Of a stretch of DNA of 64,000 nucleotides, positions 1-64,000 are shown piece by piece (the stretch's first letter is position 1; each line of letters starts with the position of its first letter). The stretch covers positions 116,255,134-116,319,133 of the forward strand of contig NC_135498.1 of NCBI RefSeq assembly GCF_052857255.1, written 5' to 3'. The stretch is from Amblyomma americanum. Lineage: Eukaryota; Arthropoda; Arachnida; Ixodida; Ixodidae. The position numbers and the translations under genes were made by a program. The notes beneath the pieces are model-generated. The model saw nothing but the letters and a program-made list of their open reading frames with translations. It had not been told where the DNA came from and ran no database searches.

Positions 1-682
1 GAGTTCCTGAAGAGTGGGTAGGCTAGGGAAATGAGGGAAAAGTCGGCTTTAAGAACAAGTATTTAATATTTTGACAAATAACTTTGAGTAAATGCTTCGA
101 AGCGAGATGATATTGAGCAGACATTATCGCTGATGCAAACAAAACAGGGTATTTCTTGCATAGTCCGTTCTTGTTTCGTTTCCAATGTAGACACCACCAG
201 GGGGCTAAAGTACATATGTGTGTGCGTCACTGAAAAAAAGTGGGTTCGTTCCATGCATTGGCTGTCATCGTTCACGTCCTTCAAGGGCGCTTCACGCGCA
301 CACTACAGTATTGTGCACGTTCTTCACGCCGTTTAAGCACTTGCTCCTTGGAAATAAACGAAACTCTCGGACGCGATCTGCATTGACTCGGGATACATGA
401 TATCCGTTATTAACAAAATCACTGACGCGTATATGATCAGTGTCATCTGTCCGGTTGTTGTTGCCTCAAATACGATGGCACTTAGCCGAGATGGGCTATT
501 GGCCATGGTTTAGTGCAGATCGAAACACCGGTCCGGTGTTGCTAGTCCGGTCCGGTCTGGTTGTTGCTAGTTGGAGAGCGCTTTTTCATTTTTTTTCTGC
601 TGCACACGTGCCGGTTCGAAACAAGAAATTATGTGGCTGTAGCCAACATAATAAAAAATATGGGCAACATACGCAAACTGTA
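1..682. other. No gene recognised
   Basis: Only short spurious reading frames are present. I see no domain motif, no RNA gene and no clear transposon end. This is probably anonymous intergenic or intronic DNA. Confidence 0.4.
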
Positions 683-746
683 CTGAACCACCCAGAAATT
701 GAAGGGCGTCCCTATGTCGTCTTTTAATTTTGCCAAATGAGGTCAA
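683..746 (-). repeat. Dispersed repeat, copy 1 (related to 5545-5656)
   Basis: Read on the minus strand, this segment matches 5545-5612 on the plus strand with scattered mismatches. Both share a stretch reading ACCTCATTTG, then an A-rich run, then CTTCAATTTC. Translated in the same relative frame, both give peptides of the form TSF-KI-RRH-D-LQFL. That could mean the source was coding, or simply that two DNA copies look alike. The family was not identified. Confidence 0.5.
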
Positions 747-1689
747 ACTCTCTGTTTTGGAAGCGTGGTGTATATTCCCTTGCGGAACGACATATGCATA
801 ACACATCTAGAAGATTTCCACAAGGGAGGTGTGTCTTCTGTTAGGTGTGGGGATGAGACATATAAATTTATTTTTATATCTCAAAAAGGCGTTGCCGCAG
901 GCAGCAACCTAATATCCCTTTTGCAAAGTCGCGTGAAATATTGTAACGTAGTGGCGACTGCAGTCCGGCGAGCAGGAAGACAGAGAATGAGGAATATTCC
1001 ATTCGAAACTCTTTATTAGGCTGACTTGCCTTCACAAACAACTGAAAGAGTATGCGGCGGCGTAACAGCAGGAATGCTCAGCAGTCGTTTAGCAGAATGC
1101 CAGCCGCTCTAGGCCGTGCTCAATTTAAAGCTGATAACTAACTTTCGAGACTCGGCGCGCAAATTTACTACGGCAATCTGGAACAACCTGGAATCCGCTC
1201 TGCCTGCATGCGATCAATCGAGATAAATCTGGCCGCATCTTGCGTCACAAAAACGAAGCAATAGACGCACGCACCAGCGCGTTTGAAGAAGGAACAAACA
1301 GTACAAAGATCCGTGGCAATGTATAAGAAGTGCTGTCCCTCTGTGACCCGAAGTACGTATTTCCTATTATCCCCATCCTTGCTTCCTCCACGCACGTACC
1401 AAATTCTTGCAACCAGATAATGTTGGCAACACCCCGTTTGAAGACATTGGCAGTTTTATTGCTCTTAGGGACTCTGTGTTGGCTTTAAACAACAAAGCGA
1501 GCGTGGCTGTTGCAAATTCATCGTACCCAAGCATGAGGACACCTGCACCGGGTGAAAGGGGTGAGGGGATAAAAAAGAAGTAGAAAAGAGAGTACCAAGA
1601 AAATGAAGTCACCATGAAAAGTCAGGAAGCGTTCGGTAAAGTAATATAGCCCATCGTGCTGGCCAGTTCTCAAGAAGCAGAGCAGTGCC
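747..1689. other. No gene recognised
   Basis: No supported coding region, RNA gene or repeat boundary was seen in this stretch. Confidence 0.4.
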
Positions 1690-1912
1690 TTGGACGCCTT
1701 CACCGCCGAGGATCACCGCGGCCAGCGGCCGCGGCGTTTATCGCACTTTGAAGAGGTGCCTGACACCTACCACACGGTGTGGGCCTGCCCGCAGAACCCA
1801 TCCCTACCCCCTATCCCAAACTCCACCCGAGAGGACTGGGAGGCGACCCTGTCCGGCTGCTGCAACCGCCAATGGGGTGCCTGACTGGGTATCCCACTTA
1901 GTGGTTGTAAGG
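1690..1912 (+). pseudogene. LINE ORF2 C-terminal remnant
   Basis: The frame starting at 1690 contains TYHTVWACPQNPSLPPIPN followed by TREDWEATL and then a stop. A second frame carries AAATANGVPD just downstream. A His/Cys-containing motif followed by a Pro-rich, Trp-containing tail is what I associate with the extreme C-terminus of non-LTR retrotransposon ORF2 proteins of arthropods. The change of frame between the two parts indicates a small deletion. No RT or endonuclease motif remains, so this is a dead 3' fragment. The family assignment is from pattern memory only. Confidence 0.45.
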
Positions 1913-1954
1913 GCGTGACCCTTCAAGTCACGACCTCTAACACTCTATCTATAA

Positions 1955-2152
1955 TTAAGTAAATGTTTTCACCACCATCACCAGCGCAAGGCATACAGAC
2001 TGCCTTTCGGCACTGTAGACAGGGCATTCACAAAGTATGTGGGCTACAGTGTCGTCACACCCGGAGATGGCACATGCAGGGCTATCAGCCATACCGATTA
2101 AGAAAGAGTAATGCTTGGTGAAAGCTACACCAAGCCACAGGCGACACAGCAT
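1955..2152 (-). pseudogene. LINE ORF2 Cys/His tail fragment, same family as LINE-B
   Basis: The minus-strand frame gives LLCRLWLGVAFTKHYSFLIG, then MADSPACAISGCDDTVAHIL with a closing CEC. This closely parallels the C-terminal Cys/His domain of LINE-B at about 38190-38330 (LCRLWLGMAFTNAY, SPACEICGCDETIEHLLCNC). In LINE-B that domain follows RNase H at the end of ORF2. Here it stands alone with no RT or RNase H upstream, so it is a strongly 5'-truncated insertion. One cysteine of the CxxC pair reads as ISGC instead of ICGC. Confidence 0.65.
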
Positions 2153-2159
2153 TTTGCTT

Positions 2160-2878
2160 CACGTCGTGGTAGGCCGGATGGAATCCGGAGCTTCAGATCT
2201 GGGTTCAAGAATTTTAACGTGAAGGTCACCTGGCATAGCAGAAGTATTTTTTCGTTCTTGTAAAGTTTCTAGTTTAGCTAAATAGCTGACTTTTTAATTG
2301 CTGACTTGAGAAACAAAGTGTCAATAAAAAGTTGTAGATTGTATCGAATAACCGCTAGCAGCGTTGTTTTCATGAATGTGTTATTTGCGTAGGTTTATTT
2401 ATTGACAATAAAATAGTGCAATCACGTGACCAGCTGCTAACTCACATATATGCAGAGTGTGCACACTAAGGCTCAATAGGAAGAGCACAAAAAAAAGAAC
2501 GGATTTTGTTTTCTCGGACCCATCTCGGGACGCTGAAGTGGTACCGTTGTCACGTGGAAGCTTTTTTTTATCGTGCGAGTTATGGTTTACGGCTGGTAAA
2601 AATCTATTTGAGATAAACGGTACCTTGGCGCAAACGTTCCAATCATAGCTGTTTATCGAAGTTATCTGGAACTTATGTATGGAAACCTTGTTCCTAACAG
2701 TTAGCTCATTAATCATAAATAATTAATTAACGATTAACGAAAATGCTGCAGACCAGATCACGCCACTCTAAACAATTCTCACTTGGTTCCGCGCGGCTAG
2801 GACATTCCGTGTTTTTTACAAGCATGGTTACATTTAGCTCTGACACTTGGCACATACATGACGGAAGCAAACAGTAAC
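2160..2878. other. No gene recognised
   Basis: AT-rich stretch with no supported coding region. Confidence 0.4.
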
Positions 2879-2893
2879 CCAAACAAAGGTGCA
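2879..2893. repeat. Target site duplication, left copy
   Basis: CCAAACAAAGGTGCA; identical to 3127-3141 on the far side of the SINE. Confidence 0.85.
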
Positions 2894-3126
2894 GCCGCCG
2901 CGGTGGCTGAGTGTTTATGGCGCTCGGCTGCTGGCCCGAAAGACGCGGGTTCGATCCTGGCCGCGGCGGTCGAATTTCGATGGATGCGAAATTCTAGAGG
3001 CCCGTGTACTGTGCGATGTCAGTGCACGTTAAAGAACCCCAAGTGGTCGAAATTTCCGCAGCCCTTCACTACGGCGTCCCTCATAGCCTGAGTTGCTTTC
3101 GGAAGTTAAACCCCCATAAACCTAAA
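2894..3126 (+). mobile_element. tRNA-derived SINE (Ruka-like), intact with target duplication
   Basis: The head carries a pol III A-box-like GGCTGAGTGTTTATGG and a B-box-like GGGTTCGATCCTGG, followed by the conserved family body (GATGTCAGTGCACGTTAAAG). The tail ends in CCCCCATAAACCTAAA. A perfect 15-bp direct repeat, CCAAACAAAGGTGCA, flanks it at 2879-2893 and 3127-3141, which shows LINE-style retroposition and defines the ends exactly. The layout fits the Ruka SINE family of hard ticks, named from memory. It was probably mobilised in trans by a LINE. The head is largely intact, so it could still recruit pol III. Confidence 0.85.
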
Positions 3127-3141
3127 CCAAACAAAGGTGCA
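3127..3141. repeat. Target site duplication, right copy
   Basis: CCAAACAAAGGTGCA; identical to 2879-2893. Confidence 0.85.
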
Positions 3142-3436
3142 AAGGGAATGTTTCTTTTTTAGTTTGTGGTGATCATCAATGAGAGGTTAATAGGGTAATT
3201 CATAAATAATTGATTATAAAGCAGAAGAAAAACCGCCACATGCCGCCGGTATGATCCACGACTTGCAATTTCGCGTCCAGTTCTCCACCAACTTAGCTGC
3301 GACGACGGCTGTCCAATATTGTGCTTTTGGGTGAATTTATAAGTATTCTAATCGAACTTTGAGCGTGTTCATTACCGCCACCCTCGTCTAGAAATACATA
3401 AACATATATGCCCCCCAAAGCAAGAAATTGTACAGC

Positions 3437-3510
3437 CGTCGCCATAGCTTAGTTGATAGAGCACCGGGCTCGAAATTGGGAGCTTGTGAGTTCGGATTCC
3501 ACCGGTGGCA
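3437..3510 (+). other. tRNA-like sequence (relic or tRNA-derived SINE head)
   Basis: The segment has a D-arm-like TAGCTTAGTTGATAGAGC at 3445-3462, an anticodon-arm-like ACCGGGCTCGAAATTGGG, and a T-arm-like GAGTTCGGATTCC, spaced as in a tRNA of about 73 bases. The acceptor stem pairs only partly (GCCA near the start, TGGC near the end) and the T stem is weak. I could not assign an anticodon. It is more likely a decayed tRNA pseudogene or SINE head than a working gene. Confidence 0.4.
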
Positions 3511-4504
3511 TGTGATTGTTTTTCTTCTGCTATCTAATTAGTTTTAACGTCCCATTTATATATTGGCACCTCAAACTAACAAAAATTTCCTATGCTCCTT
3601 GGTTTTAGTGACTGTTGGCTTCTGTCATGTAAGCAACCGCGAGCCATTCTTTTTCCTTCCCTTGTATACTCATTAGCCAGACTGACACGTGTGTAAAAAC
3701 ATGGTAAAGCTTTCATGTCATTCATTTCAAATTTTTAAAATGTCTTCAGCAGAGTACCACTGCCTTTGCCAAAGAAACTAGGCTGCATGGTTTGTTTCTC
3801 GGTCGTAGAGTGAAGCACTTTTACCACCACTACAGCTCCAAATTTCTGTATGTTAAGGGGAACCTTCTTGCTCACCTATGAATTCCTTATAATTTTAGAG
3901 GAAGCCGTAAGGGCTCTACATGCTTGTGAGAAGTAGACTGCCGCCAGGTTGCTTTTCGCAACGAAGCCACGTTATTTTTCTAGACCAGTATATAAAGAAA
4001 TTAGAAACTCACCAATAATGCAGCTTCGCCACAACCAGATAAAAGCAAAAAAGAGAGAGAGAGAGAGATAGGTTGCACAAAAATAGAACATGCGGGTGCG
4101 CATTGCGTGATCTCTCAAAGTCCAGAACGATATCCAGTGGCCGCGCTCGGTGCGCAGGACAAAACGTCGGCGCGGACACGCGCACGGGACAATTTACACA
4201 AACAAAACCTCCTATCCTAGTGGAGTTTTCGGTGCGGTTAACTGCCCATGGGAAGCAGTGCTTTCGCCAAAGATGTTTTCGTGACTGAAAGATGCCTGCA
4301 TTGATTCTCAATAGCACACATGTCACACAAACACTGCGAAATCGTCTCCAAGGATGACGTTTTTTTTTTCACAAGCCCCCTTAACCACCCCCCCCCCCCC
4401 TGACCACGGCACGCAGGGGTCAACCAGATTTCGTTCCCCCCTGTTAGCCCTCTTTGCCCGCTCCTCATAGTGCGGCTAAAGGGAAGACGCGCCTTGAAAA
4501 TTGC
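3511..4504. other. No gene recognised; simple repeats
   Basis: Contains a short (GA)n run near 4050-4068 and a poly-C run near 4388-4400. No supported coding region. Confidence 0.4.
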
Positions 4505-4815
4505 AAAAAGTGGTAAATTGGTTGTTGGGGAAAGGAAATGACGCAGTATCGGTCTCACATTTTCGTGAACACCTTAACCACGCCGTAATGGAAGGAATAA
4601 AGGAGGGACTGACACTAGAAAGGAAGAAAGAGGTTCCGTAGTGGAGGGCTCCGGAATAATTTCGACCACCTGGGGATCTTTAACGTCCACTGACATCGCA
4701 CAGCACACGGGTGCCTTGGCGTTTCGTCTCCATCGAAACGCGGCCGCCGCGGTCGGGTTCGAATCCGGGTATTCCGGATCAGTAACCGAGTGCCTTAAGC
4801 ACAGAGTCACAGCGC
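4505..4815 (-). mobile_element. Ruka-like SINE, minus strand
   Basis: Read on the minus strand: a B-box-like GGATTCGAACCCGACC, the family segment GTTTCGATGGAGACGAAACG, then GTGCTGTGCGATGTCAGTGG, and a tail with CTCCTTTATTCCTTCC. It is the same subfamily as the copies at 8236, 32268 and 44606, which share the CGAAATTATTCCGGAGCCCT block. The A box and 5' end are eroded. I found no clear target duplication. Confidence 0.7.
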
Positions 4816-5544
4816 AGGGTAACAAAAAGTGTCGAAACACTGTTTCCAAAAATCAAAGTATCACCTAGCATGACTAATTTTCGATTCAGTTTCGAAGTTT
4901 CATTGCTGTAGACTACCGGAAAGTACGCGAAGAAAATTGTTTTCACAGTTTTACAGCCATGGTGGTACTTGAAATGGTAGAAAGGCGTTTTTTGAACCCA
5001 GTTACTGCCCCCCCCCCCCCCCCCTCCCCGGAATCGAGCGGCGCTATCTTCGGCTCGGCGAAAAGCTTGTTTTTCCTGCCGGGACCCTGTCTGCCTGGAG
5101 GATAGAGACTAGAGTGAGGCTTTAGAAGTAGAGGCTGCATTTTCGTCACAAAGTGAAAAAGCCTATTCAATACGATATCTAAGTAACCGTGTCATAGTGT
5201 TTGTACCTACGGCAACACCTTTTTCGATGGCATGGCATGTAATATCTAGCATCAAACATGTACTGCATCTCGAGGCAACTTGTATAAGTATAAATGCTGC
5301 AGCAACTTTTCGACCCTACAAAAATCCAGGTAGGATTACTGAGCAATCTTATTCGATGCTGCATGTTTCCAATTGTTTGCGCTATAAACCGTCTGCTTAG
5401 AAACAGGAAGAAACAAGCATGTAATTTTTCATGTTTAATCTCGACACCTCTGGAGGAAGTACGTTTCCTCCGGATCTTTGCGAGCTGTGTTCACACAGGT
5501 TCGTTATCCGACGGCCATAAATACCTAGCTCTCAATAAAGGATG
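4816..5544. other. No gene recognised; poly-C tract
   Basis: A poly-C tract lies near 5010-5024. No domain or RNA gene seen. Confidence 0.4.
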
Positions 5545-5656
5545 TTTCACCTCATTTGACAAAATCAATAGAAGACATACAGATGGTCTTCAATTTCTTC
5601 GTTGTTTGGCACAACCAAATGAGGACATGGAGGCGCCCTTCAATTTCCTTGGTGGT
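5545..5656 (+). repeat. Dispersed repeat, copies 2 and 3
   Basis: 5545-5612 matches the reverse complement of 683-746. A second, partial unit at 5614-5656 repeats the ATGGAGGCGCCCTTCAATTT part, so the motif occurs here twice in tandem with divergence. The source family was not identified. Confidence 0.5.
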
Positions 5657-7080
5657 TGAATAAGATGCTTAACTGCATTTAATGTCGGATTTTCAGACAG
5701 CGTGTGCACAACAGAAGAAAGACGAAACAGGCGTCCATAACATCTAAGAGATGAAATCATCTATATTGTGCCGATGATTGTGTCAATAATGAATACAGTC
5801 CATCCTCATCAATCTATTACTCTGCCAAGAGTTTTGCATTTTGTCGAAATGAGTAGAGAATAAGAAATAATTTTTTTTCCATATCGCTGTTTTTTATTAT
5901 TCGGCCATTCTCAGACACTATCCAGCCAAAATTAGACGTGACATATATATCGAAATCGAGGAAAGTTATTCTACAAAGAAAAGTAACTGAAGAACATTTT
6001 GTTAAGACTTCTATTGAAATTCAGAGTGGTGCGCCTGTAAAAAGAATTCTTCGCATTTCTTCGCAAAGAATTCTTCGCATCAGTAAACACCGAGTAAATG
6101 TTTCTCCTGAAATGACCAAAAGGCGACGAACAGTAAATCTTTAACTCGTGCGACAACTGGTTGATGAATTATATTTGGAGTTCACAGTATGTAAATTGAA
6201 AACAACATTAAAAGTCAGTGCCATTTGAGGTGACTGCCTACGTCGCGAAAAAAATGACCGCGCCGTAGACGAACAAAATATATTGCGCAGTCTCTTAAAC
6301 TGATCTAAAGAGGGTAGGAACAGACAGTTAATAAAATGTCAAATGAATGAATGCTAATATTCAAATCACCCTTCTAGCATTTCAAAGAGAACTCTATCGT
6401 AAAAAAGCCTTTCTATAAGGAAGGTTAACGTAATCTCAGAACGCCAAATAACAGAATCAAGTACTAGGTCGATATGAAACCTGCCAGAAACGCACTATCG
6501 CTTGCGAGTAACTTGAAGGAAAAATCGGTTGCTAGTTCTTGTCTTATCAACAGAGTAGAAAGCTGGGCGAGTTGGAAACTGTTCACGATGTTTTCTGCTC
6601 TGGTTTATTAGAGAGGGATCGGATACTAGGGATGCTACCGGAACGAATCGTATTATGTATTCGACTCCTTTACAATAAAACTGCCTTGAGAAGGCCGCCT
6701 GTCTTGTGTCTTTCTTCGTTTACGTCGAGTTTGCAGCCACAGAACATTTGTCACATATTTCCTAATTTGAACACTTTCGTTGTCTCTGTTCATTTCCTTC
6801 CCCTTCGTTTCTGAAATGTTGCCCGAACAAAAAATAAGTTCTCTGCATTGCCACTTAAAGTGAGAAAACGACGCCAACAAAAACTTAGATAACACTATGT
6901 TTCCAAGCCTACTGAGTTCCTTCATCAGGCGTAACTACGGACGAGTTGCAGCTTCGCTTCTTTAAGCCCTCGCATATTAAAGCGCCGGCTGTATGGGTTT
7001 GAAAGAAGGGGATGAATACTTATTCCCCGCTTAATCTCGGCTGACACAGTTCAAAACCGCCAGACCCCACCCCGTGATCG
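5657..7080. other. No gene recognised
   Basis: AT-rich. A short direct repeat of GAATTCTTCGCAT occurs at about 6044-6080. No supported coding region. Confidence 0.4.
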
Positions 7081-7525
7081 CTTACGCTACAGAGCGCACG
7101 CTGACCTCGGCGGGACTTGCGAGGGAACAAAGAAAGGACACTCTGGCTGACACAAACATTTATTGCTACAGCAACAATAACACAAGCTAACAAAAAAATG
7201 CGCTAAGGAATCGAAGTCATCCGACACACCAGAACGGTTACGAGCGCATGTCCGGCCACGCTTATGCAGGGGATACTCCACGGCCGTACGGGATGATATG
7301 GAGGGGATACTCCACGGCCGTACGGGATGATATGCGGGAGAACGTTCCTCCCCATGAGGCCCGCCCTGTTGGCGGAGAGCGAAGCGCCGCGCGTGAACGT
7401 ATGCGCACGCGCCGAACTTCCCCAGCCGAAAACGATGCGCTGTCCCCCGCGCGCAGCAATCACGCCGTGTGTGGCGCTGATGTCGCTGCGACAGCGGCCC
7501 CCTTCTTTTTTGTCAAGCTAAATTA
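7081..7525 (-). repeat. GC-rich block, possibly LTR-derived
   Basis: The base composition is sharply richer in GC than its flanks. On the minus strand AATAAA lies at 7159-7164, followed by a GT-rich stretch, as in the R-U5 part of an LTR. I could not find paired TG/CA ends or a target duplication, so this is only a suggestion. It contains the 34-bp tandem duplication listed separately. Confidence 0.22.
7269..7334. repeat. 34-bp tandem duplication
   Basis: Two adjacent copies begin GGGGATACTCCACGGCCGTA at 7269 and 7303 and appear identical over the shared length. The period is 34 bp. Confidence 0.85.
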
Positions 7526-8102
7526 ACCAACAAAGGAGAGTGCATCGCGGGAAAGCAAACCAAGTAGGACATTGTGAGGCAAAGTCCATACTCTATCTAC
7601 ACGTGAGCATTCAAAATTTCCGGAAATTTTACATCTTTCACCCAGCATCATGGAAGCCAATGATGGGACATAGAGAAATTGGGCACGTGGGCTATTGTCG
7701 GAAGCCGGTAATCATGGTTGCAACCGAACTTGAATCAGTCGTTTGTCAACATCAAACTTAAGCATGAATGTAGCGACAAAGAAAAAAGAGCACACCTATT
7801 AGCCCAGGCTCTCATACAATAATTTTAATCACCATAACCGCATATGTACACCTAACGTTACAGGAGCCAACAATTCGTTTCAAAGGCACATAGCGCAGTC
7901 ATAACTACTTCACCATTCATGTACCGAAGCTGTAAAAAATAAACAAAACCATGACCTCCTCCTTTAAGTCACATTTTGAACATTTGGAATTAATAACTGC
8001 TGCACATGGGAAATCTCCGGACTGGAAATAGAAGTTGCTGAGCACCACACCTATTTTTTAACATTCTCCTCATATTTAGCACGAAATTTATATTTTGAGA
8101 AA
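7526..8102. other. No gene recognised
   Basis: No supported feature seen. Confidence 0.4.
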
Positions 8103-8235
8103 ATATATTTCGACCACCTGGGGATCTTTAACGTTCAGTGACATCTCACAGCACACGGGCGCCTTAGCGTTTTGCCCCCATAAAAACGCAGCCGCCGCGG
8201 TCGGGTTCGAACCCAGGAACTCCGGATCAGCAGCC
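8103..8235 (-). mobile_element. Partial Ruka-like SINE, minus strand
   Basis: On the minus strand this carries a B-box-like GGGTTCGAACCCGACC, GCGTTTTTATGG, AACGCTAAGGCGCCCG and the start of the family body. It stops at the CCACCTGG block, so its 3' half is missing. It abuts a second copy in the opposite orientation, making an inverted pair. Confidence 0.75.
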
Positions 8236-8500
8236 GGTTTCGAACCCAACCGCGGCGGCTGCGTTTTTATGGAGGCAAAACGCTAAGACGCCCGTGTGCT
8301 GTGAGATGTCAGTGCACGTTAAAGATCCCCAGGTGTTCGAAAATATTCCGGAGCCCTCCACTACAGCACCTCTTTCTTCCTTTCTTCTTTCACTCCCTCC
8401 TTTATCCCTTGTCTTAAGGCGCGGTTCAGGTGTCCAAAGATATATGAGACAGATACTTGGGCCATTTCCTTTCCTCGAAAAACCAATTAATAATTAATAA
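8236..8500 (+). mobile_element. Ruka-like SINE, plus strand
   Basis: Plus-strand copy that starts at the B-box region (TTTCGAACCCAACCGCGG) and continues through GATGTCAGTGCACGTTAAAG, CTCCTTTATCCC and a tail ending AACCAATTAATAATTAATAA. It lacks the A-box half. With 8103-8235 it forms arms of about 100 bp around a 40-bp centre. Confidence 0.75.
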
Positions 8501-10444
8501 GAAAATATCAAACTTTAATCTGCAATTGAAGCAATTTAGCAGACACTCAAAATTTTTTCACATAAAATAAAACTTTTAATATTAACGCTTGATTCGTGTA
8601 ATGAACTAATTATTGCCCGCATTCGGCCCGCTTTACCGACTGTGGACAGCCAACCAAGCTCCCCCTTCGGTACTACTCAGAACAAATGTGGCGAGACCTT
8701 GATGACGGCCGTTTGTTTTACGGACTGAGCTGCATGTATTGCGGCTTAAGAGGTCTCTTGGGACAAAGCGGGCTTAAGTGAGGCACAGAAGCCAGTCCAG
8801 ACCTGGAGAGAGAGAGCACCAGAACCAGGAAAATGGAGATGCGTGTCCCGTTTACTCGCCTGGCGCAGTGCGGCGCTGGGGCTGTCGCAATTTAGAGTTA
8901 CTATATGGGCTTTGCTATTGCAATTCAGGCCGCCTACTGCGGCCGATTTAAAAATAATGCAACGCTGCAGGATCGCCGGACAACAGAACAATGCAAGTAA
9001 GACAAGGGTGTCAGGTAGAGAAAGAAGCAACTACTGTTATTTACTTTGTCGTAAGCATCCAACCGATGTGGTCGGAGAGCGGCAACACAACACACGCCTC
9101 TTTTTCTAGAGTGAGGAAAACGCTTCCCGAACAAAGCCCGTGGTCCTGTATCCGCGGCGTTCGTCTTTCTCTTTCCGTCTCTTAGTACCGGACCGCAGCA
9201 TGCGCCGCCGTTGCAGTTCCAGACGCTCAAGGCAGTGGGTTCTGGGGAAGTATATTTTTATCCAGGTCGTCAACCAGGCTGTTGAGGTGAACAACTTGTC
9301 CCTGAAATCGACATGGGGGAAAGGAAGAAAGCAATGCCACCGTCCGTGTTGCCGGCCTGTCGGCGGAAAATTTTGAGGCGGCGGTGCCAGAATCCTTTAC
9401 TAGATCGATAGATTTTGGGGTAGTTCGCAGGAGCGTTACGCCAGATACAGCCGATGTGAGGGTGACCTTGAGGGTGGCATTGGAAGCCTAGCATAGCAAC
9501 AGCCTACGCATAAATAATTTAACCATTGCCACAACTCGGTTTCGAACCCGCGATGGCGCGAACAGATCAAATTTGATGGCTGGCGCACGAGAGCACCATG
9601 CTATCGCCGCAGCCATTCACTCCACCCAGACTAAACACATGCTATGCCTTCCTATGTCTACTCGATTTAACTGCGTTGAAACCCTACTACATTTTCACAT
9701 CATTCCAGTCAGAGCAGCCCACATGAACTTTTTTTTTTTTGTTGTTGCGCTGAGGGCTGAGGGAATATTGGCTGCCAACACTGCGCACATATTGGGCTAC
9801 CCTCATTGCCCCGATAAGGTTACCTTTAGGAAAATTTTATTTGACATTGACATAGGAAAGCAGACGGCGAGAACGGGGAGTGTCCACGGTAACGAAAAAT
9901 GTATGATGAAGCATGATTATATCTATTTATAATAATAGAGTTATGCGCTGTGTACGATAAGTATGTTCGATGAGGACACAGAAGAGATCCGTGGTATTCA
10001 ATAAAGAGTATAAAATAAATGATAGTATGAAATAATACGAAAGACGAGAACGTATCTTTATATACAAAGGGAAGTCATGCACAATGTGTTTTGTATATTG
10101 CGCATATATAAATAATGCACTAAACCGCTGTAGATGTGATGCATCCGGTTCATAGAAACGTGGTGACAGAAATGTTGACACACAATCTTGGTTACATAAA
10201 TCAAGCACATCCAATTCCGTCCCTAAAAACGGGGCCTGTCACGGAGAACACTCGAGCTCCCCAAGATTAAAGAGCTACTTCGTAAGATATCATAGGATCG
10301 CCTGAGGAAACCGCGCGAAAATCGAAAAAAGCGCACGGGGGCGCCGACCTCAGATATCCCCACAACGAATGCGCAAGAGCACGAAAGCACCAGCCATAAT
10401 CAGCAGACGCGTGAAGTGGCCACAAGAGAAACAGCTGTTTGCCT
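8501..10444. other. No gene recognised
   Basis: A tRNA T-arm-like sequence on the minus strand (GGGTTCGAAACC within 9538-9553) hints at a SINE or tRNA relic, but the rest of a tRNA is not visible. No other feature is supported. Confidence 0.35.
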
Positions 10445-10490
10445 GAAATCAGCTGATTTCCGGAGTTCGAGGGCGGCATGTACCGCCCTC
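10445..10490. repeat. Two adjacent palindromes
   Basis: GAAATCAGCTGATTTC at 10445-10460 is a perfect 16-bp palindrome. Eight bases later, 10469-10490 forms an 8-bp stem GAGGGCGG/CCGCCCTC around CATGTA. No gene or transposon end was found beside them. Confidence 0.6.
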
Positions 10491-12116
10491 CCAAGAAAAG
10501 ACGCGTTGATACTCATTGTTGTACCATGTGACGGCTGGACTCATGGAGCGGGCAATTAGGAACAGTGTACAATCACTACTCGTTCCAGCCTGTCTCACGA
10601 AAGTTCAACCTCTCGCTCCTTATTCCACATGATGCTACGTAGATGTACCGCATGGAAAGGCCCTGCATGCGGCAACCAAGAAGTGGAATTCGCCCTCCGC
10701 CTGCGGTCCCGAGCCACAAGAGGTGGAAGTAAGCTGCCAGTGGACTTTAACACTCTCTTCACTGTGAAGTCTAAGCCAGGCTGAAGCTGTTGGTATTGGA
10801 ATGCCACCACAGTTTCATAGAAAAAACTCATCCCACACTCCTGCGGACCCCACTTAAGTGGGACAACCATCGCTAAATCCCTTACCCTTGTGCCCAAAAA
10901 ATAGAAAATGAACAAGCGATGTGTGTCCGAGGCTGTCGAGTATATCTTGGTTGAGGTTACAGAGTTCTTCTGCATATTTTCTTGTCTTTTTTCAGAATTT
11001 ACATGAGCGCGAGAGCTAGAAACAAAAATTTTTAGTAATTCTGCTGACATGTCTGCAATTATGAAAAATTATCTGTAAGGTGATCATTAGGGTTCTTATA
11101 TTAGGAATCGGGAAATTCAAACAACAGCGTACACCATAGGATGAAGGCACACCTTATATTAAGCCACGCTATAGCCGATTTAACACCCACTGCGGCCTTG
11201 AGTTCGCAGTATTTATTTGGGTTCGCTGGCGGCATTTGTTGCCGCATAGAACCCTACATTTTCTGCTGCACTGCCCTCGAGTACCCGGCATGTAGGCACG
11301 CCCGCATTTCAGCTGTGCTACGAACCACGTGGAACCTCCTGCAGTTTTTTGCGAGTAGCCCAGTCAGGCAGGTTCCTTTCCTCCCTTTACTCCTTTCTCT
11401 TCTCCCGATTCAGCCAGACCACATGAAGACTTCAGATTATAAAGTGCCGAATTTATTTACTTCTATTTTCAATTGCGGTGACACCACTCTGCCGCCGGGA
11501 TGCGGCCTCCCATCTCGGCATCCACGACCCGTCTGTACAGTCCTTCTTGGTCGTCTCTCCTCTCCAGCTTTCTCTCCCTCGTCCTTGCTTTCCCGCTGCT
11601 CCCTTCGGTCGGCCCGCTGGGAAGGCATCTTGAGCTGGTTCCCTTAATCCCACGGTCGTTACGGAGGCGGCGCGCAGACCTTAGTCTTATCGGATGATGA
11701 TGCCCCCGTAACTGCTGTTCGGGGTGGGGGGGGTCTCTCCTCCGTCGTGAGCGGCAAGCACACACATAAAAACACAAAGCGCCGGCTGTTTCGTGGGAGC
11801 GCCGAATCGCCCGCGCCTACACACACATAACCGCGGCGGCCGTTTCATCCGGCTACGTTCGCATGCGATGCGGCCGCACATCAAGCCCCGACAAGCCCCG
11901 ACAAGCCCCAAGTAGACTAGCCCAGGTTTGTTCTGCATAAACCAGGATTTGTTTTACTTCTGCTGTAAGGTGCACTAAAAGGCACTGAAGTGGGCGGTAT
12001 GTAGGGATATGTACTCGATTATCTCTCGCAGCGACGGCACTGAAACCATATAGGGTCAACAAGGGCAAGCCTAATTTGGGCTTGGCCATTTTCTCCCACA
12101 GGTGGACTGACGCAGG
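10491..12116. other. No gene recognised; GC-rich patch
   Basis: 11480-11920 is relatively GC-rich and has a short tandem CCCCGACAAG repeat near 11884. The reading frames here look like GC-driven artefacts. Confidence 0.35.
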
Positions 12117-12890
12117 ATATTTTAGATAGGTTGCAGTGTGTGATGCCTGGTAATACGCACGGAGATATAAGAAATGTTAAAATCTGTGTGCATCAAGGAA
12201 GTACACTCGGCCCACTGCTTTTTAACGTATATGTATCCGATTTGGGTTTATTACGGCTTAAGTCAAACGTTCTTCACTACGCTGACAAAACAGCGCTAGC
12301 ACTTGATGCTACTGATTATCGTACAGGCAAGAAATGATTTCAAATAAATACCATTAGAGTCATTGAATGGTTTTCGCAAAATATCATTTTTTAAACATTA
12401 AGAAAACAAAAGTGACACGCTTTAAAAACATTCATAAAATTGTTACTTTAAACCAACCACTGTACCTTCACACATCATATGGTTACCAGTGTATTTGTAA
12501 AGCTATGCAAATAGAGCGAACAGTTCTCTATCCGGGCATCCACCTTGACCAACAACTTACATGGAGCGGCCACATCGCGTACCTCTCTAGAAAGGTAAGG
12601 GCCAGTGCGACTATGAGGTATCACCATTGTGGCAATTCTCCGCTCCATCTTAGACGACTGATCTATACAGTACCAGTAGAACCTGTTGTAAATTACGGCC
12701 TTATTGTATATGGAAACTGCTCCGAATACAAGACAGAAATAATAAATGTTATCCTAAAGAGAATAGTGAAGACTATTTATAAAGGCACCAAACTACAATC
12801 GGTTTTCATGAAAGGGAAATACGAGGAGTTACGCATCCTTCAGGTTTGTGAACTCTTTCATTTTGTTGTGTTAACTGGCTATTATTAATC
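12117..12890 (+). pseudogene. Non-LTR retrotransposon RT fragment
   Basis: Two frames give the second half of a LINE reverse transcriptase. The first has QGSTLGPLLFNVYVSDL (the Gly-rich block before the catalytic site) and YADKTAL in place of the usual YADD. The second has YPGIHLDQQLTWSGHI and RRLIYTVPVEPVVNYG, the thumb region. The catalytic Asp to Lys change, a stop near 12335 and the frame change show it is dead. No endonuclease, ORF1 or 3' tail is visible. The overall look suggests a CR1/L2 or Jockey-like clade; LINE-A and LINE-B have a different arrangement. Confidence 0.75.
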
Positions 12891-14000
12891 AAATGAATAT
12901 AACTCCTGTAAAAAAAAATGTCACCTTGAGAAAAACGGAACGTTTTGTTAAGCTATGGGTTTATGCAAACTATTGTAAAAAGTTGCGCAATTATCATATA
13001 CCGGCTGTATTAAAATTCTTCATGATCTATTTATTGCAAATAACAAGCGTAGGACGATGATGGACATAAGAAATTAGTGTGTAATTGTATTGCCTAGTGT
13101 ATAGCTTGAGCTCTTTCGTATGTGCTATTTTGTGTTCAGGCTTTTTTTTTCTTTGTGTTAGCATGACTGGTTAGACAAGAAATGCATGCATATATAGTTA
13201 TTTTTTCGCCTGCTGCCTTATCAGCCAACAAGCAAAATTTGCTTAGGCAGATCAGAATTTATGATTGTGTATGCTTACAGACGAATAAATTTTGATTTCA
13301 TTTTGATATTTTTTAATTTTATTAGAGGCGGTGCCTTAGTCCCAACCTCCCGCAACCACTCCCGCATGGGAATGGCAGGAGCCCCACATCCTGTGTTGCT
13401 TGAGTTAGTACTCTTACTTTCCACTCTTCATTCATATTTCGCTTAAACATACTGAGGTTACTGCTTCCGCTCGATTCCACGGGCTGACTGCATGTATGGT
13501 AAACTCACTTTTTTTTTGTCAGCTAAGCGTGATCTGTGATCGCCTTGTTGCTGTCCAACTCAAGGAAAGCTTTCTCTGGAAAGGACCTCATTATTCAGGT
13601 AAACAGTATTTCCTCTTTTCTAATAGGTTCCAAACTGTCGGCTTTGCGTGCCCCTTTTTTTTCCAACGCCGAGTGCGGAAGTATCAAGGCCTATAAACGC
13701 GGCTTTTGCTCTTTCGTTGTGATTCCAACAGTATTTGCGATTTACTCTTTTTCGTCTTTCACCGTGTACATTTGTGTTCTGCCATTACGTCTTAACGAAG
13801 ACTAGGCTATAAATTTGATCTTTCCGAAGCCAGAAGCGATGTATGAATACGGTTTTGAAAATGTCGAAAAGCGGGTCGCAGATAACGTCACTGATAAGAT
13901 CACCAAAGAAACGAGTTCAAGAATTCCGCTCAGATAACAGAACAGTGCACTAAAGTCGCAGCGCGCTAAAGTCAGTGAGCCTAACGTACAAAAGTGGAGC
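12891..14000. other. No gene recognised
   Basis: AT-rich stretch without a supported gene. Confidence 0.4.
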
Positions 14001-14050
14001 CTTGTCCGCAAATACCACTGATCTCCACTAGGGGGCTGTATGCCGCATCG
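14001..14050 (-). repeat. Inverted partner of 23702-23750
   Basis: Its reverse complement shares CTAGTGGAGATCAGTGG and ATGCGGCAT with 23702-23750. The two lie in opposite orientation on either side of Gypsy-1, so the repeat is not part of that element. Confidence 0.6.
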
Positions 14051-14299
14051 GGCGCCCGAAAATGAAGTCACTGGAAGTTAAACAGCTTGTCCCAGAAGTC
14101 AGCCTTTGGCAGTGCATGAAATCGGACCTCAGCACGGTTATTCAGTTTCAGTTCTCGTTCTCCACTTAGTGTTTTGTCTTTTCGACGTTCTCGTCTTTTT
14201 TCACGACAATGCCCACCTGTTGCGCCGCCAACTGCATGAAGAGAGCAGCAAAGTCCTCGGGAAAGACGTTGCAAAGATAAGGGTCCATTGAATCGCTAT

Positions 14300-14378
14300 G
14301 GGACGACACTAGCAGACGACAGAACGTCGCTACACACAGTACGTACGGAACCTCGTCTGCTCAGCTCTGTGTCGTCCC
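14300..14378. repeat. Hairpin-forming inverted repeat
   Basis: GGGACGACAC at 14300-14309 pairs exactly with GTGTCGTCCC at 14369-14378. Nested inside, AGCAGACGA pairs with TCGTCTGCT. The loop is about 40 bases. Confidence 0.6.
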
Positions 14379-14942
14379 GTCGCGCTAGCGTCACCAACTC
14401 TGCTCTTTATGTTGTCGCGCTCTAAGCCAAAGTTATACAATTAATGAGGGATAAAGTTAAGAATGAATAGGTGGAAACCTTCATTAGGCAGCTGACTTTG
14501 CAGTGCAGCATTTTACCGAATTATGTTTAGACCGAACCGGAGCGAGGGCGAGGCCACAATTTCGTGAGGTGCCGTCGGTGTACTGCTGGTTCACATTAGC
14601 GCGCCCAAAAGGTATATGGTACTGCTTTTTCGACGGAGCGTATCAAGTACTGTTTCGTGCTGTAGCAAATTATGCCTGAATGGGCTGCTATTTGTGTGAT
14701 GCTTGGCACAGTTCACTTCAAACTGCGCTTGTGACATGCGCTGCTGCATTCGTCTTCCTCGTCAGTCGTTTTTCTCGTGCTGTGTACATGAAACGTGGCT
14801 GCGCTATTGAGTTAGATTAAAAGCGCGTCTGGAATGTAAATAACACACTAAAGCGATAAACATCACCTGCCGTCGATGAGAAGAGACATCAACCGCCACC
14901 AACCCGCAACTGAAACAGCGGCAGTTCGAGTTTCAGTGTTTT
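14379..14942. other. No gene recognised
   Basis: Nothing recognised before the 5' end of Gypsy-1. Confidence 0.4.
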
Positions 14943-14946
14943 CGCG
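14943..14946. repeat. Gypsy-1 target duplication, left
   Basis: CGCG, matching 23296-23299. Confidence 0.8.
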
Positions 14947-15737
14947 TGTGGGAAGCCTGCTAGATTCCCGCCGTGGCGTCTGCGCGGCATCCCGCGTCGC
15001 TCTCTTTCCCTTTCTCCCGCCTCGGGCGGCGGAGAGACGGCTGGTGGCTAAGCGCTGTCATTCGGCCGCAGCTCCGCCCCCGGCTTCCCAAGGGCCTTTG
15101 CCATTGGTGACTTTTGGCGGGAATGCGGGACCCGTTTGGGGTGGTCGCGCGGCGCGCGACCGTCCGAGCGGGGCCCAGAGAGAGGGACCCCTCCGAGACA
15201 GCGTAAGGTGCGTACGTTACTGTTCGTCCGGGCCGGCCTCTGCCGTTCGGACCAGTTCATACTCGAGCTCGCCAGCGTGGGTCCTCGATCCGCCGCGGCT
15301 CGAGCCTGTCCAGGGGTCCAACGACCTCTGACAGGCGCACCTTGCGTTGACTGCCCACTCTCTCTCGCAAACGGCCCAACGGCCGACACGAGAGAGATCA
15401 CAGCACTGCCGCGGGGACAATCTCCTGCAGCGGCGTGCTAGCGGCGCGCATTACTCTTGTTGCCCCGAGCGCGCACCGGAGCCTTGCTCTGAGCGCGCCC
15501 GGGACGGGGTGACTGTTGAGTGTGTGTATGTACCACTGGAGGACGGCGTCAATAAACGTCTCCTTTGTGAACTTGGAGGCCTGTTTCTTGCGGCGAGCCC
15601 CTCTCCTCTCTGCAGAGGTTGAACGCCGCCGCAGCGGTGCCCCAGGGTGCGTGTGGTGACGGCTGATCGGGGCCCTTGGCTCGCTCGAAGCTCGAACCCG
15701 CGGTGGGTAGTGGCCTGTGCCTACTGAGAAACCCACA
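14947..15737 (+). repeat. Gypsy-1 5' LTR (791 bp)
   Basis: Bounded by TGTGGG and CCCACA. AATAAA lies at about 15551-15556, roughly 600 bp in, giving a likely U3-R / U5 division. It matches 22504-23295 nearly base for base. No convincing TATA box was seen in the GC-rich first part, so the promoter may be TATA-less. Confidence 0.95.
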
Positions 15738-15739
15738 AC

Positions 15740-15757
15740 TGGCGCCCAACGTGCTAA
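15740..15757 (+). promoter_or_regulatory. Gypsy-1 primer binding site
   Basis: TGGCGCCCAACGTGCTAA starts two bases after the 5' LTR. The leading TGG is the complement of a tRNA CCA end. I could not assign the tRNA. Confidence 0.8.
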
Positions 15758-15826
15758 GTCACTGGCTCTTAGCCTTTGATAGCACATTTGCCGAGCAGGT
15801 CGCCTTGACGATCACGCTTGCGCACC

Positions 15827-17303
15827 ATGTCTGCCACCCCCATCGGGGCACTCGGCAGCTACGTGTCGGCTCCCTTAGGAGTCGTAGCGTCCCTTTGATC
15901 AGTTGGCGGCTGTTTCTTCAAATAGCCAAACATCGTTGTTGGCCGCGGCCCCCATTGGGGCATACGGCGGTACAACCCCCAACGTCGATCACGCAGCTCC
16001 CATTGGAGCTGTATCGGGAGCACCCTGCGGTGCACCCGTCAGTCACATGCCTCCGCTGTGCGTGCTTTGCACCCAGTGCGAGAGGTGCGTGCGACGCTGC
16101 CGCAACCGCCCGTCCTGCACAGCAGCAGCCGTGTCCCGCGAGCAGTCAATTCTGCTCTGGGAACGGTGAGGCGCTGGCCCGGCTCCCTGTGGAAACCGCG
16201 CCGCTCATCGAACTGGGCGCCTTGCCTCCTGCGTTCGTGCAGCCCGCCCAAGCGTCCTCTGAGGCCGGGGCGCAGTCGCTGCTAAGGAGTGCTGCCCAGA
16301 TGATTCAGTCGCTCTCAGGGGCGGTTGAGACGCTTTTGGCCGCGCCGAAGGTGTCTCACCCCGCGGTCAAGTTGCCCATGCCAACATACCGCGGGTATGA
16401 TGACCTCCTCAGTGCCCAGGATTTTCTTGAGTCCCTCACCCATTACCAGAGAGCTATGGGTCTCACAGATCACGTTGTGCTTGCACACATCATCCCCGCA
16501 GCACAGCCTGACACCGCAGCTAGGTGGCATCGGCTTTCAGGCCACCGGGCAGAGACTCTCGAGGAGTTCCGTGCAGCATTCTTGCGCGAATTCCTGCCCG
16601 CTGACTATGAGCGTAGGATGCGGCGAGAGTTGGAGCTCCGTACACAGGCTCCGGATGAGTCACTCCTGGAGTACGTACGTGCGATGGAGGACCTTTTCTC
16701 AATCGCCGAGCCCAGAGCCTCGAACGAGGAACGTGTGGAAAGGACGATCAGGCAGGCACATCCGACTTTTTCGGCATACCTGCGCGGAGGCCGGTTCCGA
16801 GATTTTGAGGAGCTGGCCGCCCAGGCAAAGCGCATTCAAGGCGACATTCTCGCCGCGCGCGCCTATCGTCCGCCACCGCCGGCAAGCGAGGCCCTCGAGC
16901 CACGCTGTGCATGGTGAGGGGCCATGCCCCGACCCAACCGGCGACCACCCGCACACGCTGCCTCTGCAGCCGTTAGCGGGCAAAACGAAGTATGGGAGTT
17001 GAGCGAACGAGCTCTCGATCCCTACTCCTTCAGGAGACGGACAGCCCGCGCTGCACCGTTTTCTGGACCGCCGGCCGAGGGACGCCAAGCACCCCAACGC
17101 ACAGCGGAGGGGGAAGCCCGAACAGCCAGCCCTTTGGCCGTGCAACGGGCGGAACCAGGCAGGGAGAGGCGCCATTGTTCCGCGACCAAGCTCGCGGCGG
17201 TGTGCGCTGTTTCCGCTGTCAAGAGACGGGGTACTTAGCGAGAGAATGCCCCGTAACCAGGTCTCCTTTGAGGCAGGGAAATGGCGGCGCGGGTCGGTCG
17301 TAA
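15827..17303 (+). pseudogene. Gypsy-1 gag, frameshifted
   Basis: Structural protein of the virus-like particle. A plausible start is the ATG at 15827, 70 bases after the PBS; an earlier in-frame ATG at 15676 lies inside the LTR and is unlikely to be used. The N-terminal part changes frame (stop near 15898, continuing in the frame open at 15903). The capsid region occupies about 16150-16910, with RWHRLSGHRAETLEEFRAAF and the typical RRELELRTQAPDESLLEYV of retrotransposon gag. The nucleocapsid lies in yet another frame and ends in one zinc knuckle at 17208-17249, CFRCQETGYLAREC, where the conserved His is Tyr (TAC, 17232-17234). The frame closes at TAA 17301-17303, inside the frameshift hairpin. 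Confidence 0.85.
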
Positions 17304-17318
17304 AGGGACGACCGGCCC
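17276..17318 (+). promoter_or_regulatory. -1 programmed ribosomal frameshift signal at the gag-pol junction
   Basis: The heptamer GGGAAAT at 17276-17282 is phased in the nucleocapsid frame as caG GGA AAT, the canonical X XXY YYZ arrangement. After an 8-base spacer, GGGTCGGTCGT (17291-17301) pairs with ACGACCGGCCC (17308-17318) over 11 bp with one G-U pair and a six-base loop AAAGGG. The gag stop codon lies at the top of the hairpin. The pol frame is exactly -1 relative to the nucleocapsid frame. All of this is visible directly; function is inferred from known -1 frameshift sites. Confidence 0.75.
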
Positions 17319-18571
17319 AATCCTTGCTAATCCCCTCTGCGTACAGAGCAAGCTGCCTTGCTAATGCGCACGCGCCGTTTATTCCGGTCACCATTGCTGG
17401 CCGCGAATTTTTGGCGTTACTGGATACGGGAGCCACTGCCTCCTTGTTCGGTGAAGAGGTGTTGTCCCACTTGCAAAAGCACTCGGTGCGCTTGCCGGAC
17501 TGCCGTACGACATTCAACCTTGCGAAAGGCGTAGCCCATTCGGCTGGCGCCGCGAGGCTGACTGTCAGGTGGGGAGAGCGGACGAGACGCACGCGTTTCA
17601 TCCACCTCCCAGGGCTCAGTGTGCCCGTGATTCTCGGAAGGGACTTTCTCCTGAAAACCGGGATCGTGGTGGACATTGCGAATGGCGGCTATCGCGACGG
17701 ACCATTTTCCCAGCTGAAGCCGTTCATCTGCCCACCGGCGTCATTAACTGCCTGCGCAGTGAAGGCGTTCGGAGAGTGCCACGCTCAGCGACCAGGGCCA
17801 AGCCCTTGTGTCGAGCGTTCCGTCGTTCACGCTCTCCTTTGGGACCGAGCGGCGCGGTACGACCAGGCACCACATCCGCTGGCCGCCTTTGCGGTAATAT
17901 TGGATGACACTCAGAAGGCTCGTTTGACAGCACTGTTGCGTCAGTACGATGAGCTCTTCACGGATCAACCTGGCTGTACTAATTTAGTGAGCCACAAGAT
18001 CCACACCGGAGATGCGCTTCCTTTGAAGTGCAACCCCAGACCCGTCAGCCTTGCGAAAAGGCAGGTGATCGATGGGTTGCTGGATGAGATGCTGTCGGCG
18101 GACATTATCCGTCGCTCGTCCAGCGCTTGGGCGTCTCCGGTTGTGTTGGTGCCTAAGAAAGATGGCAGCCACCGGTTGTGTGTGGATTATCACCGTCTGA
18201 ATGCGCTGACTCGAAAGGATGCCTATCCGCTCCCGACGATCAGCTCAATCGTAGGTAACCTGGGCAGTGCGCGGTACTTTTCCACGCTAGATGCCTCCAA
18301 AGGTTACCTACAGGTCCAGATGGCGGACGCTGACCGGTCTAAGACCGCGTTCACGTGCCACAGAGGGCTGTTTGAGTTCACTCGCATGCCCTACGGTCTC
18401 TGCAATGGTCCTGCGACTTTTCAGAGGCTCATGGACCGCGTTCTAGGGGAAGCTAAATGGTCTCACGCCATGTGCTACCTGGACGATATCGTGATTTATT
18501 CACGAACCTTCGATGAGCACTTAGGCCACATTGCCGACGTGCTCGCGAGGGTACGGGCTGCTGGGATGACT
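17277..18571 (+). pseudogene. Gypsy-1 pol, part 1: protease and reverse transcriptase
   Basis: Open in the -1 frame from upstream of the frameshift site. The aspartic protease has LLDTGATASLF with the catalytic Asp codon at 17423 and later VILGRDFL. The RT domain has KKDGSHRLCVDYHRLN, KDAYPLPTI, FSTLDASKGYLQVQM and the active-site YLDD at 18476-18487 followed by IVIYSR, all as expected. The reading frame is lost near 18570, within the RT connection region, by a small indel; the continuation is in the frame of the next entry. Read from this frame, the remaining 75 bases give a nonsense tail to a stop at 18644. No catalytic residue is missing in this part. Confidence 0.9.
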
Positions 18572-19670
18572 GAATCCTGCGAAAGCCCAAATAGCGCGGA
18601 CCCGAGTTCAGTTGCTAGGGTTCACGCTGGGCGAGGGCTCCATTGAACCCGATGCGGACAAACTCCGAGCCATACTCGAGTTTCCCATGCCCAAGGACGT
18701 ACGCGGCCTCCGCCGTTTTCTGGGAATGGCCAATTTCTATCGGTCGTTCATCCCGTCCTGTGCCCGCGTGCAGGCACCCTTGACCAAGCTCTTGGGAAAG
18801 ACTGCCGCGTGGCGATGGGGGCCTGAGCAAGAGCGATCCTTTCGCCTCCTGTCTAGTGGCATTGCCGAGACAGCGCAGCTCAGGCTACCCGACCTGACCA
18901 GACAGTTCGTAGTCCAGACTGACGCGAGCGATCTGGGTTTAGGAGCAGTTCTCCTACAGGATTTCGATGGCGTGCTGCAGCCGCTGGCCTTTGCCAGCCG
19001 CTCCTTGCTGCCCTCGGAGAGGAATTACTCCGTGACCGAGAAGGAGTGCCTCGCCATCGTGTTTGCACTGCGGAAATTCGACGTCTACCTTGACGGGACG
19101 CAATTCGTGGTGCAAACAGACCACAGTGCGCTCAATTGGCTGATGCGGCTCCGCGAGCCTGCGGGTCGGCTGGTGCGCTGGGCTCTCCTGATACAGCATT
19201 ACGACTTTTCGGTGCAGTATCGAAAGGGGAGCACGAACGTGGTAGCTGACGCGCTATCCCGTGCCCCACTCGCCAGCGGCGCCTTGACGCCAGCAGACGG
19301 AGCGGGCGAAAAAGCGGACGAGCCGACGGGCGGCAAGGAGGGGGAGCCCGCAAACGGGCTAACCCATTCCGCTAACCAGCCAAGCAGCGCTTCGCAAAGT
19401 GGGCGAGAGGCAAAGCTCCACGTGAGCGCCTCGGAGACGCCGTCGCGAGCAGAAATTTTGGCTGCAAACCTGAAGGGGGACGAGACCAGGCCCCCCTCTG
19501 GGGTAACAGGAATCGTTTTCAGCCGGAAAGAGCTGCTGAAAGCCCAGCAAAATGACCCCATGTGTCGCGAGATGAGCGACGGTCTCAGGGAGACGGAGCG
19601 CCGGGACGCTACTTGTATTGTAGCGGGCGAGGGGGTGAAAGCCAGCGTGTGTCGCGGCGAGCCCCGGGGG
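18572..19670 (+). pseudogene. Gypsy-1 pol, part 2: RT thumb and RNase H
   Basis: Continues pol in a new frame. It begins with the RT thumb (LLGFTLGEG, FLGMANFYRSFIP) and goes on to RNase H with VVQTDASDLGLGAVL, YSVTEKECLAIVFALRKF and VQTDHSALNWL. The Asp, Glu and Asp of the RNase H active site are present. After RKGSTNVVADALSRAP comes a low-complexity linker rich in Ala, Gly and Glu. The frame ends near 19666-19672 at a run of five G, where a one-base change shifts the integrase into another frame. Homopolymer slippage during replication, or a sequencing error, could explain this break. Confidence 0.9.
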
Positions 19671-20950
19671 ATTCATATTTGCTGGGCCATGACGGGCTCG
19701 TGCTGAAATACATAGCCACCGATGATGAGTCCATTGACCCGTTCAAGGTGGTTATCCCCAAAAGTCTGAGAGGCGCACTGTTGCGATTTTCTCATGACGA
19801 ACCACTGGCCGGTCACCTGAGTGGCTCCAAAGTTTTTGCAAAACTGAGTCAATCGGTGACGTGGCCCGGCATGAAGCGTGACATTTTCCGCTATTGCAGT
19901 TCCTGCCATGTCTGTCAAGCGGTGAAGTCAAGGGGCGGCAAGCCGCCCGGAATGATGAAACCAATTGAGAGTGTGCGTCCGTGGCAGATGGCCACCTGCG
20001 ATCTGATGGGGCCTTTCAACAGGAGTAAGCAGGGGTTCATTCACCTGATGGTAGTAGCTGACCATTTTTCCAAATGGGTCGAGTTGTACCCGCTTCGGAA
20101 AGTGTCAGCACGAGCGGTGCTGGATAAACTCCAGGAAGTGTTCTGTCGGTTCGGCTTTCCGGAAAGACTGATCACGGACAATGCGTCCTATTTCACCGCT
20201 CGGGTGTTCGGTAACACGTGCCGTTCCTTCGGAATTGAGCACTACACCACTTCACCCTACCATCCCCCGTCTAACTTGACCGAGCGAATCAACCGAACGC
20301 TCAAGCCAATGCTGGCGGCCTTTGTCGAGTGTCAAAAGGACTGGGCAGACCATTTGAGCGAATTTGCGTTCGCCATTCGAACAGCTGAAAATCGCTCAAC
20401 TGGTTTCTCTCCCGCCTTCCTCAATTTCGGGAGGGAGCTGGCGAATCCGATGTCAAACGTCGTGCAGAGCCAGCTCGGGGATGAGAAGACGCGGGCAGAC
20501 TGCTCTGCTTATGCGTCGACGCTTCGGGACCGGCTTGGTCGGGCTCTCAACAGAGCAAGGCAGAGTTTGGCGGCAGCCAGAGCCCAACAGAAGGCTCAGT
20601 ATGACCGCAAGCACCGCAGCCTGACTTTTCAGGCGGGCGATCTTGTCCTGAAGCGCAACCACGTTCTTAGTGATGCGAGCAAGGGGTTCTCAGCCTCGCT
20701 CGCTCCTAAGTGGCTTGGTCCGTACCGAGTGGTCAGAGTCTGGTCGCCGCTCGCGTACCTGCTGGAGGATCCCCTTACGGGGAAAACCAGCCGTGCCCAC
20801 ATCGCAGACCTGAAGGCCTATGCGTCACGGTCTGACGAGTTTGCGTCGGTACCCATTGGTATCACAAGCAAGCGCAAAGGCACATCTGGTGCTGCGGAAC
20901 GCAACCGTACCGAGCACCGGTACAATCTGAGGCGACGGTCACTGATGTGA
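19671..20950 (+). pseudogene. Gypsy-1 pol, part 3: integrase
   Basis: The HHCC zinc domain is present (HDEPLAGHLS, then CSSCHVC). The catalytic core shows the DDE triad: Asp in TCDLMGPF (codon 20000), Asp in ITDNASYF (20177), and Glu in LTERINRTL (20282). Normally the Pro-His-containing block reads as an A/N-rich stretch before the Glu; here it is YHPPSNLTE. The C-terminal domain has a GPYRVVRVWSPLAYLL motif and ends with TGA at 20948-20950. The integrase itself has no internal stop, so this is the best preserved domain. It is not translatable as part of pol because of the upstream breaks. Confidence 0.92.
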
Positions 20951-22052
20951 TTGATGCCGGATGGCGGACTCTTCCGCAACCGAAGGCACGCAGCCTCAGC
21001 TATCTGGCGAGCTTTCTCGCCGGGCGCTACCCCAGGTGAAGCACGGCGGTTTCTTTCTTTTATTGTTTGCCGCATGCTCAGTTCCAGCCTTTTGCAGTTA
21101 TTTAGTCGTTTGTTTGTTTTAGTCAGTCTGTAGTATGATTTTGTTTCCAGTTTATTCGTTGCTTCTTCTAACGTTCCGAGATCTGTACATATGTAATATA
21201 CGTTTGCGTTGGCGTTCAATTTTTTTTAAACCAGACTTGTACATATGTAAACTTCAACCTACTCGCGATTGCATTTTTCTTGTAGCGCAGAGATGGCCTT
21301 CTTTTGTACAGCGCGCCTTCTTTTCATTTACGTTCTGACCCCACGGGTGCGGCCTTCCTCGCGAACACGGGACCGGCTGGTACGCGGAGGGGTCGGCGAA
21401 AGTCTCCCCTTCCGGCTGGGGAGTGGTTTGCTCGTTAAGGAGCGAGTGTCTCGCGGCATGGTTTTTGTGTGGCTATGGGGCGCTGAAGAGTGCGTCTGTG
21501 TGTCCTTTGACCCCTGCCACGGCGCCTCGGGACGATTCCGACAAGCGGGTCGTTCTCACTGATGAATGTCCCCTTCTGTGCCGGTGCGTGCCTGGGATTA
21601 TGTGCGTGTTCCCAAGATCAAAGGCAACGCCGAGAAGGGGGCAGGAAGGACAGCACCCTTTCCCGTGCGGGTCCTCTTCGGGATCGTCGAGCATCGTCGA
21701 CGTCCTCATGCTCAACTTTCACGACCTTGTGGAGGACATGGGACCGCCGTCAATAAATCGTCCACCGGGACCCTGAAGGCAGCAAAAGCGTGAGTTGGCC
21801 GCCGACAGGCCCAATGGGCCGCGCCACCGAACATTATGAGGCTGCAGGCCACCTGTCAGCTGGCCTTGTGTACAGGGTACAGTGTAGTTAGTTTTGTCTC
21901 CTTGAAACGTATGCAAGTGTTGTTTTTTTTCTGTTCTTGTTTGTTTGTATTTTGAGTTTATGGCTGGAACTGAATTGTGGTAGTTTTATATGGATTATTT
22001 TTTTATTTTTTTATTTTGCCGCATGCTTTCGCCGATGGGTAGGAGGGCATTT
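20951..22052 (+). other. Gypsy-1 long 3' non-coding region
   Basis: About 1.1 kb between integrase and the PPT without a convincing reading frame. GTACATATGTAA occurs twice, near 21185 and 21239. No env motif (signal peptide, furin site, membrane anchor) was seen. It may hold packaging or transport signals, or be the eroded site of a lost third gene. Confidence 0.5.
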
Positions 22053-22065
22053 AAGGAGAGGAGGA
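22053..22065 (+). promoter_or_regulatory. Gypsy-1 polypurine tract
   Basis: AAGGAGAGGAGGA, all purine, immediately upstream of the first 3' LTR start TGTGGG at 22066. Its last three bases GGA recur at 22501-22503 before the complete LTR. Confidence 0.85.
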
Positions 22066-22500
22066 TGTGGGAAGCCTGCTAGATTCCCGCCGTGGCGTCT
22101 GCGCGGCATCCCGCGTCGCTCTCTTTCCCTTTCTCCCGCCTCGGGCGGCGGAGAGACGGCTGGTGGCTAAGCGCTGTCATTCGGCCGCAGCTCCGTCCCC
22201 GGCTTCCCAAGGGCCTTTGCCATTGGTGACTATTGGCGGGAATTCGGGACTCGTTTGGGGTGGTCACGCGACGCGCGACCGTCCGAGCTTGGCCCAGAGA
22301 GAGGGACCCCTCCGAGACAGCGTAAGGTGCGTACGTTACTGTTCGTCCGGGCCGGCCTCTGCCGTTCGGACCAGTTCATACTCGAGCTCGCCAGCGTGGG
22401 TCCTCGATCCGCCGCGGCTCGAGCCTGTCCAGGGGTCCAACGACCTCTGACAGGCGCACCTTGCGTTGACTGCCCACTCTCTCTCGCAAACGGCCCAACG
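22066..22500 (+). repeat. Extra partial LTR (first 435 bp) before the 3' LTR
   Basis: Begins TGTGGGAAGCCTGC right after the PPT and follows the LTR to CGGCCCAACG, about LTR position 435, then stops; GGA and a full LTR follow. At early variable positions it agrees with the 5' LTR (ATTCCCGCC, GCGGCATCC) more than with the adjacent 3' LTR. It also has private differences (GCTCCGTCCCC, CTCGTTTGG). The break point and the join share GG. Confidence 0.9.
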
Positions 22501-22503
22501 GGA

Positions 22504-23295
22504 TGTGGGAAGCCTGCTAGATTCGCGCCGTGGCGTCTGCGCGTCATCCCGCGTCGCTCTCTTTCCCTTTCTCCCGCCTCGGGCGGCGGAGAGACGGCTG
22601 GTGGCTAAGCGCTGTCATTCGGCCGCAGCTCCGCCCCCGGCTTCCCAAGGGCCTTTGCCATTGGTGACTTTTGGCGGGAATTCGGGACCCGTTTGGGGTG
22701 GTCGCGCGGCGCACGACCGTCCGAGCGGGGCCCAGAGAGAGGGACCCCTCCGAGACAGCGTAAGGTGCGTACGTTACTGTTCGTCCGGGCCGGCCTCTGC
22801 CGTTCGGACCAGTTCATACTCGAGCTCGCCAGCGTGGGTCCTCGATCCGCCGCGGCTCGAGCCTGTCCAGCGGTCCAACGACCTCTGACAGGCGCACCTT
22901 GCGTTGACTGCCCACTCTCTCTCGCAAACGGCCCAATGGCCGACACGAGAGAGATCACAGCACTGCCACGGGGACAATCTCCTGCAGCGGCGTGCTAGCG
23001 GCGTGCATTTCTCTTGTTCCCCTGAGCGCGCACCGGAACCTTGCTCTGAGCGCGCCCCGGGACGGGGTGACTGTTGAGTGTGTGTATGTACCGCTGGAGG
23101 ACGGCGTCAATAAACGTCTCCTTTGTGAACTTGGAGGCCTGTTTCTTGCGGCGAGCCGCTCTCCTCTCTACAGAGGTTGAACGCCGCCACAGCGGTGCCC
23201 CAGGGTGCGTGTGGTGACCTCTGATCGGGGCCCTTGGCTCGCGCGAAGCTCGAACCCGCGGTGTGTAGTGGCCTGTGCCTACTGAGAAACCCACA
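22504..23295 (+). repeat. Gypsy-1 3' LTR (792 bp)
   Basis: TGTGGG to CCCACA, with AATAAA at about 23109-23114. It differs from the 5' LTR at about 20 sites and one single-base indel by my count. Confidence 0.95.
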
Positions 23296-23299
23296 CGCG
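23296..23299. repeat. Gypsy-1 target duplication, right
   Basis: CGCG, matching 14943-14946. Confidence 0.8.
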
Positions 23300-24141
23300 C
23301 CATTGCCTTTTCTTTGCAACAGGAAAATTTGTTGTTATGATGACCTAAACTCATCGTCATTCCACTACTTCCTCTAATTACGCTCGTAAGACAAGAACCA
23401 GATCCGAAAATAGTGTTTAATGCACGTACCCCTTTTCGGCGGCATGGTGAGACCTGTATGCCTGTTTACTTCGGTTTCTCTGAAATTGCAGGGTTCCCAA
23501 AACGATGCTCACATCTCTCGCGTTCAGGTTGCTTGATCCCTTCATACAACAGCAGATATTACACGAAAACAACGCAAATAACTGAGAATGCAGGCGCGAA
23601 AGACACAACTTTTTGCATTGAAATGTACAGCAGACCCAGCACTTCCGGGACATGCCGCCCAACTTCCGGTGGCTTCACTTGCGCCCACTTCAGAAAGCGG
23701 GAATGCGGCATCCAGTTCCCTAGTGGAGATCAGTGGCAAATACAGCAAGATTCTCTCTTAACTGCATCTGGACTTCCTTTGAGACATCATGATCGCTTTT
23801 GTTCTGACATATGTTCCCGTCTTTGGCATAGCCACGTGTGAAGAGCGATTGGAAATTCAGTCCCTGAGGAGGTCTCATTCACAAGACTTTGCCCTAATCT
23901 TCAAAACGCATGTCGAACAATGAGAGCCCGTACAGTGTTCCTATATGTCAGTATGCGAAAGTGCCCTTTTGCTCCTTGATTCTTGATGCGGTATTGTCAC
24001 GTCTGCCATGCCGTGGAAAAAACCGCCCTCACCTCGAGAATGTTTTCCAAAAATGTGGCTTAACTCCATTTCGAACATTATCTGATGGGAGCGTTGTGTC
24101 TATAATTATGCCTCAGCAGCCAAAAGTTTTATGTAAGAAAT
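23300..24141. other. No gene recognised
   Basis: Apart from the 23702-23750 repeat nothing is supported. I looked here for a 3' LTR of Gypsy-2 matching 30045-30344 and found none. Confidence 0.4.
23702..23750 (+). repeat. Inverted partner of 14001-14050
   Basis: Shares ATGCGGCAT and CCCTAGTGGAGATCAGTGG with the reverse complement of 14001-14050. Confidence 0.6.
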
Positions 24142-24798
24142 TTATGTAAGATGGACGTGGTACGGCTTCATCCGAGCGACGTGGACAACTTCAGAGGTTG
24201 GCTGTCTAGAAGAGCAAACTGTTCCTTGGGGGAGAACTTCGTATATAACTTCACCGAGCTGGCAGAGCACCTCGTAAGGGCCAAAGTATCTGCGTAGCAG
24301 CTTCTCAGAGCGTCCTCGCATGCGGATTGGGCTCCACACCCAGACTTGTTCGCCGGGCAGGTAACGCACATTTCGGTGGCGGAGGTTGTCGCGCCGAGCG
24401 TCGCGAACTTGCTGGTGCCGGATGCGCTGTCGAGCGAGTTGGCGGGCGGCCTCAGCGTAACGAAGAAATTTGGCAGCACCCATAACCGAGGGGCTAGCGC
24501 TAGCTGGAAGCAGCACTACATCCAGCATGGTTGTGGCTTCGCGACCATGTACTAAACGAAATGGAGTGAAGCCTGTCATTTCCTGGACCGCGGTATTATA
24601 GGCAAAGGTGACATAAGGGAGTATGGCGTCCCAGTTCCGGTGGTCCTCGTCGACATACATAGAAATCATGTCGGCGATCGTCTTGTTGAGCCGTTCGATG
24701 AGGCCGTTCGTTTTAGGGTGGTAAGCGGTTGTTTTGCGGTGACTGGTGCCGCTCAGGAGCATAACCTCCCGAGTAAGGGCCGAGGTGAACGCTGTTCC
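24142..24798 (-). pseudogene. Gypsy-2 integrase, C-terminal half
   Basis: Begins at the solo LTR junction with GTAFTS and continues GTSHRKTTAYHPKTNGLIER, which includes the catalytic Glu of the DDE triad (LIERLNKTI). It goes on with MSMYVDEDHRNWDAILPYV, FAYNTAVQEMTGFTPF and a C-terminal YFGPYEVLCQLGEVIYEV. It ends at a stop near 24145. This half is uninterrupted over 206 codons from the first Met. The partner half lies at 25555-26080. Confidence 0.9.
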
Positions 24799-24802
24799 CC
24801 TG
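24799..24802. repeat. Solo LTR target duplication, left
   Basis: CCTG, equal to 25551-25554. Confidence 0.85.
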
Positions 24803-25550
24803 TGATATGCTTGGGTATCGGAACCGAGATCTTCACCGTATGACGATGAACTCTGCAGACGACGGAGGGAAGCCTTCAGGAGGGTTGGTAAACATGAAGG
24901 TTTATTTACATATTTACAACAGAAGCAGGGAGACCAAAAGTCAGAGATGAAGTCCCGTGAAACCAGCCAAATTGCGGCTTAAATACAGTGGATATCCCCT
25001 AGGCACCTAGCTAGGGAACCGGTGGTTGATCAAGCGTCCAATGGGCAGACACACTCTTCATAGTCTCCGCCCTAACTCCGTGACCGCTCCACCCTCACAA
25101 ACCCCTGCACAGGCGATAAGGAATCATGGCGCCTTGAGGTCCTGGAATGCTGTTTCCGACGGGTTGACCAGGTGCATAAGGTCGCTGGCTTTGCAGGCGG
25201 TGATCCCCTCCATGGGAAAGATGCGTACTGACGGCCCCATGAATTCCAGAGGGTAAGATGAATCAGCCGCGTCCGCCCCCGCTTTGTCTGGCCGCGCAGG
25301 AGCAAATGAGCGAGGAGGGTCCGGTGCCTTTGTTCGGGTCTTTCTGCCGGTCCACGTGAGGGCGCAGTTCGGGAGAAATGCCGCATTCCATACTCCGGAC
25401 GAAGGAATTAGAGGCCTTTCGTCACAGCTCGCCGTCGCCAGGAGCCGTTCCTAATCCTCTTCTCAGGACGACAGCACCTTTGGTCAAACATAGTTCGATA
25501 GCGCTTGTCGGGCTCGTCTGTTCCCACTGTCGGGGCCTCCGATCACAACA
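24803..25550 (-). mobile_element. Solo LTR inserted in Gypsy-2 integrase (748 bp)
   Basis: On the plus strand it starts TGATATGCTTGG and ends TCACAACA; on the minus strand it runs TGTTGTGATC to GCATATCA. CCTG flanks it on both sides (24799-24802 and 25551-25554). Removing it and one CCTG rejoins the integrase codons without shift. On the minus strand there is TATTTAAG near 24985 and AATAAA near 24898-24903, so its transcription runs on the minus strand, as in its host. Its internal region was lost, presumably by LTR-LTR recombination. It is not obviously related to the LTRs of Gypsy-1 or Gypsy-3. Confidence 0.88.
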
Positions 25551-25554
25551 CCTG
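25551..25554. repeat. Solo LTR target duplication, right
   Basis: CCTG, equal to 24799-24802. Confidence 0.85.
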
Positions 25555-26080
25555 TCAGTTTAAACGATGGTGGGTGCACCATGATGAAACACAATGTTCT
25601 GAATGAAGTTCGCAATTTCGCCAGCTGTACCACGGGGAAGAGGTTTAGTCCCACACTATCGGCTGGGGTAGTCGGTGGCGACCACAATGTGGCGGTTATC
25701 CAGCGAGGCCTCCGGAAATGGGCCGAGTATGTCCATGCCGAGTTGGTGGAAGGGGACCTGAGGCGGATCAATAGGCTGGAGTAGGCCGGCTGGCTTAGTC
25801 GGCGGCGTCTTGGGACGCTGGCACTCGCGGCAAGTTCTTATTTAACGCTTCACAACTGCAGCAACCCTGGGGCAGTAATATTTTTGCCGTATTCGTGCCA
25901 AAGTTCGACAAAAACCCAGGTGACCAGAAGATGGGTCATCATGGCTCGCCTGCAGGACTTCGTCGCGAAGGGCCGTAGGCACGACGAGTAGATAGACAGC
26001 TTCTGTTGGACTGTAGTTTTTCTTATACAGGACGTCGTCACGTAAACAGAACGACGACCGCCCGCGCGAAAAGCTTCGCA
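25555..26080 (-). pseudogene. Gypsy-2 integrase, zinc domain and first half of the core
   Basis: The zinc domain reads SHDDPSSGHLGFCRTLARI with the two His; the CxxC pair follows in another frame. The core has a segment of the form PFHQLGMDILGPFPEA (first catalytic Asp), then IANFIQNIVFHHGAPT and an ACT GAC AGG end that gives the second catalytic Asp just before the solo LTR. At least two frame changes and a TAA in place of an Ile-like codon are visible near 25560. The continuation is at 24142-24798. Confidence 0.85.
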
Positions 26081-27620
26081 GTGGAAGCTGAGCGCTTCCT
26101 TCTAGATACTCAATGAGAGGCCGTAGTTCGTTGTCGTCCCTTTGGTGTTGAATGAGAATGGACGTGGAGATGGCGCGAAGAAAAAACGGAATCGTCGTCG
26201 GGGTCAGCTCGATTGTCCTCGACAGGAGCACGTAACAAACAGTCGGCATCACTGTGCTTCCTACCAGACTTATCGACGATGGTGACATCGAATTCCTGAA
26301 GTCGAAGGCTCCAGTGTGCAAGCCGTCCCGAGGGATCTTTGAGGTTCGCCAGCCAACACAGCGAGTGGTGGTCGCTGACGACCCTGAAAGGGCGGCGATA
26401 TAGGTACGGGCGAAATTTATTTACTGCCCACGCAATGGCCAGGCATTATTTTTAGGTGGTGGAATAGTTCGCCTCAGATCGTAACAGGGTGCGGTTTGTG
26501 TATGCGATTACGCGTTCGAGACTATCCCGCCTCTGCACAAGGACCGCACCGAGGCCTGTGTTGCTGGCGTCTGTGTGTAGTTCAGTGTCGGCTGACTCGT
26601 CGAAGTGTCCAAGGATGGGCGTACTTTGGAGACGTGTGCGGAGGTCCTCAAAGGCTTGCTGCTGCTCCAGGCCCAGGAAGAACGGTTAGGAATCTTTCGT
26701 GTGTCGGGTGAGGGGCTCAGCGATCTGGGAGTTCTGCGCAAAACGCCGATAATAGGTGCAGAGACCCAGAAAGCGGCGCACACTGCGCTTATGGATGGGT
26801 ACAGGAAAAGCTGCCACAGCAGCAGTCTTATCGGTGTCTGGGCTAACCCCTTTAGCGCTCACGATGTGGCCCAGAAACTTCAACTCTTCGAATGCGAAGT
26901 GACACTTTTCGGGCTTCATGGAAGGACCGGCCGAACAATTTGTTTCGAACACAGCGCGCAGGCGTCTCAGGGACTCTTCGAACGTGTCAACGAAGATGGC
27001 AACGTCATCGAAGTACACGAGACAGGACAGCCATTTGAGATCGGCAAAAACGGTGTCCATCATCCTCTGAAAGGTGCAAGGGCCGAGCACAGGCTGAAAA
27101 GGCGCACCCGGAATTCATAGAGACCGTCCGGTGTAATAAAGGCGGTCTTTTCCCGGTCGCATTCGTCCACCTCGATTTGCCAATAGCCGCCTCGTAAATC
27201 TAGCTACGAGAAGTACTTGGCGTGGCGCAGCCGTTATAGGGAGTCATCAATACGCTGGAGAGGATAAGCATCCTTTTTTGTGACTTTGTTTAAACGTCTG
27301 TAATCAATGCAGAATCGTAGGGTTCCATCTTTCTTTGCTACTAGAATAGGCGACGCCCACGGGCTCGTCGACGGCTGTATCACGTCGTCCTGGAGCATTT
27401 CATGAAAATGGCGGCGAATGGCATCGCGCTCCTTCGAAGAGATCTGGTAAGGCGGCTGACATAACGGCCGTTGGTTGGCGTCAACTATAATTCGGTGCTT
27501 TGTGAGTGGTGTCTGCCTGACCTTGGAGGTCGAGGCAAAACAGTCGCAGAAAGACTGGAGAACGCTTTCCACGCAGCGTTTCTTATTAGATGGTAGGTTT
27601 GGGTTCACGCCAGTTTTATG
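26081..27620 (-). pseudogene. Gypsy-2 reverse transcriptase and RNase H
   Basis: From the right: [14 protein letters not shown] and [39 protein letters not shown], then a stop near 27233 and a short damaged part (LDLRGGYWQIEVDE). Next come PCTFQRMMDTVF and VYFDDVAIFVDTFEESL with the active-site YFDD at 27004-27015, the thumb (FLGLCTYYRRFAQNSQI), and RNase H ([28 protein letters not shown]). The RNase H part runs in several frames with stops. All catalytic Asp residues of RT are still readable, so decay appears neutral. Confidence 0.88.
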
Positions 27621-27852
27621 GTTTGGTTTATGAGGGTTTAACGTCCCAAAGCGACCCAGGCTATGAGGGACGCCGTAGTGAAGGGCTCCGGAAATTTCGA
27701 CCACCTGGGGTTCTTTAACGTGCAGTGACATCGCACAGTACACGGGCCTCTAGAATTTCGCCTCCATCAAAATTCGATCGCCGCGGCCGGGATCGATCCC
27801 GCGTCTTTCGGGCCAGCAGCCGAGCGCCATAACCACTCAGCCACCGCGGCGC
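27621..27852 (-). mobile_element. Ruka-like SINE inserted in Gypsy-2 pol
   Basis: Minus-strand SINE with A-box-like GGTGGCTGAGTGGTTATGG, B-box-like GGGATCGATCCCGG, the GATGTCACTGCACGTTAAAG body and a CATAAACCAAACCATAAA tail. It is the same subfamily as 2894-3126 (both have the GCCCTTCACTACGGCG block). The plus-strand flanks show CAGTTTTATG at 27611-27620 and CAGTTTTTATG at 27860-27870, possibly an imperfect target duplication. It lies between the protease and the RT domain. Confidence 0.85.
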
Positions 27853-28179
27853 CTTCAGTCAGTTTTTATGAGATTGGTCGGTTTCCCCACTGATGCCGGG
27901 GCTCCGGACAAAGCGTGCTGTCTCGAGAATTCGCTGAGTTCCTCGAAATACGCAATAGCTGTTCTGCCAGGCAAACACCAAGAGTTCGGTTCGCCCTTTG
28001 TTCAGTTCAACAATTCCTTGAGCAACACTGGCTTGCCGACCAAGGAGCAGCGACATGTTGGTTTCAGCGATGCCACGAATTTTGGTGCTGTGATCACAAT
28101 CTACAGTAACAAACATGCTGGATCTTGACGGGAACAAAACGTGGTCGTCACAGACGCATAACAGCCCTGCGTGGCTCGG

Positions 28180-28545
28180 CATCGTCGTCTACAGGGTCTT
28201 GGGTGGAAAACGACACGATTAGCTCCTGGAGGTTGATAACGGCACCATACTCCTGAAGGAAATCGAAACCGAGTATGAGGTCTTTGGAGCACTCGGGTAA
28301 CAAACCAAAGCAACCAGGGAAAGTAACACCGCGCATCTTGATTCGCGAAGTGCAAACACCGATCGGTGTTGCCACGTGGCCAGCAGCTGTCCGGATCTGC
28401 GGCCCAGACCAAGGAGTCAGAACATTCCTCAAGGCCGTGGCCTACTGTCTGCTCATTACAGAAAAATCGACGCCGGTATCCACGAGTGCGGTAACATCGT
28501 GGTTGTTGGCGGATACCGGAACTACCGCGGAGACCAGTCGGTCGC
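28180..28545 (-). pseudogene. Gypsy-2 aspartic protease
   Basis: The catalytic triad reads ALVDTGVDFSV, with DTG at 28472-28480. The conserved C-terminal ILGFDFLQEYGAVINL follows in the frame ending near 28150. The intervening part changes frame. Located between the gag zinc knuckle and RT, as expected for Ty3/Gypsy. From about 27853 to 28180 there is a further coding-like minus-strand stretch (KGRTELLVFAWQNSYCV) that links protease to RT. Confidence 0.8.
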
Positions 28546-28662
28546 AGCGCATTGTCGAGGTCGTCGGGTCAGGTCGTCGGTCGGAGCGTCGCGGCGAATC
28601 GTCGCGTGGAGGCTCTTGACTCGGTCCAGTAGCGGCAGCCCTACTCCCGGAGGACGCCGTCT

Positions 28663-29061
28663 TCAGTTTTCCCGACGTGGGGACGGACCTCTGAACTGGC
28701 CAGAGGATGACGGGCGGCCGGGCGAAGAGAACCGCCTTGGGGATGGCGATCGGGATTGGCGTCGCTGCGAGATCGAAGATTGCACGTTATCAGTCAAGTA
28801 CTGTTCGATATCCCGTGGTCTTTCACCGTTGCGTGGTCGAGGTGCGTCAGGTGAAAACCCCCTTAAGCCCATCCTGCGGTAGGGGAAGTGGCGGAGGATG
28901 TGGCCGGGCTCTCCGCAGTGATAACAGAGCGGCCGATTGTTTGGCGTACGCCAAACGTGCGCTTTGCTCACGGGGGGCCTGAACTCCTGCGGCACGGAGG
29001 GTACTGTTGCGATTGGATCCTGCAGGTATGGCACAGGAGCACCGGGGTAAAAGGCTCGCAT
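28663..29061 (-). pseudogene. Gypsy-2 gag, nucleocapsid end
   Basis: Contains one zinc knuckle at 28885-28926, CYHCGEPGHILRHF, in which the last Cys is Phe (TTC). Upstream is a Pro-rich stretch (FYPGAPVPYLQDPI) and downstream a basic Arg/Ser/Pro-rich tail typical of nucleocapsids (SQRRQSRSPSPRRFSSPGRP). The frame joins the capsid region at 29092 after a break. Loss of the fourth zinc ligand would prevent normal RNA binding. Confidence 0.82.
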
Positions 29062-29091
29062 CGCTGGCCCGGGACTTCGTATCGCCTCGCT

Positions 29092-30015
29092 TTACGTCAT
29101 AACGAAGGTCGCCGGGTGTGGAACTGGGGGTGGCTGCACAACTCGTCGGATTTCTTCGCGGACCACGTCCGTTACGGCAGCGACGCTGACCTGTGGAGCT
29201 TCAAAGCGAAGTTTCGCCAGTTCCTCGCGCACAAGGCTTCTTACAAGATCCCGAAGCTCCTTGGCGGGTAGCGACGTGGACGTGTACTGGGAAGCGGCTG
29301 CTACAGTAGCCTGACGTCCGTAGTGAGCGCCCCGTTCCTGCAGAGAGCGCTCGATACCCATTGCCTCCTTGGTGAAGTCGGACACTGTTCGTGGCGGGAC
29401 ACGGACCAGTCCAGCAAACAGCTGCTCTTTTACGCCAAGCATTAAGTGGCGTACCTTCTGCGCTTCGGGCATAGCACAGTAGGCCCGATTGAACAGTCGC
29501 ATCATGTCCTCGATGAACATCGCGACGCCCTCGTTCGGCTGCTTTGATCTCGAGCGCAGGGCGATTTGAGCCTTCTCGTTTCTTTGGCTGCTGGTAAATG
29601 TCGCTAGTAGCTCTCGACCAAAAGCCTCCCAGGTGGTAAAGGAAGCTTCGTGGTTGACAAACCACGTTTAGGCCGAGTCCTGCAGCGCAAAGTAGACGTT
29701 GCGTAGCTTGCGCTCGCCGTCCCACTCATTGAAACCCGCCACTCTGTCAAAGCTTGACAACCAGTCCTTGACGTCATCGATCCTGTCCCCGTGGAACGGC
29801 GGCGGCGACCGAGGTCCGTGAAGGACGAATGGCGGGGCACTCCCGGAATGCTGAGTTGTCTGGCTAGCCGCGGTGGATATAATGGCCCTTACCGGCGAGG
29901 TCAGTTGGCCGAACTCGGGTTGTAGGCCTCGCAGGTGGCGGCTCGCCTTGTGGACTGTTGTTGTAGCCACGCGTTGAGAGCTGATGTCAAAGGTGTCCTC
30001 GAGGTCAGCGTACAT
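29092..30015 (-). pseudogene. Gypsy-2 gag, matrix and capsid part
   Basis: The likely start is the ATG at 30013-30015, giving MYADLEDTFDISSQRVATTT. An LHGPRSPPPFHGDRIDDVKD motif leads into DWLSSFDRVAGFNEWDGERK and then a stop near 29671 and a frame break (about 29530-29670). The second part has FIEDMMRLFNRAYCAMPEAQ and KVRHLMLGVKEQLFAGLV, as in retrotransposon gag C-terminal capsid domains. The start lies about 30 bases from the candidate 5' LTR end, a short leader. Confidence 0.82.
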
Positions 30016-30044
30016 GTGCCGTCACCCCAAACCTCCACCAAATA

Positions 30045-30344
30045 TGTCACCGAGAAACGGTTGACGTAAGCAGGGCTGGTTTACTTGCTTTACTTATACG
30101 TGCAAGTCTTTAGGACGCGCAAGGCAGCAGGCAGCACGAGAGATGAAGAAGACAAAGCATCTAGCCCCGAGATGGCTCAAGGCTTGCCAACTGCCAGGAA
30201 ATCCAGTTTGGCCGCGGTATGGCGCCACTAGAGGAGTAGTAATGTGGAAATATGCAGGCCAGGCTTTGTACACCGCATCAAGTAAAGATAAAACATTAAA
30301 CGTGGTGCGGCTTTCGTCATGGGGTGAACGCACCTGATAGAACA
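30045..30344 (-). repeat. Candidate Gypsy-2 5' LTR (about 300 bp)
   Basis: On the minus strand it begins TGTTCTATCAGG and ends CGGTGACA, directly before the short leader TATTTGGTGGAGGTTTGGGG, which could hold a primer site (TGGTGGAGG). No second copy exists in this window because the 3' end is missing, so the borders rest only on TG/CA ends and position before gag. Confidence 0.35.
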
Positions 30345-31194
30345 CAGGGTTAGCGGTAACGCGTGGCCGCGGCGCCTGTCCCCTCTATTAGATACTCGAA
30401 ATTCTCAGCACCGTTAGTCTATACGTCTTTATATATTTACCGCTACTGGCGTTATCGGTCTTCGTTTGAGTACGCTAAATAAATTAAGCCACCTTCCCTT
30501 AATAGTTAAAAAGTACCTAACGTATAGCCCCTACGGGCGCTCTGAAACTTCCAGTTTCGTCCAACGTCATGTCGACAGCACTGTCTGCTTTGAAAAAATT
30601 GAGACGCGCCCGGAAGAAGAGGACTAGGATGAGGGTAATAGAGAGTCCTTGTGGTCACAGAGGGACAAAGCGTATTATAACTCGACACCGAGTTTACACA
30701 CAGTGTCACAAGGTTCTTTCGTGTGGCAAACCTTTTTCAATATCAGGTCATTTAGACTCTATGCTCTAACGCGTATTTCCAGTAAGGCGACTTCGATAAA
30801 TACGAATGATGCAGTAGCTTTTTCAATTGCTTTAAGAAACGGAGAGCATTAGTAAGCAGTGTATACCGATGTGACATGCATCTGTTTGTTCGCTCTCTGA
30901 ACCATCAGCTTCCATACAGCGCGAAACAGAAAACTGTATTTCATGTTCCATCCTTACACCACTTTCCACACCATCACCACCACACTACTTTTATGTTACA
31001 ACCCCACAACACCTTTCCTGCGGAAATACGTCACCTCTATTAGGCGACCTTTGTCTGGGATGGCAACAAATACCATGCTCTCAAAAGAGCGAGTTTTAGC
31101 TCAATACGCAAATTCAAAATAAGTCGTATAGACGCCCTTCTGTTTATACTGTGTATACAGTGTGTTCATTTAGAATAAACTGCACCCCTCCAAC
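30345..31194. other. No gene recognised
   Basis: No supported feature seen. Confidence 0.4.
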
Positions 31195-31791
31195 CAAAAA
31201 CTAAGTTCAACCCAATGTTTCGAAGCCGAGTCAACTGCTTTATTAGGGGTGACTGAGGGCACTAGCTAGAGTCTTTAAGTATGGAGGGAAGGAGGGGTCT
31301 AAGGAACGAAAGCTGTGATGCAAAAGGCATGGGGGAGGAGGAGGAAGGGGGGAAGAGGTTAATGCTGTTAGTCACGTTGTCACACTGCGGGCAGGCGGTC
31401 AATGGCGACTTTTTTTCTTTGAGTTGAACAGCGAAGTCCTGGGACATATAATGGGGGCAGGTTCTCTTTTTTGCGATTGATGTTGTTCGGGGTGGTTGGG
31501 ATGTGCCTGGACTCCAGAAGGAACCTTTTGTGGTAATTTGTTTTGGTTCCGATGGTGCTGGTATCTTCGATGTTGATTCTATGGTCTGAGTTCTCGGAAT
31601 GTTCGGCTACAGGATTGCGCTGTCTTGCGAAGTTGCGGACGTCGTTTTTATGTTGCCGAATTATTTCTTTGAGATTTTTGGTTTCACCGACGTAGCTTGC
31701 GTCGCAGTCGGCACAAGGAATTTTGTAGACAATGACTTGGGCTCTTTCTCACCGCGCCCGGTCTTTGAGAACAGGTAGATCGTTGCGCTTT
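31195..31791 (-). pseudogene. Penelope-like element fragment with GIY-YIG nuclease
   Basis: The minus-strand frame from 31791 down to the stop at 31380-31382 has no ATG, so it is easily missed. It gives NDLPVLKDRAR, one stop, then VIVYKIPCADCDASYVGETK, the GIY-YIG-type start, followed by IIRQHKNDVRNF, NPVAEHSENSDHRI and RFLLESRHIP with the late catalytic Glu. The CxxC next to the nuclease start and the order are those of Penelope-like elements, where this nuclease follows RT. The RT itself is missing. AATAAA on the minus strand near 31240 and a 3' non-coding stretch to about 31195 may be the element's 3' end. A single in-frame stop is the only coding damage in the preserved part. Confidence 0.75.
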
Positions 31792-32267
31792 GCCTACCTG
31801 TTGTGTTTATAGGTGGTTTGTATACGCCACGTCTCTGAACAATCGCTTATAGGTGCCTCTCCTCACTCAGATGGGATCAATAATGTTCCTCCTATTTTAT
31901 CAAATGTATCCCCTGCAATATTACAATGAATCTGGAGTTTCCGCTCTTCTGTAAACGCAAGAAGGAAAGGGTACTTGATACTGCTCATGCACAGATGTAA
32001 GAGCTCCTTTGAAACAGTTTGGTAACCCAGGAAAACTGAAGCTTGTTCGGTCGACAGCGTTGGGAGGCGCGTCTTCGTTTCACTTCTGAGTATGCAACCT
32101 GCGTCGAGGTCTTTTTTTTTCTGCAACGCTTGGGCAACGACGTACGGGTAACGTTCACAGCGAAGTGCCTCGGCTTCTTCCGCATCCCGCCCTACCCCTC
32201 GTGACGCGATTGGCGTTTGAAGGCTGTCGGTTCTTTCATCACTTCCCTCATCTCTTCCTTAACGTGT
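31792..32267. other. No gene recognised
   Basis: The first part may be further decayed upstream sequence of the Penelope-like fragment, but I could not follow a motif. Confidence 0.35.
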
Positions 32268-32520
32268 TAAACCCGACCGCAGTGGCCGCGTTTCGATGGA
32301 TGTGAAACGCAAAAGGTGCCTTTGCGCTGTACGATGTCAGTGCACGTTAAAGATCCCAGGTGGTAGAAATTATTCCGGAGCCCTCCACTACGGGCCTCTT
32401 TCTTCCTTTCTTCTTTCACTCCTTCCTTTATCCCTTCCCTTAAGACGCTGTTCTGGTGTCCACCGAGATATGTGATACAGTTACTATGTCATTTCCTTTC
32501 CTGAATACCAATTTTCATTT
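32268..32520 (+). mobile_element. Ruka-like SINE, plus strand, 5'-truncated
   Basis: Starts at AACCCGACCGCAGTGGCC (B-box region), continues GTTTCGATGGATGTGAAACG, GATGTCAGTGCACGTTAAAG and the CTCCTTCCTTTATCCC tail, ending near ACCAATTTTCATTTT. The A-box half is lacking, as in the copies at 8236 and 44606. Confidence 0.72.
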
Positions 32521-32914
32521 TCCACGTCGGCACTGGCCGCTGTATTACAACTGCAGCGGCCGCTGCGACTCAGGTGCACATACAGGACGCCGCAACATCC
32601 AATGATTACAAAATGTTTTGATGACAGCTGTTTCAAGTCGATCGGTGGCGTTCGCTTTCGCTTATTTGACCAAGTTTCCGCGAGGCGCTGGGCCAATCTC
32701 CGTGCTCCATATCATCATGTGATTGCGTGTCAAGGCATTTCACGGCAATAATTTTTTATTATGTGCCCACTACATAACTTCCATGTTAGCGCTTTGTACG
32801 GGACATGCTCCGCAGTGTCTTCGCTGGGGCACCCACAAAAAGACCTATAAGCAGTTCAAGCAGTAAAAATAGTCAAAGTTAGTACTCTTCTCAGGTCAGT
32901 CGTCACTAATTGAG
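32521..32914. other. No gene recognised
   Basis: No supported feature seen. Confidence 0.4.
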
Positions 32915-33156
32915 CCTTGAAGGTATTGGTGAGCACTACCAAAATACGGAAAGGGACGAACACACAAGGCAAGCGCTTTCTAACAACTGTTTATTATCTG
33001 AAGGAGCATGCCTATATACACATATTAACGACAAGTCATACACAGAAGAGGGAAGAGCACACGACGCTGACAAGAGCGACATGAAGCAAAAATATATAGT
33101 AATAAAATATCAACACGTGCCTTTACAACAGCCGAAGATTGCTATTCCTGAGGTAG

Positions 33157-33383
33157 TTTAATTCGGTTCTCCCTAGCATCACCGAAGGGGAGCTGATGCA
33201 TTGGTTATCTGGAGCAACGTGCATAGCGAAAGCTTCGATAATTTGGCGTTCCCGTCTGTTTCTGGCCCGACCTATTACCTTGGTGTTGTTTAGCATCGGG
33301 GTGCATTTGCAGTGTGCGCAATGTGGTGCCAGGTTTCCTGATTTCGCTACTTGCTCGCATAATCTTTCGTGCTCTCTGAGCCT
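33157..33383 (-). pseudogene. Penelope-like ORF C-terminus, left arm
   Basis: Minus-strand frame: REHERLCEQVAKSGNLAPHC, AHCKCTPMLNNTKVIGRARN, RRERQIIEAFAMHV, CISSPSVMLGRTELNYL and stop. The HC-HCKC cluster, the RxxRE-IEA helix and the C-S-PS-L-E-YL end are a pattern I associate with the C-terminal region of Penelope-like nucleases. The start is cut off by the palindrome centre, so at most about 80 residues remain. An alternative is another GIY-YIG-containing retroelement. Confidence 0.55.
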
Positions 33384-33416
33384 GAACAAGAAGCCTGAAC
33401 AAGATGACTGAACAAG

Positions 33417-33645
33417 AGGCTCAGAGAGCACGAAAGATTATGCGAGCAAGTAGCGAAATCAGGAAACCTGGCACCACATTGCGCACACTGCAAATGCACC
33501 CCGATGCTAAACAACACCAAGGTAATAGGTCGGACCAGAAACAGACGGGAACGCGAAATTATCGAAGCTTTCGCTATGCACGTTGCTCCAGATAACCAAT
33601 GCATCAGCTCCCCTTCGGTGATGCTAGGGAGAACCGAATTAAACT
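33417..33645 (+). pseudogene. Penelope-like ORF C-terminus, right arm
   Basis: Plus-strand mirror image of the left arm: reading RLREHERLCEQV from 33418 on, with no in-frame ATG. It repeats the Cys/His cluster and the RRERE-IIEAF helix; NYL of the left arm reads NYP here. The few differences between arms show that both have been separate for some time, or that one is being gene-converted. Confidence 0.55.
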
Positions 33646-33885
33646 ACCCCAGGAATAGCAATCTTCGGCTGTTGTAAAGGCACGTGTTGATATTTCATTA
33701 CTATATATTTTTCCTTCATATCGCTCTTGTCAGCGTCGTGTGCTCTTCCCTCTTCTGTGTATGACTTGTCCTTAATATGTGTATATAGGCATGCTCCTTC
33801 AGATAATAAACAGTTGTTAGAAAGCGCTTGTCTTGTGTGTTCGTCCCTTTTCGTATTTTGGTAGCGCTCACCAATACCTTAAAGG

Positions 33886-34289
33886 ATGCATTTCCAACTA
33901 GCCCCAGTTGTAGCTCTTTAGACTAATTGAGCATTTCCGACTGGTGGGAATCTTCGCCTTCCCATCTTTCAGGAAGCCAATATTTCGGTCCGCATTCATC
34001 CTACGATTTTGTATGGAATAGCGTAGTTTTTGTGCCGTGTGTCTCATAATGAATCTCAACCAAATGGTCCTTCAAGAATCTTTATTGCCGAAGGCTGCCC
34101 CAAAAATTTCTCGTTCTTTTTTACTGTCCCTAAATAGTATGAGGAAGGATAGTCATACAAAGTTACAACAGAGCCTCCAAGCCCCACCGTTGGCTGTACC
34201 TGCCATCAAAGTGCAGAGGCGTACAGCTTAACTGCTCCACCACTGCACCAGTAGTAGTATGAGAGCTCCGAAGGTTGTATGACTATTCA
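33886..34289. other. No gene; short dispersed repeat at 34181-34231
   Basis: 34181-34231 matches 50621-50671 in the same orientation (GCCCCACCG-TGGC, then ACCTGC-ATC, then AGCTTAA). On the minus strand the unit looks faintly tRNA-like, but no B box is visible. Confidence 0.45.
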
Positions 34290-34320
34290 GTAGAGGGGGC
34301 TAATCTAATACATTGTCCCC

Positions 34321-36138
34321 ATGCAACCTACCAGGATAGAGAAAATCGTGAACAGAGACACGTATCCGGACCTCACGATAGGCAAATATCTCGCAGACTT
34401 AAGCTGGATGAACACCAGACAAGATTTGGGAAGTGACCGTTATAACATAACTTCCAAAATCACCATTGGTAATCTCAAACCCAAACCCAGAAAAAACAAA
34501 ATCACCGACTGGGACAAACTCAAGACGATCCGCGACCAAAATCAGGAACCGATCACACACCTAGAACAGTGTACACAAAACCTCCTATGGAATGTGGGAA
34601 AGACCAATAAAGCACGAGTATATGATCTGGGCGTAAATACGATTGAACGCCGGCTTACACACAAGTGGGAGGCAAGGCAAAGCCTAGAAAAAAGATGGCT
34701 TAAGCAAAGATACAACAAAAAGCTCAGAAAAAAAGATATCCGCACTCACGGAAGAAATTCAACACCACTCCGCCGAACTCTGGAGACAGCAGTAAAACCA
34801 ATTTCTGCGAAAAAATAAATGGCAATCTCGATACGGGGGAGACGTGGAATCTCCTGCGGCACCTTATCGACCCGGAATTGAACAAAGCTGTGACTCAAAA
34901 AAATTACCAAAATTAAAAAAAAACCCAGCCACGGATCAAAATAACATAAACACTCTACAGCAGATATACTTCTGCGCAACCCGAGAGACGAAGTCCCTAT
35001 CCGATTATAAAGGGCAACCTAACCCCATCCTGGACGCTGACATAACAATAGCGGAAATAAGAGCAGCCCTCGTTAGGATACGCACGACATCCGCTCCAGG
35101 AGAGGAGGGCATTAACAATAATAAGACACTCAGAAACCTAGACGACACTTCCATCACAGCCCTCACGGACGTTGCGAATGAGTGTTGGAGGGAGGGAAAG
35201 ATCCCAGCGTCTTTGAAACATGCCATCGTTAAATTCATTCCAAAACCAGGCAAAAAGCTCGTGCTCGAGAACCTCAGCCCGAGTTCGCTTACTTCTTGCA
35301 TAGGAAAACTGATAGAGCACGCCATACTAGACAGACTGCAGTCCTACATGCACAAATGAAATTTATTTCCGAACACTATGGTCGGCTTTAGACCGCATTT
35401 ATCAACACAGGATACAATGCTCACACTAGCAAACGAAGTCCTATCTCAGGAGCAAGAAAGGAGCACAAGAGAAATACTAGCTCTAGATTTAACCGGAGGA
35501 TCTGATAAGGTCAAACTCAAAACAATCCTAGATTCTCTTTCACCATTGAACGCAGGCGAAAGAACACTTAAGTACTTCGAGGACTTTCTCTCCGATAGAA
35601 CGGCTACAATTCAAATTAGCACACTCAAATCCGACACCTTCAGTTTAAGAGGCAGAGGAACGCCGCAAGGATCGGTCCTCTCCCCCTTCTTATTTAATAT
35701 AACCCTGATCAAAATGGCACACGTACTCGCCAAAATCCCAGACCTAGAACACTGTGCGCGGACGATATCACCCTTTGGACAACCAAGGGGAGTATCGGCA
35801 CTATACAAGATACGCTACAACAGGCGGCAGATGTAGTACTAGAGGAGGCAAAAGCCGCGGGTCTTGCGTGTTCCCTCAAAAAGCTGAAGTCCTATGCCGA
35901 AAGCGTCAAAGAAAGAATAAAGCGCATGATATCAAAGTGTACGAGTGAGGGGCAGCCATCCCAGAAGTGGAAACACAATGAATCTTGGGAATGCTGATAC
36001 AGTAAAAAAAACGGCACAGCAATTCAGAAACTGAGAAATACCGTCAACCAAATCTCCCTCCTCATCAGACGCATCGCGAATAGGCTAGGAGTTAAAAAAG
36101 CCGAGACACGGAAACTAATCAAAGCCTTCGTTCTTAGC
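34321..36138 (+). pseudogene. LINE-A ORF2: endonuclease end and reverse transcriptase
   Basis: The start has PTRIEKIVNRDTYPDLTI and NTRQDLGSDRYNI, the C-terminal motif of APE endonucleases. A long linker with KITDWDKL and RLTHKWEARQ follows. RT begins with PILDADITIAEIRAALVRI, TSAPGEEGINN, WREGKIPASLKHAIVKFIPK. After a stop (35357-35359) comes MVGFRPHLSTQDTML, ALDLTGGSDKVKL, and GRGTPQGSVLSPFLFNITL. At the active site a frame change occurs exactly at the Tyr codon; Ala-Asp-Asp is readable from 35758. The thumb ends in LIKAFVLS at the solo LTR. Confidence 0.85.
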
Positions 36139-36142
36139 TAGC
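36139..36142. repeat. Solo LTR target duplication, left
   Basis: TAGC, equal to 37011-37014. Confidence 0.75.
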
Positions 36143-37010
36143 TGTGATGACCGCCCATAATGCGCAGGTCCACACGGGACGGAGAGGCAAAGAGACACCG
36201 TATGGGTCAGTTTAAACAAACAGATATATTCAATAATTACACATGATTAAGATTTATAAATCAGAGGCTGGGGCGTCCGAGCTTACGTGCCGACGACTTC
36301 ATGGGGACGATGGAGCGGCTCCGGGGTTGAGCTCGAACGGTTGCTGGCAGAAGCTGCACGCCGTCGGGCTTCGGCGCTGAAGGCCCTCTTGGCGAACGAT
36401 GTCGTCCTGAGCGTCCTGCTTCCGTACTGCTTGTCGATTTTTATATCCTCTTCTCCACACTCCCTAGGGTGAGGACGCCCACGCCGGAGGGGAAGGAGGG
36501 GGGGCTAGGGCTTTCACTTGGGCGCACAAACATACAACCGCACTTATGGTCTCGCCCCCCTCACGTGTTGAGTCCGAGGGAAAGAAGGTTGTCTTCGAGG
36601 TAGCGCATAGCGTCGGCTGTGGTAAGGCGCGCTCTGGCCCGCTGACAGTTCCCGCGGGTCACCGGCCTCCATTCTCCATCAATCAACTGACACTCGCTCC
36701 TCAAGGTAAGGCGCGCTCTGGCCCACTGACAGTTCCCGCGGGTTATCGGCCGGGAAAGTGGTCCCTTGTCCTGGGATGTGCTCGGGAGGCCTCCCCTGGA
36801 ACCGCCACGGCAATTGGGGAGGATAAAGCCCGTTTCCCCGCGGCGCCGGCGGCGGGTCCGGTTGGGTCTGGTTGGGCTTAAACCCCTTCGTTCTGGTCGT
36901 CACTCTCAAAGAGCATGGCTGGGTAATTGATGATGCCGCTGTCATCTGGGTCTCCGTCTACGCCGCGCCGTCGAACGCGGAACCTCGTAGCACACACAAG
37001 GAACGTCACA
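36143..37010 (-). mobile_element. Solo LTR inserted in LINE-A (868 bp)
   Basis: Starts TGTGATGACCGC and ends GGAACGTCACA, with TAGC on both sides (36139-36142 and 37011-37014). TGTGA and TCACA are inverted ends. On the minus strand GATATAAAAATCG near 36434-36444 looks like a TATA box, suggesting minus-strand transcription. It contains an internal duplication of about 46 bp (36620-36666 and 36704-36750). Removing it rejoins the LINE-A thumb region. Confidence 0.85.
36620..36750. repeat. Internal direct repeat in the solo LTR
   Basis: GGTAAGGCGCGCTCTGGCCC, then CTGACAGTTCCCGCGGGT, then CGGCC, occurs twice with a period of about 84 bp. Confidence 0.8.
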
Positions 37011-37014
37011 TAGC
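37011..37014. repeat. Solo LTR target duplication, right
   Basis: TAGC, equal to 36139-36142. Confidence 0.75.
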
Positions 37015-37856
37015 CATCTACTCTACAGCATACGTCACCCTGAGTGAGAGAAAGAGGTGACCTGGATTCTCTAATTGGACGATTCTATAAAATTGCACAC
37101 ATCTCTCGTCATACCCCAAATGAAAAACTACTAGAGCTAGGAATGCATAACATCTTAGCGGAAATGACGGAATAACACCTCACCGAAAAATAGGAGATTA
37201 TCAGGCACTTAAACGGGACGTTTCATTCAAAAGAAGGCAGGAAAACAAGAAAGAATCGGTGCACATACCTTGCCAATTCCACGACACGTGCACGAACACT
37301 TAATAGTCAATCCTCTGCCCAAAAACATGCATCCACACTATGATACGGACAGAAAAAAGGCTAGGGCACAAAAACTTCACGAAAGATTTTCATTCCAGAA
37401 AGACACGCCACATGTGGACGTGGCAGAGCATGCGAACAGAGACGCCTTTTCCCTGGCAGTTGTCGATCATCGAGGGTCTCCCCTAATATCGGCGACAATA
37501 GATGAAACAAAGTTTCTGGAGCTGGCCGAAGTAGCTGGCATAGCTTTTGCCATTACCTCCACCACTGCCAAATACATTCGCAATTCGAAATTTTTCCAAA
37601 GGAAGGGCGAACTCCGCAGCCATCAAAATATTAAAAAAATCTTCAATACCCGCCAGATCATATTGATCTGGGTTACCGCCCATACGGGCTATCCTGGAGA
37701 CGTGGTGGCGCACCAATTTGCCCGAGGATTCGTAGTTAACCGGGAGGTGCGGCACCCTGAGCTCAGGGCGGCCAAGGATCGAGTGACGACCTACTAAGAA
37801 ATTACTACCCACTTCAAGAAAGAAAGACAAATCTTGCCAGAACCACATTGAGAGAG
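37015..37856 (+). pseudogene. LINE-A ORF2: thumb end and RNase H
   Basis: Resumes with YSTAYVTLSERKR, then in another frame DSLIGRFYKIAHISRHTPNE and KLLELGMHNILAEMTE before a stop. RNase H follows from 37270: VDVAEHANRDAFSLAV with the first Asp, ELAEVAGIAFAI with the Glu, and WVTAHTGYPGDVVAHQFAR near the end. The middle catalytic Asp, normally in a DS-K/Q-A motif, is replaced by STTAKY. The tail RAAKDRVTTY ends in a stop, then THFKKERQILPEPH, the usual conserved end of this LINE type. Confidence 0.8.
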
Positions 37857-38069
37857 AGAGTTAAAGGAGGTTAACTAGGCGGCGCGTGGGAAGGGGAACG
37901 GAGGGAGAGATAGAAAGGGTAGCGAACAAAGAGATATGATCAATTTTCCGTATGTCCGTTGGCCGTTACTTGCAGGGTACACAGGGCACAGACTGATAGT
38001 TCACAATCTCGCACTCAGTCCTGAATCCTTCAAGAACTTGAAAAGTGCCTTCAAAGCTGTCCTGTGCGA

Positions 38070-38870
38070 TCAAGGCTTACTCCAAGAACCCAGAATCTGG
38101 GCTTCAGTAAGGGGCCGAGGATCTAAAAGGCGAAGTGTTGCAGCCAGGAGCGCACGCTCATGCTGAAACCAAGGGCAGTTACAAAGAAGGTGTTCTATAG
38201 TCTCGTCGCACCCACAGATCTCACACGCAGGAGAGTCTGCCATTGCGATTAAGTGGGAGTAGGCATTTGTGAACGCCATTCCCAGCCACAGGCGGCACAA
38301 CAGCGTAGCATCGCAGCGGGAGAGGCCGGACGGAGGAGTGAGTTGGAGTACGGGGTCTAGGCGGTGCATACGGCATGTGGAGGTGCAAGTAGAGGACCAT
38401 GACGCTAAAAGCTCTCTTCGACCAATCATTCGCAGATGTCTTGCTGCGTCGGCTCTTGTCAACGCTGTCTGGATAATGGTGGCACTGCCGTGAGCCGATC
38501 GAGCTGCAGCGTCAGTTGCGTCGCTTCCAACAATGCCAGAGTGTCCCGGTATCCACTCAAAGACAATGTCATGACCCTCTTCCTGCGCCTGGTGTTGGAG
38601 ATGTCTTAATTCAGCTACGAGTTGATCGTTATCTCCATGGCGTAAAGCAGAATTAAGACACTGTAAGGCTGCTTTTGAGTCACAGAACACAGCCGATTTG
38701 CGGGGTGTTTGTGCACCGAAGTACTGCGCAGCCGCACGAAGCGCGGCCAATTCTGACCCGGTGGAGGTTGTCCGATGCGAAGTTTGCTGGATAATACTGA
38801 TCTGTCTAACAGGAATGACCACGGCGTTGGTTGAACTTGTACCTGAGACCGAACCATCTATATACACCTA
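38070..38870 (-). pseudogene. LINE-B ORF2: RNase H and Cys/His tail
   Basis: The longest open part of the element, 265 codons. RNase H has YIDGSVSG (first Asp), SELAALRAA (Glu), VFCDSKAAL (second Asp) and WIPGHSGIVGSDATDAAA (His and last Asp), so all active-site residues are present. It is followed by CRLWLGMAFTNAYSHLIAM and SPACEICGCDETIEHLLCNC, a zinc-finger-like end. ATG at 38867 is internal and not a true start. This domain degrades the RNA strand of the cDNA hybrid in I-group LINEs. Confidence 0.9.
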
Positions 38871-39048
38871 TGTGCGGTCACTATATGCGGTGTGGAGTAG
38901 GCAAAAGTGTCAACTGTTTAATGGCCGGTGTCGATAAGCTCAATTTTTTTATTATGCCCGGAATTGTAAGGCGCACGCATGCCTCCTGCAGACACCACAG
39001 CGCAGAGGAAGGCCGGGCTGCCCGGGTGAACTGTGATGGGATGGACGA

Positions 39049-40486
39049 CTAGTGGGCTGCTAGAACCTTTGAAAATGCTGCGCGTGGTCTTTGATCCGCC
39101 ACTGACACAAGGTGGTGCTGGGGAATCCTCTTTAGATGCCGTGTATGGATCCGCAGGGTGTCAATGGTTATATACGTCGAGAGTGGGTAGTCCTGGGCGA
39201 TTGCAATGGTAGCAACTGTTGTTGCTCTGCGAGGGAGGCCCAGACATGTGCGAAGTGCCTGACCTTGTATAGCTTGCAGGGCAGGCAAATTCGTCTTGCA
39301 TGTGCTTGAACGCACTGGAGCACTATACCGCCAAAATCCCCAAAAGAGTTCTCTGTACAGGTTCAACATTACAATGCTGCAATTCGGGCTCCATGATAAA
39401 TTCCTATCGATAACAATTCATAAAAAACAATGAGATGCATGATAGGCAATGACATGACCGTCAATAGTTAGCGGATAACGAGTCATACTTTTGCGCGTGA
39501 ATGTCACTATAGCGCACTTCTCCGCTGACACGCTCAGACCTTGCTCGCGGAGATAGGAGGAAGTTATGGTTTCTGCCCTCTGAAATTTTGCTCGCACCTT
39601 GAGACGCGTCACAACGGAGGCCCAGATGCAGATGTCATCGGCATACAAAGAGATATAGACGGTATTAGGTAGGTACTCCTGGCGTCTTATAAGTGTTAGA
39701 TTAAACAAAGTAGGACTGAGCACTCCGCCCTGGGGCACGCCCCGGTAGGTGTAATGCACGGGTGTGGAACCATATTCACACATAATAAAAATGTACTTTT
39801 ACTCAGATAGCTCTGGATCCACGTATACATCCGTCCACCGATTCCAACAGCCTCTAGCGCATCAAGGATGGCCCCATGTGTCACGTTATCGTAAGCACAT
39901 TTGATATAAAGATAAATGCCGCGCACATGCGCTTCTGGCATTTCTGTTGCTGTACTGTGGACACGAGATCAATGACGTTGTCTATAGACGAGCGACCCCG
40001 TCGAAAATCCGCCATGACATTAGGATACACGTTATTGTGCTCAAGGTACCACTCAAGAGGCGCCAGAAGCATTCTTTCCATGACTTTTCCCACACAACTG
40101 GCCAAAGCTATTGGCCTGTATGATGACAGGTCGAGCGGGGATTTCCCTGGTTTTAGTAATGGTATCATGCGACTGGATTTCCACTGGGGAGGAACAACTC
40201 CGTCTTGCCACGAGTGGTTGTAAAGGCTGAGTAGCTCTCTACGCGCGTCGTGGCTAAGGTGCCACAGCGCAGCATATGTAATGCGGTCTGGACCTGGTGC
40301 CGACGAACGCTTACATACTGCAAGGGCAGCATCAAGTTCCTCACGAGTAAAGACAACATCCATCGCTGAATCCCGTGATGCAGGAGGAACACGCTGGGAA
40401 CCCGAGGTAGTCACTGCACCCGCGATCGTCCTGCAGAAGTCAGTTGCAACTTCAATCTGATGACGGTTTTGATGTAGAGCCAACAC
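39049..40486 (-). pseudogene. LINE-B ORF2: reverse transcriptase
   Basis: Four overlapping frames make up the RT. First: FTREELDAALAVCKRSSAPG and PDRITYAALWHLSHDARREL, VPPQWKSSRMIPLLKPGKSP and SSYRPIALASCVGKVMERML. Second: KCAYDNVTHGAILDALEAVG, where the catalytic motif F-D-I-K reads LYIK, losing the first catalytic Asp. Third: YRGVPQGGVLSPTLFNLTL and YADDICIWA with intact YADD. Fourth: the thumb, PALQAIQGQALRTCLGLPRR. Frame changes lie near 39890, 39770 and 39400. Confidence 0.9.
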
Positions 40487-40659
40487 ATAGAAAGGCTGTC
40501 TTTGCTGTTGAAGCGTTCAAAACCCACGCACGGTCCGCCAAATGACAGACATGGGCTTTCGAGGATCCAGAGATTGACAGAAGGACTTCCAACGCTCTTC
40601 CGCCAGAGTGTCTATTCGACGCTTGATTTGCCTCTGCACACGACGCGCCTTTCTCAGGT

Positions 40660-41590
40660 CTCTTACGCATTTGGTTCGTCTTTATAACGTCTTTCTGCAC
40701 ACCGAAGAATAGGAAGTAGGTGGTTTAATTCGACATCAAATTCGGTGCGCATTCTAGTTGACGTGAGGAAGTCTCGAGCAGCCTTCATTGCTGTTGCTAT
40801 AATGTCCTCCAAACTGGAAGTGAGGGCTTTTTTGCACGCCTCTCCCATTCGAGTTTGAAATGCCGTCCAATCGATGTGCGCGTGTTTAGCTAGGCTGGAC
40901 GCCCAAAAATCTGGAATATTGAGGTAGGTGGGTATCTGGGCACTCCCGTGGGCCTCCATATCACAAAACCACTGGACACGCCTGCGCAGAGACCGCGAAA
41001 CTAGCGTCAGGTCTAGGCAACTGCTTGTATGAACTGCATCGCAGGTATGTCGGGCTGCCGTCATTAATTACGCAAAGTTCATTTTCTGAAGAAAATAAGG
41101 CCAGATTCCTCCCTCTGGCTTTGACTATAGGACTTCCCCGCAGTTGGTGGTGGGCGTTGAAATCTCCGCTAACAATCCAAGAAGCCCGGGTTTCCTCCGT
41201 AATTGTCTTCAACCTGTCGCAGTCCAATTGAGACGAGGGGGAGACATACGCCGCAATCAGTGTGAACTCTATGGATCCTTTTCTGACTATGAAACACACG
41301 TACTGATTGCCATTGTGGGGTTTAACGGGGCAGCAAACGTACGTTATGTCGGTGCGGATGTATACCAGAACTTTGCTGCGCTCCCCGCATGACGGAGCAA
41401 AGTAGGGCTCGTACCCGGAAAGCCCGATTGCTTGGGATAAGTTATGTTCACAGATGACTAATATCGGGAAGTGGTTGTTGAACACATATTGCCGAAAACT
41501 TGCGATTCGTGACTTTAGGCCTCTTGAGTTCCACTGGAAGACCGCAGCGCCCCTGACTTCCTCACGAAACGTGGGATGCTGGCCAGCTAT
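40660..41590 (-). pseudogene. LINE-B ORF2: APE-type endonuclease
   Basis: No ATG is visible at the front. The frame contains VFQWNSRGLKSRI (the N-terminal QWN motif of APE endonucleases), ILVICEHNLSQAIGLSGYEP with the catalytic Glu, LIAAYVSPSSQL, and WIVSGDFNAHHQLRG with the catalytic Asp and Asn. The final part is in another frame: CLDLTLVSRSLRRRVQW. The S-D-H motif at the end is replaced or lost. This enzyme nicks the target for reverse transcription. Confidence 0.88.
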
Positions 41591-41596
41591 TCTGTT

Positions 41597-42744
41597 TTAA
41601 AGATCTTGTAGTGCTGGAACCAGAGAGTCCAGCACCAGTAAGACGCTTCGGGCGGTTGACGATTGCAGGGCCTGTATCAGAGGGCGAATCGCGTTGACCA
41701 CTGTCCTGAGGATCACGAGGGCTTGGCGATCTTGCCCTGGGAGCCCTTCTCTAACGACAGGTGGGCTCGGCGATTGGAGCTTGCGCTGAGGAGGCTCATC
41801 AGGATGTAACGGCGGAAGCGCTGGCCAAGAATCCGCACACGAAGAGGTCTGATTATCGTTGGCGATATTTCGCGGACTGGACGCACTTGTACGTGGCGGC
41901 ACGGGAGGTGGTTGAGAAGGAGGTGCCGTGGCCGCGTCGATGTAGTCGCTTTTTGCCATAGACGTTCTGGAGTTCTTGCGGCGAGAACGCCTTTTCCGAA
42001 CAGTAGCGGAAGCTTCACGGTGAGTAGAATTGTCTTGAACCATTTGCTTTAGAACGGCACGCTCGTTTTTTTAAGCGCGGACAATTTTTAGATGAGGAGT
42101 CATAATGACCGTTGCAGTTGGAACACTTAAGCACTTGTGCATTACAGGACTGAGCGCTGTGAGTTCCAGCACAACGAGAGCACACTCTCGGGTTGTCGCA
42201 GACCTCGCTCACATGAGCTAGTTTCAAACATTTGTGGCACTGCAGGGGTTTCGGAATAAATGGCCGCAGGGCAAGACGGAAATGGCCCACCTTCACGTGT
42301 GATGGAAGGCTGTCGCCTTGGAACAAAGTCTTCATACAACGGGAATTGCCCAAACGTGATACCAGTAGAATTACGGTGCAATCGTTTGCCGGCTTCGCGA
42401 GTATGGGCAAATCATCTCGCATGATAGCCTCTTCGACATCATGAATTACGCCGGAAGAGGACTCGTTCCCGCCGAGGTGGATAACAGTACGTACTGATAA
42501 CCTGCCGAGCTGAGTTATGGCCTGCAGTGGTTCCAGCGCTGCCGTATGGTGGACATCAACGGCTACAATGTTCTTCCGCGCATTCACTCGAACGTCTTTG
42601 ATTTCGTTAGGCACGAGGGCCTCGAGTTCTACAGACGACTGGCCTGTTAAGGCGCCTCACGTTGTCGGTTGGCTGCACAGGAAGGACGAGAATGGTGTGT
42701 GCCGGTGCGTTGCCACTTGTTTTTACAGTGGACTCACTGGATGA
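41597..42744 (-). pseudogene. LINE-B ORF1 (gag-like, three zinc knuckles)
   Basis: The first part (42614-42015 from an internal ATG, with related sequence back to about 42744) has IKDVRVNARKNIVAVDVHHT and a series of knuckles: CHKCLKLAHVSEVC, CSRCAGTHSAQSC and CSNCNGHYDSSSKNC. The second frame, 42043-41597, is Pro/Ser-rich (PPSQPPPVPPRTSASSPRN) and ends RSVLLVLDSLVPALQDL. The two overlap by about 28 bases with a frame change. ORF1 proteins of this kind bind LINE RNA. Confidence 0.85.
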
Positions 42745-42760
42745 CGATCCGGCTCTTAGC

Positions 42761-43069
42761 AGTCTTCTCTTTGTCCTCCGGCTGAGGTAAGTCTCAAAGC
42801 CTTCCTCACTGCTTGCCTCGCTGAGGTACTAAATGATGTCATCGCTGTCGGGGTCGATCGGACAGCTGCACTGCTTCCTCGACCACATTGAACCACATTG
42901 AACCACATTGAACTTTAAGTAAAACACAGCAAGTCAGTTGGCGGCAGCTCCAAACAGGCACGTTCTTTAATGCGTACACATGTACTCCATATGATGCCCA
43001 GAGCAGTTCAGCCCCGTCTCTTCTCTCTGTGGGCGTCATAAGGTAGATTCACCACACATCCTATACTCA
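42761..43069. other. No gene; short tandem repeat
   Basis: ACCACATTGA occurs three times in a row at about 42881-42911. Nothing else is supported. Confidence 0.5.
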
Positions 43070-43119
43070 TGTAATCAAGACAAGCCTTCGAACAGTGTGT
43101 AGCTCTCTACCTAATCGCA

Positions 43120-43716
43120 GTGGGAGGCCGCACTGCTCAGCTCGGACGCGGAGGTTCAACTCCGAGTCACGGAGCGGGCCGAAGAGGTCGCCAAACGACA
43201 TCGTCGGTCGGTCACCTACTGTCCGGCCTAGAAGAGGAGCCCACCTCGGCGGTGAGAACGTCACCCTCCCCCGCACCTAAGACCTCTTCTTTAATAAAGT
43301 TCACCTCCTTCTCCTCCAGTGTCTTCGGTCTGGAGCATCCGCCCTACAACCTGCGCGGTTATAAGCCAACTGGCAGAGCGCACTTACTACATCTGCGGGC
43401 GCTGGCGGAGCTGGACCGCGGGGCAATATTTCGTGAGCTGGACCAACTGGCCGGCTTAGTGAAGCGAGTGGGAAAGGCGGCTCTCGCGAACAGGCAGTGG
43501 AGGCTTCACGAGTACGTCGGGATCTCGTCGGTAGAAACTGATTCTGCGCACCGCACCTGCGGTCGCGCTGCAGACGCATCAGACCGACGATGTCCTGAAG
43601 TCTCTGCCACCTGGATTGGCTTCGCATACTGGCCAGGATTCAACAGCGCAGTAGTTCGTTCAATGGACGAACTTACCACTTTAATCACGGACCTCGCAGT
43701 ACCACATGAGCGGTAA
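43120..43716 (+). CDS. Unidentified ORF, 198 codons
   Basis: I do not recognise this protein. The first third is Arg/Ser/Pro-rich and may be non-coding. AATAAA lies within it at 43293-43298, preceded by a GC-rich stretch, as at the end of an LTR. The part from about 43330 looks more protein-like: PPYNLRGYKPTGR, LRALAELDRGAIFRELDQLA, GLVKRVGKAALANRQWRLHE. It could be the start of a gag gene behind an LTR, but no PBS or partner LTR was found. No membrane segment is apparent. Confidence 0.3.
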   Translation: MGGRTAQLGRGGSTPSHGAGRRGRQTTSSVGHLLSGLEEEPTSAVRTSPSPAPKTSSLIKFTSFSSSVFGLEHPPYNLRGYKPTGRAHLLHLRALAELDRGAIFRELDQLAGLVKRVGKAALANRQWRLHEYVGISSVETDSAHRTCGRAADASDRRCPEVSATWIGFAYWPGFNSAVVRSMDELTTLITDLAVPHER

Positions 43717-44366
43717 GGCGTCATGCTATTTTCCATCAATTAGCTTCTTCTACTGGATCTCCAGAAGGGCCCCACGTTGGCCGCCGCTCTGTGTGGTCTA
43801 GTGTGATAAAAGTACTAACCGCTGAGCTAGCTGGGACCACAGCCTTGGCCGTGAAACATAACACATCGACGAATAGCCAGCAGGCAGAGGTGCTTATCAG
43901 GAAGCCCCCATATGATGGCCTCCAAGCAGGCAGGCCAGCAATGCAAACAGAGTGGAGTGACCTTGACAGCTGTGGCTCCCAGCGTGCATGTCCAGACCCG
44001 TCCGCCTGCACCTCCGTCGCTTCATCATCTCTCTATCAACTTCCGCGCTGCCGCCGAAGACGAAAGAAGGGGGAGAGGAAGTCCGCCTCTCCCCGCCTTC
44101 TCCGCTTCCGTTAGGAGGGAAGCAGAGGTGGGGTAGAGATGCAGTCGCGACAGTCGACGAAAGAGCTGCCTCAGTCGATGCGCGTGAGGGTCCTTGGTTC
44201 AATTCCCGCCCCCCCCCCTTTCGGGAAATCTTTTAAGATCGTAAGCTCTTACTCATCACGTTTGTCGATTTCCAGGGGTCTGCTACCACCTCGCTTCGGC
44301 ATAAAAATTTCCTCCGAGGAATTTAAGATGGCACACCCATAGTAAATCGATATAGGAACCCAAGTC
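43717..44366. other. No gene recognised; tRNA-like pieces
   Basis: On the minus strand GTCCCAGCTAGCTCAGCGGT at about 43817-43842 resembles a tRNA 5' half. On the plus strand GGTTCAATTCCCGCC near 44196-44210 resembles a T arm, followed by poly-C. Neither makes a whole tRNA. Confidence 0.3.
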
Positions 44367-44458
44367 GTGATTGATTGGTGACGTCATTAGTACATCGAAT
44401 TAGTGATTGATTGGTGACGTCACTGATTCATTCAATTGGTGATTGATTGGTGACGTCA
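44367..44458. repeat. Three 36-bp tandem units, each with TGACGTCA
   Basis: GTGATTGATTGGTGACGTCA begins at 44367, 44403 and 44439, an exact 36-bp period. TGACGTCA is a perfect palindrome and the consensus cAMP-response element. The first 20 bases of each unit are identical; the remainder differs. Confidence 0.85.
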
Positions 44459-44605
44459 CTTATCAATACAAGATGTCAAATTCATATTTTAATTGCTGTA
44501 CATCACTTTAATCTCATTCATATCTATTCTAGCAAACCGAACAGCTAAAACTCATTGCTTCAACATCTTCCAGACTGTGGCGGCATCTTTTTCCTTTGCT
44601 TTTGA

Positions 44606-44868
44606 CATCGAACCCGACCGCGGCGGCTGCGTTTTTATGGAGGAAAAACGCTAAGGCGCCCGTATGCTATGCGATGTCAGTGCACGTTAAACATCCCCAG
44701 GTGGTCGAAATTATTCCGAAGCCCTCCATTATGGCACCTCTTCCTTTTTTCTTTCACTTCCTCCTTTATCTCTTTCTTTACGGCGCGGTTCACGTGTCCT
44801 ACGATATATGAGACAGATACTGCGCGATTTCCTTTCCTCCAAAACCAATTATTATTATTATTATTATT
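44606..44868 (+). mobile_element. Ruka-like SINE with (ATT)n tail
   Basis: Starts at the B-box region (CATCGAACCCGACCGCGG), then GCGTTTTTATGGAGGAAAAACG, GATGTCAGTGCACGTTAAAC, CTCCTTTATCTC and a tail with AACCAATT followed by (ATT)n to 44868. A-box half absent. Confidence 0.8.
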
Positions 44869-46645
44869 GGGGTTCTGTGGAGCACTTTCCATGGACGCCA
44901 ACGCTGTCGCGTTTCATTGCTAACGGCGATATAAGGATTTCATTTTAAAATCAACTAGTAGAATAAGCTCATGAACAAAGCTACTGCGACGAGTACGCGA
45001 GCAGGGGGAGCAAGTTTGAACCAGAAGTGGCGGTGGTAAACAATTTTTCCATGACATTTCACGGTGAATCCTGAAGCTCACTTCGCCCATTACTGATTTC
45101 AGGACAGGAGATTTTCTTGCGCAAGCATATTTATTCTGTTTTTGACGCAGAAGTACGTACGGGTATCTAATGCAGCCATAAATGAAAAGCAGCATTAAAC
45201 TCGGTCCGGAAGGGCGTCTTTCGCCCCTTCGGTTTGATAAGATGGTGAATACTTATGAAGAATGAAGAGATATGCAGAGCGCGAAATTTGACAAGGGACC
45301 GAAAGAAAAGAAAACAATACATCGCACGTGTTGTCTTTTCTTTTTGTTCCTCGTCTAATTTTGTGCTGTTCGTCAGTATGTAACTTTTTCCTGAGTTTAG
45401 AACTGCACTTTATTTTTAGTTGGCTGCTCAATAGTTCAATAATTACATTTTAAAAACTTCGAAAAGAATCAGTGGGGCGTCGTATATTTCAGGGGAATGT
45501 GCGCAAGTTTTGGATTTCAGCTTTTCACAAACCGTTGTTCTGTTCAAGAAAGCTATAAGTTTTGTACCGTTTCAGAACATAAACAACTTTAAATATAAGG
45601 CTTTAGATAAAATATTAAATATAACATCTATAATTCACCGTACATGTTAACATGATAATAGATTTAGAAGAAAATAGTTTGAAAAATATTACAGGCGTGT
45701 AAAGGGTGTTACAGGCAATCCACTCTTCGATGTCTTTAAGGGACCCAGAAAGGAAGTCTCATTAAAGTCTCAGATGTTAAAAGACGACAGTTCATAATTA
45801 TTCCCCAGAAAGAATTATTTTATTGGGTTCTGTGGATGCTGAGTTAACGCTACCAAAATTTAACTTCCGCGTCTTCGCGCCTTTCCTCTCCTTGTTGGCG
45901 CTGTGAATCAATGACAACCCCGGCTGCTGACGTCATTTGCAAAACGTGACGTCACCTGCCAGGTTTTCGTGCGAAAGCCCGGCACCGCGAGTCGCCGCGA
46001 GTTGCGAAAGCCGAAATTTTTAAAAATATATTGTAAATTTCCCGCCCGCTTCTGAGGTCTCGTACGCGGCATGGACGCTGGGTGGCCTGTACTCTACATA
46101 GTGCATGCATTTTAAAGCCAAGCTCAAACACCTCTTTCTGTGGCCCTTTAATAGCCATACGCAACAAACAGAATGGATCTACTACAAATGGTTACGGAAC
46201 ACAGCAGGGGTAATATACATAACCGGCACAAAAGGTTATAGCTGAGGTAATCAGCTTGAAGTTTTTCCTGCCTTTTCCTTATTTTTTCCTTTTTGTGCTC
46301 TTGCTTTTTGTCACAGAAAAACTGCATTGCAACTCATGAAAGCTCTGATCTCTACCGTTAGTGTTGATAGTAGGACTAATCGTGCCGTGCTATCGGAAGC
46401 CCGAGGAATTGCGATGCACCCGAACCATTGGAAGCCCGATTGGCTCACAATTTTCGATGACGACACATACAAAAAATATGACTTTTTGAATTTGTACAGC
46501 ATATTTGTCATGCCATGGAGGTACGAAGAATAAATTGACAAATCAAAAATGTTGAACAAATTAGCCTTTTTATTTCTCGCGTCCACGCTGAAGGCGCTTA
46601 AAGGTAAATTTGCAGTAACTTCCGGCTCTCGCTAATACTGCCGAT
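44869..46645. other. No gene recognised; two more TGACGTCA sites
   Basis: TGACGTCA occurs at 45928-45935 and 45947-45954, 19 bases apart. Otherwise AT-rich without a supported gene. Confidence 0.4.
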
Positions 46646-46765
46646 GTTAGTATTTCCTGTTTATGTGCTTTCTGTCTCAAGGAGGGCGAACCTTCACTTA
46701 AGAGCGTTAGTATCTCCAGTTTTATTGCTTACTTTTTCATTGAGGGCTACCTCCGCTTACGAGCG
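46646..46765. repeat. 60-bp tandem duplication, diverged
   Basis: GTTAGTAT-TCC-GTTT starts at 46646 and 46706. The copies share the GAGGGC and CTTA-GAGCG blocks and differ at about a third of positions by eye. Confidence 0.6.
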
Positions 46766-46824
46766 GCAAATCGCATGCAGATATCCTAGTTCTGTATATA
46801 TGCAAGCCGTCCGCTGTTAGGTAT

Positions 46825-47126
46825 TGTGGAAATATGGGGGGTCAGCCTTCCGCCCCGCACTCCCACACCGTGGATGCAGCGTCTGCGCTCGCTAACAGCA
46901 GAGGGATTCGTGCTCGAGGGAACAAAGGAAGGGACGACAAAGCATGAACACTCATATGCTATTTGTTACACTTGCAATAAATACACAGAGCGGGCCAGGT
47001 AGCTACAGAACATCAACCAGACATTCTTCGGAAATTGAAGGCTACGTAAGAACAGCTTCGAACTTACGGGTTGTGGCAGGGGCGCGACTTCGGAGCTGCC
47101 GGCGGAGAGCGTTTGTATGCGCCGAC
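46825..47126 (-). repeat. Partial LTR of the LTR-4 family
   Basis: 302 bp matching 57585-57880 on the same strand (TGTGGAAATATG, GTCAGCCTTCCGCCCCGCA, GGATTCGTGCTCGAG). In the minus-strand reading this is the last part of the LTR. Similarity ends at 47126, at GCCGAC, where another sequence begins. No internal element follows, so it is a truncated solo LTR. Confidence 0.7.
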
Positions 47127-48188
47127 CAGAGGTGGGCAAATGCCCTTATTTTCACTTTTCCTCTCTCAACCGGACTTGTGGAAGATATCCGGCCCTCACT
47201 GACCCACACCCTCAATTCGAAAAATTCGCTCGCCCTCCCTCGTCCTCGCCCTCACTAGTTGTCGTTTTAAAACTCGAATTACTTTTGTAGTCGCCTACTT
47301 CGGGCGATATTACCGAGTAATAAACCTATAAGACAAGTGCTAAAGGCAACACTGGACGAGAGGCTCGACGTTTATATTGTAGTGTGGGCGCGTGTACGTA
47401 CGTTGTTTGAGTTAACACGTGAGACAAAACTGAGACAGTTACCACTTGAGCCCCGAAATATCAGTCTTCCTTTACTTCTGCCACGCGCTGCATGCATACA
47501 TGTGCCTTGCACTTATAACATTTCATTGTTATCTATATGCACTGCTTAAATGAGTCAGCGCGTTCTTGTGTGTGTGCAAAAACTAAAATGCGCCAGGGAT
47601 ATTTAGAAAACAGTGGAGTAACGCTTACCGCGACACTTACAATAAGTGCCAAGTACAGAACCGACTGAGAACAAGGGCAGTTTGTAGGTCACTTAATTAC
47701 ATTAACCGTTGATATTGCGACAGCACTCGGTCTTTTCACTGCTTCTAATTTCCCGCCATTTCTGGCGTTTTGTTGCATGCTCGTCTGATGACGATTCCAC
47801 GCGCGCGGATGCAACATCACGAACACCACTCTTTCAACTACAGCGTGAGAGACTGGCTGTTTAACACGCGTGAAGACGGCTACGTGACGAAGACGACGAC
47901 AATGCAAGCACAGCTCAAGCTCCAGAGGCAGGATGTTAAGATTTTTCCGAACTTATCGTTCATTTGAAGTAAGTGTTTGAACCGACTGGCTTCAAACCAA
48001 AGTGGCACTATGTCTTGATGTGCTCAGCCTTACCTTGCTCTGCTTGTTTATAGTGTTAAGCTCAACCTCTCGCGTTTCGGGTCTCAGCTTTATGCGTCAT
48101 AACTTAAACCGTAACCCAGTGGATGCCATCGTAACCTAGGTGGTTACATAACGGAATAAACAGGCGGCAGCAAGATACCCGAGCACCA
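47127..48188. other. No gene; possible hAT-like left end at 47127
   Basis: CAGAGGTGGGCAAATGCCC at 47127 resembles hAT-type terminal repeats and abuts the broken LTR. I found no matching right end. No gene is supported. Confidence 0.3.
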
Positions 48189-48196
48189 CAACTCAA
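48189..48196. repeat. hAT-like element target duplication, left
   Basis: CAACTCAA, equal to 49461-49468. Confidence 0.85.
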
Positions 48197-49460
48197 TAGG
48201 AGTGTGCGAATAGTACATTTTCCAAACCGGATCGAATACGAATAGTGTAGCGTTGCTACCGAATCGAATACTGATTGTTTAGCTGAGAACCAAATCAAAT
48301 ACGAATATTTTGACGAATATTCGCTCATTGTGCGAATATTCAATGACAAATAGTGAGGAACAGCGACGCGCTGCCTTCGCAGTTATAGCTGTATCTTTCA
48401 TAACACGCAACATTGACAAAGTAAATGTATTAAGTTTATCAGTTCAAGGCTATGCGCATAGAAGAAGTACATTTTCCTCTTGATAACGGAAGACAATAAA
48501 TTAACGCCACATCGTAGTGAATGACATGGGTGAGGGCTTATGTATGAGGCATGGCCTCTTGAGGTCAGCATTAATGGGTCCCTGAAAAGGGCGTTTGAGG
48601 ATGCCTATACAATGCTCGCATTATGTAAAATACAGGCCAAAGAGCGCTAATGCCGCGTTTGAGATCTCAAAAGCGAGCCGATAATTTAAAATACAATTTT
48701 TAAGACTCATGTTTCTGCACCTAGCGGTGGCCTGCAGCGCTGGGCTTTCACCCGAATCTGTGCTCCTTAAGTCACCATCCGCGCTCGTTAGATCACGTAG
48801 CGCTCGTTAAGGCAGCAGCGCACTGCTAGCAATGGTTCGCGCGCGTCGGAAGCCGGCGGAGGGGGCGAGTGCGAGAGGCCGGCGTAAGAGCGCCGACATT
48901 TCAGCGCGCAAAAAGTGCCGAGAGGAGAGGGAAAGGCGCGAAGACGGGGAAATTCAAATTATTACTACAGATAACTCCGCTTGCACAAAACGCATCTAAA
49001 GAAATTCTTCCTGGAGGATATTTGTGAAACGGCGTCCTTTAGCATCCCAGGCATATCACATATTTGTTGAGACCCCCTTTCACAGCCCGTTTAAGGCTGG
49101 GTTTAGTGAACCGGCCTGGGACCTGCTGCATCGTCCAATCTCTGAGGCCATGTATGAGTATTATGAACACCGCCACGCGAGTTGACAGCACCGTGGCGCA
49201 GAATCCTCTATCCCGAGCACACCGATCGCGGCAGCATGGTGATGCGTCGCGCAGGGTCCCTGTTTTTCGAAAAGTCATGCAAGAAAAATACGGCTGGCAT
49301 TATTCGAACATCGCGCCAATGATTCTAAAAGTTTTCGAAAACTAGAGGATATATTCCATTACTTTCGAATAATTTTTAACATACGTATGATTGGTTCGAA
49401 AAACCGAATACGAAGATATCGACTTCGTATTCGAAATTTCCGGATATTCGCGCACGCCTA
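48197..49460. mobile_element. Non-autonomous hAT-like DNA transposon (1264 bp)
   Basis: The left end TAGGAGTGTGCGAATA and the inverted right end TAGGCGTGCGCGAATA match at 14 of 16 positions. CAACTCAA lies directly outside both ends (48189-48196 and 49461-49468), a perfect 8-bp target duplication, which is the hallmark of hAT transposons. Both subterminal regions carry many CGAATA/TATTCG motifs, which could bind transposase. The interior has no transposase-like frame, so it would depend on an enzyme encoded elsewhere. A middle part (48720-48960) is GC-rich and may be captured sequence. Confidence 0.85.
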
Positions 49461-49468
49461 CAACTCAA
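49461..49468. repeat. hAT-like element target duplication, right
   Basis: CAACTCAA, equal to 48189-48196. Confidence 0.85.
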
Positions 49469-49683
49469 AACTAAACTCCGTCGAACCGGTATTACATATC
49501 CCGTGGTTAGAAAAAGTTTATTTGACATTGACATTTGCGTTGACATATATATCCAGTTCTTCTTTTCCTTTGTCTTTCGTGCTATGCCTTTGTTGGGATG
49601 TGAGCAGTATGAATATTCATCCGTGCCTGGAAGGCGTCGGAGTCGGGCCACTTCGTCCCGACATTCGTGTAAAATTTGTGGAC

Positions 49684-49965
49684 CAACCGTTTGCCGCAGA
49701 ATGTTCCCGATCGAGTCATACACTTCAGTGTTTTGTACAGAATAAACTGACTAGTTAATTAAGAGCCTACTTATTGGCAGGCTTTTGAACCGGCGACCTA
49801 GGTACCCCCAAATCCACGTCTTTACGAATCTTCAAATGAACATTGCGGTTCAACCGTTTATCGCAAACTGTTTTGGGTGGTGGCATATGATTTTGCGTTT
49901 CGTGCAGCATAAATTCACTAATTAAGTAAGGGCGTAGCTGGCGGGAGTGATTCGAACCGGCGACT
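49684..49965 (-). repeat. Two diverged units of about 167 bp, each with a tRNA-like end
   Basis: Unit 1 (49684-49799) and unit 2 (49851-49965) share CAACCGTTT--CGCA, ATAAA-T-ACTA-TTAA and GAACCGGCGAC. On the minus strand the last block reads GTCGCCGGTTCGAATC, like a pol III B box. This may be two tandem copies of a tRNA-derived repeat; the family was not recognised. Confidence 0.6.
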
Positions 49966-50429
49966 TATGTTACGTGGTTAACGCACGATGTTCGATCGCT
50001 GCCTCTGCGCTGGTTCATTTTTTCCGGATGTGTTTCCTGTGCTTTCCTAAAAGCTTTGTATATAATTAAGTTAATGCAAATAAAGTACATTTTCAATGTA
50101 ATAAATACAATGCTTAAAAAAATCTGTGGCGATGGGGTAGTGTCTGAAGCAGCGGCCAGAGGAGCTGATTTTTTAACGCCGCAGTGGGTTGTGATCCCGC
50201 CCCCTAAGCTATGGAGTTTTTTTTTATTTTTTTAGTGTCTTCCCCCAGTGCGATGCCGGCTTTAAGCTGTAGTGAAGCTCCTAACTTGTTGCTTACAAAA
50301 AAACATTATTCAGGCCACTTGAAAATCAAACGGGTCGCTAAAATGCAGCATTTGGGCTGAATATTGGTAACAACTAACCCCCCGAGTCTGGAGTGAACGA
50401 TTCCTGTGGTTGCCATTTTAGTGTGCTAG
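49966..50429. other. No gene recognised
   Basis: No supported feature. Confidence 0.4.
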
Positions 50430-50690
50430 CACTTACACTCCACCGAAAATCGGTTGTCTGTCTGTCCGAAGCCTGCTTCTACCATGTGGGCCGCCTTGGT
50501 CACGCCACGTTCTGACGTCATCACAAGCTGGCCACCGGATTGTGACCAAGCTGCCTACCGTGGCAGTTAAATTAATGATTTGTTGCGACAGATTCTTTAG
50601 GGTCAATATGGGTCTCACACGCCCCACCGATGGCATCACCTGCGATCGCGAGGCAGATGCGTGTAGCTTAATCACAGCTTAACACAAGCA
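50430..50690 (-). repeat. Dispersed repeat, part shared with 34181-34231
   Basis: 50621-50671 matches 34181-34231. The rest (ACCGAAAATCGGTTGTCTG, GCCACGTTCTGACGTCATCA) looks like one unit with sharp composition, but I have no second full copy to fix its ends. Confidence 0.4.
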
Positions 50691-51179
50691 CCTCTGAGTG
50701 AGGAGGGGAATCAGGCCTCCCAAAGATCTGTGAATGCACAGTTGACCAATTCTACCGCAGTTCAAGTCTAAAATGATGCAATAGGACGCAAATTACATCA
50801 TATCATATATCAACAAAAGTGCGCGAATTCAGGTCAAGCAAAATTATAGAAAGTCAAGATAAACCATGGAAAACCAGCGCTGATGGTGCTAACGCACGAC
50901 AAAATAGTGGTTAACCCAAAATTAAACCTCCCGTGATTTTTTCCTTCCACATTTACGCATCATCCAAACGCTGACTGTCAATTCCCTACCATGCATGAGT
51001 GCAAGAAAATTGGTTACGTAGTCAGACATTTCACCAGGGATAGAAATAAGCCAAGGTATGTTCCAGTTTTTTAGAGAGCAGTACAACTTTTTCTCTTTTA
51101 GCACATGGTGCATTGCAAGGCCAAGCGAGTAATGACTGGGACCAAGGTTGTTAAGCTGCTGCATTATTTTCATGGTAAG
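50691..51179. other. No gene recognised
   Basis: No supported feature before the third LTR element. Confidence 0.4.
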
Positions 51180-51184
51180 GCTAT

Positions 51185-52037
51185 TGTCACATATAGTAAG
51201 GAGTGTAAAATAAAATAATGAAGGAAAGAAGTGTGAACAAGACGACGTGGATTAACCGAAAAACAAAGAACATGAAGAAGAAGCATTCGGGGAGGTGGAG
51301 AGAGATGACTGGTGAAGAAGCATTCGGTGAGGTGGAGAGAGATGATTGGCGGAGAAGAGAAGGAGAAGACGACAAGGCTTACGTGGACTAACACCGAGGC
51401 TATAAAAGGGCGAGGAAGAGCGAGGCACCGGGGGGATAGAACAGAGAAGCGAAGGCTCCATCCGGTCGGGGAAACATCGACTGGAAGAGAGCGACGCCGG
51501 CTACCGCTCCGGTGAGCTCGCGTTCTACGGCTTCGCATCGTGGACTTCCTGCCGTGCCTGAGCCCATTCCGGGGAGTCAACGGAGGACGCTACCACCTGC
51601 TACGGCCAGGGGTGTCTCCAGCGCTGTTGCCACTCATCCGGGTGGTGCCCCTGACGCCAACAACACCGGCATCGCCTCCACGGGTGCTTGGACCGGGAGC
51701 TTTTTATACGACGCAGCCAGCGACGCCGTCAGCGACGCCAGCCCAAGCACGTTGAACGCCGCATCGACGCCGGCTACTGGATCCCTACAACGCCGCAGCC
51801 GCACCGAACCAACTGTGAGCACGTACGCCGATCACTAACAGTAAAACGCTAGTAGTAGACGCTGGTAACAGTGTTTCCAGGTCGTGGGTATTTTTATTCT
51901 TTGTGTTTTGTGTTTTTTTCAGTTTTGTGTTCTAGTGCATGCGTCACGTAGGGTGTATTAAATGTGCGTCTTTGTGGGTACACTTGTCACCTAGTTCATT
52001 CCTTCGGTCCGAGTGTTCTCCAGGGAGATCCGTGGCA
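51185..52037 (+). repeat. Gypsy-3 5' LTR (853 bp)
   Basis: Begins TGTCACATATAG and ends CCGTGGCA (TGTGACA in the other LTR). TATAAAAG at 51401-51408 lies after an internal duplication of about 37 bp (GAAGCATTCGG, then GAGGTGGAGAGAGATGA). ATTAAA at 51957-51962 is the likely polyadenylation signal. A 107-codon frame between the TATA box and ATTAAA is shared by both LTRs but probably non-coding. Confidence 0.92.
51401..51408 (+). promoter_or_regulatory. TATA box in Gypsy-3 5' LTR
   Basis: TATAAAAG, conserved at 54844-54851 in the 3' LTR. Transcription would start about 30 bases downstream. Confidence 0.75.
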
Positions 52038-52045
52038 AAGTTAAG

Positions 52046-52063
52046 TGGCGAGCCTGCGCGAGG
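52046..52063 (+). promoter_or_regulatory. Gypsy-3 primer binding site
   Basis: TGGCGAGCCTGCGCGAGG, eight bases after the LTR end. Starts with TGG as expected; tRNA not assigned. Confidence 0.6.
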
Positions 52064-52128
52064 ATTCATTTCCTTGTTTATTTTTTTGCTTTTTCTCGGA
52101 TTTTTGTGATCTCTCGACGGCAGAAAGT

Positions 52129-53025
52129 ATGGATTTGGCAAAAACGTTAGAACTGGCGCTCAAGCTAGGGTTAAGCAAGGAAGAGGCGATGCGTCTCTAT
52201 GACAAGAAGGGAAAGAGGCAGAAAGAGGAGGCAAAGAGGCAGAAAGAGGAGGCAGATAGGCACAGAGAGGAAAGGGCGCAAGCACGCACCAGACGCTCGC
52301 GAAGCTGATGAAAGAGCTCGCGAGGCAAAAGAGCGAGAGAAAAGAAGAATAGAACGGGAGAAGGAATTTCTTTTGTGGAAACAGGCGCATGTCGCGGCAA
52401 TATATTAGGAGATCACGGGCAGTGATCAGCATTCCTTAGCGGGTAGAGAATCTCCTAGACCGGCCAGAGTTTGTCCAATGAAGCTGATGGCTCCCTTCGA
52501 TGACAAAAGAGATGATCTGGTTCGTATATTTGCAACGGTTCGAGCGGATAGCTTTGGGGCAAGGCTGGGAGCGCAGTGAATGGGCCACGGCACTGAGCAT
52601 GTGTTTAGTCGGGGAGTCGCTGAATGTGTTTGGAAAGATGCTTGCTGCTGATCCCATGGACTACGTGAAAGTAAAAAAGGCGCTCCTCCAAAGATTCAGG
52701 CCTACAGCAAAGGGTTTTCCTGAGAGATTTCGCACCGCGAAACCTGAGGATTTTGAAACCGCTAAGCAGTTTTCCTGCCTGCAGGCTGACCAACTATTTT
52801 GATAGGTGGCTTGGTATGTCAAACACTGAAAAGAGTTTTGAAGGGGTGCGTGACAAGCTGGTCACAGAGCAATTGTAGCGTGTTGTAGCTCAAAGCTAGC
52901 GCTTTTCCTGAAAGAAAGTTGTGTTCATTGGAAGAGTTCGCCGACACTGCAGACTAATCCCTCGAGGCTCAAGGGCTAAGAAATTTGAGTAAGGCAAAGG
53001 AGGAACCCAAAAGATCCTAGAGACA
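52129..53025 (+). pseudogene. Gypsy-3 gag, N-terminal and capsid parts
   Basis: The likely start ATG at 52129 gives MDLAKTLELALKLGLSKEEA, then a strongly charged Lys/Glu/Arg coiled-coil-like stretch that changes frame near 52300 (READERAREAKEREKRRIER). The capsid part follows from 52500: YLQRFERIALGQGWERSEWA, LSMCLVGESLNVFG and KALLQRFRPTAKGFPERFRT. A frame change near 52785 continues as YFDRWLGMSNTEKSFEG before a stop. Several stops separate it from the nucleocapsid. Confidence 0.82.
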
Positions 53026-53925
53026 GATGCGGCAAAACCAAAAGCATATGGCGGTGCATCTAAGGCGCCAGAAACGTGTTTTCTCTGCGGCAAGGTGGGA
53101 CACCGTGCAGTGGACTGTCGCAATAGTAGCGCTGCCCAAAAAACACAGGCTGTGTGTCAAGGTTGTAAGAGGAGCGGTCATAATCTGGATGAGTGTCGAT
53201 ACAGAACGCAGGACCGAGCTACATGCGTTTTCGACTCTAGGGTAGAACTTGTCACGCCACCAGAAGTTCCACAGCTGAAAGGAGAGCCAACGCCGCTGGA
53301 AAATGAGGCGGTGAGTGGAACACCCAAGTCGAAAGCAGCAATGCCGGTTATGGTTGGGCAAATAGGGGACCGTCCTATATTGGTGCTTAGAGACTGCGGA
53401 GCCAACACAGTTTTGGTACGGAGAAGCCTGGTGAAGGACGAGGATCTTACAGGGGAAGCTTCGGTTGTCACTCTTGTAGATAGCACAGTAAGGTACCTTC
53501 CTGAAGCCAGAATTCTTGTGTACACGCGATATTATACTGGACAGGTAGTGGCAAAATGCGTGGACCAACAAATCTACGATCTCATCTTGGGAAACATTAC
53601 GGGTGCAAGAAGTGTCGAAGACCCCGATCCCGAGTGGAGATTGCTCGACGGTGAAGAACATCCAAAGGAGGAAAGGCCTGCGACAGCTCAGACGGGTGCA
53701 GTCAGCTTCTCGTCGGTAGTGGAGACAAGAGCTCAAGCGACAGCCCGAGCAACGCAGCGTCCGCTCTCTACGCCTGTTACGATGTGCCTGAGCGTAACAC
53801 CGGGAGAAATTGCAATTAGGCAAAAAGAAGACCACAGTCGAGGAAAAAGTGAAAAGAAAGAAGAGTCGTACGTCATCCGAATATCAATTGGTAAATGGTG
53901 TTCTGCACAAGGAATGCATATTTAG
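53026..53925 (+). pseudogene. Gypsy-3 nucleocapsid and aspartic protease
   Basis: One long frame (about 300 codons). It has two intact CCHC knuckles, CFLCGKVGHRAVDC (53077-53118) and CQGCKRSGHNLDEC. The protease has ILVLRDCGANTVLVRRSLV: the active-site triad is Asp-Cys-Gly (53392-53400) instead of Asp-Thr/Ser-Gly. A YDLILGNITGAR block, the usual ILG near the protease end, follows. After that come a Glu/Ala-rich linker and, near 53800, the join to the integrase part. Gag and protease share the frame here, unlike Gypsy-1. Confidence 0.82.
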
Positions 53926-54204
53926 TTCAGGAAGGCGGGTCCAACAGCTAGTGTTACCGAGAGATATGCGAGAGACCGTGCTATGCTTAGGACATGATGC
54001 CATTATGGCCGGACACAAGGGTGTTCAAAAAACGGTGTCTATGATCACCGAGGAGTTCTTTTGACCAGGTGTTCAGAGTTACGTTGAGCGTTTTGTTCGC
54101 TCATGTGACGTGTGCCAGCGCACAGCTCCGAAGGGAAGAGTTGGTCCCGTACCTCTGGGAAAGGTGCCAGCCATCGACCTACCGCTTCAAAGAGTGGCTA
54201 TTGG
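53926..54204 (+). pseudogene. Gypsy-3 integrase zinc domain, isolated
   Basis: Overlapping the preceding frame, a new frame (from about 53870) gives SEYQLVNGVLHKECIFSSGR, VLPRDMRETVLCLGHDAIMA and GHKGVQKTVSMITEEFF with both zinc His residues. A TGA at 54062-54064 stands where integrases have Trp. Beyond it, YVERFVRSCDVCQRTAPKGR supplies the CxxC pair. The catalytic core is absent: the segment ends near PAIDLPLQRVAIG and is joined to RNase H sequence. Confidence 0.85.
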
Positions 54205-54353
54205 CATTGGATAAAGAATTTGTTCTTCGCACTGAAGTACCAGACAGAGTATTAGGAACCGTACTTTTGCAAGAAGCGAATCAAACTGGTCTAGCTATCC
54301 CTAGAATGTATCTTTTTGGTGTTGTTTTTGATTTGTTGTTTTTGATACTCTGA
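54205..54353 (+). pseudogene. Gypsy-3 RNase H scrap, out of order
   Basis: KEFVLRTEVPDRVLGTVLLQ is the start of a Gypsy RNase H domain; the first catalytic Asp of T-D-A-S reads Glu. In all Ty3/Gypsy elements RNase H precedes integrase, yet here it follows the integrase zinc domain. The match ends near 54300. Confidence 0.75.
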
Positions 54354-54619
54354 TTACTGTTGTTACTACTGTGATTATGCAAGGTAGTGTGTTGTGGACA
54401 CGAACATGTTTATTAACGACTCTGTACGGACAACGGCAGTGGTGTGTTAGTGTTCTGAAAACGCAGTTTGGTGTCCTAAGTTAGTGGTGTGCTCTTGGTT
54501 ATTGAGTGCTGGACATCTGCGGTTTGTTGTGTGCTGGGTCCAGAATCGCCACAGAAGATAGTCGGTTGGCTGGATGGCTTGAAGATGATGACGTGAGCAG
54601 TTTTTCTTGGAAAACTCTT
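54354..54619 (+). other. Gypsy-3 3' non-coding part
   Basis: GT-rich stretch with no coding motif, leading to the PPT. Confidence 0.5.
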
Positions 54620-54629
54620 GAGAGGGGGG
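54620..54629 (+). promoter_or_regulatory. Gypsy-3 polypurine tract
   Basis: GAGAGGGGGG, four bases before the 3' LTR start. Confidence 0.75.
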
Positions 54630-54633
54630 CCCT

Positions 54634-55478
54634 TGTCACATTTAGTAAGGAGTCTAAAATCAAATTATGAAGGAAAGAGGTGTGGAGAAGACGACGTGGA
54701 TTAACCGAAGAATAAAGAAGATGAAGGAGAAGCATTCGGTGAAGTGGAGAGAGATGATTGGTGAAGCATTCGGTGAGGTGGAGAGAGATGATTGGTGGAG
54801 AAGAGGACAAGACGACAAGGATTACGTGGTTTAACACCAAGGCTATAAAAGGGCGAGGAAGAGCGAGGCACGGGGGGGGGAGAACAGAGAAGCGGAGGCT
54901 CCGGCGGGTCAGGGACACATCGGCTGGAAGAGAGCGACGCCGGCTACCGCTCCGGTGAACTCGCGTTCTACGGCTTCGCATCGTGGGATTCCTGTTGTGC
55001 GTGAGCCCGTTCTGGGGAGTCAACGGAGGACGCTACCACCTGCTACGGCCAGGGATGTCTCCAGCACTGCTGCCACCCATCCGGGTGGTGCCCCTGACGC
55101 CAACAACACCGGAATCACCATCACGGGCTCTTGGATCAGGAGCTTAAGCGACGCAGCCAGCTATGCCGTCAGCGACGCCAGCCCAATCACGTCGAACGCC
55201 GCATCGACGCCGGCTACTGGATCCATACAACGCCACAGCTGCACCGAACCAACCGTGAGCACGAACGCCGATCACTAACAGTAGAACGCTAGAAGTAGAC
55301 GGTGGTAGCAGTGTTTCCGGGTCGTGGGTGTTTTTATTCTTTGTCTTTTGTGTTAGTTTTGTTAATTTAGTGATCTAGTGTGTGTCACGTAGGGGGTATT
55401 AAATGTGAGTCTGTGTGGGTACACCTGTCGCTAAGTCCATTCTTTCGGTCCGAGTGTTCTCCGGGGAGGTCTGTGACA
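54634..55478 (+). repeat. Gypsy-3 3' LTR (845 bp)
   Basis: Begins TGTCACATTTAG and ends TCTGTGACA. TATAAAAG at 54844-54851, ATTAAA at 55398-55403. Confidence 0.92.
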
Positions 55479-55483
55479 ACTAT

Positions 55484-55984
55484 AGATGTTGGCTTTGCCC
55501 TCCACAACGCGGCACCCCTATCCTCTAACGCAATTCAAGCGGAAATAGAAGATAGGACTGTGCTGAACTATTCAGACTGTGAATAAAACACTTCCGCGCC
55601 AACGCCACCAGCTGGCTTTGATTTGTCAGTGGCATTTCGTAGAAGCATGTTTTAGGCTGCGGCCTGTTCTTTCAAACCTCACTGACGTGAAATCGGACTT
55701 CGTTCCGGGAAACAATGCTTATAACATGGTAATTCAACACTCTTAGTAGGAACAATTTATACATCTATTACTCTAAACCCTAATCATCAGAAAGACTTGG
55801 GGCTGATAATGAAATTGTTGGCTGCGGTATCCACTGTTCCCGTTGGACAGGAAGCCGCCCGCAAGGCACGGCCAGTGCACCTTTGTTAGCGCACTATGAA
55901 GGGTGCTTCACCTAAGACTTTACACAGTTTCTAAAAAAAAGCTTCTTGAGTTAATAGAGTGCTTTTTTCATCATAGCAACCGAG
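55484..55984. other. No gene recognised
   Basis: No supported feature; the far end of LTR-4 is not sharply defined here. Confidence 0.35.
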
Positions 55985-56176
55985 AGCATTATTGTACACC
56001 GCGGCGTCGGAGAACTCTCACCGGCTCCGCGGAGTTCCGTATATAGCCTTCGAGATGGCACTCTCGTCACTGCTTTCTCATGAGGGAGACTTCCCTCCTC
56101 GCCCAGCTGGTGCTGTCCTGACGCCCGACAATGAAAATGGGTAGCGTCGAAATGGATGGGGGAAACAGGTCCTCCA
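55985..56176 (-). repeat. LTR-4 3' LTR, truncated
   Basis: Matches 58070-58263 (GACTTCCCTC-TCGCCCAGC, GGGGGAAACAGGT). The remaining two thirds of the LTR are missing on its left side. Confidence 0.65.
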
Positions 56177-56949
56177 TATCCCTCCCTCCTTAAATTTTGG
56201 CCTACGGTTGGCACTTCTCTATGGATGCCATCAACGAACGTTCCACGAAGGCTGCGGTGACGACTGCAAGCCAGCTCGTACAGGGGGAGGGGGTGCCGGA
56301 GTCGTCCGATCAAAAGCAAGGTCACCGGGCACCCGTCCTTGTTCCGCTGCAGGGACCCAAAGTTAACGTGCCGGGTGGGTGTTGTTCGCACTGATGCGCC
56401 TTTGTTGGACGTAGGGGAGCTGCCCGCCCCCCCCCCCCCCCCACCTCTCTTAGCCGCTTCAAAATGCTCGCCGGAGACTGCTATGCTTACGATGACTCAC
56501 GGCCGCAAGGCAGTAGGCACGGATCCATACAATGGACAGCAGGTCGGGGCGGCTTCTTTGTAACTCTGCATATATCGCTCCTATGATCTCCAAGAGTTTG
56601 AATCAAAGCAATCGGGACCGCGGAAACTGGCCATTTGGTAAAATGCGAAACAATGCGAGCGCCAAACAATTCTATCTGGCACAGCCCAACCCTCGGTTCA
56701 TTTATACGTAGCTGGCTCTCTTCGGTCGAAGCACATTGGCGGTTCGCTTTCCGGCACTGTGATGTTAAGCTCTCTTGGACTGTGTTAGCGTCTTTGGTTC
56801 TGCGAAATTTTAAATTCGTTTCCCAGCCACAAAAAAATCAAGTTAGTTTAACAAATTCAGGTTTCTGTAGATGAGCTAGACTTCTCAGCTCTGGCGAGGT
56901 TGATATAAAACAAGCGAACCCGTTTTCGCGTGCTTGTGCCACGATACGA

Positions 56950-57363
56950 CTATGTCCTCCCAAAAGTATCAGGCAGCTCTCGAAGAGCCTTAGGTCCACT
57001 TGCTCTGACACTTTCTGTTGCCAACAAAGAGACAAGGACAGTAGCTAGAACACAACACCACGTGGAGATACCTTTCTGCCAAGCTGACCCTACTTGCTCA
57101 CTACCATAACAGCAACTTCTGAGCGAACGGCGCCTATCGCTGCTAGCAGTGTCTGAAAGCCCCGGTGCTTTTCCTGCAATCATGGCTGCAATGTAAATCA
57201 GCTTATTACGGCCCCCGGCTCCTAGAGCCGAACAGACAGAACAGAGAATATTCACAAGAAAAATCGGGCCACCCATCAGGCTTCCGCATTCACTTGCTTC
57301 TGGCTTGCTGTTCTCCGTGGACGGCTCGGTCTCGCTCTCCATGTGCGGACCTCGTAGGTTCAT
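56950..57363 (-). CDS. Unidentified ORF inside LTR-4, 137 codons
   Basis: I do not recognise this protein. A hydrophobic run GGPIFLVNILCSVCSALGAG (about residues 31-50) and a second one CCVLATVLVSLLATE near residue 107 could be membrane segments. Acidic Ser/Glu-rich N-terminus, start ATG at 57361. Position between the LTRs on the coding strand suggests an element gene, conceivably an env-like remnant, but no specific motif supports that. A neighbouring frame at 56838-57035 overlaps its 3' end. Confidence 0.3.
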   Translation of the reverse strand: MNLRGPHMESETEPSTENSKPEASECGSLMGGPIFLVNILCSVCSALGAGGRNKLIYIAAMIAGKAPGLSDTASSDRRRSLRSCCYGSEQVGSAWQKGISTWCCVLATVLVSLLATESVRASGPKALRELPDTFGRT

Positions 57364-57584
57364 CTTTCAAAGGTGTACCGATGGGCTCATCACAAGCGTA
57401 GCATGCATGGCAATTCTCTCATGCTGCCATTCCGCTCATCTCGCTGCCAAGAAAGCAACTTAGACTTGATGGCAACTCCGAATTAAGTTCAGGCCTAAAG
57501 CTGTTCAAAACCCGGGCGTGCATTCCAAGAACCGAACTGACTGTCGTCCCTCGTACCCGGAGCTTGCCTCACGTTGGACGATAT

Positions 57585-58263
57585 TGTGGAAATATGAGGG
57601 GTCAGCCTTCCGCCCCGCATTCCCACACCGTGGATGCAGCGTTTCCGCTCACTAAACGCGGAAGGATTCGTGCTCGAGCGAACAAAGGGAGGGATGAGAG
57701 AGTGTGAACACTCAGATGATATGTATTACACTTGCAAATACACCGATGGGGTCAGCTAGCTACTGAACTTCGACGAGGCATTCGTCGGAAATAGAAGCCT
57801 ACGTAAGAAGGGCTTCCGACTTACCGGCTGGGGTTGCGACTTCAGAGGTATCGTTGGCGAACGTTTGTATGAGCCGACAATGGCTGCCGGGCTTCCCCGT
57901 GCGCGCCGCATTCTTGGGGCATAGTCATCCTCGAGAATTTGCTGGGGGAGGTGACGAGAGCGCGCGTATGCTGCGCTCGCTTCGCTGCATGGAACCACAA
58001 CTTCAGCGGCAAGGCACGGCAAAATCTCCATGCGCCTGCCGCGGAATGTGACGAGAGCGTGCTGCTGCAACCGCTCGTGACGCTGCGCAGACTCCGAAGG
58101 GACTCTCACCGGATCCACGGCCTTCCTCATATACTTCGTGGTGGCCTTCCCATAGATACTTTCCCCCATGAGGGGGACTTCCCTCATCGCCCAGCCGGTG
58201 CTGTCAAAACACTCCGCGATGAAGATGGGCAGCGTTGAAATGGAGGGGGAAACAGGTTCTCCA
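57585..58263 (-). repeat. LTR-4 5' LTR (679 bp)
   Basis: On the minus strand it starts TGGAGAACCTGTTTCC and ends CATATTTCCACA. A TATA-like GAAGTATATGAGG lies near 58120-58133; the matching place in the other LTR reads GGCTATATACGG. Part of the same LTR occurs at 46825-47126. Confidence 0.65.
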
Positions 58264-61200
58264 CGTCATCACGTTGGAGTGCTTGGCTGTATTTTAGTGA
58301 ACACTTGTTCGAGTTTCGTATAAGGGTGGCTTAACTGGTAGTGAAGACCGCTTTTTTTTACACTGCACAAGGAAATTGAAAACTTCACCAAAACGCAGTA
58401 GAGAAGTGACCGCCATATTGTTCCTTTAGATTGCTGACTTGTGCCTCTGAAATTTAAATTTCTGCATGTTATAAGGATAAGTCCCCAAATGTTTATTTGT
58501 AACTGAGAAAAAATAGCTACAAATGCTACAGAGGTCAAACATTTCGTAATCTTGCGTTGCCACATCGCACAGAATAATCTCTACTCTGTAAGTTTCAATT
58601 CGGCACAGTTAAATGCGATCCAACGGCCTCAAAGCTTTAAAATGAACTTTGTGTAAAGAGAAATAGATTGCAATACCTTGTGGACATTTATAGTTCATTG
58701 CACTTCGAGGAATGCCGCGAGGTGTCAGAATGCGTCACGCAAATTTGCTAGACGGAATAAGCCTTTGAGAAAACGAGGCAACAAAACTGCTGACCAAAGT
58801 GACATTAGTGACTGTTGTTTGAAGCAGGAACCAATCTAATCTTTTTCACGACCAGCACACGGCACGCAGCACCTCCGTATGATATCTAGTCAATATGGGT
58901 GAGTCTGTCATTTGCTTCCACTTTTGTCATACAGGTGTATGGATCGTCACTACTTGGCATACACAGGCACCCGTCTGGTTCCTCCTTGAAGAGCATCTTC
59001 ACAATGGGGTTTTCGTCACGCTAGAAAGAGGAAAAAACACAACCAGTTTATCCAAGATGTTCCTAAATATGCATTTTGGAGTCTGCACGAGTAGAGGTTC
59101 TTTTTGATACGGCGTTATTCTTGAGCTGTAATATTAATATTAACTTAATTTGCATAGTTCCGAGCTGCAAGGGGATCAGGTTACTTTATTCTGCGGATAT
59201 TTCAATCGTTGATAACAATTTTAAGATGCAAACACAACTTGTTTCTTTGATAAGAAAAAAAACTTATGTTTTAAGGCAGGTGAAAAGATACTTCGGCGTC
59301 CTAGTGTGGCATTACTTCATCTATTTTAATTTTGTCGCGTTTCTTGCAAAAATCTTTACGTGATAACTGCTCGGGTTGCTTGCTAGAGACACACTATTTT
59401 CATCAGAAGGGTTGATGCCACCTAAGGCGTCAAGCATTAAGGGGTTTTGGTAAGCATATGCTCTAATGTATTGCAGTGGTTGTGTTTGGTGCATTGAACG
59501 GATCCATATATCAATCATTTGTTTAGTTTCGTTCATTCCTTCGCTTGTATGACATATGTGTCGGCCCTTTATTAGGGCTTCTAACTGAAGCAAATGAAAT
59601 TATTTGAGCATTAGTTTTCGTGTAAGTCGAGCAAAATTCTCCCATACGGGTTGACAGATTTCGAAATGAAAAAAGAGCCGGAGAGTTAGCGTTGAAAGAA
59701 GCATTTAAATGAGGTACACTAGCTTCGTTTAGTTAGCTACTGTAAAGAAACAGCTTTTTCAAATTTGTGTTCCGAGCACGATGTCAACGAATTCGATTTT
59801 CACACGGCGAGACGTCATACAGGTATTTATCCCCAGCGTGCAGGAAACTTGCATTCTGCGAGATCATAACAGTAGTGCTCCAAGATGGAGGCTTAGTGAA
59901 AAGAAATTCGCTTGATGTCGGTACAAAGAGCAAGAATGTAGACAAAAATGTGCTTATTTATGAAGATTTAATAATTGCTCGGAATGTTTTCTCGCATCTT
60001 ATTGTCAGCCATATCTATAAGTTGAACTAACTTACGTTTGGATAGCAGGGTGGGTGCTCCCGAAAGTATCTGCTAAATAAGACCTGTAGTTACATTTGCA
60101 GCTCTTGTTACAGTGGATGTGACAATAACGATAAGAATTAAGGATACATGGCTTGGGGAAAACGAAAAAGTAATTCCTTGCACACTGAATAGGGCAACCA
60201 AAAAGTGAGATAGGATTGTCGATATTGAGTGAACAACACAAAGGACGATGGCTAAGAATACAATGAGAAAGTGCTGTCGTCTCGTTCTCGAGAGCGTATT
60301 TTATATTGTGGCATTACTAGACATGACGGATTTGAGATTAAAATTAGGATGCCTGTTGTCATGAAATCAGAGATAGGAAAGGAATTCCAAAGGCTTTGAG
60401 CGATATTGTGCATCATGATGTCTGTCTACACCATGATGCGTTGAAACGCAATAAGATAGTTGAAGTAAGCATGGAATTCTTGACGGGTTCAGATAAGGCA
60501 CATTTTCCGGCACCTAATGAGATGCGAGATTCTTGAAAGCTGAAATCGTGTTCAGTATGTTTTGGTGGCGTTTCCTCAATGAGATTTATTAGATAGTTTA
60601 TTCTGTTTCGAAGCAAGCTGCTCTGATCACCAGCCAAACAGAAGCATAAAAATTCTTAGAAACCTCACTGGTAACAATGCGCTTTACGTTCAGCCGGTTG
60701 ATAAAGAGGCCCCTTTTGCAGCACTGGCATTTTAGTAAGTTGCCCTGAAACGATGAAATATGTATGTGAGCCTACCACGTGATGCAATTCCTCTCAAGTG
60801 AATTGTTAACAGGCGTTAAATGAAATTATTAGTTTGCAGCATTGTTGCGAAACTGATGCCGTCTTGCTTTTTATGCCGGAACCAGCAGCAAAGGGGAGCT
60901 CTACCGGGGGCAATACAGATAGAACGAAGCTGGTAGTTATCTACAAAAAGCGCTAGAACAACGAAGCATTCAGGCGGATGGTGCGCGCAGTCAAGTTCTA
61001 TTTTTTGAATGTCGCAAGCTCTCAAAACGGCCATGCGAAAGCAACCTCTTCCGTATTACACATTGGACGAACCATTTTCACTGCACTCGATAGCTTTCCA
61101 ATCCGCACCTGAGCCAGCTATCAAAAGATAAGATAGACTAAATAATAGATTGACTGAATAATAAATTAGGTGGAACGAACAAAAAATGTTGGCCAGCACT

Positions 61201-61780
61201 TAAGAGAACCCTCAACAATTTCACACAGCTTGCTTTTATTTCTAATGCAGACCCATTTAAGCTGAGACACTAAGACTTTTTCCTAATTTGCGAAGTAATA
61301 TTTTGTCAGACCAAAGTGCTAGCGTGTTGTGGCAGCCCACCTCCTCCAAATACGCTCAGTATGTGGTCTTGTATGCAGTTATGTTGCACTGAACCCAACT
61401 GTATACCTTGACGTAATGTGCCCCCTGGAGAAAAATTGCCGTATACATTGTGCCATTGCGTGGCTTACTGCTTATGCGGCACGTTGCGATGTTTCTGCAA
61501 TGCAGGAGTACAACGGATCGAGATGAACAGAGTAACATGCCCATAGAAAAAAATGAGTCACCGCTTAACCTGTCTGAACTGCATGCGCAACTGGAAAACG
61601 GAGCCACAATGAAGTATAATCGAAGGTTGGGTCGCGCAGCGTTCTTTGCTTGCAGCAGTACCTCCTTACAACCTATAGCTTGAATTGCAAAAATATTACT
61701 GCAGTTGTGGCATGAAGTCACTTGAGCCACGGTTTATAGTCTTGACTTATTTGGCTGAATCTTAGTAGGTTGCAATAAAA
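58264..61780. other. No gene recognised
   Basis: About 3.5 kb of AT-rich DNA. I checked both strands for RT, integrase, transposase and zinc-finger motifs and for SINE boxes and saw none. Short frames such as 59321-59593 (minus) show no known motif. Confidence 0.4.
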
Positions 61781-61921
61781 ATGGACCAAGGGCGTGCAAT
61801 CAATGAGGAGATCGCTAAGACTGATAAGGCGGACGCCGCGACACTAGTTTACTCCCTGTGTAAGTGCTCACCTAGAAAGCATCGCCATAGGAGGACGACG
61901 CATCTCGCTCATGGTTTGTAA
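61781..61921 (+). CDS. Candidate small ORF or first coding exon
   Basis: ATG at 61781 has a good initiation context (A at -3, G at +4). The frame reads MDQGRAINEEIAKTDKADAA and TLVYSLC, then meets GTAAGT at 61860-61865, a perfect consensus splice donor. Unspliced, it runs 46 codons to TAA at 61919-61921, and the part after the donor turns basic and less protein-like (PRKHRHRRTT). I cannot name the protein, and no acceptor or second exon was found. It is only a candidate. Confidence 0.2.
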   Translation: MDQGRAINEEIAKTDKADAATLVYSLCKCSPRKHRHRRTTHLAHGL

Positions 61922-62874
61922 TGGCAGTCCACGGTGTGGGAAAGCGTGCTGCCTATACTTTTTAGCTCTAAATTTTATCATGAAGGTCACAACCAGCAGC
62001 GATTATGTCGTTTTTTTTCTGTTTCACGCTGAATATTTAGCAAACCCGACTTGAATAATGACATATTACGGCGCCACTTTACAACATTTTTAATTTAACC
62101 AAGAGCGCATATGGCGCATCGGCGGTGTCGTAAATAATGCCGTGTGTTAACTTCAGAAAATACATTGGCCAGAACAAGAAAATAAGAATGAACGCTAAAT
62201 GTCAAGACCAAAGGTAAATTGCAGGGAGCGCCTTAAAGTCTCTAGTAAAACAAGAACTTAGTCTAATTTCCACCGAGGCCTTTTTTCCCAAGTTCTGGAC
62301 AAACAGCCTCCCTAGTGCCACCCTCAACTTTCTAAAATATGTTTTTAGATCTCAAACTTTTCAGTTTAGAAACGACGTTCTTGAAATCAAAATTCATGCA
62401 ACTTTTCAGGAATGTTTGCTTCGGCATAATGTAGCTAAAATCTAGAGATTGGTACAGCACCGCCCAGCTAATGCGGAAGAAACCATACGCACCGCAGAGA
62501 GGATAACCTGCAACAATATAGGAATAAATGTAGAGAGTGGAGCGGAGGTACGGATTAAGACATCTGAGAGAACACTTCCAACACCTTAGCTAGCGACGCC
62601 CATGGCTATGCCCGGAGTGATCACGTAAAACGTGCGGTAAGCCCCACTGTGCTGTTCTATTACCTAACTTAATTTCGATATTTTGCCATGAACGCTCTAT
62701 GGGTCAACCCCAAGCAAGATCTTGGAATGTTTGTATATTGAGGTGTTTGTGGGTCTTTGCCCTTTGAAAGTAAGAAATAAAAATAAACCATATGCATATC
62801 CATGAATGAGAGTAGAACCCGGTTATGAAACCTGGCTAGACCCTAGAGTAACTGTCCGAAGTTCTGTCTTATGA
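61922..62874. other. No gene recognised
   Basis: No supported feature seen. Confidence 0.4.
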
Positions 62875-63474
62875 TTGTCTGCAGACTCACGTTGCGGCGC
62901 CGCGCACGTTCCCCCGCATGTAGGAAGACCTAGAGCCGAAGCGTTTGTCCCGAACCGCTTTCTAACGCAACCGGCCGCTTCTCCTCCCAACCGACCATCC
63001 TCTCCTCGTGTGCACCCCTCGCGCACCTGCGACAACCTTCAAATTTGTTATGCATATGGTATCTCCGGTTCCTTAGCGAGTTATACCGCCACCATGTGCT
63101 GCCAACTGCTGATTTGCCACGCCACTCATTTGCGCCCATCCGTAGCCCCTGCCGTGTCGGTGTATCCCGAGCACCTTGACGCCTCCGGTCGGCGCCCGTA
63201 TGATCCACACCTTTCCCCATCTCCGCGGCACCACTCGGTTTCTCCGCTGCGTCGCAATAAGTATGCGACCAGGAAACCTTATTCCTGTTTAGCAAAGCTG
63301 AGATTTGGCCGAGTTGGTAAGCATTCATGGCGGGCGAAGAGCGCTACAAAGGCGGGACAAAGAGAAGACAGCGCTGCCCTAGTCTTTGTCCCATCTTTTT
63401 CGCGCGGTTCTCCCACCATGAGCCTTATTCCCGACGTTTGTGAGGCGGAATCTCCATATTCGGTGGCCCTTTAA
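62875..63474 (+). CDS. Unidentified ORF, 199 codons
   Basis: I do not recognise this sequence. It is rich in Pro, Arg, Ser and Ala, with no conserved block, in a GC-rich patch (62875-63460) within AT-rich DNA. Its last third overlaps a hairpin-bearing repeat (63322-63392), which argues against a real gene. It may be a chance frame created by composition. Confidence 0.15.
   Translation: MSADSRCGAAHVPPHVGRPRAEAFVPNRFLTQPAASPPNRPSSPRVHPSRTCDNLQICYAYGISGSLASYTATMCCQLLICHATHLRPSVAPAVSVYPEHLDASGRRPYDPHLSPSPRHHSVSPLRRNKYATRKPYSCLAKLRFGRVGKHSWRAKSATKAGQREDSAALVFVPSFSRGSPTMSLIPDVCEAESPYSVAL
63322..63392 (+). repeat. tRNA-like leader plus hairpin, possible retroelement end
   Basis: GCCGAGTTGGTAAGCATTCA resembles a tRNA D arm. 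GGGACAAAG (63354-63362) pairs with CTTTGTCCC (63384-63392) around 21 bases. The family is unknown; a Penelope-like 5' end is one possibility. Confidence 0.3.
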
Positions 63475-64000
63475 AGGCCTCACTTTTTTCTATACGAATG
63501 TACTCAACGTATCCTCAACGTACTAATGGAGGGCATCCCTACGTAGGACCTTCTTTACTGGCGATGTTAATTCTCTTATAAGTGAGAAACTGTGCCCGAC
63601 CAGTATAGTGGTTGTGCCATTACCTGTTTTTCCTCTGTATACTGCTAATGCGCTATGCATCTTGTCTCTAAAAGCATGCCCAGCCAACGTATTCCCGATG
63701 AAACTGGCTTCGATATCGCCCGTGCTCCTGACAGTTTTCTACACGGGTTTCTCGTCTCGCTTCGCGTACCATGCACCACTTTCTACCGGTCTTCACAACC
63801 TCCAAGTACCACGAACACTACCGCGTGAGGGGTGGTCGGATAGGCCAAAGGCTGTAGCCGGTATCTCCACCAAGTGAAATCGAAGGTCATGCACACAGGA
63901 GACAGCCAAAGAAGGAGGTGGCAAAATGGCAGAGCTTCGACAGTGAACGCATGAATCTCGCACCCTGTACAGGAAGTGGCGCTGCCGCCGCTGCCATCTT
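63475..64000. other. No gene recognised
   Basis: No supported feature to the end of the window. Confidence 0.4.

Follow-up and report, generated by a model that had tools for sequence, protein, structure and literature searches.

We asked how the pol gene of a tick retrotransposon is expressed when its reading frame lies one base behind that of gag. The window analyzed here is a stretch of 64,000 nucleotides of the Amblyomma americanum genome, located at 116255134-116319133 of contig C2, and positions within it are numbered from its first base. A first-pass annotation of this DNA had proposed a -1 frameshift signal at the gag-pol junction of a Ty3/Gypsy element. Our analysis supports that interpretation at the level of sequence: the site is very probably a cassette for programmed -1 ribosomal frameshifting at the gag-pol junction of a tick LTR retrotransposon of the Ty3/Gypsy group (Metaviridae).

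The element lies on the forward strand between a 5' LTR at 14947-15737 and a 3' LTR at 22504-23295, which on comparison are 97.3% identical over 792 columns and are flanked by the same four bases, CGCG (14943-14946 and 23296-23299). A primer binding site, presumably tRNA-Lys-like, is seen in the sequence at 15740-15753 and a polypurine tract at 22053-22065. The order of domains between the LTRs (protease, reverse transcriptase, RNase H, integrase) is that of the Ty3/Gypsy group (Metaviridae). Directly 5' of the full 3' LTR there is also a 436-nt LTR piece (22066-22501) that matches the beginning of the 5' LTR at 98% identity and gives the impression of a partial duplication of the 3' LTR. Elsewhere in the window, open frames at 24142-29667 on the reverse strand look by eye like fragments of a second Ty3/Gypsy element, with stretches resembling integrase, RT and gag. 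Also by eye, those on both strands of 34309-42656 resemble pieces of non-LTR retrotransposons (RT and endonuclease), and a 310-aa open frame at 52993-53925 on the forward strand combines two motifs resembling zinc knuckles with a stretch resembling a protease, all in a single frame. An inverted repeat with arms of 107 nt, 93% complementary and 21 nt apart, is found at 8108-8342.

The window copy of the element is a decayed member of its family. Its Retrotrans_gag domain (16519-16731) falls in an open frame at 15667-16917 that differs from the frame of the nucleocapsid part, since gag is broken by a change of frame around the TGA at 16915-16917. Its pol is split into three open frames, two of which, recognized by domain search, carry RNase H (18570-19706) and integrase (19556-20950). 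The CCHC zinc knuckle of gag (17208-17249), located by sequence and by alignment of copies, has lost its His codon through a T at 17232 that occurs in this copy only; 54 of the 56 aligned rows have C at this position and one has a gap. The frameshift signal is intact by recent descent. The first-pass annotation had stressed that the signal survives in a copy with broken gag and pol; this is true but is weak evidence, because the mean root-to-tip divergence of the family is 0.021, from which we estimate by simple arithmetic that chance alone would leave a 43-nt stretch without any change in roughly 40% of the copies.

The signal begins with the slippery heptamer GGGAAAT at 17276-17282 of the forward strand. 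It is read as G_GGA_AAT in the gag zero frame, where the codons are CAG GGA AAT and the frame is that of the zinc knuckle; the phase was checked in the window and against other copies. An 8-nt spacer (17283-17290), equal in length in the further loci of the family that were checked, leads to a predicted stem-loop (17291-17318), in which the arms 17291-17301 and 17308-17318 form 11 contiguous pairs, one of them G-U, around a 6-nt loop (17302-17307). The gag stop codon, TAA at 17301-17303, is located within the stem-loop. As open in the window copy, the nucleocapsid part of the gag zero frame extends over 16977-17303, while the pol frame is open in -1 from 17003 to 18646 and includes protease (17372-17662) and RT (18149-18571). 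The slippery phase of the heptamer, the 8-base spacer followed by a GC-rich 11-bp hairpin, the gag stop inside that hairpin and the open -1 frame of pol were thus all correctly described in the first-pass annotation. An X_XXY_YYZ heptamer in the zero frame lies where gag overlaps a pol frame in -1, and a stable structure is predicted at the usual distance of about 5-9 nt downstream, as in known -1 frameshift signals.

Fold predictions for the window copy give every stem pair a probability of at least 0.87. A 55-nt stretch folds with z = -2.78, an energy equalled by 1 of 200 shuffles, and a 221-nt stretch folds with z = -4.51. When the 497 slippery heptamers on both strands of the window are ranked by downstream fold energy, that at 17276 comes first; one of the other 496 is followed by a longer perfect stem (12 bp), and none by a fold of lower energy. 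A search of 14900-23400 against Rfam returned two matches, both far under the gathering scores, which we regard as chance.

The 2.56 Gb genome was searched for other copies of this family, called F1. With up to 3 mismatches allowed, the 26-nt signal occurs at 132 places, of which 100 were listed. Loci drawn with the signal itself (L001-L008 and L039-L058) are a biased sample, and the count was therefore repeated with an anchor outside it, a 56-nt sequence upstream of the signal that is present at 117 places. Among the 100 listed anchor-drawn copies, XXXYYYZ is kept in 97. The exact signal is found in 59 and one mismatch in 24, three of these being altered in the first six bases of the heptamer; all of the remaining 17 keep XXXYYYZ. 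Twelve of these 17 were read from the anchor draw and 5 had been read before; seven of the 12, all on contig C1, have a common stem change that opens one pair.

An alignment over the site was obtained for 57 of 58 F1 loci (L057 has no alignment there). The heptamer is GGGAAAT in 32, GGGAAAC in 19 and GGGAAAA in 2, and its first six bases are broken in 4. A gag frame of at least 490 codons runs up to the heptamer in 20 of the 57 copies, and every one of these 20 has the first six bases unchanged and 11 stem pairs, the seventh base being T in 12, C in 7 and A in 1. The other 37 copies, which include the window copy, account for the 4 broken heptamers and for 4 stems of 10 pairs. GGGAAAC appears in two separate clades of the F1 tree (FastTree, 51 copies, midpoint-rooted, without printed support values). 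F1 copies cluster at about 4.2-5.6 Mb and 41.2-42.0 Mb of C1 in this genome (G000), and these clusters may have spread by segmental duplication rather than by transposition; GGGAAAC is the heptamer of the F1 copies read from C1 4.2-5.4 Mb and of all seven copies with the common stem change. Since F1 copies are young, their conservation is just partly informative, and we judge that by itself it is too recent to prove selection.

Related copies with gag and pol in a shared frame, the contrary case that the first-pass annotation had envisaged, were sought among the three longest open frames in 101 gag matches. In two F1 copies a single frame runs from gag into protease: L118 (G000:C1:167051382-167051982), where the fusion is part of a 1715-aa open frame, and L119 (G000:C9:141573460-141574060). 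Each owes its fusion to an indel that falls within the zinc knuckle and destroys it, and in each the heptamer is kept but out of phase. The third long frame, L117, results from a deletion joining gag to integrase. All three look like derived single copies and not like a fused-frame family. The existence of the two fused copies counts against the frameshift reading.

Further comparisons come from four other gag-pol families of the same genome. The protein P0012, 51% identical to the protease-RT part of the window element over 52% of that part, gave 214 genome matches, from which 40 short junction stretches were read, 32 belonging to family F2 and 8 to F3. Two further gag protein queries provided 6 loci of F4, 16 of F5 and one more of F2. 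The four families share a layout in which GGGAAAC is in phase, the spacer measures 6-9 nt, the stem is rich in GC and the stop codon lies at +22 or +25. The spacer is 8 nt with TAA at +25 in F1, 7 nt with TGA at +22 in both F2 and F3, 9 nt with TGA at +25 in F4, and 6 nt with TAA at +22 in F5. The expectation that other copies would preserve the signal is thereby borne out across five families for heptamer phase, spacer, GC-rich stem and a stop codon within the stem-loop. Wherever the motifs can be scored in undisturbed copies of F2-F5, GGGAAAC is in the knuckle phase and protease is in -1; this holds for 15 of 33 F2, 6 of 8 F3, 2 of 6 F4 and 8 of 16 F5 loci. The remainder fall into overlapping classes, having an unscorable knuckle or protease motif, pol in another frame, or no heptamer. 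Two of these classes count against the frameshift reading: 6 of 33 F2, 1 of 6 F4 and 2 of 16 F5 loci have their pol in frame 0 or +1, and the heptamer is lost in 6 of 33 F2, 1 of 8 F3, none of the F4 and 2 of 16 F5 loci. A third gag query added 16 stretches, comprising 13 more F3 copies, of which 11 have GGGAAAC, together with L150, which has GGGAAAC, L151, which lacks the junction, and L152, which lacks an intact heptamer. Among the 32 F2 loci, 19 have a pol frame that starts to be open just 12 nt 5' of the heptamer, leaving an overlap of 37 nt, and the shift must therefore fall within about 37 nt.

Shuffle z-scores for the predicted folds were obtained for representatives of four families. 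For the 50 nt from the start of the spacer they are -2.78 for the window, -2.98 for F2, -1.28 and -0.94 for F3, and -1.8 for F4. The F3 and F4 representatives thus fold just modestly better than shuffled sequences (z -0.94 to -1.8), which also counts against the frameshift reading.

The stems of F1 and F4 can be aligned in register by codon frame and show covariation. Where the window has a T-A pair, all five F4 copies compared have G-C, and at a second position a G-C pair of the window is replaced by A-T in two of the F4 copies. At three further pairs some or all F4 copies carry a change on one side, and one pair is broken in L113 and two in L116. The pair counts within F4 omit the locus L111, which has a longer loop, and those for F5 omit L127 and L132. 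No two-sided stem changes were seen within F2 (25 copies), F3 (19) or F5 (12), which is a further point against the frameshift reading. The compensatory changes that the first-pass annotation had anticipated are accordingly present when F1 is compared with its sister family F4, and also among F4 copies, and were not seen within the other three; conservation of the signal in relatives is seen throughout, with covariation limited to F1/F4 and F4 itself. The 5' arm GCCGCCGG is common to F2, F3 and F5, and GGTCGG to F1 and F4 (with one G/A site in F4).

The DNA comparison covers the A. americanum genome, and a tick-wide comparison was made with gag proteins. All gag relatives bearing species names come from hard ticks, both in a first search (112 matches) and in a second (120 listed of 129); each search scored the candidates sharing most words, and the statement applies to named entries. 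The genera represented in the comparison set are Ixodes, Haemaphysalis, Dermacentor, Rhipicephalus, Hyalomma and Amblyomma. A full CCHC motif is present in 59 of the 112 proteins, the 53 without a full match being left out, and Gly-Asn (GN) follows the knuckle in 57 of these 59. Among 51 distinct gag tails, 44 have GN at most 9 residues from the end, with 5 residues after it in 35, 6 in 8 and 1 in 1. Tails of 5 or 6 residues imply a stop at +22 or +25, so that 43 of the 44 agree with what the DNA shows in F1-F5. All 44 continue after GN with G, E or A, residues whose codons begin with G. Of the other seven tails, five extend further beyond GN (P0129, P0136, P0138, P0139 and P0197) and two lack it (P0123 and P0198).

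Several other explanations of these observations were weighed. That heptamer and stem have met by coincidence in a dead element is scarcely credible. An in-phase heptamer by itself is weak evidence, because 11.4% contain one when the codons of the 99-codon overlap and tail are shuffled 20,000 times, but one followed by a stem of at least 9 bp is found in 0.08% and by a stem of at least 11 bp in 0.005% (1 of 20,000). This agrees with the first-pass view that heptamer, phase, spacing and stem would seldom coincide by chance, and the layout moreover recurs in five families. The Gly-Asn and the basic tail might instead be kept for the function of the nucleocapsid protein and not as a slip site. 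Gly, Asn and a later Arg are indeed invariant in an alignment of 15 gag sequences (39-61% identical to the first row), but GN follows the knuckle at a variable distance, with linkers of 4 to 14 residues, and the codons in the representatives of the five families are always NNG GGA AAC, an indicative result as the representatives were picked for the heptamer; one F1 gag uses GGC 12, GGA 10, GGG 9 and GGT 6 times for Gly. We consider this explanation very improbable. Little more likely is that ribosomes re-initiate or initiate internally on pol at an AUG 3' of the gag stop, the heptamer being incidental. A pol-frame Met does lie shortly 3' of the slip site in F3 (L077) and in F5 (L120), where it overlaps the gag stop as TAATG, so that re-initiation may occur in these two families. 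Against this, no such Met occurs between the slip site and the protease DTG in F1 (the window and L012) or F4 (L112), nor in F2 (L059 and L072) as far as the stretches reached, and under re-initiation the heptamer would not be expected to stay in phase across families.

A different kind of alternative retains the frameshift and replaces the plain hairpin with an H-type pseudoknot or a larger fold. In F1 the loop could form 4 bp with CCCT at 17333-17336. In F3 loci (for example L077 and L137-L149) two parts of the loop could pair with bases that lie 3' of the stem, TGAGCA/TGCTCA and CGCTG/CAGCG, a possible pseudoknot, and over 19 copies 108 of 114 cells of the 6-bp part and 87 of 95 of the 5-bp part are paired. 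However, no two-sided change is found in any candidate pair examined in F1 or F3, the F1 candidate is just 4 bp long, and a G to C change in the loop at 17305, seen in 3 of 38 copies, would break it. Another F1 pairing, with TCCTT at 17321-17325, was dropped since in our judgement the 2 nt it leaves are too few to cross an 11-bp stem. A stimulator of this kind seems rather unlikely.

The best reading of the sequence, phase, predicted structure and conservation over copies and families remains that the frameshift cassette would work in intact members. Ribosomes translating gag would reach G_GGA_AAT and be made to pause there by the hairpin 8 nt downstream. A minority would slip back one base, the pairing moving from GGA to GGG in the P site and from AAT to AAA in the A site, and would read on through pol to give Gag-Pol, whereas those that do not slip would terminate at the TAA inside the hairpin and give Gag. 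For the pausing, the slippage and its low efficiency we draw on the established biology of frameshifting. More tentatively, a whole gag-pol clade of hard ticks may carry one recoding cassette whose stimulator includes the gag stop (+22/+25, within the stem) as a fixed part, while from family to family the stem sequence and the type of fold (plain hairpin, hairpin with a bulge, perhaps pseudoknot) have been replaced; we hold this less likely than not. If it is true, the position of the terminator in the hairpin would be under selection and would couple termination to slipping.

Frameshifting by -1 is already known as a common route of pol expression in animal LTR elements (PMC5009743). A 2003 survey summarized there has pol in -1 in 28 of 51 such elements, many with well-placed heptamers. 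The tick sites resemble these in having pol in -1 relative to gag and a classical heptanucleotide at the end of gag; the hosts surveyed are mostly Drosophila, and the passages available name no tick element. The same source places the G_GGA_AAC type of retroviral gag-pro/pol sites among the most shifty heptamers in mammalian systems. The tick heptamer is of this type, mostly with AAT in F1 and with AAC in the other families, although the host ribosomes differ. Nine CsRn1-like elements of Anopheles have a -1 overlap and others share one frame, according to PMC2582038, which defines the CsRn1 gag motif as CHCC; unbroken gag frames here have CCHC, a difference from that clade. Likeness to the Mag, CsRn1, Squirrel and Toxo clades was compared by general features. 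Closer to hand, Ty3/Gypsy elements of Ixodes scapularis share the CCHC gag, two ORFs, TG..CA LTRs and a 4-bp duplication, and the word 'frameshift' is absent from the main text of that paper (PMC4748124). Scans of genome-contig and viral-contig collections detected no relatives, and in the literature searched, to which subscription papers mostly did not belong, we found no paper on a tick gag-pol frameshift signal.

Five families in one genome, with gag proteins from six tick genera for comparison, make this a clear case of gag-pol -1 frameshifting in ticks. Gag-pol genes of this kind are liable to be split or wrongly joined when genes are annotated. The cassettes also constitute a natural series for asking which features of the stem the tick ribosome responds to.
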